DNA from: Bacteroidales bacterium
Lineage (GTDB): Bacteria > Bacteroidota > Bacteroidia > Bacteroidales > Tenuifilaceae
Length of the DNA stretch: 43,951 nt
Reading direction: 5' to 3'
Assembly (NCBI GenBank): GCA_013376985.1
Contig: JACABB010000007.1
Span: forward strand, 112,328-156,278
Part shown: positions 1-43,951 of the stretch, piece by piece
Layout of the letters: each line of letters starts with the position of its first letter
How positions within the stretch are numbered: the stretch's first letter is position 1
Notes under the pieces: generated by a model
Seen by the model: only the letters and a program-made list of their open reading frames with translations
What the model was told of the DNA's origin: nothing
The model's database searches: none
Program-made: the position numbers and the translations under genes

Positions 1-2
1 GC

Positions 3-1379
3 ATTTGGGTATTTATACTGCTGCTTGCGGGCTTTGCTATAAAAGCGGGCTTTATCCCTTTTCATACTTGGTTACCACATGCCCACCCTGCTGCGCCATC
101 GCATGTTTCGGGGATAATGTCGGGGGTAATCGTTAAGCTTGGCGTTTACGGTATATTCCGGGTTATCTCAAATCTGCACTCTGATTTTACGCTGATTGGG
201 GAGATAATCCTAATCCTATCCGTTGTTACCGCAATATACGGCATTGCAAATGCTGCTGTTAAGTTCGATTTTAAAAAGATGCTGGCCTACTGCACCATCG
301 AGAATATAGGTATTATTGGTATTGGAATTGGGGTTGGTTTAATGGGAATGGGATCAGGCAATAGCATGTTGATGATTCTTGGGTTTAGCGGGGCATTACT
401 TCATACACTGAATCACTCGCTGTTTAAATCTTTGCTGTTCTTTTCGGCTGGAAGTATTTACCAGCAAACGCATACACGGAATATAGAGAAGTTGGGCGGA
501 TTAATTAAGAAGATGCCACAAACAGCCCTGTTCTTCCTAATTGGGGCATTAGCCATCGGCGGGTTGCCCCCATTTAATGGGTTTATATCGGAGTTTGTTA
601 TATATACGGGATTGGTTAAGAGCTTGGCTCTGGGGAATATCTCTCAGCTAATTCTTATTGTACTATCAATTGCAGGGTTGGCAATTGTTGGAGGGATGTC
701 GTTGCTAACCTTTACCAAAAACTTTGGCGTAATCTTTACTGGTAGCCCAAGGCATAAGTTTGAGCACGAGCCCAAGGAGGTTAGTTTTATAATGAGATTG
801 CCACAGTATATCGCAATAGTTGTTATGCTTTCGGTAGCGGTTATTCCGGCATTCTATTTCTACTACGCATCTAAAGTTGTTATTCTGAGTTTCCATATGA
901 ACGTTGATAATTTGGCTACAACATCCATGTTTAATACGATAAGCATTGTTGGGAAGGTTAATCTTATGTTTTTATGTCTACTTGGAATTGCTTTTAATTC
1001 GAAATGGTTAGTAAGCCAGCATAAAACTACTGAAATTCAACCAACTTGGGGTTGTGGATACCAATCGCCAATACCCAAGGCACAATATACAAGTAAGTCC
1101 TTCACAAGAAGTTTTGCTGAATTGTTTAGTTTCCTAGCAATTGAGAAGAAGAAATACACCAAAATTGAGAAGACGGATATATTCCCAAGGAATAGGGCTT
1201 TTTCATCGTTTTATGTTGATATTTTTGAGAATTACATTATAAATCCTATTACTAATCGACTTCGTTTTGCTACAAACTACTTCCAGTTTATCCAGAACGG
1301 AAAAATTCAGTCGTATGTGCTTTATGGTATTCTCTTTATTGTATTGGTTTTTGTAGGTACTTTATTCGGTTTGATATGA
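3..1379 (+). CDS. hyfB: HyfB-like proton-translocating antiporter subunit, copy 1 (5' partial)
   Basis: The reading frame is open from base 3, so the gene starts outside the window. The product is a polytopic membrane protein of the Mrp-antiporter/NuoL-M-N family (Proton_antipo_M), acting as a proton-channel subunit of a group-4 hydrogenase-like complex. The first visible residues carry the family signature KAGF.PFHTWLPHAHPAAPSH with the conserved channel lysine, followed by a second lysine region (KKMLAY) and the NHSLFKSLLFF motif. The C-terminal WGCGYQSP and YTSKSF segments are typical of HyfB rather than NuoL. It is clearly paralogous to the next gene, with long stretches nearly identical (GFSGALLHTLNHSLFKSLLF). 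The stop overlaps the next start as ATGA, so translation is probably coupled. Confidence 0.9.
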   Translation: MWVFILLLAGFAIKAGFIPFHTWLPHAHPAAPSHVSGIMSGVIVKLGVYGIFRVISNLHSDFTLIGEIILILSVVTAIYGIANAAVKFDFKKMLAYCTIENIGIIGIGIGVGLMGMGSGNSMLMILGFSGALLHTLNHSLFKSLLFFSAGSIYQQTHTRNIEKLGGLIKKMPQTALFFLIGALAIGGLPPFNGFISEFVIYTGLVKSLALGNISQLILIVLSIAGLAIVGGMSLLTFTKNFGVIFTGSPRHKFEHEPKEVSFIMRLPQYIAIVVMLSVAVIPAFYFYYASKVVILSFHMNVDNLATTSMFNTISIVGKVNLMFLCLLGIAFNSKWLVSQHKTTEIQPTWGCGYQSPIPKAQYTSKSFTRSFAELFSFLAIEKKKYTKIEKTDIFPRNRAFSSFYVDIFENYIINPITNRLRFATNYFQFIQNGKIQSYVLYGILFIVLVFVGTLFGLI

Positions 1380-3406
1380 GATTATTGATCGAACTATTCA
1401 ATCTAGTAGCAGTTGTTTCCATCGTTGCGCTACCTTTCTTAAAGGTTAGGGGGAAAGGAATCTTGACTTTGGTTACAATTTGCCTACAGGTTGTATTAGC
1501 TTCAATCTTATCTTTTCAAGTTCTTTCGGGCAGCCCAGTAGATTATAGCTACGCAGGATCTTTTATCACTGGCGCTATTCCAATACGTATCGATTACCTA
1601 TCAGCGTGGTTTATTTTAATAATCAGCTTTACATTTTTTACTGGAGCGGTTTATGGCATTCAGTACATGAAAAAGTATATCGATCAAGCCGCAAATATTA
1701 CCCTTCATGCTTCTGCATATATTTTAGCTTTTACCACTCTTATTGATATATGTATTGTTCAAAATAGCCTTGTACTCCTCGTTATTTGGGAGATGATGGC
1801 TATATCGTCATTTATACTTATAATTTTTGAGCATTATAAAACGGAAACACTACGGGCGGGTATCAATTTCCTAATCCAATCGCATGTGTGTATACTATTT
1901 CTGACTCTAGCATTTATGTGGGTTAGAATTAAAACTGGTACTTATGATTTTAATGGAATTACAGCGTTTACTGGCTCTCAGCCTTCAATTATAGGTGTTG
2001 GACTATTTATCTTTTTCTTCCTAGGATTTGCAATTAAAGCCGGATTTGTTCCATTTCACACATGGCTACCTTTGGCTCACCCAGCAGCACCCGCACATAT
2101 ATCGGGTGTAATGAGCGGTGTGATTATCAAAATAGGCATTTTTGGCATTCTAAGGGTACTCCTGTTAATCAAAACCAATTTCGTTACCATTGGATACTTA
2201 ATACTTGTTATATCTGTATTAACAGGTATTTATGGGGTTATGCTAGCAATTATCCAGCATAATCTTAAAAAATTACTTGCATACCATAGCATTGAGAATA
2301 TTGGAATCATTGGGATTGGAATTGGATTAGGATGTCTTGGAGTTGGTTACAGTAACCAAATTCTAATAGTTCTTGGTTTTAGCGGTGCGCTGCTCCATAC
2401 GCTCAACCATTCGCTTTTTAAGTCGCTTCTTTTCTACAGCACAGGAAATGTTTATCAATTGGCACACACCATAAATATTGAATCCCTAGGAGGATTAATA
2501 AGGAAGATGCCACAAACAGCCTTCCTATTCCTTATCGGATCACTTGCTATTTGTGGACTTCCACCATTCAATGGGTTTGTTTCGGAATTCTTGATCTACC
2601 TAGGAATGTTTAAATCCATTAGCAGTGTAGACTTTTCACTTACTGCATTGATGCTATTCTCAATCCTTGGATTGGTTCTAATTGGTGGCTTGGCAATGAT
2701 ATGTTTTACCAAAGCGTTTAGCATTGTTTTCCTAGGAACACCACGTCAAATTTCAATTGATAAGGTTGAGCAGGAAAAGAGAGCCTCTACCCTGCCCCTT
2801 TATGCTATTGTGTCTGTAATTATGGCTATTGGTATTGTACCAATTATGTTTCTGAAAGTGATATCATTACCTGTTGGCCAATATGCAAATGTAATTAGCG
2901 TTGATACGGTAAGTCAATTTAGCGAGATAACCCATACCGCCGCTATGATTGGTGTTTATTCGGCTGTGTTTATAATGTTGATAGGATTAACCATTTTTAT
3001 CCGTAGGATGGTTACTAAAAATAGGTTAGTTTCCGTAGCCAGCACATGGGGTTGCGGTTATAATGGCTCTAGTAATAAGATGCAGTATACAGCTAGCTCT
3101 TTTATTAGATCATACCGTAAACTTGCCAGCCCATTTTTGCATGTTGATAAGGTTAAAAGGGAGGCTACTGGGATTTTTCCTGATTCTGTTCATCAGGAGA
3201 CGCATCCGCACGATAAGGTTGAAAAATGGCTTATAGATAAACCAATTTATGCTTTCCGTCAGTTGCTGTCGCGATTTACATTTCTGCAAAATGGGAATGT
3301 GCAAGCATACATTTTTTACGGTTTTATTTTTATATCACTAGTAATTCTAATTCCAGAAATTATTGAGAAGGTAAAATTTCTGATAAACTTTTTAAACCAG
3401 ATATAA
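1376..3406 (+). CDS. hyfB: HyfB-like proton-translocating antiporter subunit, copy 2
   Basis: A 676-residue membrane protein and complete paralogue of the upstream partial gene; length and motifs match hydrogenase-4 component B. Visible features are the TM5-type glutamate in VIWEMMAISS, the lysine of KAGFVPFHTWLPLAHP, IKIGIFGILR, the NHSLFKSLLF motif and the C-terminal STWGCGYNG and YTASSFIRS segments. The retained acidic and basic channel residues suggest proton translocation is still possible. The start is fixed by the four-base overlap with copy 1; hyfC begins one base after its stop. With HyfF, the complex would have three antiporter-like subunits, as complex I does (NuoL, M, N). Confidence 0.93.
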   Translation: MRLLIELFNLVAVVSIVALPFLKVRGKGILTLVTICLQVVLASILSFQVLSGSPVDYSYAGSFITGAIPIRIDYLSAWFILIISFTFFTGAVYGIQYMKKYIDQAANITLHASAYILAFTTLIDICIVQNSLVLLVIWEMMAISSFILIIFEHYKTETLRAGINFLIQSHVCILFLTLAFMWVRIKTGTYDFNGITAFTGSQPSIIGVGLFIFFFLGFAIKAGFVPFHTWLPLAHPAAPAHISGVMSGVIIKIGIFGILRVLLLIKTNFVTIGYLILVISVLTGIYGVMLAIIQHNLKKLLAYHSIENIGIIGIGIGLGCLGVGYSNQILIVLGFSGALLHTLNHSLFKSLLFYSTGNVYQLAHTINIESLGGLIRKMPQTAFLFLIGSLAICGLPPFNGFVSEFLIYLGMFKSISSVDFSLTALMLFSILGLVLIGGLAMICFTKAFSIVFLGTPRQISIDKVEQEKRASTLPLYAIVSVIMAIGIVPIMFLKVISLPVGQYANVISVDTVSQFSEITHTAAMIGVYSAVFIMLIGLTIFIRRMVTKNRLVSVASTWGCGYNGSSNKMQYTASSFIRSYRKLASPFLHVDKVKREATGIFPDSVHQETHPHDKVEKWLIDKPIYAFRQLLSRFTFLQNGNVQAYIFYGFIFISLVILIPEIIEKVKFLINFLNQI

Positions 3407-3407
3407 C

Positions 3408-4313
3408 ATGGTTAGTTTAATTCTGATACTTGTAGCAAGTCTATTTTTTACAGGGATAGTTATTCGAACAAAGAGTTTAGCCTCTGGACGAAAAGGACCG
3501 GGCATTTTCCAGCCAATGAAAGATATTTTCAGGTTGCTCAAAAAAGGATCGGTTTATAGTAGCACTACCAGCATTATATTCCAGATTGCACCTAGTTTTT
3601 ACATCGCTTCGGTACTAATGGCAATTCTAATAGTTCCACTTGGCGATTATCCAGGAGTAATATCATTTCAGGGAGATTTTATACTGTTTGCTTATTTACT
3701 AGCATTCGGAAAGTTCTTTATGATTATCTCGGCATTGGATACTGGTAGCAGCTTTGAGGGAATGGGTGCCAGCCGTGAATCGTTGTTCTCCATGCTTGTT
3801 GAACCGGCATTCTTTATTCTAATGGGCTCTTTTGCTTTGCTTACAGGTCATACATCTTTTCATGATATTTTCGCAACCTTACATTACGGTTCTAATATCT
3901 CGTACCTATTAGGCTTACTAGCAACCTTTGTGTTTATAATGATTGCAATGATTGAGAACAGCCGTATGCCTGTTGATGATCCTAAAACCCACCTTGAGCT
4001 TACCATGATTCATGAGGTAATGGTTCTCGATAACAGCGGCTTTGATCTAGGGTTAATACTTCATACCACAAATCTTAAGTTTGCGATGTATGGGGCGATT
4101 ATCTCTAACTTTTTTATAGGCGATCTTTCTTTGATATATACTATTCCAATATTTTTTGCTGTGCAAATTGGTTTTGCTATTGTAGCAGGATTGCTTGAAT
4201 CGTTTATGGCACGCTTTAGGATGAGCCATAACCCACAGTTTATCTTTATTTTAACATCGGTATCGCTACTAATATTCTTTGGCGTGCTGCTGCTATTGGA
4301 AAGATTTGTTTAA
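3408..4313 (+). CDS. hyfC: HyfC/NuoH-like membrane anchor subunit
   Basis: A 301-residue membrane protein of the NADHdh (NuoH/HyfC/HycD) family, which links the hydrophilic arm to the membrane arm. The diagnostic loops are present: FQPMKDIFRLLKK near the N-terminus, the acidic FEGMGASRESLFS loop, and DDPKTHLELTMIHEVM, whose charged residues contact the NuoB/NuoD-type subunits. MGASRE is characteristic of the hydrogenase branch rather than of NuoH. It starts one base after hyfB copy 2. It is separated from hyfE by 236 bp containing an inverted octamer array, unusual in an otherwise tightly packed operon. Confidence 0.92.
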   Translation: MVSLILILVASLFFTGIVIRTKSLASGRKGPGIFQPMKDIFRLLKKGSVYSSTTSIIFQIAPSFYIASVLMAILIVPLGDYPGVISFQGDFILFAYLLAFGKFFMIISALDTGSSFEGMGASRESLFSMLVEPAFFILMGSFALLTGHTSFHDIFATLHYGSNISYLLGLLATFVFIMIAMIENSRMPVDDPKTHLELTMIHEVMVLDNSGFDLGLILHTTNLKFAMYGAIISNFFIGDLSLIYTIPIFFAVQIGFAIVAGLLESFMARFRMSHNPQFIFILTSVSLLIFFGVLLLLERFV

Positions 4314-4380
4314 TGTGAGTTCAATGTAAGAAGTCACATTAATAATATAATAAACAATTATTTACAAATACAGTAATTAT

Positions 4381-4475
4381 GAATGGAATGGTGGAACAAT
4401 GGAATGATGGAAAACAAGAGGCTAGATTCTTGCTTAAATCTCCAGTATTCCATTATTCCAGTTTTCCATTGATTC
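4381..4475. repeat. Octamer-periodic inverted repeat between hyfC and hyfE
   Basis: The left arm (4381-4414) reads as 8-bp units ending in TGG (aatggtgg, aacaatgg, aatgatgg). The right arm (4442-4475) is the reverse complement of the same unit type (ccagtatt, ccattatt, ccagtttt, ccattgat). The centre holds a short extra stem, CAAGA/TTCTTG. It lies within a 236-bp gap that contains no credible gene. It belongs to the same class of 8-bp arrays seen elsewhere in the window. The function is unknown; a transcript would fold into a hairpin. Confidence 0.8.
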
Positions 4476-4549
4476 AAACAACTTAAATTGGTTGATATTA
4501 AGGTTAATACATTGTTTCTTAAATCGAACTGACTTCAAATTAGTGTAAT

Positions 4550-5179
4550 ATGACCGATATACTACTTATAATGTTTGCCATTACGCTGCTCTACATGAGT
4601 ATTGCAAACAGATTGCTAACATATATCCGATTACTTGTTCTACAGGGCTTTTTATTATTCGGGGTAACATTTTTAGCCTTAAACCAAATCAATGTGGCGA
4701 ACCTAGTACTTATATTACTCGAAACAGTGATATTTAAAGCGTTAATAGTGCCAATATTTTTAAATCATGTTATAAAGAAGAATAATATTACCCGAGTGGC
4801 TGAACCTTTCGTGCCAAATTTCATATCGTTAATAATTACCACGTTAATTCTTGTTATTACTATAGTTCTATCAAACTCAATTAAGGACACAAATCTCGAT
4901 AAAACCTTTTTTGTAGTTGCACTATCAACCCTTTTTACTGGTCTTTACATTATAACAACACGCCGAAAGATTATTACCCACGTAATGGGTTATCTGGTTA
5001 TTGAAAACGGGGTTTTTATACTCTCCCTTGCGGTTGGAAACGAAATGCCAATGCTGGTTAACCTTGGTATTATGCTCGATATTTTTGCCAGCGTGTTTAT
5101 CCTTGGAATCTTTTTCAATAAAATTGGAGATGTTCTTCAAGATCCTGATGTAAACCAGCTTAGAAACCTTAAAGATTAA
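4550..5179 (+). CDS. hyfE: HyfE-like membrane subunit (NuoK-related)
   Basis: A 209-residue protein with about six hydrophobic segments matching hydrogenase-4 component E, whose C-terminal half is related to NuoK. The charged membrane residues expected of this family are present: ETVIFKALIVP in the N-terminal half, the glutamate in YLVIENGVF and the aspartate in MLDIFASVF, placed as in NuoK-type proton paths. No Shine-Dalgarno sequence is visible, as usual in Bacteroidota. HyfF follows after 11 bp. The 236-bp repeat-bearing gap upstream raises the question of whether it has its own promoter or relies on read-through. Confidence 0.9.
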   Translation: MTDILLIMFAITLLYMSIANRLLTYIRLLVLQGFLLFGVTFLALNQINVANLVLILLETVIFKALIVPIFLNHVIKKNNITRVAEPFVPNFISLIITTLILVITIVLSNSIKDTNLDKTFFVVALSTLFTGLYIITTRRKIITHVMGYLVIENGVFILSLAVGNEMPMLVNLGIMLDIFASVFILGIFFNKIGDVLQDPDVNQLRNLKD

Positions 5180-5190
5180 TTATTAGAGCA

Positions 5191-6618
5191 ATGATAAGTA
5201 TATTTCTTCCCGGAGCAATTTTAATTAGCGCACTGCTTTATTTCAACCGAAATAAAATTGTAAATTACTCTTTAGTAATTTTTTATGCCCTTTTCCTTGC
5301 TACGTTTGCAATCTATCAAGCATTTCATCAAAACAGCACTGAACTTGGCTTTTTCAAAAGCGATGCTTTAGGAGTACTGCTACTTTTAACCCTTGCAATT
5401 GTGGCTATTTTCGCCCTTTTCCACGGGTATCGGTATATTGCAACCCATGATGAATCGAGGAAATCAAGAAGCCTCTTCTTTTCAGCAATGACTATGCTAA
5501 TTACGGCAACTGGCGTTGCATACCTATCCAATCATATTGCCGTAACATGGATTTTTGTTGAGATTACAACATTAAGCGCTTCAGTACTAATATATCATCA
5601 TAGGAATACACAAGCACTCGAAGGTGTTTGGAAATACGTATTTATCTGCGCAATAAGCATCACCTTTGTTTTCATTGGCATTTTGTTCCTTAGCCTTTCG
5701 CTAAAGCAAACTGGTGTTGAAGATTTATCGTTTGATTCGCTTCGTGACAACTACGCCCAACTCAATCCATTCTGGCTGAGATTGGCTTTCCTTTTCATTT
5801 TCACTGGTTTTACTGCAAAATTGGGCTTAGTTCCCATGTACACTGCTGGTATCGATGCCAAGGATAAAGCCCCTGCTCCTGCTGGTGCCCTTTTCTCTTC
5901 CGTTCTTATGAACCTTGGTTTTGTTGGTATTTATAGATTCTATGCAATTGTTGCTCGCACGGAGATATTACCTTGGGCAAACACAATAATTCTTATAGCC
6001 GCATTCCTATCGGTTTTTGTAGCAACTGTCTACATGACCCGAATTAAGAATATTAAACGAATGTTTGCCTATTCTGGGATTGAGCACATGGGGCTCGTAA
6101 TGTTGGGCTTAGCTGCTGGGGGAATTGGGGTTTATGCTGCAATTCTGCATATTGTACTTCATGCTTTTGTTAAACCCAGCTTATTCTTCCAATTCAATCA
6201 GGTTTATAGGGTCTACCATAGTAAAAGTATTTACGATGTTGGAAACTATTTTAAGTATAACAGGGCTGGAGCCATTGTTTTACTCCTCGGTTTTATCTCT
6301 TCAACTGCAATGCCACCTTCGGGGCTATTTGTTAGTGAATTTTTAATATTCCAATCGCTATTTGTATCACATCATCTAATTATTCTTTTTGCAGTACTAA
6401 TACTTCTAACGATGATAATATGGGGATTTGGTTCAAATATGTTTAAACTCCTATTTACACCACCTATGATTATTAACGAGGCAAAGATTCCAAAGATTAG
6501 CCCATGGGAATCATTATCACAATATCTATTGCTCGCATTTGCTGTTTACTTGGCCTATAATCCACCTATGTATTTTGTAAATCTAATACAAGATGCAGTT
6601 AAATTATTACCACAATAG
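5191..6618 (+). CDS. hyfF: HyfF-like antiporter subunit (NuoN/L-related)
   Basis: A 475-residue polytopic membrane protein, third antiporter-like subunit of the complex and shorter than the HyfB paralogues, as in hydrogenase 4. The TM5 glutamate (FVEITTLSAS), the TM7 lysine (TAKLGLVPMYTAGIDAKDKAP) and the KRMFAYSGIEHMG and HAFVKPSLF motifs are all visible. The APAPAGALFSS segment matches the AP.P.SALLSG signature of the family. It has 11-bp spacing from hyfE and 2 bp to hyfG. It should form one of the proton half-channels. Confidence 0.92.
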   Translation: MISIFLPGAILISALLYFNRNKIVNYSLVIFYALFLATFAIYQAFHQNSTELGFFKSDALGVLLLLTLAIVAIFALFHGYRYIATHDESRKSRSLFFSAMTMLITATGVAYLSNHIAVTWIFVEITTLSASVLIYHHRNTQALEGVWKYVFICAISITFVFIGILFLSLSLKQTGVEDLSFDSLRDNYAQLNPFWLRLAFLFIFTGFTAKLGLVPMYTAGIDAKDKAPAPAGALFSSVLMNLGFVGIYRFYAIVARTEILPWANTIILIAAFLSVFVATVYMTRIKNIKRMFAYSGIEHMGLVMLGLAAGGIGVYAAILHIVLHAFVKPSLFFQFNQVYRVYHSKSIYDVGNYFKYNRAGAIVLLLGFISSTAMPPSGLFVSEFLIFQSLFVSHHLIILFAVLILLTMIIWGFGSNMFKLLFTPPMIINEAKIPKISPWESLSQYLLLAFAVYLAYNPPMYFVNLIQDAVKLLPQ

Positions 6619-6620
6619 TT

Positions 6621-8123
6621 ATGGACTACATAGTATCAATAAATAATAATCAAAGCCTGCCGATAAAGGATATCCCAGAGCAAGCGTACCATACCTTCCT
6701 TGAAAACAACATTGGTATGTTAAAGGATAATGATAATAGGCATTGTGTTAATTATTTTGGACTCCAACAGGAAAGTAGTGTTAAGTTATTCTGCTGTATT
6801 GCTGATGATTCGATTCATCAAATTTACATATCATCCTGCGTGGTTAATAAAGGAACAACGCTAAACTCATTTGCAAAACACAATTTAAACTTCGAAAAGT
6901 TTGAGCGCGAAATCCACGAAAATTTTAATATTAAATATACCGACCACCCTTGGTTTAAACCTGTTAGATATTCAGAGAATAGGGTAAATAAAGCCGAAAC
7001 AATAGCCAACTACCCTTTCTATAGCTTTGATAGCGAGGAGTTACACGAGGTTGGTGTTGGACCAGTTCACGCAGGGATTATTGAGCCTGGTCACTTCCGA
7101 TTTATATGCAATGGCGAGCAGATAATGCATCTTGAGATTCAACTTGGTTATCAGCATCGGGGGATTGAGCAACTCTTCTTAAAAAAGAAAAGTTTATTAG
7201 AACGCACAATTCTTGCTGAGAGCATTGCTGGTGATACTACAGTTGGACATACAACCGCTTTTGTGAACCTTTGGGAGAATCTCTGTGGGTATCAACCTGA
7301 TTTAGGGTTACAATTCACAAGAACACTTGCCTTAGAACTGGAGCGAATGGCCATGCATACCGCTGATTTAAGCGCTATGTGTACCGATATCGCCTACCAA
7401 TTGGGTAGTTCAGTTTATGGAAGATTAAGAACACCTATTATAAACTATTTTCAGGAATGGTGTGGAAATAGATTGGCAAAGAGCCTTATAAAACCCGGGA
7501 CTACTAATTTTCCTTATACTAATGACTTAGCAAATCGTTTAAATCAGGTATTTGCAGCATACGAGCCAGATTTTATTGAGATGAGTACAAAACTCTTCAA
7601 ACTCCCAAGCGCTCTATCACGTTTCGAGAGAACTGGGGTTGTAACTTTAGATGAGGTAAAATCCATTGGAACAGTGGGAATGGCTGCACGTATGAGCGGT
7701 TTAAATAGAGATATCAGATTATCACACCCCCATGATTTGTATACAACTATCAATCATCAACCGATTATTAAGCGACATGGAGATGTTTATTCTCGCGCTC
7801 AAATCAGAAGGGATGAAGTTAAGCAATCCATGGGTTATATAAGAAGTATGATTGGAAATATCCCCGATTTCAAAAAGCATGATAACCCAGAATTTAAACC
7901 AATGCCCGATACATTCTCAATATCCTTAGTTGAAGGTTGGCGGGGCGAAATTTGCCATTGTGCTATTACAGACTCAAAGGGTGAATTGATTCTTTATAAA
8001 ATTAAAGATTCTTCGTTCCATAACTGGCTTGCTTTAGCGCAATCGGTTAGAAATAACGAAATCTCCGATTTTCCAATTTGCAATAAGAGTTTTAACCTCT
8101 CCTATTGCGGACACGATCTTTAG
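6621..8123 (+). CDS. hyfG: HyfG-like large subunit lacking NiFe ligands (Ehr-type)
   Basis: A 500-residue fusion of a NuoC-like N-terminus (about 1-130) and a NuoD/hydrogenase large-subunit domain (about 140-500). Family landmarks are GPVHAGIIEPGHFRF, LEIQLGYQHRGIE and LELERMAMHTADL. The first NiFe motif, CxxC followed by H, is replaced: the aligned region is ESIAGDTTVGH with A203 and T206 in place of cysteines and H210 retained. The C-terminal DPCxxC is replaced by SFNLSYCGHDL with one leftover cysteine, C496. A NiFe centre therefore cannot be built in the usual way. This is the hallmark of the energy-converting hydrogenase-related (Ehr) group, whose reaction is not established. It lies 2 bp after hyfF and is separated from hyfI by a 213-bp repeat region. 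Confidence 0.9.
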   Translation: MDYIVSINNNQSLPIKDIPEQAYHTFLENNIGMLKDNDNRHCVNYFGLQQESSVKLFCCIADDSIHQIYISSCVVNKGTTLNSFAKHNLNFEKFEREIHENFNIKYTDHPWFKPVRYSENRVNKAETIANYPFYSFDSEELHEVGVGPVHAGIIEPGHFRFICNGEQIMHLEIQLGYQHRGIEQLFLKKKSLLERTILAESIAGDTTVGHTTAFVNLWENLCGYQPDLGLQFTRTLALELERMAMHTADLSAMCTDIAYQLGSSVYGRLRTPIINYFQEWCGNRLAKSLIKPGTTNFPYTNDLANRLNQVFAAYEPDFIEMSTKLFKLPSALSRFERTGVVTLDEVKSIGTVGMAARMSGLNRDIRLSHPHDLYTTINHQPIIKRHGDVYSRAQIRRDEVKQSMGYIRSMIGNIPDFKKHDNPEFKPMPDTFSISLVEGWRGEICHCAITDSKGELILYKIKDSSFHNWLALAQSVRNNEISDFPICNKSFNLSYCGHDL

Positions 8124-8310
8124 ACAATTTGAAAATTTGAGAATGAAATAATTTGAGAATGTGGCAATTTGACAATGAGACAATTTGATAATTTGGTAAT
8201 TTGAAAATATGGCAATGGGAAAGTGTAAATTTATAAACAGAACTTACGTGTTACCAAATTTTCAAATTACCATATTATCAAATTACCAGATTTTCAAATT
8301 TTGTAATTAT
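8124..8310. repeat. Octamer array, 12 + 7 units, inverted, between hyfG and hyfI
   Basis: Immediately after the hyfG stop, 8124-8219 divides exactly into twelve 8-bp units in which AAT occupies positions 3-5 every time (acaatttg, aaaatttg, agaatgaa, ataatttg and so on; consensus nnAATnnG). After about 35 bp, 8255-8310 divides into seven units of the reverse-complement form (caaatttt, caaattac, catattat, caaattac and so on; ATT invariant). The two blocks form a long imperfect hairpin. No gene is present. This is the clearest member of the window-wide array family. Confidence 0.9.
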
Positions 8311-8336
8311 CAACAGTGTAAATTTAAACTCGGAAT

Positions 8337-9083
8337 ATGCTAGACAATCTTAAAATAATTTTCCATCAGGGTAAACAGTTCATACCTAATGTAAAAACTG
8401 TCGAAGTACCCGGAATATTCAGAGGAAGACCCGTTATTTCTACATCTAAAATTGATGATCAAGCCCTGAAATCAACTTGTCCATTAGGTGCAATTGATAT
8501 TAATCCAGTGAGCATTAATCTAGGAAAATGTAATTTTTGTGGAGAATGCGCCTTTAAATTTCCTGAGAAGATAAAATTCACAAAGGATTATAAACTAGCA
8601 TCAAACACGCCCGAAGGATTAATAGTAAAAGAAGGTATTGATAAACCTATTCAACTGGATGAATCGCTTATAAGACCTGAGATAAGAAAATTTTTCAGCG
8701 GTTCACTAAAACTACGTCAGGTTTCAGCAGCTGGAGATAATAGTTGTGAGCTAGAGCTAAACGCAAGTGGTAATGTTCAATTTGATGTTGGTCGCTTTGG
8801 GATTGATTTTGTTGCCTCTCCCCGCCATGCGGATGGAGTAGTAATAACTGGTCCAATTAGTAAGAATATGGCTACCGCCCTACAGCTAACCTATGATGCA
8901 ATACCTGAACCGAAAATTATTATCCTAGTGGGAGTTGACGCTATTAGTGGTGGTATCTTTGCCAATTCATCGGCACTTGATAGAACGTTTTTAGATCGAT
9001 ACAAGCCCGATCTTTACATCCCGGGTAATCCTACACACCCATTGACCTTTATTAATGGAGTTTTAAATCTACTTGGCAAATAG
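8337..9083 (+). CDS. hyfI: HyfI-like small subunit with N-terminal ferredoxin motif; proximal cluster ligands lost
   Basis: A 248-residue protein with a short ferredoxin-like N-terminus and a NuoB/hydrogenase small-subunit domain (about 120-248). The N-terminal C48 (in STCPLGA) with C65, C68 and C71 (CNFCGEC) can bind one [4Fe-4S] cluster. In the NuoB-like domain the four ligands of the proximal cluster, normally CxxC...GACAISGG...PGCP, read D134-N-S-C137, GVDAISGG (D201) and PGNPTHP (N231), leaving one cysteine of four. The surrounding fold motifs (VGRFGIDFVASPRHADGVVITGP) are intact, so this looks like selective site loss rather than decay. It is the last gene of the operon, starting after the octamer array. 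Confidence 0.9.
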   Translation: MLDNLKIIFHQGKQFIPNVKTVEVPGIFRGRPVISTSKIDDQALKSTCPLGAIDINPVSINLGKCNFCGECAFKFPEKIKFTKDYKLASNTPEGLIVKEGIDKPIQLDESLIRPEIRKFFSGSLKLRQVSAAGDNSCELELNASGNVQFDVGRFGIDFVASPRHADGVVITGPISKNMATALQLTYDAIPEPKIIILVGVDAISGGIFANSSALDRTFLDRYKPDLYIPGNPTHPLTFINGVLNLLGK

Positions 9084-9096
9084 ATAATAGTCTGAA

Positions 9097-9666
9097 TTAA
9101 TAATCACTCTTTCTCTTTATGGCAAGAGCAGTATTTGTTTCTAGTAGACCAGAGAAAGAGCCTTTAATTTGCTTGTTACTATTGGTGTAAAAATTGAAAT
9201 CTAGGATATAAAAATTTCCACTACTTTCAACTTGGATTACACCTGTCTTGATTGTGTATTTTGTAGTATCAGTGCCAGAATCTAAATCATAATTAGCACC
9301 AACTACACCACGATTAAATGTCAATGAATCCTTCGAAGAAAATCCATCGAAAGTGTATAATCCGGATGATAAATAATCAGGATCTAATGAATACATAGTT
9401 AATCCAATAAAATTTCCTTTACCTGTTGAATTAGTTATTGAATTATTAAAGGTAATTCCAGTACTAATTATTGTTAAATCAAACTTATAAGTTGTAGGAG
9501 CATGGATTGTTGGTCCATAGTATGTAAGATATCCAGATTTTAGAAAATAATCTTTTGATTCAAAAGTGAACTTGTTATTATCAACGGCATCCTTCTTACA
9601 TCCAATAAATACTACTGAAAGGGATATAATACCCAATATCAATAATTTAGTACCAAGATTCTTCAT
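9097..9666 (-). CDS. Putative lipoprotein of unknown function
   Basis: The protein of 189 residues starts MKNLGTKLLILG, with a hydrophobic signal and lipobox-like VFIGC followed by KK, so it is probably an outer-membrane lipoprotein. The open frame extends 12 codons further upstream to 9702, but a TAnnTTTG promoter element (9686-9693) lies inside that extension and the lipoprotein signal fits better from 9666. The remainder is rich in T, S, Y and N with alternating hydrophobics, suggesting a beta-sandwich. No family recognised. It converges with hyfI, with 13 bp between stops and no clear terminator. Confidence 0.8.
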   Translation of the reverse strand: MKNLGTKLLILGIISLSVVFIGCKKDAVDNNKFTFESKDYFLKSGYLTYYGPTIHAPTTYKFDLTIISTGITFNNSITNSTGKGNFIGLTMYSLDPDYLSSGLYTFDGFSSKDSLTFNRGVVGANYDLDSGTDTTKYTIKTGVIQVESSGNFYILDFNFYTNSNKQIKGSFSGLLETNTALAIKRKSDY

Positions 9667-9685
9667 TTCAAACATTTTTACAATG

Positions 9686-9693
9686 CAAAAGTA
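9686..9693 (-). promoter_or_regulatory. Bacteroidota -7 promoter element upstream of lipoprotein gene
   Basis: On the minus strand this reads TACTTTTG, a full match to the TAnnTTTG -7 element of the Bacteroidota primary sigma factor. No good TTTG -33 element is seen 19-21 bp upstream. It would place transcription start just upstream of the ATG at 9666, supporting that start. Confidence 0.45.
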
Positions 9694-9812
9694 ATAAATC
9701 ATTTACATTCTTGTTTACGAAGTAAAAACCAAAACGTGATTAATAATTGACTAAATATAATAAAAAAAGGGTTAATTGTAATTTAACCCTTATCGAAATC
9801 AATATAAATGTG

Positions 9813-10391
9813 TTAGTTGCACCCACAACCACATCCGCAATCTTGGTTCCCTTTTTCTTCTTCATTATCGCAACATCCTGCCTCGCATCCTGAAGCATTA
9901 TCGTGATGATGATGACCATGAATATGTCCATGCGCAAGTTCTTCGGCTGATGCATCACGAATAGCCTCAACTTTACCATTAAAATAAAGATCCTGACCTG
10001 CCAATGGGTGATTAAAATCCATAACAACTAGATCATCCTTAATGTCAACGATTATACCATTCAAAGCATTTCCTTCATTATCTCTCATCGGTAAACTACG
10101 GCCAATCTCAAGAAGATCTTCGGGAATTTGACCATCTATAATAAAAATATCTTTGGGTAATTCAACCACAGCCATTTCGTTTATTTGACCATAGCCCTCA
10201 TCGCATGGAACCATGAAATTAAAAGTATCACCTATCTTTAATCCCTTGATTTTCTCTTCAAAAAGAGGTAATAGTTGACGATGACCGTAGAGAAATTCTA
10301 AAGGGTGTTCTGCAACTGCATTGTCAACAATTTCATCATTTACCTTAAGCTCATAGCTTAATGATACAACTTTATCGTTTGTAATAATCAT
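9813..10391 (-). CDS. slyD: SlyD-type FKBP peptidyl-prolyl isomerase
   Basis: A 192-residue cytoplasmic FKBP-family prolyl isomerase and chaperone. The FKBP half carries VSLSYELKVNDEIVDNA and HPLEFLYGHRQLLPLFEEKIKGL, then an insert-in-flap chaperone segment (about 70-125), and the returning NHPLAGQDLYFNGKVEAIRDA motif. The tail is an exceptional metal-binding extension: HGHIHGHHHH, then GCEAGCC and a terminal DCGCGCGC, which should bind Ni or other soft metals as in SlyD proteins that feed hydrogenase maturation. Given the nearby NiFe-less hydrogenase-like operon, a nickel role is possible but unproven. It has its own promoter at 10426-10456. Confidence 0.93.
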   Translation of the reverse strand: MIITNDKVVSLSYELKVNDEIVDNAVAEHPLEFLYGHRQLLPLFEEKIKGLKIGDTFNFMVPCDEGYGQINEMAVVELPKDIFIIDGQIPEDLLEIGRSLPMRDNEGNALNGIIVDIKDDLVVMDFNHPLAGQDLYFNGKVEAIRDASAEELAHGHIHGHHHHDNASGCEAGCCDNEEEKGNQDCGCGCGCN

Positions 10392-10425
10392 GTATTATGT
10401 TTTATTGATTCCAAAAAAATTTCGT

Positions 10426-10456
10426 CAAAGGAACGGGTTTATTTTATTATAACAAA
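10426..10456 (-). promoter_or_regulatory. Promoter of slyD
   Basis: On the minus strand there is TTTG (10453-10456), a 19-bp spacer and TTCCTTTG (10426-10433). This matches the Bacteroidota TTTG-N19-TAnnTTTG promoter with one mismatch. It lies about 35 bp before the slyD start codon. Confidence 0.65.
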
Positions 10457-10572
10457 ACAATTACTTTATTGTTTTTGTTAGCGATCAATTTTATATAAGC
10501 CTGTTTATCAAATAAATAATTTTTTTGACTAAAAATATTTTTTTATATTTAAAAAAATTGACTTGGAAGTGC

Positions 10573-10602
10573 TTGCAAAATCAAGTATTATGCGCACCTT
10601 TG
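10573..10602 (+). promoter_or_regulatory. Promoter of the cold-shock gene
   Basis: TTG (10573-10575), a 19-bp spacer and CACCTTTG (10595-10602), one mismatch from TAnnTTTG. The expected transcription start is near 10609, giving a leader of about 35 nt before the ATG at 10643. Its spacing and match make it one of the better promoters in the window. Confidence 0.65.
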
Positions 10603-10642
10603 CAACGATAATTTTTTATTTACAATTTTTACATCTATTAAC

Positions 10643-10843
10643 ATGAAAGGAAAAGTAAAATGGTTTGATGCAGCTAAAGGTTTTGGCTTTATTCAAACTG
10701 AAGAAGGCAATGATGTTTTTGTACACTACACAGGCATTGCAAAAGAAGGTTTCAAACGTCTTGATGAAGGTCAGGCTGTTTCATTTGAAATCACACAAGG
10801 CAAACGTGGCCCACAAGCTACTAATGTTAATGTGTTAGAATAA
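10643..10843 (+). CDS. cspA: Cold-shock domain RNA chaperone (CspA family)
   Basis: A 66-residue single cold-shock domain, the standard length for the family. The RNA-binding motifs are intact: [17 protein letters not shown] (RNP1-like KGFGFI) and VFVHYTGI (RNP2-like VFVHY). It should bind single-stranded nucleic acid and melt RNA structure in the cytoplasm. It is a single-gene unit, with a promoter 40 bp upstream and a strong terminator hairpin 25 bp after its stop. The numbering of paralogues cannot be told from one window, so the symbol stands for the family. Confidence 0.95.
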
Positions 10844-10867
10844 ACGAGTTATTCTATACATAATGGG

Positions 10868-10897
10868 AAAGGCTTTGGAATTACCAAAGCCTTTTTC
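10868..10897 (+). terminator. Rho-independent terminator after cspA
   Basis: AAAGGCTTTGG, loop aatta, then CCAAAGCCTTT followed by further T residues. It is a perfect 11-bp stem, 25 bp after the cspA stop and before the convergent outer-membrane gene. Confidence 0.85.
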
Positions 10898-10928
10898 GCA
10901 TTTATATTATTCAGGTTTAGGACTTTTA

Positions 10929-11528
10929 CTAAAAATTAATATTTAGCCTAAGTAAAGGATTTGTGGTGTAAGGAGAATATTTACTATTTGTTAAATCCCA
11001 CATTACCAATAAATTTAGACCGGCTCTTTCACCTAAAGGGAATCGATAACCAGCTCCAACCAAAATTATATGCACCCATCCTTTATTACCAGGGTTATAA
11101 GCAGTGGGATCAATAGTTCCTTTATCCATATATAGCCCCTCCCACTCACCTTGAAATATCGGGCCTCCGTGTATTCCGATTTTAAACGCCTTATCTAAAT
11201 CTGGAATAGGCAAAATTTGAGTAAACCCAGATACACCCCAAATATGTGCCTTATAGGAGTTAGACTCGCCATTAATAAAATTATAACGATCTTTCCTAAA
11301 TGTGTAACGCCCTCCAAAACCAATAGACCATTGGGGGATAACCCACATACCAACCTCTGGAAGAATATCAATTCTTGTTACCGTTCCAAATACCATTCCA
11401 ACACTACCGCCAAAGAAGATTTTATCGCGAAATGTTTTTTCTTCCTTGATTTTCTCTTGGGCTACAGTAATAATATTTGATGTTAATAATACAATAAAGA
11501 ATAAACTTGTACCTAATTTCTGTTTCAT
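10929..11528 (-). CDS. Putative outer-membrane beta-barrel protein
   Basis: A 199-residue protein with a clear signal peptide (MKQKLGTSLFFIVLLTSN, cleavage probably after VAQ). The mature part has alternating hydrophobic and aromatic strands with glycine-rich turns (FFGGSVGMVFG, WSIGFGGRYTF, IILVGAGYRFPLGER) and ends in LLRLNINF with a C-terminal phenylalanine, all typical of small eight-stranded outer-membrane barrels. The function is not identifiable from sequence. It converges with cspA, whose terminator lies between. Confidence 0.82.
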   Translation of the reverse strand: MKQKLGTSLFFIVLLTSNIITVAQEKIKEEKTFRDKIFFGGSVGMVFGTVTRIDILPEVGMWVIPQWSIGFGGRYTFRKDRYNFINGESNSYKAHIWGVSGFTQILPIPDLDKAFKIGIHGGPIFQGEWEGLYMDKGTIDPTAYNPGNKGWVHIILVGAGYRFPLGERAGLNLLVMWDLTNSKYSPYTTNPLLRLNINF

Positions 11529-11619
11529 GAAAGTAAACGTTAAACAACGCTATAAAGATCACAAAAAATATACCTTTAGCAAAAATTTGATTTAGATTAT
11601 TTAATAACGGTTTTGAAGT

Positions 11620-11627
11620 TATCTTTG
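11620..11627 (+). promoter_or_regulatory. Possible -7 promoter element of the SDR gene
   Basis: TATCTTTG is a full match to TAnnTTTG, 24 bp before the ATG at 11651. No well-spaced TTTG -33 element is present, so the call is tentative. Confidence 0.4.
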
Positions 11628-11650
11628 TTTTATATTAATGAATTATTATC

Positions 11651-12358
11651 ATGAATATAATTATTACTGGCGCATCCAGAGGAATCGGATACGAAACAGC
11701 GAAGCGTTTTGCAGCAATAGGCGATAATAATATCATAGTTATTGCCCGTAATGAGCCAAAACTAAATGAACTAAAAAATGAATGTACTCACGAGAATACC
11801 AAGACTCAGCTATTCCCAATCGTTTTTGATCTTGAAAATTCAAATTCTTATAAAGATGATTTAGTTGTTGAGATTAAGAAATATATCAGCACTATTGATA
11901 TTGTTATTAATAATGCAGGATTACTAATTAATAAACCTTTTGATAAACTTACAGATAGCGATATTGATAGGATGATTCAACTTAATCTTACATCGCCTGT
12001 TAAACTTATTAAATCCTTATTCCCATTAATGAATCGTCCTGCTCATATTGTCAATATTAGTAGTATGGGAGGATTTCAGGGAAGTCAAAAATTTCAGGGA
12101 TTAGCAGTTTATTCAGCTGCAAAGGCAGGTTTAGCATCATTGACAGAGTGTTTAGCCGAAGAGTATAAAAACACGGGGTTAGTTTTCAATTGCTTAGCTA
12201 TTGGCTCAACGGATACCGAAATGCTAAGAGAAGCATTTCCCGGTTATCAAGCAACGTTTAAAACCGCAGAAATGGCTGATTTTATTGTCGATTTTGCGAT
12301 TAATAAATCTAAATTCTTTAATGGAAAAATAATTCCTGTATCAATATCAAACCCATAA
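11651..12358 (+). CDS. Short-chain dehydrogenase/reductase
   Basis: A 235-residue SDR. It shows the Rossmann motif TGASRGIG (residues 6-13), the NNAG motif and catalytic Y154-S-A-A-K158 after the active-site serine in NISSMGG. The basic residue after the first strand (ARNEPK) suggests an NADP(H) preference. The substrate cannot be named; the short length and sepiapterin-reductase-like layout suggest reduction of a small carbonyl compound. A single gene on its strand between convergent transcription units, closed by a bidirectional terminator. Confidence 0.88.
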   Translation: MNIIITGASRGIGYETAKRFAAIGDNNIIVIARNEPKLNELKNECTHENTKTQLFPIVFDLENSNSYKDDLVVEIKKYISTIDIVINNAGLLINKPFDKLTDSDIDRMIQLNLTSPVKLIKSLFPLMNRPAHIVNISSMGGFQGSQKFQGLAVYSAAKAGLASLTECLAEEYKNTGLVFNCLAIGSTDTEMLREAFPGYQATFKTAEMADFIVDFAINKSKFFNGKIIPVSISNP

Positions 12359-12384
12359 AAAAACCGCCCTAGGCGGTTTTTTTT
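12357..12384. terminator. Bidirectional terminator between SDR and butyrate kinase
   Basis: Seven A residues, CCGCC, loop cta, GGCGG, then eight T residues. The A-run and T-run make it work on both strands, serving the SDR gene (+) and the acyl-kinase operon (-) at once. Confidence 0.9.
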
Positions 12385-12387
12385 ATA

Positions 12388-13464
12388 TTAACTATATTTT
12401 TTTGGTTGAACTTCTTCATTTAAGACCATTAGTCCATTCATCGCTAACGCCTGCATTTCATCCTCACCCGGATACACCACTATAGGAGCAATAAATCCAA
12501 CCATCTCCTTTATATAGTCAACTAAATCAGGATTATGTGCAATTCCTCCAGTAATCAAAATTGCATCGACTTTACCTTTTAAAACAGCCATTAGAGCTCC
12601 AATTGATTTTCCAATATTGTAAGCCATCGCTTCCTGTAATAACATTGCCTTGGGATCGCCTGTTTTAGCCTTCATTTCTATCTCATAAGCATCATTTGTT
12701 CCTGCGTGTGCAACCAATCCACCCTGCCCAGTTATCATTTTTTTTACTTGATCGTAGGTAAATTCACCACTAAAACAGAGTTTTGCTAGTTGACCTGAAG
12801 GCAAAGTGCCTGAGCGTTCTGGTGAGAATGGACCTTCACCATCAAGCCCGTTATTAACATCGATTACCTTTCCTAATTTATGAGCACCAACAGTAATCCC
12901 CCCCCCAAGATGAGCAACAATTAGATTTAACTCCTCGTATTTTTTGTCCAGTGATTTTGCATGAATTCTTGAAATTGCTTTTTGGTTTAGAGCATGGAAA
13001 ATTGACATTCTTTTAAAAAGTGGATGTCCCGCTATTCGTGCAACATCTTCCATTTCATCAACAACAACAGGATCTGCAATAAAGGCTCGAGCATTGGGTA
13101 TCGTTTTAGCAATATTATCGGCAATTAATGCGCCCAAATTACACGCATGCTCGCCCATAATACAGTTTTTGATATCTTCTTTCATCTGCTCATTTACTTC
13201 ATAAACGCCAGATTCTATAGGTTTAATTAGCCCTCCTCTACCAACAACTGCTGAGATTTCATCAATTTTAATGTCCGCATCTTTGAGTTCTTTGAGGATA
13301 ATCTCCTTTCTGAATTCAAATTGATCGGCAATTTTTGGAAATACTTTAAGTTCTTCGGAGGAATGCTTTATATTCTTAAGAAAAACTGATTTGTTATTCC
13401 TGTAAACTGCAATTTTAGTCGATGTTGACCCTGGATTTATTGCAAGAATCCTAAATTCTTCCAT
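12388..13464 (-). CDS. buk: Butyrate kinase
   Basis: A 358-residue ASKHA-fold kinase, the usual length for butyrate kinase and about 45 shorter than the acetate kinase encoded in the same cluster. Motifs are NPGSTSTKIAVYR (phosphate-binding N-terminus), HLGGGITVGAH, GLDGEGPFSPERSG and ILITGGIAHN. It interconverts butyryl-phosphate (or branched acyl-phosphate) and acid with ATP. It lies 30 bp downstream of the phosphate butyryltransferase gene and is presumably co-transcribed with it. In Bacteroidota this pair can serve butyrate or branched-chain/aryl acid formation; sequence alone does not decide. Confidence 0.95.
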   Translation of the reverse strand: MEEFRILAINPGSTSTKIAVYRNNKSVFLKNIKHSSEELKVFPKIADQFEFRKEIILKELKDADIKIDEISAVVGRGGLIKPIESGVYEVNEQMKEDIKNCIMGEHACNLGALIADNIAKTIPNARAFIADPVVVDEMEDVARIAGHPLFKRMSIFHALNQKAISRIHAKSLDKKYEELNLIVAHLGGGITVGAHKLGKVIDVNNGLDGEGPFSPERSGTLPSGQLAKLCFSGEFTYDQVKKMITGQGGLVAHAGTNDAYEIEMKAKTGDPKAMLLQEAMAYNIGKSIGALMAVLKGKVDAILITGGIAHNPDLVDYIKEMVGFIAPIVVYPGEDEMQALAMNGLMVLNEEVQPKKYS

Positions 13465-13494
13465 TATAGATATTAAGAATTTTAGTTATTAGTA

Positions 13495-14400
13495 CTACTT
13501 TGCAGCATTAGCAGCTAATGCAATAGAGTACATTTTTGATTGTGCGCTATCACCTCTTGATGTAAGAACGCAAGGTACTTTAGCACCCATAACCATTGCA
13601 CCAACTAATCCACCTGCTAATTTTGTACAAGTTTTAAAAAATACATTTCCTGATTCGATATTGTGGAATACCAAACAATCAGCATCGCCAGCAACACCAC
13701 CGGTCATCTTTTTAATTTCTGCCGATTCTTTATCAATAGCAACATCAAGTGATAATGGGCCATCAATAGTTGCACCTTTAATTTGACCGCGCTCACACAT
13801 CTTAGCAATGATTGCAGCGTCAACACATGCTGGCATTCCTGCCGTCATTTGTTCAGTTGCGGCTACCAAAGCAACCTTAGGATTCTCAATGCCCAAAGAG
13901 TGTGCAATTTTTATTAAATATTCAGTGAGGGCAATTTTTTGTGATAAGTCAGGAGCAGGAAGAATTGCTGCGTCTCCGAATACAAGCAATTTATGATAAG
14001 TAGGTAATTCTAGAACTGTAACATGTGTTAAAATTGCTTTTGGAGGCATTAGTCCCGTTTCCTTGTTAAGTATTGCACGCATGTATTTATCTGAACTAAC
14101 AAGACCTTTCATTAGAACTTCTCCCTCTCCTTTGTTAATGAGTTCAACAGCTTTAGTTGCTGCTTTCATCTCGTCTGCTTCTTGTACAATTCTAAATTTT
14201 GAAGGATCTATTTTAAGATCTGAGCATACTTTTTTTATGGTTGCCTCATCACCTACTAAAGTACCCTCAATTATACCCATATCAATTGCGTTACTTACAG
14301 CCTCAATTGTATGAGAATCGTTAGCATAAGCAGCTACGATACGTTTTTTTTGTTTACTTTTTAGAACATCAAATAGTTGATCCAGTTTATTAATTTTCAT
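13495..14400 (-). CDS. ptb: Phosphate butyryltransferase
   Basis: A 301-residue phosphotransacylase of the PTA/PTB family that moves an acyl group between CoA and phosphate. Motifs are KGLVSSDKYMRAILNKE, the long ALVAATEQMTAGMPAC region, GATIDGPLSLDVAID and the C-terminal GAMVMGAKVPCVLTSRGDS. The size and GPLSLDVA motif favour Ptb over Pta. It lies directly upstream of buk, so together they convert an acyl-CoA to acid plus ATP. It is separated from ackA by 130 bp with an inverted repeat. Confidence 0.94.
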   Translation of the reverse strand: MKINKLDQLFDVLKSKQKKRIVAAYANDSHTIEAVSNAIDMGIIEGTLVGDEATIKKVCSDLKIDPSKFRIVQEADEMKAATKAVELINKGEGEVLMKGLVSSDKYMRAILNKETGLMPPKAILTHVTVLELPTYHKLLVFGDAAILPAPDLSQKIALTEYLIKIAHSLGIENPKVALVAATEQMTAGMPACVDAAIIAKMCERGQIKGATIDGPLSLDVAIDKESAEIKKMTGGVAGDADCLVFHNIESGNVFFKTCTKLAGGLVGAMVMGAKVPCVLTSRGDSAQSKMYSIALAANAAK

Positions 14401-14447
14401 ACTCTTGCGTGTTTTATTATTATTACTTTATTTATTTTGATTATTAT

Positions 14448-14522
14448 TTAAGTGCTTAGAGTTCAGTGTTTCCTATACTCTAAAATACGCTCTAATATAA
14501 CTCATTCTAAGCTCTTACTTAA
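14448..14522. repeat. Inverted repeat between ptb and ackA
   Basis: The left arm TTAAGT-GCTTAGA (14448-14460) pairs with TCTAAGC-TCTTACTTAA (14506-14522). The word AAGTGCTTAGAGT resembles AAGTACTTAGAGT in the array at 37318-37404. The interior has repeated CTCTAA words with a looser period than the other arrays. It is downstream of ackA on the minus strand and could attenuate transcription into ptb-buk. Confidence 0.5.
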
Positions 14523-14530
14523 CAAGCAAA

Positions 14531-15742
14531 TTATTTTTTAAGTTTTGAAACAATGTTTGCTGTATCAGTTGCAATTACAAGTTCTTCATTAGTTGTAATT
14601 GACATAACTTTTACCCTTGAGTTTGGTTTAGTCAAAAGTTTATCTTTACCACGTACTCCTTTGTTTGCCGCTGCATCAAAATCAACACCCATAAAGTCAA
14701 TGGCTTCAGATACGTGGGCTCTGATATTATCATCATTTTCCCCAATTCCTCCGGTGAAAATTATTAAATCAACTCCATCCATAACAGCAGCATAAGCTCC
14801 AACATACTTCTTTACACGATAGTAGTACATATCAATTGCAAGTTGAGCTCTCTCATTACCTTCAGCAGATGCATTCTCAAGATCTCTCATATCGGATGAT
14901 AAGCCTGAAATGCCCTGAACCCCACTCTTTTTATTAATAACATCGTTAACCTGCTTTATGCTAAGATTTTCTTTTTCGGCTAAGAATAAAAGTACGCCTG
15001 GATCAACATCTCCGCTTCTGGTACCCATTATTAAGCCTTCAACTGGAGTGAAGCCCATGGAAGTATCAACGGATTTACCATTTTTAATAGCAGCAATCGA
15101 TGCGCCATTCCCAAGGTGGCAGGTAATAATCTTACAACTGTTAAAATCCATTCCAAGGATTCTACAAGCCTTTTGTGCTACAAACTTATGGCTTGTTCCA
15201 TGGAAACCATATCGACGAATTTTATATTTATCGTAGTACTCGTATGGTATTGCATACAGGTACGAGAAATTTGGCATTGTTTGATGAAACGATGTATCGA
15301 ACACCGCAACCTGTGGTACGCCAGGTAATAATTTCTCCATTGAAAGAATTCCCTTAAGGTTTGCTGGGTTATGAAGCGGAGCTAATTCTATACATTTTTC
15401 AATTTCTGATTTTACCCTCTCATTGATTAAACTACTTTCAGTAAAAAACTCACCGCCATGAGCAACTCTATGACCAACTGCTACAATATCATTAATGCTT
15501 GATATTACACCATGTTGCTTGTCAACCAATGTATCTAAAATTAGGTTTATCCCAACATTATGATCGGGAATTGGTTCAAATACTTCGTATTTTTCCTTTC
15601 CTTCTGGTTTATGAGTAAGTATACCATCTGCAAGCCCCACTCGCTCAACAATACCCTTTGCCAGTAATTTACTGTCATTAGCCATATCGATAACCTGATA
15701 TTTTATCGATGAGCTACCACAATTTAGAACAAGAACTATCAT
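14531..15742 (-). CDS. ackA: Acetate kinase
   Basis: A 403-residue acetate kinase of typical length. Motifs are VLNCGSSSIKYQVID at the N-terminus, GHRVAHGGE, FDTSFHQTMP, RRYGFHGTSHKFV, CHLGNGASIAAI and the adenosine-binding FTGGIGEND. It makes ATP and acetate from acetyl-phosphate. It lies upstream of ptb and buk on the same strand with a 130-bp gap. No pta gene is seen, so acetyl-phosphate must come from elsewhere or from relaxed Ptb activity. The 225-bp region upstream (15743-15967) is very AT-rich without a confident promoter. Confidence 0.96.
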   Translation of the reverse strand: MIVLVLNCGSSSIKYQVIDMANDSKLLAKGIVERVGLADGILTHKPEGKEKYEVFEPIPDHNVGINLILDTLVDKQHGVISSINDIVAVGHRVAHGGEFFTESSLINERVKSEIEKCIELAPLHNPANLKGILSMEKLLPGVPQVAVFDTSFHQTMPNFSYLYAIPYEYYDKYKIRRYGFHGTSHKFVAQKACRILGMDFNSCKIITCHLGNGASIAAIKNGKSVDTSMGFTPVEGLIMGTRSGDVDPGVLLFLAEKENLSIKQVNDVINKKSGVQGISGLSSDMRDLENASAEGNERAQLAIDMYYYRVKKYVGAYAAVMDGVDLIIFTGGIGENDDNIRAHVSEAIDFMGVDFDAAANKGVRGKDKLLTKPNSRVKVMSITTNEELVIATDTANIVSKLKK

Positions 15743-15967
15743 TTGTTAATATTTTAACTGATTATCAATTAGTTATATCTGGAAATATTTTTTGATAAAA
15801 TTAGATAAAAAAAACTTCATTATTTAATGGAAAGCTTTAAAAAATAAAATGTTTTATAATATTTTCTTTCGATTTTAATGTTTTTCTCAAAAAAAAGGAA
15901 TAATTTAATATGCAAAGCGTTTTTTAATAAATTAAACAAGCGCATAAAACAGTATGCAAGCCATTAT

Positions 15968-17044
15968 CTAACTACTTTTCCTATTGTAATTTATTGCCTC
16001 TGCATACAAATTTACTATTTGGCATGCTATATTTTTAAGGCTAAAATCATGTTTTACTAAGCCTTGTATTTCTTTAGCTTCTGTACAATATTTTTCTTTT
16101 TCATTAAAAAAATCATTTAAAATAGTGTAGATTTCATCGGCATTTGGAGGTTCATTTCCAATAGCAACAAAATTATTCTCTTTATAATCCGCATAATTTG
16201 CGGTGGAAATTATTGAACCCAATCTTTTTTGATTAATGGAAAGAACAGGAACACCACATGCTAATGCTTCAAGGGAAACTCTTCCAACTCCTAAAATGAG
16301 GCTTGAATTTAAAAAAAACTCTTTAACATCTGTTTGATAACCGAAAACTTTACATATCTCTTTACCATACTCATTATTAATCCTTAAGGACTCTTTCCTG
16401 ATCAAATTTAAACAATTACCTTCCCCTATGAGGTTAAAGGTTATGTCCGGAAATTTTTTGATCAACATAGGTATTACCTTCTGAATGATCACTAGAATTA
16501 CTTTCGAATGATTTCTATCTATTCTGCTAACATATGTAATTGAGTATGGTCTTTCTCCTTTAACAAGTGATATAACCTCTACTCCATTGGGAATTACGGT
16601 TGATTTTTCTTTAATTTCATGGTAACATGCCGAAACATTGAGAACATGGTTACTAACAAATATTATCTTATCAGATGTGCTTTGGGTAAATTTCGATTTT
16701 AAATCGAGTCGGGTTCTCCCATGAACGGTCACTACAACAGGAATGTCAACGAATTTTCTGAGGATACAAGATGCTAAAATTGAGAGCCTTTGGTGTGCAT
16801 GAATTATATCAATATTATACTTTTTTACAATCCAATATAATTGTATTACGTTGAATGGCAGTATAATGTCTCTAAACCGACAAGGAATAAACTTTACATT
16901 TAAATTTAATCGAGAGACCTGTCTCCCATTAGCTGTTACCAAAAAAACATCATGATTTAATTCACTGAGAGCATTTGCCAGATCACATACATGATTTTCC
17001 GCACCACCAAATTCAAAACGTTTTAAAACAAGAAGTATTCTCAT
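15968..17044 (-). CDS. Glycosyltransferase family 4 protein
   Basis: A 358-residue GT-B-fold glycosyltransferase. The N-terminal GGAENHVCDLANALSELNH motif and the HAHQRLS and VTVHGRTR segments are typical of GT4; the C-terminal half has VIPNGVEV, ITYVSRIDR and the donor-site ESLALACGVP equivalent GRVSLEALACGVPVLS. No signal peptide is present, so it is a cytoplasmic enzyme probably acting in polysaccharide or lipid-glycan synthesis. It stands alone rather than in a polysaccharide cluster. It is transcribed divergently from the FAD/Fe-S oxidase, with 179 bp between starts. Confidence 0.88.
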   Translation of the reverse strand: MRILLVLKRFEFGGAENHVCDLANALSELNHDVFLVTANGRQVSRLNLNVKFIPCRFRDIILPFNVIQLYWIVKKYNIDIIHAHQRLSILASCILRKFVDIPVVVTVHGRTRLDLKSKFTQSTSDKIIFVSNHVLNVSACYHEIKEKSTVIPNGVEVISLVKGERPYSITYVSRIDRNHSKVILVIIQKVIPMLIKKFPDITFNLIGEGNCLNLIRKESLRINNEYGKEICKVFGYQTDVKEFFLNSSLILGVGRVSLEALACGVPVLSINQKRLGSIISTANYADYKENNFVAIGNEPPNADEIYTILNDFFNEKEKYCTEAKEIQGLVKHDFSLKNIACQIVNLYAEAINYNRKSS

Positions 17045-17223
17045 AAATAATCGCTGCTTGTAAAACTATTATTTTTCGTTTAGAAATAAAAAAACTATCC
17101 TATTTATTATGATTAAGTACTTTGAATCTTACATATAATGCCATTTTTACTTGACGCAGGTATTAGTTATTTTCGTTCAAAAGTTAAAAATCTATACCTT
17201 TATCCTTTTAAATTTTCGATGAA

Positions 17224-20160
17224 ATGGGAATAGAACATCTGCATAATAGTTTTACAGAACTTAAAAATCAGCTTGATGGGGACTTATCATGGGATAATTC
17301 TACCCTTTTACAATATGCTACAGATGCATCGGCTTATCGCGAAATTCCAGATGCTGTTGCTTTACCAAAAACAAAGGACGATTTAGTTAAACTAATTGCT
17401 TTTGCTAAAAAATATAAAATGCCTCTGATTCCACGCGCCGCAGGCACCTCATTGGCAGGTCAGGTTGTTGGCAAAGGGATTATTGTAGATATCTCAAGAT
17501 ATTGGGGCAAAATCATTGAAGTTAACGCTCATGAACATTGGGTAAGAGTTGAACCCGGTGTAATTCTCGATGAACTTAATCAGTTTCTTAAGCCATCAGG
17601 TTTATTTTTTGGCCCCGAAACATCTACTTCAAATCGTTGCATGATTGCAGGAATGGTGAGCAATAATAGCTGTGGCTCACATTCTATACTCTATGGAAGT
17701 ACACGTGATCATACCATTTTAGTAAAAATGATTCTTGATGATGGTTTAGAGTACGAGTTTTCTCCATTGTCAAAGGAAGAGTTTAGCAAAAAACTTAAGA
17801 TAGAGGGTAAGGAAGGTGAAATATATCGCTTTATCCATTCAATGCTATCGGATAGTAGTATTAGCAATGAAATAATTGAGCAATACCCTGAACCAGCAGT
17901 TAAACGCCGAAATAGCGGTTATGCGCTTGATAAACTTGTTGATAATTGCGTATTTGCCAATAACGATAATCTTTTTAATTTTTCGAATCTAATAGCAGGT
18001 AGCGAGGGAACGCTGGGTTTAATAACTGAAATTAAACTTAATTTGGTTCCTCTACCACCCAAAGAGAAGGCTGTAATAGCAGTTCACCTCGAAGAGCGAA
18101 ATCATGCCTTTAAAGCAAATCTTATTGCTCTAAAATATAAACCAGGAGCAGTAGAGATGATGGATAATATCATTCTTGGTTGTACTAAAGGAAATATTGA
18201 GCAGCAGAAAAACAGGTACTTTGTTCAGGGTGATCCTGGAGCAATTCTAATTGTTGAGTTTGCTAGAGAAACAAGGAATGAAATTGAGCAGATTGCTGCT
18301 CAAATGGAAGTGGATATGCGAGCCGCAGGGTATGGCTACCATTTCCCGTCTATTTGGGGTGACGATATCAATAAAGTTTGGGCTTTACGTAAAGCAGGAC
18401 TTGGTGTTCTATCAAATATTGAGGGTGATGCAAAACCAGTATCGCTTGTAGAGGATACGGCAATTAATGTTGAAAAGCTTCCAGATTATATGGAAGAGTT
18501 TGCTGCTATAATGACAAGCCATAATCTCGACTGTGTTTACCATGCCCATATTGGAAGTGGAGAGCTTCATCTAAGGCCTGTTCTGAACCTAAAAGATCCT
18601 AAAGATGTAGAACTTTTTAGGGAAATTGCTTACGAAGTTGCTCATCTTGTTAAAAAATATCGAGGTTCGCTAAGCGGTGAGCATGGCGATGGCAGATTAA
18701 GGGGCGAACTTATCCCAATTATGGTGGGTGAAAAGGTGTATAAATTAATGCAGGATGTTAAGCATGTTTTTGATTCCAATAATATTTTTAATCCCGAGAA
18801 AATTGTAAACACTCCGCAATTAAATACTTTCCTGCGATATACACCGGGCAGAAAAGAAAAGGAGATATCAACTATATTCGATTTTTCAAATACAAAAGGA
18901 ATACTTCGTGCCGCCGAAAAATGCAATGGATCAGGTGATTGCCGTAAATTTGTACTTGCAGGAGGCACAATGTGTCCAAGCTATATGGCAACAAAGCACG
19001 AAGGGAATTCAACCCGTGCAAGAGCCAATGTTCTGCGTGAGTTTTTAACCCAAAATGATAAAAAAAATCCATTCGATCACAAAGAGATATACGAAGTACT
19101 CGATCTCTGCTTATCCTGCAAGGGTTGTAAGAATGAATGCCCGTCGAGTGTGGATATGGCTAAGCTCAAAGCGGAATTTTTACAGCATTGGTACGATGCC
19201 AATGGCATTCCACTTCGGAGTAGAATGGTAGCATATATCACAAGAATAAACTCTTTGGGTAGCATTGCTCCTCGAATTACTAATTTCTTCCTTTCAAATA
19301 AGGTGATATCACCAATCATTATGAAAGGATTGGGATTTGAGCCCAAACGGAAGATGCCTACTCTTAACAAAATCACTTTCAAAAAATGGTTTAAAAGGCA
19401 TAAAGCCGAACCGAATAAGAATGGCAAAAGAGTTTTCCTTTTCCCCGATGAGTTCACAAATTACAACGATACACACATTGGCATTAAAGCGGTTGAATTG
19501 CTTGAGATTCTTGGTTACGAAGTAATTATTCCAGATGTTTTTGAAAGCGGGAGAACCTATATTTCAAAAGGACTTATAAGAACTGCTAAAAAAATTGCCA
19601 ACAAAAACATTGATTTGCTTAGCAAATTAATTTCCAACGACTCTCCTATTATTGGAATTGAACCATCAGCAATTCTAAGCTTTAGGGACGAATATTTGGA
19701 TTTATCCGATTCCGATAATTTGTGCAGCGCATCCTACCTTTCTAGAAATTCATTTCTATTCGATGAGTTTTTTATGATGGAGGTTGAAAAGGGTAATATT
19801 CGTAAGGAGCAGTTTAATTCACATGCAAAAGTGATGAAACTGCACGGGCATTGCCAGCAAAAAGCCGTAGCATCAACCAAAGCAACCAAAGCAATGCTTT
19901 CGTTCCCCAATGGGTATTCTGTATCTGAAATACCTAGCGGATGCTGCGGCATGGCAGGATCATTCGGGTATGAAAAGGAGCACTATGAGCTATCGATGCA
20001 GGTTGGTGAACTTGTGCTTTTCCCTGAGATTCGAAAAACACCAGAGGAGGTTACAATAGTTGCTCTTGGAACTAGCTGTAGGCACCAAATAAAGGATGGT
20101 ACAGGTCGAAAGGCATTACACCCAATAGAAGTGATGTGGGAGGCTGTTATAAAAGGGTAA
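17224..20160 (+). CDS. FAD-linked oxidase / Fe-S protein (D-2-hydroxyacid dehydrogenase type)
   Basis: A 978-residue fusion. The N-terminal FAD_binding_4 domain (about 35-180) has IPRAAGTSLAGQVVGKG and MVSNNSCGSHS; the FAD-oxidase C domain (about 280-545) has HAHIGSGELHLRP and LSGEHGDGRLRG. Two 4Fe-4S motifs follow around C567-C584 and C629/C632/C635/C639 (CLSCKGCKNECP). The C-terminal CCG-type domain has HGHCQQ with C877 and SGCC with C907/C908. This architecture oxidises D-lactate, D-2-hydroxyglutarate or similar acids and passes electrons through Fe-S clusters. A weak GC hairpin overlaps its end. Confidence 0.92.
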   Translation: MGIEHLHNSFTELKNQLDGDLSWDNSTLLQYATDASAYREIPDAVALPKTKDDLVKLIAFAKKYKMPLIPRAAGTSLAGQVVGKGIIVDISRYWGKIIEVNAHEHWVRVEPGVILDELNQFLKPSGLFFGPETSTSNRCMIAGMVSNNSCGSHSILYGSTRDHTILVKMILDDGLEYEFSPLSKEEFSKKLKIEGKEGEIYRFIHSMLSDSSISNEIIEQYPEPAVKRRNSGYALDKLVDNCVFANNDNLFNFSNLIAGSEGTLGLITEIKLNLVPLPPKEKAVIAVHLEERNHAFKANLIALKYKPGAVEMMDNIILGCTKGNIEQQKNRYFVQGDPGAILIVEFARETRNEIEQIAAQMEVDMRAAGYGYHFPSIWGDDINKVWALRKAGLGVLSNIEGDAKPVSLVEDTAINVEKLPDYMEEFAAIMTSHNLDCVYHAHIGSGELHLRPVLNLKDPKDVELFREIAYEVAHLVKKYRGSLSGEHGDGRLRGELIPIMVGEKVYKLMQDVKHVFDSNNIFNPEKIVNTPQLNTFLRYTPGRKEKEISTIFDFSNTKGILRAAEKCNGSGDCRKFVLAGGTMCPSYMATKHEGNSTRARANVLREFLTQNDKKNPFDHKEIYEVLDLCLSCKGCKNECPSSVDMAKLKAEFLQHWYDANGIPLRSRMVAYITRINSLGSIAPRITNFFLSNKVISPIIMKGLGFEPKRKMPTLNKITFKKWFKRHKAEPNKNGKRVFLFPDEFTNYNDTHIGIKAVELLEILGYEVIIPDVFESGRTYISKGLIRTAKKIANKNIDLLSKLISNDSPIIGIEPSAILSFRDEYLDLSDSDNLCSASYLSRNSFLFDEFFMMEVEKGNIRKEQFNSHAKVMKLHGHCQQKAVASTKATKAMLSFPNGYSVSEIPSGCCGMAGSFGYEKEHYELSMQVGELVLFPEIRKTPEEVTIVALGTSCRHQIKDGTGRKALHPIEVMWEAVIKG

Positions 20161-20178
20161 GGACATTTACCCCCCTTT
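20152..20178 (+). terminator. Weak hairpin at the end of the FAD oxidase gene
   Basis: AAAGGGTAA pairs with TTACCC-CCCTTT around the stop codon, with a three-base bulge and only scattered T residues after it. This is a poor terminator at best. Confidence 0.3.
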
Positions 20179-20243
20179 AATTTCTCTTTTACACAGTGAC
20201 CCTTTGAAACACGTATCAAGTTAAATATTTCCTAGGCAATTCA

Positions 20244-21167
20244 TTATTGTTTTCTAGCCTTTTTCTCCATTGGTAGAATGCAACTATAAACAAACCTATT
20301 GATTGGTACATCAATACCGTATTTTTGTGCAAGTTTAACCACAGTACCATTCTGATACTCGATCTCGGATGGTTTTCCTGCCCAAACATCTCTTGTTAAC
20401 GAGGAAGTATTATTATAAGGAACTTTATCAATTGATTCTACTGTTCTTTCTACGAAATCGGAATCAATTTTAATCCCAACTTTTTGCGAAAGCAAATAAA
20501 TCTCACGAAACAGATCAATCATTAGTTGTCTTGTCTCCTTGAGTTCCCTTAATTCGCCATAAGTTGTTTTTGTAATGGCTAATAATCCACTAACACAAAT
20601 AGCAATGAATTTTTCCCATAAATCAGCATCTATATCCTTAGATATTATTGATCTTATCCCAGCTTCACTGAATATCTCATTTATCATTTGAATTCTTTCT
20701 GTTACTGAATTATCCAACTCCCCGAATATAATTACAGGTTCGAGTCCAAGATGATTGATCACTCCAGGAGATTCAATTTTACTGATTATGCGACATAGCC
20801 CGCCAACAACATTCTCTCGATTGATAAACTCCCTCAGCTCTTCGGTGGCAAGAATGCCATTCTGGAGCGGTAAAATAGTGGTATTTGAATTTATCACATC
20901 TTTTAATTCTCTAGCAATCTCTTTAATTTGCCATGCTTTAACTGATGTAATAATCAGATCAGCCGTTCCGATAGATTTTATACTATCCGTTGCTTTAACC
21001 GATTCCACTTTAAAATCACCAAGGATGCTTTTAACTACCAATCCATTCTGCTGAATTGCCTTTAGATGCTCACCCCTAGCAACAAAGGTTACATCGTAAC
21101 CAGCGTGGGCAAGCTTACCGCCAAAGTATCCACCTACCCCACCTACTCCTATTATGGCTATATTCAT
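20244..21167 (-). CDS. panE: 2-dehydropantoate 2-reductase (ketopantoate reductase)
   Basis: A 307-residue PanE/ApbA-family NADPH-dependent reductase making pantoate for CoA synthesis. The N-terminal nucleotide site IGVGGVGGYFGGKLAHAGYDV is exact for the family. Further landmarks are VKAWQI, LPLQNGILATEELREF, the catalytic-lysine helix AITKTTYGELRE and the C-terminal SSLTRDVWAGKPSEIEYQNG. It is a single gene, converging with the FAD oxidase. Paralogues of PanE can reduce other 2-keto acids, so the pantothenate role is inferred. Confidence 0.93.
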   Translation of the reverse strand: MNIAIIGVGGVGGYFGGKLAHAGYDVTFVARGEHLKAIQQNGLVVKSILGDFKVESVKATDSIKSIGTADLIITSVKAWQIKEIARELKDVINSNTTILPLQNGILATEELREFINRENVVGGLCRIISKIESPGVINHLGLEPVIIFGELDNSVTERIQMINEIFSEAGIRSIISKDIDADLWEKFIAICVSGLLAITKTTYGELRELKETRQLMIDLFREIYLLSQKVGIKIDSDFVERTVESIDKVPYNNTSSLTRDVWAGKPSEIEYQNGTVVKLAQKYGIDVPINRFVYSCILPMEKKARKQ

Positions 21168-21253
21168 TTTATGGTGATTAAGTCATTTATAAAGTATAGT
21201 GTCCAAAACTAAATGTAGTAGCTGATTTTCGGTCATTATCCTGTCATCAAAAC

Positions 21254-21265
21254 ACAAACGTTTGT
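21254..21265. promoter_or_regulatory. Perfect 12-bp palindrome upstream of panE
   Basis: ACAAACGTTTGT is a perfect palindrome 87 bp upstream of the panE start in the 165-bp gap between panE and the nuclease-like gene. It could be an operator, but no second copy was noticed. Confidence 0.25.
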
Positions 21266-21332
21266 AAAGAAAACCGCTAATAGCAAATTAGTACACTTGC
21301 AATTGTCATATAGTTTTTATTAACGCCCAGTT

Positions 21333-23012
21333 TTATATTTTCATATTTAATACTCCATTAATTTTTTTTGACAAATTTTTAGAGTTTATCTCATATTCAA
21401 TATCAAAATCTTTATCTGATTTGTAAAATATAAATGAAGGTAATGCAATTGATTCATTTGCAGATAGTTCATTAACCTCACATTCTAAAACAGTATAATC
21501 TGGATTATCATAAAAAATATCGTAATCAAAAAGATATTTTAAAATGTTAAAATACTGTTCAACTCTTTTAGAGTTACCTTTAAAGAATGGATTCATTGCT
21601 AGATTCGAATATGTATATTCAAAATTTTGAATGTATTCTAAGTGTTTTTTTGAATAGAATTCATTTACCTTACTATCCTTTTGGTGTTTAGCACAATACA
21701 CTAAAAGATTATCTAAACTGTTGAATTCTTTAAGAATATCAATTCTTTTGGGATATGGAAATTCTTTAGGTGTGATAATTTTAATTTCTTTAGGCAAAAA
21801 TAACTTTATTCGCAGTCCTTTTTCATAAGATTTACTTTCATTCCTAAGTACAATTGGTAAAAAAAATAGCTCTCTAACCTCTGACCAAAATTGAAGAAGA
21901 TCACATAAGTTTTCTAGATTTATTTCAAATTCATCATATGCTTCTTTTTTTGCTTTCTCATTATCTGTTCCTGTTAGAATAATTTCGTAATTTCCAGAAA
22001 TTATTGTAATTGAATTTTTAGATTCTTTTAATTCCCCAAATTCGAAAAACTCATAAGGAAGTTTAATCTTTAATATTTTTAATGCTTTCTCTGAAATATC
22101 CTTTTTTTCATAATCTGAAATAATAACAGGTTCATTCTTATATTGGATTAATGATCTTCTAGGTAAAATCATCCTTGTAAATTCCAGATCTCCAAAAAGT
22201 GAAATAACTTCTTCTTTTTCAGGTTCAATCTTAATATCATATTTTAAGATACGTTCATATAAATTAATTAGTTCCTTCTTTTTTTCTTCAATGTAATTCT
22301 GTCCTTCAATCTCAGGAAGGCTTAAAGTAGATAAAGAATTTGTAAATTCTATTTTCCCTGTTAAATAAAAGGAAAGTAATAATTCACTATTCGATTTCGA
22401 TAAATGTTTAGAGTAATTGTGCTTGAACCAACTTAATAATTCATTTTCAAATTGAGATTTTGATACTTTTTTACCACTGGTTGAAAAAAACATGAATTGA
22501 CTTATTAACCCTCCATAAATTAGCTCTTTAGTAAAATAATCAACATTTATTTTATTTATAGAAAGGAATCTATCAATATTGGAAATAATAGCGCCTTTAA
22601 TTGTGAGTAAATCTAAGTTGTAGAAATCTACTTTTATTTTATCCTTTATCTTATAAAGTTTTTTAAACTTTTCGTCAAAAGCCTCTAATTCTAGATCTTC
22701 AATATTTTTAAAATATTGTTTTGTAGACGTTGTAGAATTACCAACTAGAATTACACAAAATGAAACGGCAGAAGAATTAGAATCATACAAATTCAGAAGA
22801 TAGTTTAGAATTTCTGTTTTTCCAAAATCATTAATTGAGGACTTTACTTGATATATTCTTTCATCTGAATTTTCATCTGTCCAAGCAATATCAACTTTGT
22901 CATTATCAGTATCAGGTTCAATACAGATATATTTCCATTCATTTTGCAAAGATTCTAATACTGCAATTATTGTTTGACAGATATAACCTCTTATACTTTC
23001 TTTACCACTCAT
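21333..23012 (-). CDS. Orphan protein with N-terminal Cap4/DUF4297-like nuclease domain
   Basis: A 559-residue protein. The first 60 residues carry the pattern of the Cap4/DUF4297 dsDNA-endonuclease domain of the PD-(D/E)xK type: RGYICQ (G9, Q13), then E32, D41 (KVDIAW) and Q55-V-K57. The remaining 450 residues are mostly helical, charged and unrecognised; no Walker A P-loop or transmembrane segment is seen. Its base composition is visibly more AT-rich than that of flanking genes. It sits alone between housekeeping genes with no obvious partner, consistent with a single-gene defence system or a horizontally acquired island. The nuclease assignment is inference from motifs. Confidence 0.7.
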   Translation of the reverse strand: MSGKESIRGYICQTIIAVLESLQNEWKYICIEPDTDNDKVDIAWTDENSDERIYQVKSSINDFGKTEILNYLLNLYDSNSSAVSFCVILVGNSTTSTKQYFKNIEDLELEAFDEKFKKLYKIKDKIKVDFYNLDLLTIKGAIISNIDRFLSINKINVDYFTKELIYGGLISQFMFFSTSGKKVSKSQFENELLSWFKHNYSKHLSKSNSELLLSFYLTGKIEFTNSLSTLSLPEIEGQNYIEEKKKELINLYERILKYDIKIEPEKEEVISLFGDLEFTRMILPRRSLIQYKNEPVIISDYEKKDISEKALKILKIKLPYEFFEFGELKESKNSITIISGNYEIILTGTDNEKAKKEAYDEFEINLENLCDLLQFWSEVRELFFLPIVLRNESKSYEKGLRIKLFLPKEIKIITPKEFPYPKRIDILKEFNSLDNLLVYCAKHQKDSKVNEFYSKKHLEYIQNFEYTYSNLAMNPFFKGNSKRVEQYFNILKYLFDYDIFYDNPDYTVLECEVNELSANESIALPSFIFYKSDKDFDIEYEINSKNLSKKINGVLNMKI

Positions 23013-23105
23013 TTTATGTCATTTTCAAGTTGGCATTAACTTACCATTTTTTGGTATATATAAATCCATGTTAGAATATACTGTAGGTTAAAACTATCCT
23101 CCATA

Positions 23106-23113
23106 CAAATATA
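23106..23113 (-). promoter_or_regulatory. Possible -7 promoter element of the nuclease-like gene
   Basis: The minus strand reads TATATTTG, a full TAnnTTTG match about 94 bp before the start codon. No TTTG lies at 19-21 bp spacing, so confidence is low. Confidence 0.35.
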
Positions 23114-23153
23114 CCTTTTGTTCCTCAAACATCATAAAGTTATTATGTGCAAT

Positions 23154-23184
23154 AAAAAAACCGCCATCCTAAAGGTAGCGGTTC
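23154..23184 (-). terminator. Rho-independent terminator of the PQQ-repeat gene
   Basis: On the minus strand AACCGC, a loop region with cta-cctttagg-atg, GCGGTT and then seven T residues. It lies 22 bp beyond the stop of the propeller gene. Confidence 0.8.
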
Positions 23185-23205
23185 TTATAGTTGGGTTATA
23201 TTTCT

Positions 23206-24549
23206 CTATGGAACAAGTTTATAGCAAACCAGTTGCTGCATATAACGAAGGTATAACTTTCCGTTGGCAACTACTGGAACAGTCCATGATGGATTTTTTA
23301 CATCTGCAATGGCAGATTTAATTTCACCTATCTTTTTAAAGCCAGAGGTTTCGGGTTTTATAAGGAATATGTTCCCTTTTAAGTCCTGGCAAATAAGATA
23401 CCCATCGGCAAAGGTTGTTGTTCCCTGCCCTATTTGATCTGTACTCCACATCTCTTGGCCTGTCAGCAGTTCAATACATTTAAACTGACCAGAATTTCGA
23501 AAACTTTCGCCTGAATATCCATATATATATCCATCAATAAGAATTGGATCGGAGTGATGTGCCTCAACTATATCGCTTTTCCATAAAACAGAATACCCAT
23601 CTTTGGTAACTTTTATAGCCTCACAACCCATACCATAACCAGAAGTATGGTAAACAATATCACTGCAAACTATTGGCGTAGTTGCATTAATACTGTATTG
23701 GGTTGGCCAAGGAACAGTCCATCGAACTTTACCGTCCGCAGGATTAAGGCATGATAGACCTTTTCCGTGGTATATAAGAAGTTTTACTTCATTTTCAATA
23801 TTCATGGTTATTGAAGCAGAGTATCCAACTTCTCCCTCCATGGATTTCCAAAGAACCTTACCCGTTAATTTATCATAGGCTATTACTAAGGCTTTTCCTC
23901 CGCCTTGAACTATCACCATATTTTCGAATACAAGGGGAGTTGTCGAAAATCCCCATGAAGGTTCAATTCCACCCTCATCCTTTACATTTTTTCTCCAAAG
24001 AAGTTTTCCATCCTCAAGCTGCCAGCAAACTAAATCGCCGCTACGTCCAAATGTGTATACTTTATCATCATTGATAAATGGGGTTGCACGTGAGCCTGGA
24101 CCATGAGCTGTTTCGGCTTTAGCCTCGTAGGATCCTTTCCAAATCAATTGTCCATTATCAGCATTTAAACAGAAAACTAAGTCGTTTCTTTCATCCCTAC
24201 CAGGAACAATCAGCCTATTACCCTGAATTACAACGGATGACCACGAGGCGGTGGCTTTATCCTGACACAGGTAATTAACTGACCAAAGTTTTTCGAGTCC
24301 ATTAGACCAATCAGTTTTAATACCCGTTGTTGCGCTCTTCCCTTCAAAATTAACTCCCCTCCAATTTAACCAATCTGCAACTCCTTTAGTAATTGGAGGT
24401 ATTGAGGTTGTATTTGTTGGTATATTTTCTTGCTTACCCGTTAATGGTTCGCTTCCCATTACTAATTTATAAATCTTATACCCAAAAAAACCTGCAAAAA
24501 GCAATAGAATTCCAGCGATTATAAGAATAATCTTAAGATATTTTTTCAT
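23206..24549 (-). CDS. PQQ-like beta-propeller repeat protein, membrane anchored
   Basis: A protein of 447 residues from the ATG at 24549; the open frame continues to a TTG at 24558, but the ATG gives a standard N-terminus. Residues 1-25 (MKKYLKIILIIAGILLLFAG) form a transmembrane anchor or uncleaved signal. The rest consists of repeated propeller blades with the PQQ-repeat pattern (LVFCLNADNGQLIWKG, LVCWQLEDGKLLWRK, VIAYDKLTGKVLWKS, LSCLNPADGKVRWTV). Such proteins act in the periplasm, either as BamB-like scaffolds or as quinoprotein-like sensors; no catalytic residues for a PQQ enzyme can be identified. It is a single gene with its own terminator. Confidence 0.87.
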   Translation of the reverse strand: MKKYLKIILIIAGILLLFAGFFGYKIYKLVMGSEPLTGKQENIPTNTTSIPPITKGVADWLNWRGVNFEGKSATTGIKTDWSNGLEKLWSVNYLCQDKATASWSSVVIQGNRLIVPGRDERNDLVFCLNADNGQLIWKGSYEAKAETAHGPGSRATPFINDDKVYTFGRSGDLVCWQLEDGKLLWRKNVKDEGGIEPSWGFSTTPLVFENMVIVQGGGKALVIAYDKLTGKVLWKSMEGEVGYSASITMNIENEVKLLIYHGKGLSCLNPADGKVRWTVPWPTQYSINATTPIVCSDIVYHTSGYGMGCEAIKVTKDGYSVLWKSDIVEAHHSDPILIDGYIYGYSGESFRNSGQFKCIELLTGQEMWSTDQIGQGTTTFADGYLICQDLKGNIFLIKPETSGFKKIGEIKSAIADVKNPSWTVPVVANGKLYLRYMQQLVCYKLVP

Positions 24550-24608
24550 AAAGTTCAATTGATGTTTTGGTAACTTATTATTAAATATTTAATTAATTAT
24601 TAAAAGGG

Positions 24609-24663
24609 TTGAATAATAGAATGTTGGAAGAGATCGCAACTTTTCCATTGCTTCATTATTCAA
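24609..24663. repeat. Octamer-periodic inverted repeat downstream of sucD
   Basis: The left arm (24609-24632) TTGAATAATAGAATGTTGGA is mirrored by the right arm (24640-24663), ending CTTCATTATTCAA. Both are read as 8-bp units (gaataata, gaatgttg, gaagagat). It lies 18 bp beyond the sucD stop and may act as its terminator, although no T-run follows on the minus strand. It belongs to the same family as 4381-4475. Confidence 0.75.
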
Positions 24664-24680
24664 AAAAGTGCTTTAAATTT

Positions 24681-25556
24681 TTACTTTACAAGTGCCTTTT
24701 TCATAGTTTCTCCAATCATCGCCGGTGATTCCACTACATGAATACCGCATTCACGCATAATTTTCATTTTTGCAGCAGCAGTATCCTCTTCACCTCCAAT
24801 AATTGCGCCAGCATGACCCATTCTCCTTCCTTTAGGAGCCGTTTGTCCTGCAATAAAACCAACTACAGGTTTAGTTCTATGTTCACTATACCAGCGTGCT
24901 GCTTCTATCTCCATTTCTCCCCCTATCTCACCGATAATTACAATGCCCTCTGTTTCAGGATCAGCCATTAAAAGTTTAAGTGCATCAAGGGTTGTGGTGC
25001 CAATTATAGGATCTCCTCCAATACCAATACCTGTAGATTGACCTAGTCCTTGCTTTGTAACCTGATCTACAGCCTCGTAGGCTAGCGTACCAGAGCGAGA
25101 TATAATCCCAATGCTTCCCTTTTTATGAATAAATCCAGGCATTATACCAACTTTGGCTTCACCCGGAGTAATAACGCCAGGGCAATTTGGGCCAATTAGA
25201 CGAACATCTTTTAATTCAGATAAGATGTGTTTTACTTTTACCATATCAGCAACGGGAATTCCCTCAGTAATACAAATTATTAGTTTAATTCCAGACTTTG
25301 CTGCTTCAATAATTGAATCTGCGCCATAAGCTGGCGGAACAAAAATTATTGATACATTTGCGCCAACTTTTAATACTGCTTCTTCCACAGTATTAAAAAC
25401 AGGTAAACCTAAATGAAGCTGTCCTCCTTTGCCTGGTGTAATACCACCAACAACATTTGTTCCGTATTCTATCATCTGGGTTGCATGGAATGTCCCTTCG
25501 CTACCTGTAAACCCTTGAACGATAACTCTTGAATCTTTATTTACTAGTACGCTCAT
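24681..25556 (-). CDS. sucD: Succinyl-CoA synthetase alpha subunit
   Basis: A 291-residue CoA-binding/ligase protein of standard length. N-terminal [16 protein letters not shown] is the CoA-binding motif; [12 protein letters not shown] and [11 protein letters not shown] are conserved; the phosphorylated histidine is H248 in [12 protein letters not shown]. It forms ATP or GTP from succinyl-CoA in the TCA or propionate-forming pathways. The beta subunit gene sucC is not adjacent: upstream is the divergent malic enzyme, downstream the propeller gene. The beta subunit must be encoded elsewhere. Confidence 0.96.
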
Positions 25557-25710
25557 CGATTAGGTTTTTTAATAAATAATTAATGCGAAATTTTGCTCTA
25601 ATATAAACAATTTGTAGCTTTAAAACACTCGTATTAATTTACACTTTGAAATTTCTTTGTAAATTGCTTTTGAATAAAATAGGAAAAGTAATCACTTTAT
25701 CTATCAAATT

Positions 25711-27171
25711 ATGAGTAAAATTAGTGTAAAACTTGAAAATCTTGGATCAATTTTCCCATCGAATTGGAATGAGGAGCAAAAGTCAAAAGGGAAAACAATA
25801 TTTTTAAAACGCCTTTCCGAAAAAGCTCATAAATTCTACGGAGGAAAAACCCAAGTTGCACCAAAAGTTCCATTACCTGGATTCAATTGGTTTAATGTAT
25901 GGTACACCCCCGGTGTATCAAAGGTTTCAACGAATATTAGAGAAAATAATGATGCTTCATTTGAGCTCTCTAATAGAGGTAATCTTGTTGCCGTTGTTAG
26001 TGATTCAACACGTGTTCTTGGTGATGGTGATTGTTCTCCTGCTGGAGGGTTAGGCGTTATGGAGGGAAAAGCATTCCTTATGAAGTACCTTGGAGGTGTT
26101 GATGCTATTGCACTTTGTGTCGATAGTCGAGATAATGGTTGTCATAACGATCCTCAAAAAATTATTGATTTTGTTAAAATGTGTCAGTATAGTTTTGGGG
26201 CTATTAACCTAGAGGATATCTCTCAACCTAACTGCTACAAAGTATTAGATGTTCTTAGAGAAGAATGTAATATTCCTGTTTGGCATGATGATGCCCAAGG
26301 TACAGCATGTGTTACTCTCGCAGGGCTTATCAATGCGCTTAAACTTGTTGATAAAAAGATTGGTGATGCTAAGATAATTCTTTTTGGTGCAGGTGCTGCA
26401 AACACAACTATAGCAAGGCTTATTATTGCCGATGGCGGCGATCCAAAAAAAATAATCCTTTTTGATACAAAAGGTGCTTTGCATAAAAATAGAGCCGATG
26501 TTAAAGCGGATGAAAGGTTTTACAGGAAATGGGAACTTTGTGAAAGCACAAATCCGAATTGCATTTCGACCTTTGAGGAGGCTATAAAAAATGCTGATGT
26601 TCTAATCTCTGCGTCAACTCCTGGTCCCGATACTATTAAAAAAGAGTGGGTTAGATCAATGAATCAAAAAGCAATAGTTTTTGCATGTGCAAATCCAGTA
26701 CCCGAGATTTACCCTTATGCTGCAAAGGAAGCGGGGGCTTATATTGTTGCAACGGGAAGAGGAGATTTTCCTAATCAAGTCAATAACTCCATTGGATTCC
26801 CTGGAATTTTAAAGGGTGCTTTAATTGTAAGAGCATCAAAAATAACCGATAAAATGGCTATTACAGCAGCCCATTCATTAGCAAACTTTGCCGAAAAACG
26901 TGGAATTAATCCAGATAATATTGTTCCTAAAATGGATGAACCTGATGTGTTTGCAGTTGAAGCTGCTGATGTTGCCATGCAGGCTATTAAAGATGGGGTT
27001 GCACGTAAAACTTTAACATGGGATGAAGTTTATCAAATTGCTAAAAGAGATATTGATTACTCAAGATCTATGGCAGCCCTCTTAAGCAAAGAAGGTTTTG
27101 TTGCAGATCCCCCGACAGAGATGCTTGAAGAAGCACTAGATTATACCGTTAATCTGATTGAAGGAAAGTGA
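25711..27171 (+). CDS. maeB: Malic enzyme (malate oxidoreductase, decarboxylating)
   Basis: A 486-residue malic enzyme. Landmarks are VWYTPGVSKVSTNI, LGDGDCSPAGGLGVMEGKA, NLEDISQPNCYKVLD, PVWHDDAQGTACVTLAGL and the dinucleotide site ILFGAGAANTTIARL, with GRGDFPNQVNNSIGFPG towards the end. It lacks the C-terminal phosphotransacetylase domain of long MaeB forms. It converts malate to pyruvate and CO2. The dinucleotide preference is not decided by these motifs. It is transcribed divergently from sucD, which shares C4-acid metabolism. A terminator follows directly. Confidence 0.93.
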   Translation: MSKISVKLENLGSIFPSNWNEEQKSKGKTIFLKRLSEKAHKFYGGKTQVAPKVPLPGFNWFNVWYTPGVSKVSTNIRENNDASFELSNRGNLVAVVSDSTRVLGDGDCSPAGGLGVMEGKAFLMKYLGGVDAIALCVDSRDNGCHNDPQKIIDFVKMCQYSFGAINLEDISQPNCYKVLDVLREECNIPVWHDDAQGTACVTLAGLINALKLVDKKIGDAKIILFGAGAANTTIARLIIADGGDPKKIILFDTKGALHKNRADVKADERFYRKWELCESTNPNCISTFEEAIKNADVLISASTPGPDTIKKEWVRSMNQKAIVFACANPVPEIYPYAAKEAGAYIVATGRGDFPNQVNNSIGFPGILKGALIVRASKITDKMAITAAHSLANFAEKRGINPDNIVPKMDEPDVFAVEAADVAMQAIKDGVARKTLTWDEVYQIAKRDIDYSRSMAALLSKEGFVADPPTEMLEEALDYTVNLIEGK

Positions 27172-27178
27172 AAAATAG

Positions 27179-27197
27179 AACCCGGGCAACCGGGTTT
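27179..27197 (+). terminator. Terminator after malic enzyme
   Basis: AACCCGG, loop gcaa, CCGGGTTTTT, starting 8 bp after the malic enzyme stop. It is a short GC-rich stem with a five-T tail. Confidence 0.8.
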
Positions 27198-27231
27198 TTG
27201 TATAAATCTTCGATTTGATTTCAATTAACAT

Positions 27232-28656
27232 CTAATTGATGTTTAGCTCTTCTTTTATCGATTTAATAATATCCGGTGCATTAAATGCCAAATCGCTAAG
27301 GAGTTCATTAATTTTAAGGGATTTATAGCGATGATTTATCAATGTTCGGGCTGAGCTGATAATGATATCCTTAAATTTTTCAAGAGAAATCTCACCCTCC
27401 ATATACTCAGAAATAGTTGTATACCATAGTATTACAGGTAGATAAATGGCTTTACCTGCATGTTCTTTTTCTTTATTTACCAGTTTATACCTTCGTGAGA
27501 GGCTTATAATTCTTGAATATTTCTCGTTTCGCAATAAAGCTAGTAAATATGCACTAAAGAATAGATGCCAACGATACTCAAAAATCTCCTTTTTGTACCC
27601 CTCAAAGAATGTTGTTGCATAGCTAACCGATTTTTCTAGCTGATTATTAGCTAAAAGCGTTCTGATATAGAACGATACAAATCCAATTTTGCAATAATAA
27701 CTGCTTGTATTTTTAAGTTCAGGAATTGAACTTGTCATTAAACCAAGTGCATCCTGATGTTTCCCGCATTTTAAAAGAACCGCACTATGGTTAACAAGGT
27801 AAAAGAGATAATCGTTATTCTTCTGTCTGATTGATAGATATCCAAACTTCTCGGCTAAATCGAGTTCGTTGAGCTTTGAGTGCATCATTGCTCTATTTGC
27901 ATAGTAGTTTGCTAGAACTCGTTTTGAGTAGAATATATTAGTTTTAAGAGCAATGTCAAGATTATCGTAGATTGAACGCAGTTTATCGAATTCGCGGTTA
28001 GTGTAGTAGAAAATGGTTAACCGAACAGCAGCCCGATAGCGTGTGTAACCATCGAGATTAGTATCAAAATAAATAGTTTTGAATAGTTCCTCAAATCGAT
28101 TAAATTCTTCGTCAGTGGATGCCAACTTACTTACAACTCGCTCAGCAGCACTGTTTAGATCGTTATTTAGTAGAATAGATTTTTCGAACGGTTCCTTATA
28201 CTTCTCAAGGTATGCTGATATTTGAGAATAGTATCTAATTCTATTCCTTACCATCAAGTAATCGCGGTAGTGTTGAAGAACTTGGTAGAATCGGATAAAG
28301 TAGTAAAAAGTAGGCCCTAAATGGTTTGTTTGATCTAGTAGATATTTTTCCTCCTCTGGAACGATAGAATCGTTCATTACATTTCTTTCAATAGAAATGA
28401 GCCAATCGTAAAATAGATCTACATCATGCTTATTAAGCACTTCAACAATCCATGTTTTTAGGTAGGAATATGTTCTTTTATTGATTTGTTGATTATAGGG
28501 AATAAGATTTAAAGGGTTCTTAGTGTTATAATTAACTAAATTAAGGATTGTAAGATTATCGGATTTTGAGAATTGTTGCTGCGATAATAAGAAATCCGAT
28601 TCATGTGGGTACAATGAATTAGCAAAATCAGTGAATGTATCTAATTTGTTACGCAT
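27232..28656 (-). CDS. Helical repeat (TPR-like) protein of unknown function
   Basis: A 474-residue soluble protein without signal peptide or membrane segment. It is almost entirely helical, and several stretches have TPR-like spacing of small and aromatic residues (for example around YANRAMMHSKLNELDLAEKF and LLKCGKHQDALGLM). The N-terminal 130 residues are rich in tyrosine and leucine with FYYFIRFYQVLQHYRDY. No enzyme motif is seen. It is the last gene of the long minus-strand series but is separated from the hydrolase by a terminator hairpin (28672-28698), so it may be an independent unit. Confidence 0.75.
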   Translation of the reverse strand: MRNKLDTFTDFANSLYPHESDFLLSQQQFSKSDNLTILNLVNYNTKNPLNLIPYNQQINKRTYSYLKTWIVEVLNKHDVDLFYDWLISIERNVMNDSIVPEEEKYLLDQTNHLGPTFYYFIRFYQVLQHYRDYLMVRNRIRYYSQISAYLEKYKEPFEKSILLNNDLNSAAERVVSKLASTDEEFNRFEELFKTIYFDTNLDGYTRYRAAVRLTIFYYTNREFDKLRSIYDNLDIALKTNIFYSKRVLANYYANRAMMHSKLNELDLAEKFGYLSIRQKNNDYLFYLVNHSAVLLKCGKHQDALGLMTSSIPELKNTSSYYCKIGFVSFYIRTLLANNQLEKSVSYATTFFEGYKKEIFEYRWHLFFSAYLLALLRNEKYSRIISLSRRYKLVNKEKEHAGKAIYLPVILWYTTISEYMEGEISLEKFKDIIISSARTLINHRYKSLKINELLSDLAFNAPDIIKSIKEELNIN

Positions 28657-28671
28657 TATTAAAGCTTTTTA

Positions 28672-28698
28672 TATAATAAAACCGGGCAAAACCCGGTT
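28672..28698 (-). terminator. Terminator after the alpha/beta hydrolase gene
   Basis: On the minus strand AACCGGG, loop ttttg, CCCGGTT followed by TTATTATAT. It lies 57 bp past the hydrolase stop. The T-run is interrupted, so efficiency is uncertain. Confidence 0.65.
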
Positions 28699-28754
28699 CT
28701 AATTTACAACATATACTCATTTATCAAAACAATAAAATAGTTCTTGCATAAGAA

Positions 28755-29720
28755 TTAGTGACTGCTATTTGATAAAAAACCCAACACCTCTTGATTAAAT
28801 ACCTCGGGTTTTTCAAACATCATAAAATGGCCACATTTTGGAACCATTACTAACTTGCTCCCTTTAATTTTTGATGCACCATATTTAGCAATATCAACGG
28901 TTTTACCGGGATTAAGGTATCGATTAGGAATAAGATTATCATTTGCGCCAAAGAGGATTAGGGTAGGTTGTGTAATTTGATCTAAACGATCTATCACTGG
29001 CTCATCAATCATACCATTTACCGACTGAACAACAGTATAACAATAAGCTTCAAAATCGGCAGCAGTGCGCATGCTAATCCTATCGTTGATCATGAATTCT
29101 GCATCTTTGGGAACTCTGTAGAAATTGGTTGCCAAATTATTTTGAATCGTTTCAACAGGAGTTTTTCGAACTCCTTCTGCTGTCATAACATCTCGAAACC
29201 ACTGCTTTTGACCTTCGTGGAATCGCTCAAATCCGGCAGGATCAACTAGTACAAGCGCTTTAACCATATCGGGATAAAGCAATGCAGTAGTAATTGATAT
29301 CTGGCCACCCATTGAATGTCCAGCAAGAACTACTTCACCAAGTTTCAGTTCAGTAACAAACTCTTTGATAATACTAGCATAGAAGGTCATCATTCCACTA
29401 TGTGGTTTCTTACTCGATTTACCGTATCCCGGAAGATCGATAGCAATACACCGAAAATTGCTCTTTAAACTTTTAGTATTTTTACTCCAAGCAGGAAGAT
29501 AACTACCCAATCCGTGGATAAATATTATGGTTTTGCTTCCCTCGCCCTCATCGGTATAAGCAATTTCGTAGCCACTTGTAGGAAGTAAAACCTTCTTTAC
29601 TGGACTTGAATAAACCATTTCGTCCATAGTGGCATATTTTGTCAATTTTTTATAGGGTGTACTGCAGTTATTCATAGCCAAGAGGATAACTACTAAACTA
29701 ATTATACTAATCTTTTTCAT
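28755..29720 (-). CDS. Exported alpha/beta-fold hydrolase (probable lipoprotein)
   Basis: A 321-residue alpha/beta hydrolase. The N-terminus MKKISIISLVVILLAMNNCS is a lipoprotein-type signal, although MNN before C19 is an atypical lipobox. The oxyanion motif is FIHGLGSY, the nucleophile S136 in AGHSMGGQ, an acidic residue in LFGANDNLIP and the catalytic H298 in KCGHFMMFEKPEVF, so the triad is complete. It is probably an esterase or lipase-like enzyme facing the periplasm or cell surface. It lies 24 bp after the outer-membrane barrel gene, suggesting co-transcription and a role in releasing the acid handled by the CoA genes upstream. Confidence 0.88.
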   Translation of the reverse strand: MKKISIISLVVILLAMNNCSTPYKKLTKYATMDEMVYSSPVKKVLLPTSGYEIAYTDEGEGSKTIIFIHGLGSYLPAWSKNTKSLKSNFRCIAIDLPGYGKSSKKPHSGMMTFYASIIKEFVTELKLGEVVLAGHSMGGQISITTALLYPDMVKALVLVDPAGFERFHEGQKQWFRDVMTAEGVRKTPVETIQNNLATNFYRVPKDAEFMINDRISMRTAADFEAYCYTVVQSVNGMIDEPVIDRLDQITQPTLILFGANDNLIPNRYLNPGKTVDIAKYGASKIKGSKLVMVPKCGHFMMFEKPEVFNQEVLGFLSNSSH

Positions 29721-29744
29721 CTCATTAATTTTTATAGTTAAACC

Positions 29745-31343
29745 CTAAAACATAAGCCATTTAAAAACAAGGAATGCAGTCCAAGGATTATATGGTCGTT
29801 TGGTAAAACTTCCATTGATATCGCTTCCATGTGAACTCTCGTTGCTATCGTAGAAGTTGCCAAGCGATAGGTAGGCTGCGTGCAATTCCAAACTCATAAA
29901 TGGGCCAAATTGATAGCCCAATGAACCATTTACCTCAGTTCCCATGTAGTAACCGCCACCTTTGGGAGCAACATTACTCATTGCAAATGCGCCACCAATC
30001 TTTGCATTCAGTTTATTAGGTATAATTCCATATGAAATGTTAGTTGTAGCTGCTGTTACCCCATACCCCATATTCGATAAATCACCAATTGCAGGTGTAA
30101 AACGGTTGACAACATTGGGTTGACCGAACAGCAAATACGCACCAGAGCTTACAAAAATAGCACCTGGGGATCCCCAAGTATTGCCTGTAACTACACCAGA
30201 GTATTTACCGTTTTTTAACCCGTCACTATCGCCGGATGAATAGATTAAGTCTAAACTCACAGCATCGCTAGTAGTTTGACCGTATCGATATGATGTACGT
30301 AGATTTGCTGCAAAACCAAATATGTCAACAGCTCTGGACCACTTACTTTTCGAAACTAGTTGGTTAGTCAGAGTATCAACATTTCCAACGTTTAAGTTGA
30401 AAAAGCCAGTTATCATCCAAGGATCTAAGGCGTGTTCGGTGTTGCGACCGAAAAAAGTTCCTAGCCATGCCACGTTTGACTTATATGGTACATTGCCTAA
30501 ATGGAAGAAATAAGCACCATTATACTGAGTTAGTAGGCTGTTCATGCCCTGACTAAGTATTGAAACCCCACCAGCACCAGATGCTCTATCGTTGATAAAG
30601 TAAGCAGAAGCACCCCATTTCCATGCACGTGAAATATCTTTTTCGCCGGTTAGCTCGTAAAGGGTAACATCATCATCCTTCTCAATACTGTTCTCATATA
30701 GCTTGTAATAACCCATTTTTACTCGAGAAAAATCCCAATCCTTTCTTACTGATATTCCAACAGCATCTGAACCCCAGTATGCAAGGCGATAACCAGTTGT
30801 GGTCATCTTATCAAATACTGTTTTATATGGATTATAAGGTGTATCAAAGAGTCGTTGCAATCCAAGGTTAATATACCATCCTTTAAAAGGATTTAGTTCA
30901 AGTTCAACATTCTGTGTTTGAATATCAACCTGATCTGCGCTGAAGGCAGAACCTGTATTACCGCCAACACCATAAGCTGCATCTCCCCATGTCCAATCTA
31001 TCTCAAATGAAGTCCTCAAAATAGCCTTACCGTTGAATAGTTTTGGTTGATAAATTAGATAAGGCAATAGCCGTTGTTCAGCATATTTGCTTACTAGTGA
31101 ATTTGAGGTCACGGTTGAATTTTGACCAAAGAGCCGCCCAATTACCTGCCCTTTCATAAAATCACTTTCGGCATAAACGTTAGTTCTTACCGCTTGATTT
31201 ATGTAAAAAGCAAGAAACTGAAACTCTTTGTTGGCCTTACGAGGGACTTCATTCTTTAGGTAAGGCATTGTGATAACATTCTGCGAATGCAGCGTGCTTA
31301 GGCAGATGGTTAGAATTACCAAAATGGTTATCAGTTTTTTCAC
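29745..31343 (-). CDS. Outer-membrane beta-barrel porin-like protein
   Basis: A 532-residue protein starting at GTG (31341-31343). A signal peptide (KKLITILVILTICLSTLHSQ) is followed by a long series of amphipathic aromatic strands with glycine-rich turns (WGDAAYGVGGNTGSAF, NLGLQRLFDTPYNPYK, KIGGAFAMSN, MSLELHAAYLSLGNFY) and a terminal WLMF, consistent with a large monomeric barrel of the alginate-export or porin kind. It is likely a substrate-specific outer-membrane channel. The downstream hydrolase gene is 24 bp away. A terminator of the preceding lipoprotein gene lies 41 bp upstream of its start, so it may have its own promoter. Confidence 0.8.
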   Translation of the reverse strand: MKKLITILVILTICLSTLHSQNVITMPYLKNEVPRKANKEFQFLAFYINQAVRTNVYAESDFMKGQVIGRLFGQNSTVTSNSLVSKYAEQRLLPYLIYQPKLFNGKAILRTSFEIDWTWGDAAYGVGGNTGSAFSADQVDIQTQNVELELNPFKGWYINLGLQRLFDTPYNPYKTVFDKMTTTGYRLAYWGSDAVGISVRKDWDFSRVKMGYYKLYENSIEKDDDVTLYELTGEKDISRAWKWGASAYFINDRASGAGGVSILSQGMNSLLTQYNGAYFFHLGNVPYKSNVAWLGTFFGRNTEHALDPWMITGFFNLNVGNVDTLTNQLVSKSKWSRAVDIFGFAANLRTSYRYGQTTSDAVSLDLIYSSGDSDGLKNGKYSGVVTGNTWGSPGAIFVSSGAYLLFGQPNVVNRFTPAIGDLSNMGYGVTAATTNISYGIIPNKLNAKIGGAFAMSNVAPKGGGYYMGTEVNGSLGYQFGPFMSLELHAAYLSLGNFYDSNESSHGSDINGSFTKRPYNPWTAFLVFKWLMF

Positions 31344-31383
31344 GACACGATAATTTTAAATTGAATTTACAAAGGTGACTAAC

Positions 31384-31429
31384 AAAAAAGCTGCTACAAA
31401 ACTAAAGTTAATTTTTGTAACAGCTTTTT
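31384..31429 (-). terminator. Terminator after the lipocalin-like lipoprotein gene
   Basis: AAAAAGCTG-c-TACAAAA pairs with TTTTTGTA-a-CAGCTTTTT across a 12-base loop. The A-run on the plus strand becomes a T-run for minus-strand transcripts. It lies between the lipoprotein and porin genes. Confidence 0.75.
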
Positions 31430-31446
31430 ATGTAAATGCCTATAGA

Positions 31447-31953
31447 TTAAAGATCTGTTCTTTTATATTTCTGAATGTAGTAAGCCAATGCAACGTTATT
31501 GTACTTTGTACTTCCAAAGCCACCTTCAACAGTTGGAGCTGAAAAACCAGTAATTACAGGTTGTACCTGAATTACTTCGTATTTCATTGAGAAAGGAGTT
31601 GTAGTTGCATCAATCTCAAAAATACCAGTACTTGTAAGTGTAGTAGGTGTTGATTGGTTTACTGTAATCGCCCAAATTGTACCAGTGGTTGGTTTTACTT
31701 GAGAAAATGTTCCAGTCATGGTAGTTAGTGAGCCAGTTTTATATGATTTAACCGTATAAGTAAAATCGGATTTAAACTCGGCATAAATTGAATCGCAATA
31801 GTTAGCTAAACCTGGAGCAATATTGGTTCTTGATGAGTACCATTTACCTACAATACCATCCTTTGAAGGATTGTAAGTTGTATCGTCATCACTTTTTTTG
31901 CAACCAGCAATAGCAAGTGCAAGAAGTAAAAATAAAGCTAGATTTCTTTTCAT
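31447..31953 (-). CDS. Putative lipoprotein with lipocalin-like fold
   Basis: A protein of 168 residues from MKRNLALFLLL; the open frame extends 28 codons further upstream, but that part lacks a signal and the lipobox AIAGC follows properly from 31953. The mature N-terminus is acidic (KKSDDDTT). The motif DGIVGKWYSSR is lipocalin-like, followed by regular beta strands (YAEFKSDFTYTVKSY, TMTGTFSQV), as in lipocalin-like domain proteins of Bacteroidota. The function is unknown. Its upstream region (32045-32127) resembles the region upstream of the thiolase gene. Confidence 0.78.
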   Translation of the reverse strand: MKRNLALFLLLALAIAGCKKSDDDTTYNPSKDGIVGKWYSSRTNIAPGLANYCDSIYAEFKSDFTYTVKSYKTGSLTTMTGTFSQVKPTTGTIWAITVNQSTPTTLTSTGIFEIDATTTPFSMKYEVIQVQPVITGFSAPTVEGGFGSTKYNNVALAYYIQKYKRTDL

Positions 31954-32044
31954 AGTTGTAAGTGTTAAGTTATTTAAAATTGAGTTTTCTAATCTTTTCA
32001 GCAAGTAACAAAACTGTTGTAACGAGTTCAACCTCATTAATAAA

Positions 32045-32127
32045 TACTATGGGTTGACTTAAGTTATTTTTTCTCATCACAGCAATTTATTTATCTATAT
32101 ATCAATTTATTAACTATATTCATTGAA
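32045..32127. repeat. Upstream element copy A (shared with 39486-39567)
   Basis: Contains GGGTTGAC (32051-32058) followed by TAA, ATTTTT and, 56 bp on, TTTATTAAC and GAAG. The same words in the same order, with the spacing differing by one base, occur at 39486-39567. It lies 92-174 bp upstream of the lipoprotein start (minus strand). It could be a shared promoter/operator region or a small duplicated element. Confidence 0.55.
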
Positions 32128-32149
32128 GGTGCGACATTGGATAATCTTA

Positions 32150-33166
32150 CTATCCCCACCTTACAACATTTGCACCCCAAGCATACCCAATTCCAGCAGC
32201 AATCATAGAGATAATTGTTCCCTTCTGGATTTTGTTTTGCTGTAATGCCAGATGCAGCGATAAAATTTGGTCAATCTGCCCCATGTGTCCATAGTTCTCA
32301 AGGTAAATGCTTTGTTCGTGGTTTAACCCCAAACTTTCAAGCATTGAGTTGAACATTGAACGCTTAAAATGTAGCGATGCCAAATAACCGATCTTATCTA
32401 AATCTACATTCGATTTCTCGAAAGCCTTGTGTATGCAATGCATCCAGTTACTCATTGATACTTCGTTTAGACGATCTTTCATATGTTTCTCGTCGAAAAC
32501 ACGCAATGATTTTAGGGCTGTATCAGCATTATCCTTTGTAATTGGTTTGGAAATGCCACCATACTCAACACCTGCATCACGAGCCATTGTTCCATCGGTC
32601 ATTATATGAGTGCCAAGAAGCGAGTTCCGTCCAAAGTTCTTTTTCATAATCAACGCACCTGCACCGGCTGAAAGGTTGAACATGAATGAAATTGAACTAT
32701 CCGTATAATCAATAAAATCACCATTGCGATAACCGCCAACAATCATCACCGTGTTTATATCATGATCGGCAATCATCATATCCTTTGCAATTTTCATAGC
32801 CGCAACGGCAGTTCCGCAACGTTGTTGAACATCAATAGCCCAAGCGTTGGTTGCTCCAATTTTTTCTTGAATATAGATTCCTGAAGTTGTTAGTGGATAT
32901 TCCTTCCACTCCTCTCCTATACAAATCAATAAATCAATCTCTTTGGGATCGATACTTGTATTTTTCAAGGCATCAAGACCAGCTTTAACGCCCATTTCCT
33001 GAGTACCATCGTCAATACCCGGTATTGGTTTCTCAATAATACCGAGCTTTTCGATAACCGCCTGCTCCGACCAAACTCCCTTTGTCTCCTCGGAAATTTG
33101 CTTAGCGGTCATCCTTGTTTTTGGGATATATATACCTGTACCTACTATTCCTACTTGTGTATTCAT
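32150..33166 (-). CDS. KASIII-like thiolase-fold protein b
   Basis: A 338-residue member of the 3-oxoacyl-ACP synthase III / HMG-CoA synthase-like superfamily. The N-terminal GIVGTGIYIPKTRMT and the nucleophile C117 in DVQQRCGTAVAA are clear. Aligned with FabH (Cys-His-Asn), the His position is occupied by L265 with H266 one residue later (SLHFKRSM), and the Asn position by H294 (NYGHMGQ). The fold and end motif (AAGIGYAWGANVVRWG) are intact. It probably catalyses Claisen-type condensation, acyl transfer or cleavage on a CoA thioester rather than fatty-acid initiation. It lies 32 bp downstream of its paralogue, implying a heteromeric pair. Confidence 0.85.
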   Translation of the reverse strand: MNTQVGIVGTGIYIPKTRMTAKQISEETKGVWSEQAVIEKLGIIEKPIPGIDDGTQEMGVKAGLDALKNTSIDPKEIDLLICIGEEWKEYPLTTSGIYIQEKIGATNAWAIDVQQRCGTAVAAMKIAKDMMIADHDINTVMIVGGYRNGDFIDYTDSSISFMFNLSAGAGALIMKKNFGRNSLLGTHIMTDGTMARDAGVEYGGISKPITKDNADTALKSLRVFDEKHMKDRLNEVSMSNWMHCIHKAFEKSNVDLDKIGYLASLHFKRSMFNSMLESLGLNHEQSIYLENYGHMGQIDQILSLHLALQQNKIQKGTIISMIAAGIGYAWGANVVRWG

Positions 33167-33198
33167 TGTTTGTTTATAAAGAGTGAAATATAAAGGTG

Positions 33199-34206
33199 CT
33201 AGTAAACAAATAGATTACTTCCAACCGCTAAACCTGCACCTGATGCCATGAACAGAACTAAATCGCCTCGTTTTATCTTCTTTTCTTGTACAGCATGGTG
33301 AAAAGCAATTGGAATACAACCAGAACCAGTGTATCCATAGCGATCCATTACAAAAGATGTCTTTTCAATTGGCTGTTTTAGTTCATCCATTACCTTAATA
33401 ATTACCGATTTGTTGATTTGAGTGAAGATAAAGTGGTCGACTTCGTTGATGTTTTTACCTGCTTTATTAAGTAATTTTTCAATCACCATAGGCCAAAGAC
33501 GAACATTACGATCACCCGGTAGTGGTTGAAGACTGAGCAACCCATGCTGTTTGCGGTCAATTAAATCGGGGGTAATAGGGTTACGTGAACCGCCAGCATA
33601 GATTCCAATGAAATTCCATTGGGTACCATCTGTAAGCAGCTGACCATCAACATAACCTGTTGCCTCACTAAACCTTTTCTCAATAACTACCGCTCCTGCA
33701 CCATCAGCAAATATTGAGTAACCAAAAGTATCATCGGGTCTAATAAATGCTGGCATATTGTAAACCCCAATAACCACAGCATATTTTATGCTACTATCAG
33801 TAGCCATTATGCGTACCGCATTATCGAAAGCAATTGCAAAACTTGCACACGATGCACTAACATCAAAGGTAGATGCCCATGTTTCACCGCCCTGAATGCG
33901 TCCTTGCACAAGGATAGATGTTGCAGGTGTAATAAACTCAGGAGTATCGGTACCTACAATGAACAGACCAATATCATTTGCTGAAATACCAGCGTTTTCG
34001 ATGGCATTCTGGGCGGCCTTAGTTGCAAAATCTGCTGTTGTTTCGTCTATTCCACGGAGTTTAGCGTTATGTCTTTTGTATATACCAAGCTTCTCCTCGG
34101 TTTTCAAATGATCAAATTCAATTGATGCTAACGCTTTTAGTTCAGTATTATCGATTGCTTCGCCCGGCACATACATTCCGGTTCCGATTATTTTTACTGG
34201 GATCAT
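33199..34206 (-). CDS. KASIII-like thiolase-fold protein a
   Basis: A protein of 335 residues from the ATG at 34206; the frame continues seven codons to a TTG, but the ATG gives the usual MIPVKIIGTGMYVPGE start. The nucleophile C120 (DVSASCASFAIA) is conserved. The FabH catalytic histidine of PHQAN is T262 (IFTQINKS; Q263 and N265 kept), and the asparagine of HGNT is Y292 (DRYGYTGSG). Two of three triad residues are therefore replaced while the fold motifs, including the C-terminal ASGAGLAVGSNLF, remain. It is encoded between the CoA-transferase gene and its paralogue. Confidence 0.87.
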   Translation of the reverse strand: MIPVKIIGTGMYVPGEAIDNTELKALASIEFDHLKTEEKLGIYKRHNAKLRGIDETTADFATKAAQNAIENAGISANDIGLFIVGTDTPEFITPATSILVQGRIQGGETWASTFDVSASCASFAIAFDNAVRIMATDSSIKYAVVIGVYNMPAFIRPDDTFGYSIFADGAGAVVIEKRFSEATGYVDGQLLTDGTQWNFIGIYAGGSRNPITPDLIDRKQHGLLSLQPLPGDRNVRLWPMVIEKLLNKAGKNINEVDHFIFTQINKSVIIKVMDELKQPIEKTSFVMDRYGYTGSGCIPIAFHHAVQEKKIKRGDLVLFMASGAGLAVGSNLFVY

Positions 34207-34269
34207 TGGTTTAACTCTTATGTACAATTTGAATTACTTTATTGCTCTTATGATTTACTACGACTTAAT

Positions 34270-34376
34270 AAATTGACAATTTGATAATTTGAAAAATTGC
34301 TAATGGTTTTATTTTGACATTAATTTTAAATAATTCATTTTCAAATCTTCAAATTGCACTAATTACCTCATTGTCA
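34270..34376. repeat. Octamer array between KASIII-like and CoA-transferase genes
   Basis: The left block reads acaatttg, ataatttg, aaaaattg, ctaatggt. The right block (about 34340-34376) has the opposite orientation (tcttcaaa, ttgcacta, attacctc, attgtcat). The unit is the same as at 8124-8310, with more drift. The 186-bp gap otherwise contains nothing recognisable. Confidence 0.75.
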
Positions 34377-34392
34377 TCTTTGTCGCATTAGT

Positions 34393-35703
34393 TTATATGT
34401 ACCCCATCCTCTCTGCCTGAGCCGTTAATTCATCTCTGAATTTTGGATGTGCAATACCAATCAAAGCCTTAGTGCGCTCCCTAACAGTTAACCCTGTCAA
34501 TCGGGCACTTCCATGCTCTGTAACCACCCAATCGGTATGACTTCGATGAAGGGTAACCGCTGATCCTTCGGCTAGAGTTGGTACTATGGTTGAAACTGTT
34601 CCATTACGAGCGGTTGAGCGACATGCAATAATCGATTTACCTAAACCATCAAATCCTTCAATTGCACCCTCGGCAGTATCTGTTTGACCTCCGGTTCCAG
34701 AATATTGGTTAATTCCAATCGATTCGCTTGCTACCTGACCAGTAAAATCAACAGTTATACAGGTATTTATCGAGACCATTTTGGAGTTTTGGCGGATAAA
34801 AGCAGGATCGTTTACAATTTTTCCACGCAGGAATTCAACTGCGGGATTATTATCGAGCCATTTGTACATCTTCTCCGAACCCATTGCAAAGGTGCAAACA
34901 AACTTATCTTTATATAAACTTTTCTTTTTATTTGTTACAACGCCCATTTCGTAGAGTTCCATCATTGAATCCACCATCATCTCGGTATGAACGCCTAAAT
35001 CCTTTTTATCCGTTAATGCAAGTGCAACCGCATTAGGAATTTCACCAATACCAAGCTGAATGGTTGATCCATCATCAACTAGTTTTGCGATGTTTGCACC
35101 AATTTTCTTTGCATCATCATCAAGAACTGGCGAAGGAAGTGTTGGCGGAACCTGCGAATACTCAGCAAAATATGTTACATCGTTAATATGCAAATGTGTA
35201 TCGCCAAAAGTGCGTGGAAGATGATCATTAACCTCAAGCACAACGATATCAGCATTTTCAATGATATCCTTCTCGTAGGTTATACCTAATGATAGCGAAA
35301 CAAAGCCTTTTTCATCGGGAGGAGTGCAAGTTCCAACAAACATGTGAGGTTTGCGAACTTTCAACCTATCGGTTGCCGCTCTATGCAGCATGTTTGGTAC
35401 ATAAGTTACAGTCCCTGCCCCTTCCTTAATTGCTTGTCGTGATCCAGGTGCATGAAACCAACTGCAAAGTTCAAAATGACCTTTCATCTCAGGTTTCATA
35501 TAAAAATCGTAGGGTTTAAGGGTTAAAACGGAGAATATCTTCACATCTCTCACCCTATCTTTTGCCAAATGAAACTTCGACATACAACCCTGTGGCTCCG
35601 ATGCACATTGAGCAACAATGATATCGGAATCGCTTTTAATTAGATCGGCAACCTGTTCAATGGTAATCAGTTTGCTTTTATAGATTGAACTGTAGTCTTT
35701 CAT
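34393..35703 (-). CDS. Acetyl-CoA hydrolase/transferase family CoA-transferase
   Basis: A protein of 436 residues from the ATG at 35703; the frame extends six codons to a TTG at 35721, directly abutting the symporter stop. It is of the AbfT/Cat1/But type. Visible motifs are VGTCTPPDEKGFVSLS, QLGIGEIPNAVALAL, HTEMMVDS with the probable catalytic glutamate E241, GSEKMYKWLDNNP and GTGGQTDTAEGA. Such enzymes move CoA between acetate and 4-hydroxybutyrate, butyrate or similar short acids. Placed with thiolase, an SDR and a Na+ symporter, it would activate an imported acid or release one for export. The exact acid is not determinable here. Confidence 0.9.
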   Translation of the reverse strand: MKDYSSIYKSKLITIEQVADLIKSDSDIIVAQCASEPQGCMSKFHLAKDRVRDVKIFSVLTLKPYDFYMKPEMKGHFELCSWFHAPGSRQAIKEGAGTVTYVPNMLHRAATDRLKVRKPHMFVGTCTPPDEKGFVSLSLGITYEKDIIENADIVVLEVNDHLPRTFGDTHLHINDVTYFAEYSQVPPTLPSPVLDDDAKKIGANIAKLVDDGSTIQLGIGEIPNAVALALTDKKDLGVHTEMMVDSMMELYEMGVVTNKKKSLYKDKFVCTFAMGSEKMYKWLDNNPAVEFLRGKIVNDPAFIRQNSKMVSINTCITVDFTGQVASESIGINQYSGTGGQTDTAEGAIEGFDGLGKSIIACRSTARNGTVSTIVPTLAEGSAVTLHRSHTDWVVTEHGSARLTGLTVRERTKALIGIAHPKFRDELTAQAERMGYI

Positions 35704-35721
35704 TGAGCCTATAGGTTTCAA

Positions 35722-37272
35722 TTATGTTAAACTCACTTTTTTCTTCGACATCAAATGAACTGAAATACCAACAATAAACGAGAATATTATAGCTGTTGAT
35801 GCTGCAATTGCTGGATTACGAACTGTTCCTTCAAGATAACGGTTGATAAAACCAAAATCTGCAATATGATTATTTACAAGATAAGGAAATCCGTAGTAAA
35901 CTAGGAAGTAAACAACCAACGCTGTGATTGAACCCGCTAGCGATGACTTTAATTTTGAATCCTTTACAAAGATTCCAAAAACTATTGGTATAAATGTAAC
36001 AGAAAAGAATGCATATACGCCGTTTTGTGCAAAAATTGCAACGCTAAGGTTTGGCGATAGAATCTGATTCCTAGCAAGAATAAACGAAATAATTCCCATT
36101 ACAATAATGGTTACCCTATTAATCAATACGTATGATTTATCGCCATTTATCTTTGATCCAAATAGTGGTTTTGCAATATCCTCGGTGAAAGTGGTTGATA
36201 CGCTTTGAATTAACCCTTCGAGTGTAGATAGGCCTGCACTCAAAAGCCCCATAATTACAAGTATTCCAACCGAAACAGCCAACCAACCGCTAGAAAACAC
36301 CTTAACTACGAATGCGGGTATCATACCATCAACTCCCAGTGGTTTGCCGTTCGATGTCATATCGGGGAATGATAGACGTGCCCAAAGACCTGCAATAACA
36401 ACTAAATAGAACAAACCTTGAACAATTACAGATGTTACTAGGTATCGGTTAACGTCACTCTCCTTCTTAAGCATTAACGATTTGGTCATGATATGGGGTT
36501 GGCAAACTACCGCAGCCCCAACAATTAGCTGCACAAATATTATCTCGTAGAAATCACGAAAAAGGCTGCTTCCTGGGTTTGTAGGTTTTACTAAGGCAGG
36601 ATCAATTGCAGCAAGTTTTGAGAAGAAAGCACCAATACCATCTTTTAGATGCTCATATCCAGCAGTTATTAGTATTACAGCAACAACAAGCATAATACCT
36701 GCTTGAATTGTATTAGTGTAAACCATTGAATTTGCTCCACCAAACATCATATAGATGAAAACAAACACAACCATTATAGCCAGCGTGTAAATGGGGTCGG
36801 TATTTAATGCCTGTGATAAAACTTTGGCTAATGCAACAAGAATCAACACAATAAAGGTTATCAGAAGTACCGAAAGGATTGCAATAAACAACGAGTAACC
36901 AGTACTATTGTATCGCTTGCCTATCCAACTTGCCAGCGAAACAGCACTAACCGATGTACCATACTTCCTAAAGCTTTTTGTGAGTACAACCAATGATACT
37001 AATGATGCAATTGGGAAAAATACCCCAAAGGACAAAAACCCACTTATTCCGTACACTGCAATTAACCCGGGATTAATAACAAAGGTTGCAGCGCTGGTCA
37101 TTGCAGCAGCAAGCGATAACCCCACAAATACTGGCGAAAAGGTTACACTTCCAACAGCATAATCCTTCATGCTTTTGATTTTCCTTGCCCCCTTTGCCAC
37201 GAGGTAGATAATTGCCGCAGAGTACAGCAAAATCAGTATCCATGTACCAATTATTTGTTGTGTTGTTGCCAT
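35722..37272 (-). CDS. Sodium:solute symporter (SSS family)
   Basis: A 516-residue protein with about 13 transmembrane helices. The start ATTQQIIGTWILILLYSAA, the YAVGSVTFSPVFVGLSLAAA segment and MTSAATFVINPGLIAVYG match the SSS family (PF00474), which uses Na+ gradients to import monocarboxylates, proline or sugars. The LSAGLSTLEGLIQSVSTTFT segment carries the TM8 Na+-site region. It is closest in feel to monocarboxylate carriers. It lies between the SDR and the CoA-transferase, with the CoA-transferase frame abutting its stop, so the imported (or exported) acid is probably the CoA-transferase substrate. Confidence 0.92.
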   Translation of the reverse strand: MATTQQIIGTWILILLYSAAIIYLVAKGARKIKSMKDYAVGSVTFSPVFVGLSLAAAMTSAATFVINPGLIAVYGISGFLSFGVFFPIASLVSLVVLTKSFRKYGTSVSAVSLASWIGKRYNSTGYSLFIAILSVLLITFIVLILVALAKVLSQALNTDPIYTLAIMVVFVFIYMMFGGANSMVYTNTIQAGIMLVVAVILITAGYEHLKDGIGAFFSKLAAIDPALVKPTNPGSSLFRDFYEIIFVQLIVGAAVVCQPHIMTKSLMLKKESDVNRYLVTSVIVQGLFYLVVIAGLWARLSFPDMTSNGKPLGVDGMIPAFVVKVFSSGWLAVSVGILVIMGLLSAGLSTLEGLIQSVSTTFTEDIAKPLFGSKINGDKSYVLINRVTIIVMGIISFILARNQILSPNLSVAIFAQNGVYAFFSVTFIPIVFGIFVKDSKLKSSLAGSITALVVYFLVYYGFPYLVNNHIADFGFINRYLEGTVRNPAIAASTAIIFSFIVGISVHLMSKKKVSLT

Positions 37273-37317
37273 CCGTTCAAAGTATTAGTTTGGTTTAATG
37301 AGTTTTTGTGTGGTTTT

Positions 37318-37404
37318 AAGTATTTGAGTATTTCGAGAGCCTAAAGTACTTAGAGTGATAAATCACTCTAGGCACTTTAAGTACTCAAGGCATTTTAGAT
37401 ACTT
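37318..37404. repeat. Long inverted repeat between SDR and symporter genes
   Basis: A perfect core AGAGTGAT-aa-ATCACTCT is flanked on both sides by imperfect complementary arms reaching AAGTATTTGAG on the left and TTTTAGATACTT on the right, a hairpin with arms of about 42 nt. Octamer-like words occur (agtatttg, agtatttc) but the period is less strict than in the AAT-type arrays. It lies directly after the SDR stop within a same-strand gene series, so it may terminate or attenuate between SDR and symporter. Confidence 0.8.
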
Positions 37405-37405
37405 C

Positions 37406-38149
37406 TTAAAGAGTTATCCCTCCATCCACGCTCAACGTAGTGCCATTAATATAGGCAGCTTCATCGCTTGCTAGGAATAGGTACGCCGATGCAATCTCCT
37501 CTGGTAGACCTAATCTGCCAACAGGAACCTTCTCTTCCATTGATTTTAGAACATTCTCAGGCATTTTCTTCACCATCTCGGTAGCAATAAAACCAGGAGC
37601 AACTGCGTTTACGGTAATCCCTTTGCGACCAAGTTCTCTAGCTAAAGTCTTAGTCAAACCAATTAACCCAGCCTTTGTAGCAACATAGTTGGATTGACCA
37701 AAATTTCCATAAAGTGCTACAACAGAAGAGGTATTGATGATTCTACCATACCCTTTATCAACCATATATGAGCTAACGCATTTTGTGCAATAGAAAACCC
37801 CAGATAAATTTACATCAATTACCTGCTGCCATTGCTCAACGGTCATCTTTTTTAGCGTAGAATCGCGAGTAATACCTGCATTATTTACAAGTATATCAAT
37901 TTTACTGTATTTATCGAATGCCTGTTTCGAAGCAGCTTCAACCTCAGCATAGTTTGCTGTGTTCACCTTTACGAATTCTGCTTCACCGCCTGTTGACTTA
38001 ATTTGGGCAACGGTTTCGTTCCCTTTTTCGGGATTCATATCCCAAATAACAACCTTTGCACCCTCTTGGGCAAATTTTAATGCACCTGCACGGCCAATAC
38101 CATCAGCACCGCCTGTTATAATTGCTACTTTATTTTCGAGTCTTTTCAT
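37406..38149 (-). CDS. Acetoacetyl-CoA reductase / FabG-like SDR
   Basis: A 247-residue classical SDR of the FabG/PhaB kind. It has TGGADGIG (12-19), NNAG (89-92), N114, S142, Y155 and K159, and ends with the expected AYINGTTLSVDGGITL. D37 after the second strand (VVIWDMNPEKG) could favour NADH. Next to a thiolase gene it most likely interconverts acetoacetyl-CoA and (R)-3-hydroxybutyryl-CoA. A general FabG role in fatty-acid synthesis is less likely given the CoA-transferase and transporter around it. There are 90 bp between it and the thiolase gene. Confidence 0.9.
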   Translation of the reverse strand: MKRLENKVAIITGGADGIGRAGALKFAQEGAKVVIWDMNPEKGNETVAQIKSTGGEAEFVKVNTANYAEVEAASKQAFDKYSKIDILVNNAGITRDSTLKKMTVEQWQQVIDVNLSGVFYCTKCVSSYMVDKGYGRIINTSSVVALYGNFGQSNYVATKAGLIGLTKTLARELGRKGITVNAVAPGFIATEMVKKMPENVLKSMEEKVPVGRLGLPEEIASAYLFLASDEAAYINGTTLSVDGGITL

Positions 38150-38239
38150 TGTATGTGAGTTATTGATTTACTGATTACTAATTTCTTGTTGCTGAAAAAA
38201 GAATACATATATCTTTAAATTTTCACTTTTCATTATTCA

Positions 38240-39421
38240 TTATAAATTTTCAACTATAAGTGCCGTACCCTGTCCTCCCCCAATGCAAAGGGTTGCAAGT
38301 CCTGTAGATAGTTTTCGGCGTTTCATCTCGTAGATTAGTGTTGTTAGAATTCTTGCTCCCGAAGCACCAACTGGGTGACCAAGTGCAATTGCACCACCAT
38401 TTACATTCACCTTGGCTGGATCGAGGTTTAAATCCCTCATTACGGCTATTGATTGTGCAGCAAAAGCTTCATTTGCTTCAATAAGATCGATATCCTCAAT
38501 CTTCATCTTTGCTTTTAGGAGCGCAGCACGTGTTGCAGGAACTGGGCCGTAACCCATAATCTTAGGATCGAGCGCAGCATTGCCATATGATACAATTCTA
38601 ACTAGCGGCTTCAAGCCAAGATAATCGGCTTTTTCTCTCGACATAACAACAAGCATTGCAGCACCATCGTTAATGCCTGATGCATTACCTGCTGTAACTG
38701 TGCCATCCTTCTTAAATGCTGGACGAAGCTTCACCAATTGCTCAATGGTTAATCCATGTTTTGGGAACTCATCGTTGCTGAATATAATTGGATCGCCCTT
38801 TTTCTGAGGAATTTCAACAGGGATTATTTCATTGGTAAAATAACCCGCTTTCTGAGCAATCTCAACTTTCTTCTGGCTATTTAAAGCGAATTGATCCTGC
38901 TCTTCCCTCGAAATATTCCACTGTTCTGCAATATTTTCAGCAGTAATACCCATGTGAATATCGTTAAAAGCATCGGTAAGGCCATCATTTATAATACTAT
39001 CGATTAGCTGTCCGTTGCCCATTCTGTAACCGTATCGTGCATTAGGAAGCAGGTATGGTGCATTGGTCATACTTTCGGTACCACCAGCAAGGATAACATC
39101 AGCATCGCCAAGCATAATAAACTGGGCAGCCATTGAAACTGAGCGTAATCCTGAACCACAGAGTTTATTGATTGCCATTGCTGGACTTGTCTCTGGAATA
39201 CCCGATTTTATTGATATTTGGCGAGCAATATTCTGCCCAAGACCTGCTGATAGTATATTGCCGATAATCGCTTCGTTAACATCAGTTGGCTGTATACCAG
39301 CCCTTTTTATAGTTTCGCGGGCTGCGATAATACCTAAATCTACTGCGGAGAAATTTGATAGAGCACCACCAAAATTGCCAATGGGGGTTCTTACTGCGGA
39401 TATTATAACAACTTCTTTCAT
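38240..39421 (-). CDS. atoB: Acetyl-CoA C-acetyltransferase (thiolase)
   Basis: A 393-residue thiolase II, the normal length. Catalytic residues are C88 ([11 protein letters not shown]), H349 ([16 protein letters not shown]) and C379 (CIGGGQGTA), with NEAFAAQ also conserved. It condenses or cleaves acetyl-CoA/acetoacetyl-CoA. It is the first gene of the minus-strand acyl-CoA series and is transcribed divergently from mnmE. The duplicated element at 39486-39567 lies 65-146 bp upstream of its start. Confidence 0.95.
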
Positions 39422-39485
39422 GATTTTAATTTTCGTTTATGCGAAGTAACAGAATCATAAAAAGTAATATCCAACCAATTCATAA

Positions 39486-39567
39486 TTACATAGGGTTGAC
39501 CTAACCAATTTTTAGAAGATGAATAATCACTATAATATTGATATTTAGTTTATTAACTTATACTAAC
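39486..39567. repeat. Upstream element copy B (shared with 32045-32127)
   Basis: GGGTTGAC (39493-39500), then TAA, ATTTTT and, 57 bp from the first word, TTTATTAAC and GAAG. The order and spacing match copy A to within a base. It lies upstream of the thiolase gene on the minus strand. The intergenic region 39422-39770 (349 bp) otherwise holds the octamer arrays and the mnmE promoter. Confidence 0.55.
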
Positions 39568-39593
39568 GAAGTATTGACATGAGGGAGAATGAG

Positions 39594-39720
39594 GCAATTT
39601 GATAATTTGATAATTTGACAATGAGATAATTTGACAATGAGACAATAGTACAATACTTAATAACTAATAACCTAATAACCAATAACTCATTAACCTAACA
39701 ACCTAATAACTAATAACCCA
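39594..39720. repeat. Octamer array (AAT type) plus TAATAACC array
   Basis: 39594-39657 divides into eight 8-bp units with AAT at positions 3-5 in all (gcaatttg, ataatttg, ataatttg, acaatgag, ataatttg, acaatgag, acaatagt, acaatact). It is followed by a second array of taataacc/aataacta words with 7-8 bp spacing to 39720. Unlike at 8124, no inverted partner block is present. It sits in the divergent thiolase/mnmE region. Confidence 0.85.
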
Positions 39721-39746
39721 AACTAGTATTCTCCCCACTTTTTTAC

Positions 39747-39754
39747 TAGCTTTG
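39747..39754 (+). promoter_or_regulatory. Possible -7 promoter element of mnmE
   Basis: TAGCTTTG is a full TAnnTTTG match 16 bp before the mnmE ATG, implying a very short leader. No TTTG lies at the standard -33 spacing. Confidence 0.4.
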
Positions 39755-39770
39755 CATAAACACTTACAGG

Positions 39771-41177
39771 ATGATTTTAGACGATACTACAATTGTAGCA
39801 ATAGCAACCTCCCCCGGCACAGGAGCCATTGCCATAATTCGACTCAGCGGTAAAGATGCTATCGCAATTTGCGATAGTTTGTTTAAACCATCCTCAAAAA
39901 ACAAAAAACTAACGGCTCAAAAGCCGTACACAATTCATCATGGCACCATTTACGATGGCAATAGGCCTGTTGATGAAGTTCTGGTTAGCCTTTTTAAAGC
40001 CCCTCGCTCCTACACCAGCGAGGATGTTGTAGAAATATCATGCCATGGTTCACAAATCATCCAGCAGCAAATCCTTGAATTATTAGTAAGGAATGGTGCA
40101 AGACTTGCCCAACCGGGGGAATTCACCCTACGAGCATTCCTAAACGGCAAAATGGACCTATCTCAAGCCGAAGCAGTAGCCGATTTAATATCATCATCTA
40201 GCGAAGCAGCACGCAGGGTAGCACTTCAGCAGATGCGAGGGGGATTTTCCGATCAGCTAAAAAACCTTCGCGATCAGCTACTCCATTTCATAGCACTTAT
40301 TGAGCTTGAGCTCGATTTTAGCGAGGAAGATGTTGAATTTGCTGATAGAACCCAGCTCAAAAATCTTATTTCCGAGATTTTATCTGTTATTGAAAAGATG
40401 ATTGCCTCATTCCAACTCGGCAACGTAATTAAAATGGGAATCCCAGTAACAATTGCGGGTAAGCCCAACGTTGGAAAATCAACACTGCTAAACCGACTAC
40501 TTAACGAGGAGCGTGCAATAGTATCGGAAATTGCTGGTACAACAAGGGATACCATTGAGGATACCATCAACCTTGGCGGAATATCGTTCAGATTTATCGA
40601 TACTGCTGGGCTGCGACATACCAAGGATACCGTTGAATCCATTGGCATTGAGCGTGCTTACGCAAAAATATCGCAGGCAAAAGTTATCCTTTTAATAGTT
40701 GATGCACAAATCACAGTAGATGAGGTAATCCATTCCGTTGAAGAGGTTAAAACAAAGCTCACCGATGACCAAAGGTTGATAATCCTGCTAAATAAAGAGG
40801 ATAAAGCGGATAAAGATCGGCTCAACAGCATCCTTTCGATGCTTAAAAAGGACTACCCAACCATATACGCGCTAACCATATCGGCTAAAAGCGGACATAA
40901 TATCGAGCAGCTAACCAATACCCTAATAAACATTGGTCTCCACGGACAAACCGATAGCGATGAGGTAATTGTTACCAATGTCCGCCACTATGAATCCCTA
41001 TTGAAAACAAAAGAAAACCTCGATCAGGCAATTACTGGCCTTACCACCAACCTCCCTAGCGATCTCCTTGCAATCGATATCCGGCAAGCCATTTATTACC
41101 TTGGCGAGATAACCGGCGAAATAACCACCGATGATATTCTGGGACATATCTTTTCGAAGTTTTGCATCGGGAAGTAA
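39771..41177 (+). CDS. mnmE: tRNA uridine-5-carboxymethylaminomethyl modification GTPase MnmE
   Basis: A 468-residue protein with the standard MnmE layout: an N-terminal folate-binding domain (TIVAIATSPGTGAIAIIRLSG), a helical domain and a G domain with GKPNVGKS (230-237), switch II DTAGLRHT and NKED, ending in the conserved FCIGK. With MnmG it modifies wobble uridine of tRNAs reading NNA/NNG codons. It appears to be a single gene here. Codons 31-35 contain the palindrome ATCGCAATTTGCGAT, also found twice at the window's end. Confidence 0.97.
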   Translation: MILDDTTIVAIATSPGTGAIAIIRLSGKDAIAICDSLFKPSSKNKKLTAQKPYTIHHGTIYDGNRPVDEVLVSLFKAPRSYTSEDVVEISCHGSQIIQQQILELLVRNGARLAQPGEFTLRAFLNGKMDLSQAEAVADLISSSSEAARRVALQQMRGGFSDQLKNLRDQLLHFIALIELELDFSEEDVEFADRTQLKNLISEILSVIEKMIASFQLGNVIKMGIPVTIAGKPNVGKSTLLNRLLNEERAIVSEIAGTTRDTIEDTINLGGISFRFIDTAGLRHTKDTVESIGIERAYAKISQAKVILLIVDAQITVDEVIHSVEEVKTKLTDDQRLIILLNKEDKADKDRLNSILSMLKKDYPTIYALTISAKSGHNIEQLTNTLINIGLHGQTDSDEVIVTNVRHYESLLKTKENLDQAITGLTTNLPSDLLAIDIRQAIYYLGEITGEITTDDILGHIFSKFCIGK

Positions 41178-41220
41178 GATTGACAATTAACTTATTAAAC
41201 CTAAATTTATTTTTTAAATA

Positions 41221-41251
41221 TTGACAAGTCGATCATAAATTTTTAATTTTG
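41221..41251 (+). promoter_or_regulatory. Promoter of the caspase-family gene
   Basis: TTG (41221-41223), 20-bp spacer, TAATTTTG (41244-41251), a full match to the Bacteroidota TAnnTTTG element at the right spacing. The implied transcript has a leader of about 180 nt before the ATG at 41438. Confidence 0.6.
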
Positions 41252-41425
41252 TAAAATTATAACGTTTAATTGCTAAAAAGACTTCTTTCAGCCTTATTTT
41301 CTAGTTTTCTCCTTCATTTCTCCTTTTTCAGACGACTTTTGTTTTAAGCAAATTGAAGCATTTTCTCTTACACAATTTTACCATAGATTTTTTTACATTT
41401 ATTATTCTCAATTTAATAACCAAAA

Positions 41426-41433
41426 AAGGAGGT
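41426..41433 (+). promoter_or_regulatory. Strong Shine-Dalgarno sequence of the caspase-family gene
   Basis: AAGGAGGT, a full complement of the 16S anti-Shine-Dalgarno core, four bases before the ATG. No comparable motif was noticed at the other starts examined in this window, as expected for Bacteroidota. Confidence 0.7.
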
Positions 41434-41437
41434 AATT

Positions 41438-42292
41438 ATGTTACAGAGAGCTCTTTGTGTTGGGATCAATAAATTTAAGTATTTTCCCAACAATGCATTA
41501 CAGGGATGTGTAAACGATGCAAATGCTATGGAGGCATTGCTAATGAAATGGCTAGGTTTTGAAGCAACAGATATTACTAAATTAACTGACGAGCAAGCTA
41601 CTAAAAGTAATATCATGAATAACCTGAAAGAGATGGTGAATGGTGCTAAAAAAGGTAAATACAATTATCTTGTTTTCAGCATCTCAAGTCATGGTACTCA
41701 AGTTCCTGATAGAAACAGAGACGAAGATGATGGTGCAGATGAAGCTTATTGCCCATATGATCTTAGGTCATCTGGAGATGTTTGGGATCCTGCACACATC
41801 ATTATTGATGATGAATTACATGATCTTTTTGCTAGCCTACCCAATAATGTTTTGCTTGAAGTATTTGCTGATACTTGTCATAGTGGTACAAGCCTTAAAT
41901 CAATTGATCTCTTGCATGATCGTAGGCCAAGGTGGATGCCCCCTCCTTCGTATACCGCATTTGAAAAAATTAATGGGCATCAATCAAGAGGGTTAAACTA
42001 TACTTTCCTAGAAAAGGGAATTGTTCATCATATACTTTGGGCAGGTTGTAGAGCAGATCAAACTAGTGCTGATGCTAATATTGATAATAATTGGCACGGA
42101 GCATTTACTTATTACTTTTGCCAAGCAATAAATGAAACCAAAAACCAACTTTCTAGAAAAGAGGTGCTTACAATTGTAAGAAACAAACTCAAGGCTGCTC
42201 ATTACAGTCAAACCCCTCAATTAGAATGCGAGGCTACTAAAAGAAATACTTCTATTTTATCATCAAAATCATTTAAAGCTGTAAATAATTGA
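41438..42292 (+). CDS. Caspase-family (metacaspase-like) cysteine protease
   Basis: A 284-residue peptidase C14 protein without prodomain, signal peptide or C-terminal effector domain. N-terminal RALCVGINKF and GCVNDANAM (23-31) are metacaspase hallmarks. The catalytic dyad is H85 (SISSHGTQVPD) and C147 (ADTCHSG). The acidic segment RDEDDGADEAYCPYD is the calcium/substrate-pocket region of type I metacaspases. It should cleave after Arg or Lys in the cytoplasm; the target is unknown. The gene has its own promoter, a long leader, a strong ribosome binding site and a terminator, so it is an autonomous unit. A TPR pseudogene follows. Confidence 0.92.
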   Translation: MLQRALCVGINKFKYFPNNALQGCVNDANAMEALLMKWLGFEATDITKLTDEQATKSNIMNNLKEMVNGAKKGKYNYLVFSISSHGTQVPDRNRDEDDGADEAYCPYDLRSSGDVWDPAHIIIDDELHDLFASLPNNVLLEVFADTCHSGTSLKSIDLLHDRRPRWMPPPSYTAFEKINGHQSRGLNYTFLEKGIVHHILWAGCRADQTSADANIDNNWHGAFTYYFCQAINETKNQLSRKEVLTIVRNKLKAAHYSQTPQLECEATKRNTSILSSKSFKAVNN

Positions 42293-42399
42293 TTGGAATT
42301 CGATGTAAGAGAAAATGTATTATTCAATGTATCAATTAATTTAGTTTTATTTGAATAATAAGAACCTAACTATTGAACCAAACATCTTGAATTCACTAG

Positions 42400-42433
42400 A
42401 GAGGTTATGAGCAATGCTCTAACCTCTTTTTTA
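42400..42433 (+). terminator. Terminator of the caspase-family gene
   Basis: AGAGGTTA-t-GAGC, loop aat, GCTC-TAACCTCT followed by TTTTT. It lies 108 bp after the stop. The gap 42293-42705 shows nothing else recognisable. Confidence 0.85.
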
Positions 42434-42705
42434 ATTATTTCATCATTACATTCGTTGAGTTCCTCTTCACTCCAATTTCAACCTCCAATCATTACACTAG
42501 AAAATTATACATCACTGCAAATAAATACATTATCACGTTCCTTATTTTCAACTCTCACTAGATTTACTACTTGACAACATTTTTGTAACCCATTGGTAAG
42601 CAATTATTATCTAATTTCTACGCCGAAAGGTAATTCTAACATCGACTAATTTTTATAACTTTATAAGATATAATACAAACCTTGCTCATCTTTAAATATT
42701 AGGTT

Positions 42706-42952
42706 ATGAAGAAATTGCTTTCCTTATAGCAATAGAGGAAGCGCAAAAGTTAATCTTACTGATTATAGGGGAGCAATTCTAGATTTTACAAAGGTCATTG
42801 AGATTGACCCAAAAAATGCACACGCATATTGCAAGAGAGGTCTTGTGAAAATCACATTAGGTCAGAAGGATAGCGGTTGCCTAGATTTAAGCAAAGCTGG
42901 TGAGCTAGGCTTAGACTTTGCGTATGATGCAATACAGGAATATTGTAAATAA
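42706..42952 (+). pseudogene. Remnant of a secreted TPR protein
   Basis: ATG AAG AAA TTG CTT TCC TTA (42706-42726) encodes MKKLLSL, a typical signal-peptide start, then stops. In another frame 42722-42949 encodes a continuous TPR: SNRGSAKVNLTDYRGAILDF, then VIEIDPKNAHAYCKRGLVKI and LGQKDSGCLDLSKAGELG, ending EYCK. The second frame has no start codon. This is best explained as a TPR gene that lost its middle and reading frame. TPR proteins often partner with caspase-like proteases, so it may once have belonged with the upstream gene; that link is speculative. Confidence 0.7.
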
Positions 42953-43059
42953 AATTTACGTGGTATTTATCTGATATCTTCTAAAACAACCTTTAGATTT
43001 TTCTACTCAGTATTTATGTTTTAAGATGCTTTAATTTAGTAGACTCATGACTTCATATT

Positions 43060-43620
43060 TTAAACTGTTGCTCTATAAGCCCTTCTCCATTCAAAATACC
43101 CCATTGTTGCCATTACGAGGAAAACGGCATAAAGCCCTGTGGTGATGTAAAGACCCTTAACAAAATATACACCAACAGCCACAATATCTACAACTATCCA
43201 GAACCACCATGATTCTACAATTTTTCGAGCCATTAACCATTGGGCTATAAGGCTTGCTGCCGTAATAAATGAATCAAAATAGGGCAATGCAGCATTGGTA
43301 TAGGTGGCCATAACGTATCCCCATGCCAAAGTTCCTAGAAAGCACACTACCAGCCACATCCAAATCCATTTTCCAACCAAACTCACCTTCAACTCCTCTT
43401 TCTCTTTATTGCCATATAACCAATGATACCACCCGTAAACATTAATAATAACGTAGATAATATGGAGAATCATATCTGAGTACAAGCGAGCATCGTAAAA
43501 AACGAAAATGTAAAGGGTAACTTGTGCAATCCCTGTAGGCCAACACCAGATGTTCTGTTTCACAGTAAGCCAAACACAGATTAAACCGAAAAACGTAGCA
43601 ATTGCTTCAACTAAAGTCAT
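43060..43620 (-). CDS. pnuC: Nicotinamide mononucleotide/riboside-type transporter PnuC
   Basis: A 186-residue PnuC-family membrane protein with about seven helices. The N-terminal motif VWLTVKQNIWCWPTGIAQV, IINVYGWYHWLYG and the C-terminal WWFWIVVDIVAVGVYFVKG carry the conserved tryptophans that stack on the vitamin. PnuC homologues import nicotinamide riboside (PnuC), riboflavin (PnuX) or thiamin (PnuT). No THI box (TPP) or FMN riboswitch core was seen upstream, so nicotinamide riboside is the default assignment. It is a single gene facing the window end. Confidence 0.93.
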   Translation of the reverse strand: MTLVEAIATFFGLICVWLTVKQNIWCWPTGIAQVTLYIFVFYDARLYSDMILHIIYVIINVYGWYHWLYGNKEKEELKVSLVGKWIWMWLVVCFLGTLAWGYVMATYTNAALPYFDSFITAASLIAQWLMARKIVESWWFWIVVDIVAVGVYFVKGLYITTGLYAVFLVMATMGYFEWRRAYRATV

Positions 43621-43740
43621 TTAATTCAAATATTAGGTTAATCAACACCCTATAAAAGTAGCATTTATCTTATAAGTTTACCCAAATCAACCCTACAACA
43701 ACAAACTAAAAGAATCTGTCTTTCAAACCACATCGCTGAG

Positions 43741-43808
43741 GGAGTAATGGAGGATTGGAAGGTTGGAATGATGGAATAATGGAAAGTTGGAGTGTTGGAA
43801 GATTGGGA
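43741..43808. repeat. Octamer array (TGG type) upstream of pnuC
   Basis: After gagtaatgg the sequence divides into aggattgg, aaggttgg, aatgatgg, aataatgg, aaagttgg, agtgttgg, aagattgg, each ending in TGG: seven exact 8-bp units. No inverted block was found before the window ends. The same unit type forms the hairpins at 4381-4475 and 24609-24663. The 331-bp region 43621-43951 contains no gene. Confidence 0.85.
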
Positions 43809-43823
43809 GTCTCAAAACCAACC

Positions 43824-43925
43824 ATCGCACTTTGCGATATAAAACCACTTAAACCCTCATCTTCTTATTAAATTATCTCTTTATCAACTCATTATCCCCA
43901 AAACCAATCCATCGCATTTTGCGAT
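43824..43925. repeat. Paired hairpin palindromes ATCGCAnTTTGCGAT
   Basis: ATCGCACTTTGCGAT (43824-43838) and ATCGCATTTTGCGAT (43911-43925), each preceded by a variant of ACCAA(T)CC, form a direct repeat of small palindromes 87 bp apart. A third copy lies within mnmE at 39861-39875. They may be protein-binding sites or a REP-like element. Confidence 0.5.
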
Positions 43926-43951
43926 TTTTCGCTCCTAAACACCTAAATCAC

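What the first reader, a model, noticed from the sequence alone, without database searches (positions are those of the whole stretch)
8124..8310. Inverted arrays with an exact 8-bp period: a possible new intergenic element family
Twelve consecutive octamers share AAT at positions 3-5, followed by seven octamers in reverse-complement form, giving a long hairpin. The same 8-bp period recurs at 4381-4475, 24609-24663, 34270-34376, 39594-39720 and 43741-43808, with different unit sequences (nnAATnnG or nnnnnTGG). Eight bases matches neither a helical turn nor a codon multiple, and the arrays lie in non-coding gaps. The constant period with a changing unit suggests a copying mechanism that counts length, or a protein that binds 8-bp modules.
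Basis: seen in the sequence. Interest (0 to 1): 0.75.

Follow-up and report, generated by a model that had tools for sequence, protein, structure and literature searches.

The report
Shape-shifting tandem-repeat hairpins between genes
Short, sloppy 8-letter (and 7-letter) DNA repeats sit, often as fold-back pairs, in gaps between bacterial genes, and at the same gap in related species the hairpin can be built from a quite different repeat word, much like a known but poorly understood repeat class of cyanobacteria.

Summary
In detail: twelve AAT-phased octamers and seven reverse-complement octamers lie at 8124-8313, and the window's intergenic lag-8 identity has z=7.4 (0 of 300 shuffles). It is not an 8-bp counter: in 1.19 Mb of this genome period 7 is as common (14 vs 15 segments), and orthologous gaps can hold 7-mers or 8-mers.

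The arrays belong to a dispersed Bacteroidota repeat class. About half of the seeded loci show an inverted pair, nearly always AAT arm first (38:1 after collapsing orthologues). The 8124 gap carries AATTTGAn units in two sister species, TGGAATAn units in three relatives, and 10-19 bp without array in ten others. In another genus all 29 readable atpA-atpG gaps fold strongly, using seven repeat words and one unrelated palindrome. A second gap is empty in 8 of 29 and the 8124 fold is weak in the sister, so most copies look tolerated. The 4381 array is different: the interior of an IS982-type MITE.

Closest known: cyanobacterial STRR hairpins. New variant of a known kind; function is inferred.

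The parts
8124..8219 (+). 5' arm: 12 octamers nnAATnnn (G at position 8 in most); AAT in 12 of 12
   Evidence: lag-8 score 36 and lag-16 score 41
8220..8250 (+). loop region; ACAGAACTTACGTG shared with the sister genome G025
8251..8313 (+). 3' arm: 7 reverse-complement octamers (from 8254); the sister has about 4 fewer units here (by eye)
6621..8123 (+). upstream gene, Complex1_49kDa (PF00346); the array starts directly after its stop codon
8337..9083 (+). downstream gene, Oxidored_q6 (PF01058); same direction, so the array is probably intra-operonic (inferred)
4312..4536 (.). MITE (TIR consensus AACGTSAGTTCGATNTAAGAAA) holding the 4381-4475 TGGAAnnA / TTCCAnnA arms; not present at this place in sister G025
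24609..24663 (.). weak inverted repeat GAATGTTGGAAG ... CTTTTCCATTGCTTC; period 8 not significant
34252..34378 (.). AATTTGAn arm followed by CAAATT-type arm
   Evidence: (C67:146579-146705)
39596..39710 (+). AATTTGAn array followed by TAATAACC array (7/8 mixed); in sister G025 a segment of about 12.5 kb that includes this array is missing
43741..43809 (+). single-arm GGAnnnnT octamer array

Best explanation
The 8124-8313 feature is a member of a dispersed class of degenerate short-tandem-repeat hairpins of Bacteroidota. SHOWN: arrays of period 8 (also 7) sit in intergenic gaps, in many cases right after a stop codon or right before the next start; about half of the seeded octamer loci have a detectable reverse-complement arm, and then nearly always the G-containing arm comes first; arrays differ by whole units between sisters; the same gap can carry arrays of different unit sequence in related species, or none. 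INFERRED: arrays grow and shrink by replication slippage of one unit; multi-unit blocks are copied between places in a genome (weak support from shared 3-unit orders), so each lineage carries favoured words; insertions survive only where they do no harm, that is in gaps; transcribed inside an operon a pair forms an RNA hairpin between two reading frames. Most copies are tolerated. At some gaps (atpA-atpG in one genus) the hairpin seems to be kept, presumably to set stability or translation of one cistron relative to the next. The 4381 array is a separate case, the inside of an IS982-type MITE whose arms use TGGAAnnA units.
For: Period spectrum: intergenic segments of score >=14 in 1.186 Mb number 14 at lag 7 and 15 at lag 8 (13 and 9 outside the window), against 1, 0, 1, 0, 1, 1 at lags 4, 5, 6, 9, 10, 11. 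The 8124 gap in 16 inspected loci: arrays in 5 close relatives (2 AATTTGAn, 3 TGGAATAn); 10-19 bp without array in 10 others; one locus (L063, another stretch of G025) gave no hit. Sister comparison at 15 placed sites: absent, retained and replaced arrays. Phylum sample: (AATNNGRN)x4 in 31 of 395 genomes, 274 matches against 59 for the reversed pattern (sums by hand). Arm order 55:1 by locus, 38:1 after collapsing orthologues. 29 of 29 readable atpA-atpG gaps fold with z from -4.3 to -8.6 while using seven repeat words and one palindrome. 3-unit orders shared between non-orthologous loci: 12 vs 5.1, 3 of 500 shuffles.
Against: The hairpin at 8124 is strong here (z -6.0) but not in the sister (z -0.9), G026 (-1.2) or G011 (-2.3), so RNA folding is not preserved at this very locus. 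Four other window gaps with listed arrays do not fold clearly beyond shuffles (z -0.4 to -1.8). scoA-scoB-like gaps are empty in 8 of 29 species, and only 7 of the 21 non-empty ones have z<-3. Covariation in 13 atp orthologues is modest: 5 pairs with double changes (16 of 500 shuffles); percent paired (101 of 500), pair types (429 of 500) and covariation score (186 of 500) are not unusual. 53 of 109 seeded loci had no partner arm within 200 bp. G-first order is also the majority in other stems of this genome (160:62). Sharing of 2-unit and 4-unit orders is not significant (215 and 59 of 500). G430 carries two different words in nearby gaps.
Confidence: 0.5

Rival explanations
1. Selected RNA elements: array pairs are maintained as intercistronic mRNA hairpins that set stability or translation of neighbouring cistrons; unit turnover is free as long as pairing is kept.
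For: 29 of 29 readable atpA-atpG gaps in one genus keep a strong hairpin despite different words; 75 of 105 classified arrays lie between co-directional genes, and in 32 of these 75 both ends are within 15 nt of the neighbouring ORFs; some double changes.
Against: Hairpin weak at 8124 in the sister and two relatives; scoA-scoB-like gap empty in 8 of 29; atpA-atpG is only 5-10 bp in 4 of 30 genomes across the class, including this one; about half of the seeded loci show no second arm.
Confidence: 0.22
2. All arrays are remnants of MITE ends: transposon terminal repeats built of sub-repeats, spread by transposases.
For: The 4381 array lies inside a TIR element; 13 of 19 paired family copies have an exact 4- or 5-bp target duplication and an IS982 transposase copy with similar ends exists. 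Fixed arm order is what TIRs would give.
Against: The 8124 array and the other-genus arrays showed no common ends or target duplications where compared by eye. This copy at 4312-4536 itself has no clean duplication.
Confidence: 0.13
3. Pure local slippage: arrays arise in place because the polymerase favours 7-8 nt slips (footprint idea of Mrazek 2007 as told in PMC4679880, which speaks of 7 nt); inverted arms arise by template switching.
For: Among lags 4-12 only 7 and 8 peak in intergenic DNA; whole-unit differences between sisters.
Against: The same words recur at unrelated loci and the AAT word in distant families; genome-wide abundance of the AAT word goes with its presence at atpA-atpG (median 8 vs 0, not corrected for phylogeny); fixed arm order.
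Confidence: 0.12
4. Binding arrays for a protein that reads 8-bp DNA modules (iteron-like).
For: AAT in 12 of 12 units here and in 13 of 13 units of the sister's left arm.
Against: Units differ wholesale at orthologous gaps, which a sequence-specific binder would not be expected to tolerate; arrays lie in tandem, convergent and divergent gaps.
Confidence: 0.05

Closest known systems
STRR (short tandemly repeated repetitive) sequences of filamentous cyanobacteria; passages in PMC2670836 and PMC2408588, whose reference lists name Mazel 1990 and Jackman & Mulligan 1995 (titles only seen)
   Same: Tandem short units in intergenic and intercistronic gaps that can fold to hairpins (hupS-hupL), suggested roles in transcript stability or translational coupling; the 1995 title speaks of 'highly variable but structured intergenic regions' in close relatives.
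   Different: Units there are usually 7 bp; here 8 and 7 side by side. Other phylum. Replacement of one unit word by another at an orthologous gap, and the fixed arm order, were not in the passages I saw.
TAACTGA heptamer direct repeats (MacGregor 2015, PMC4679880; abstract, passages and section 12 read)
   Same: Intergenic 7-mers, some in Bacteroidetes, long arrays, 'larger assemblages of heptamer repeats', relatives without the repeats at the same place.
   Different: One exact word, direct repeats (one indirect), in the main species mostly just before start codons; no octamers or word-changing hairpins in what I read.
BrickBuilt minisatellite-in-MITE of Porphyromonas gingivalis (PMC4596501; abstract and outline seen)
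   Same: Bacteroidota, tandem repeat inside a MITE, intergenic; parallel to the 4381 element.
   Different: 23-nt unit; an inverted pair of arrays is not mentioned in the abstract.
IS982-type MITEs (class recalled)
   Same: 4312-4536: TIRs, related copies with short target duplications, IS982 transposase copy with similar ends in the same genome.
   Different: 8-bp tandem arms as its interior; does not apply to 8124-8313.
REP / REPIN elements (PMC12306157 passages; PMC3116915 search listing only)
   Same: Dispersed intergenic palindromes that can act as RNA hairpins.
   Different: No tandem 7/8-bp arms mentioned; five of six Y1-transposase loci here show no array within 1.5 kb.

Membership tests
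STRR (cyanobacterial) | tandem units of 7 bp | tested here: not met
   8124 array has period 8; 7-bp arrays exist elsewhere in the genome
STRR (cyanobacterial) | intergenic or intercistronic, able to form a hairpin | tested here: met
   (z -5.97) for this copy; weaker in relatives
STRR (cyanobacterial) | host is a cyanobacterium | tested here: not met
   closest named records are Bacteroidales / Bacteroidota MAGs
IS982-type MITE, 8124-8313 | terminal inverted repeats and target duplication around the array | tested here: not met
   none seen when the gap was compared with G025 and relatives by eye
IS982-type MITE, 4312-4536 | terminal inverted repeats, site without it in a relative, related IS in the genome | tested here: met
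   TIRs and gap without it in G025; IS982 copy:
IS982-type MITE, 4312-4536 | target duplication | tested here: inconclusive
   13 of 19 paired family copies have an exact 4- or 5-bp duplication, this copy (L091) does not
REP / RAYT system | array near a Y1 transposase gene | tested here: inconclusive
   array within 1.5 kb at 1 of 6 loci (L388)
Intrinsic terminator | placed at transcript ends, not inside operons | tested here: inconclusive
   75 of 105 classified arrays lie between co-directional genes, 18 between divergent genes; no transcript data
Rfam families | match at gathering score | tested here: not met
   0 matches in the window

The most novel reading that the evidence does not exclude
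Hairpins at fixed intercistronic gaps are kept while their repeat word is exchanged wholesale (8-mer for 7-mer and back) from a genome-wide, lineage-specific vocabulary. That would mean a trans-acting copying process that rewrites short tandem arrays across a genome, a prokaryotic form of concerted evolution of micro-arrays, coupled to selection for a hairpin but not for its sequence.
Probability: 0.2. Interest if true: 0.85.

Novelty: new variant of a known kind. Interest (0 to 1): 0.6.

Why it matters
If right, many intergenic gaps of Bacteroidota hold RNA-forming repeats that sequence-conservation methods cannot see, because place and fold can persist while the word changes. The atpA-atpG gap gives a ready natural experiment, 29 species with seven repeat words and one palindrome, for asking whether an intercistronic hairpin is selected for shape alone. 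It also extends a long-known, unexplained cyanobacterial phenomenon (STRR) to another phylum and adds the 7-or-8 rule as a clue to how such arrays are made.

Tried and rejected
An exact own-genome pattern gave one hit, too strict to be useful. Rfam gathering scan of the window: nothing. tRNA scan of the window: nothing. A Y1-transposase (REP) link: weak. Promoter function (Bacteroidota -7 motif TAnnTTTG, recalled) was considered by eye only: the AATTTG units here are not preceded by TA at the needed place. A Rho-binding idea for the C-containing arm was considered only in thought. Six literature searches aimed at such arrays in Bacteroidota or Flavobacterium listed no paper whose title or abstract describes octamer arrays; the library lacks most subscription journals. 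In the passages I saw of the flavobacterial transcriptome paper PMC9723704 they are not mentioned. Vocabulary tests with GAAGnnn and AGTGnnn: the GAAGnnn control is useless because the pattern reads the same backwards; the AGTGnnn pattern did not single out its genomes, while its control (which reads GTGAnnn) did, for two of four. The arm-order claim was cut back after one search showed a general G-first bias in this genome's stems.

Full report
1. Observation. From 8124 twelve octamers carry AAT at positions 3-5 and from 8254 seven carry ATT in the complementary phase. Lag-8 identity in the window's gaps is 0.350 against 0.3015 (sd 0.0066) in 300 dinucleotide shuffles, none as high. Lag 16 is also never reached; lags 6, 9 and 10 are reached by 237, 229 and 274 of 300, and lag 7 by 17 of 300. 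Segments of score 14 or more were found at lag 8 in six stretches. The site 24609-24663 is not among them (lag-8 score 5). The array at 39594 mixes periods 7 and 8.

2. Period. I read 1.186 Mb of the 5.26-Mb genome (and the window), not a random sample. Intergenic segments of score 14 or more number 14 at lag 7 and 15 at lag 8, against 1, 0, 1, 0, 1, 1 at lags 4, 5, 6, 9, 10, 11 (ORFs called crudely by length). Outside the window it is 13 and 9, so the window is locally rich in period 8. Higher lags also have counts (for instance 11 at lag 16, 10 at lag 24, 8 at lag 21), partly multiples of 8 and partly other repeats. Period 7 is as typical as 8, so 'counting eight' falls. In one gap 7-mer and 8-mer stretches follow each other (C15:13966-14077).

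3. The 4381 array is a MITE interior. The sister genome G025 (about 90% nucleotide identity in the long collinear blocks) lacks about 220 bp there, and carries a related element after the gene that ends at window 9083. The terminal repeat AGTTCGATNTAAGAAAC, up to two mismatches, has 87 places in the genome against 9 for the reversed control. Among the 30 TIR loci the tool fetched, 19 distinct short elements of 125-266 bp were paired; 13 have an exact 4- or 5-bp duplication (an earlier rule, at least 4 of 5 aligned bases, counted 6), and 17 of 19 hold both TGGA[AG] and [CT]TCCA words. The window copy has no clean duplication. A 1031-bp copy with similar ends (C15:18896-19926) encodes a 303-aa IS982 transposase (NF033520, 260.7 bits, cut-off 130).

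4. The 8124 array is not a MITE by these tests. It starts after the stop of a Complex1_49kDa gene and ends before an Oxidored_q6 gene in the same direction. Across 16 inspected loci (the printed strings include 15 bases of the neighbouring codons) the gap holds AATTTGAn arrays in G000 and G025, TGGAATAn arrays in G024, G026 and G011, and 10-19 bp without any array in ten others; one locus (L063) gave no hit because it is another stretch of G025. G024, G026 and G011 lie on contigs of the same length as the named MAG records L030, L021 and L022. Between G000 and G025 the gap differs by 24 bp, three units; by eye the sister's left arm has one unit more (13, all with AAT) and its right arm about four fewer. 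The RNA fold is strong here (-52.8 kcal/mol, z -5.97) and in G024 (z -4.6) but not in G025 (-0.9), G026 (-1.2) or G011 (-2.3). So the architecture recurs, but a good hairpin is not preserved at this locus.

5. Sister turnover. For 23 merged 7/8-period sites of score 12 or more on C67, C12, C4 and C1, 15 could be placed in the G025 stretches I held: some are retained nearly unchanged (C12:99469, C12:116848), four are absent (C67:108337, C67:116768, C12:32482, C12:38714), and at C67:87699 G025 has a GAAGnnn heptamer array instead. Eight had no syntenic place.

6. Spread. The pattern (AATNNGRN)x4 occurs in 31 of 395 genomes drawn from the phylum, with 274 matches against 59 (in 17 genomes) for the reversed pattern (sums by hand; overlapping matches in one array count several times). 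In one large genus, g18 (unnamed; by recall its proteins look like Flavobacterium, not verified), 58 of 121 genomes have it.

7. Arm order and place. I read 110 loci seeded by that pattern (30 given by the tool, 80 chosen by me from the listed places); 109 gave a seed array, 126 arrays in all with both strands counted. 53 arrays had no partner within 200 bp, 72 had the reverse-complement arm after and 1 before. Per locus 55 after, 1 before, 53 none; after collapsing orthologues 38:1. Shuffled flanks gave a partner in 5 of 252. Of 105 classified loci 75 lie between co-directional genes, 12 convergent and 18 divergent, plus one inside an ORF and 7 entries at edges; other gaps of 50 bp or more in the same loci were 27, 16 and 9. 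Of the 75, 32 have both ends within 15 nt of the neighbouring ORFs and 67 at least one. In a scan of this genome not seeded by a word, stems with period 7 or 8 were 15 G-first to 1, but other stems are also mostly G-first (160:62, 37 equal), so part of the polarity is general.

8. Same gap, different word. AtpG was searched in 61 g18 genomes; 59 matched and 30 loci, the best matches, were returned; 29 atpA-atpG gaps could be read (L289 failed). All 29 fold better than shuffles (z -4.3 to -8.6, median -6.1); the paired 5' bases have more G than C in 27, fewer in 1, equal in 1. By my reading the words are: AATTAGAn 8-mer in 13, ATCAATGTG-type 8-mer in 2, AGTGAAA-type 7-mer in 4, GAAGTTA 7-mer in 2, GTTGGTT 7-mer in 2, AAGTATT 7-mer in 1, AAAGTCn mixed 7/8 in 3, and an unrelated CCTCCCC palindrome in 2. 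In 30 other genomes of the class (28 genera) the gap is only 5-10 bp in 4 (including this genome) and 55 bp or more in 26, several with other repeat hairpins (judged by eye; one start codon uncertain).

9. Tests of the strong reading. In 13 AATTAGAn orthologues 92.5% of cells pair, but shuffles of the 3' letters give 91.8% (101 of 500 as high); 5 pairs have double changes (16 of 500), and the covariation score is not unusual (186 of 500). A second gap (a CoA-transferase subunit pair by recall) in 30 loci, the best of 60 genomes with a match: 29 readable, 8 empty (2-11 bp), 21 filled; 12 hold AAT octamers, 4 a CAGTGTT-type heptamer, the rest other sequence; 7 of 21 have z<-3. So occupancy is optional there.

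10. Vocabulary by genome. Genomes with the AAT word at atpA-atpG have more AAT arrays genome-wide (median 8 vs 0, 13 vs 16 genomes, Mann-Whitney p 1.2e-5; G463 left out because its gap was unread; relatedness not corrected; G426 is an exception with 9). The two genomes with GAAGTTA at atp have 41 and 70 GAAGnnn matches, the highest of the 29, though some genomes outside the 29 have as many or more (G425 80, G433 54). GTGAnnn (the control) is 121 and 225 in two AGTGAAA genomes, the highest of the 61, but the other two of that type have only 2 and 1. In G430 two gaps about 3 kb apart carry different words. Three-unit orders are shared between non-orthologous loci more than in unit shuffles (12 vs 5.1, 3 of 500); two-unit and four-unit orders are not significant.

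11. Reading. The simplest account is an STRR-like class: slippage-prone 7/8-bp arrays, often in inverted pairs, spread within genomes, tolerated in gaps, sometimes kept. Papers seen: PMC2670836 and PMC2408588 (passages), PMC4679880 (abstract, passages, section 12), PMC4060949, PMC7593598, PMC12306157 and PMC9723704 (passages), PMC4596501 (abstract, outline). In those texts I saw heptamer hairpins in cyanobacteria and heptamer arrays in a few Bacteroidetes, not octamer arrays or word replacement at orthologous gaps. Function remains inferred.

Noticed in passing
L014 18896-19926 (C15), L078-L106: An IS982 element and a family of short derivatives with similar ends, including seven copies of exactly 149 bp on C1, C10 and C50.
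   Followed up: partly
window 27174-39734: About 12.5 kb here is missing from the sister G025; the collinear block resumes at 39734, 14-24 bp after the 39594 repeat array.
   Followed up: no
L002 5787-6014, L011 19395-19587, L006 14310-14439: Long arrays with a 21-bp period; the first two share a CTTTGCAGACCATCAAAAC-type word on opposite strands, the third has another word.
   Followed up: no
window 39861-39875, 43824-43838 and 43911-43925; also gaps on C12 and C15: A small dispersed palindrome ATCGCA-n-TGCGAT; the last two lie beside the 43741 array, the first lies inside the gene at 39771-41177.
   Followed up: no
L080, L088, L090, L099: In some MITE copies part of the TGGAA arm is replaced by a block like GGAGCGAAGCGGAACTCGACGAAGTC, as if another repeat had nested in it.
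   Followed up: no
L303, L304 atpA-atpG gap: Two species have an unrelated strong CCTCCCC palindrome in place of a tandem-repeat hairpin, and another genus (L341) has a similar one.
   Followed up: no
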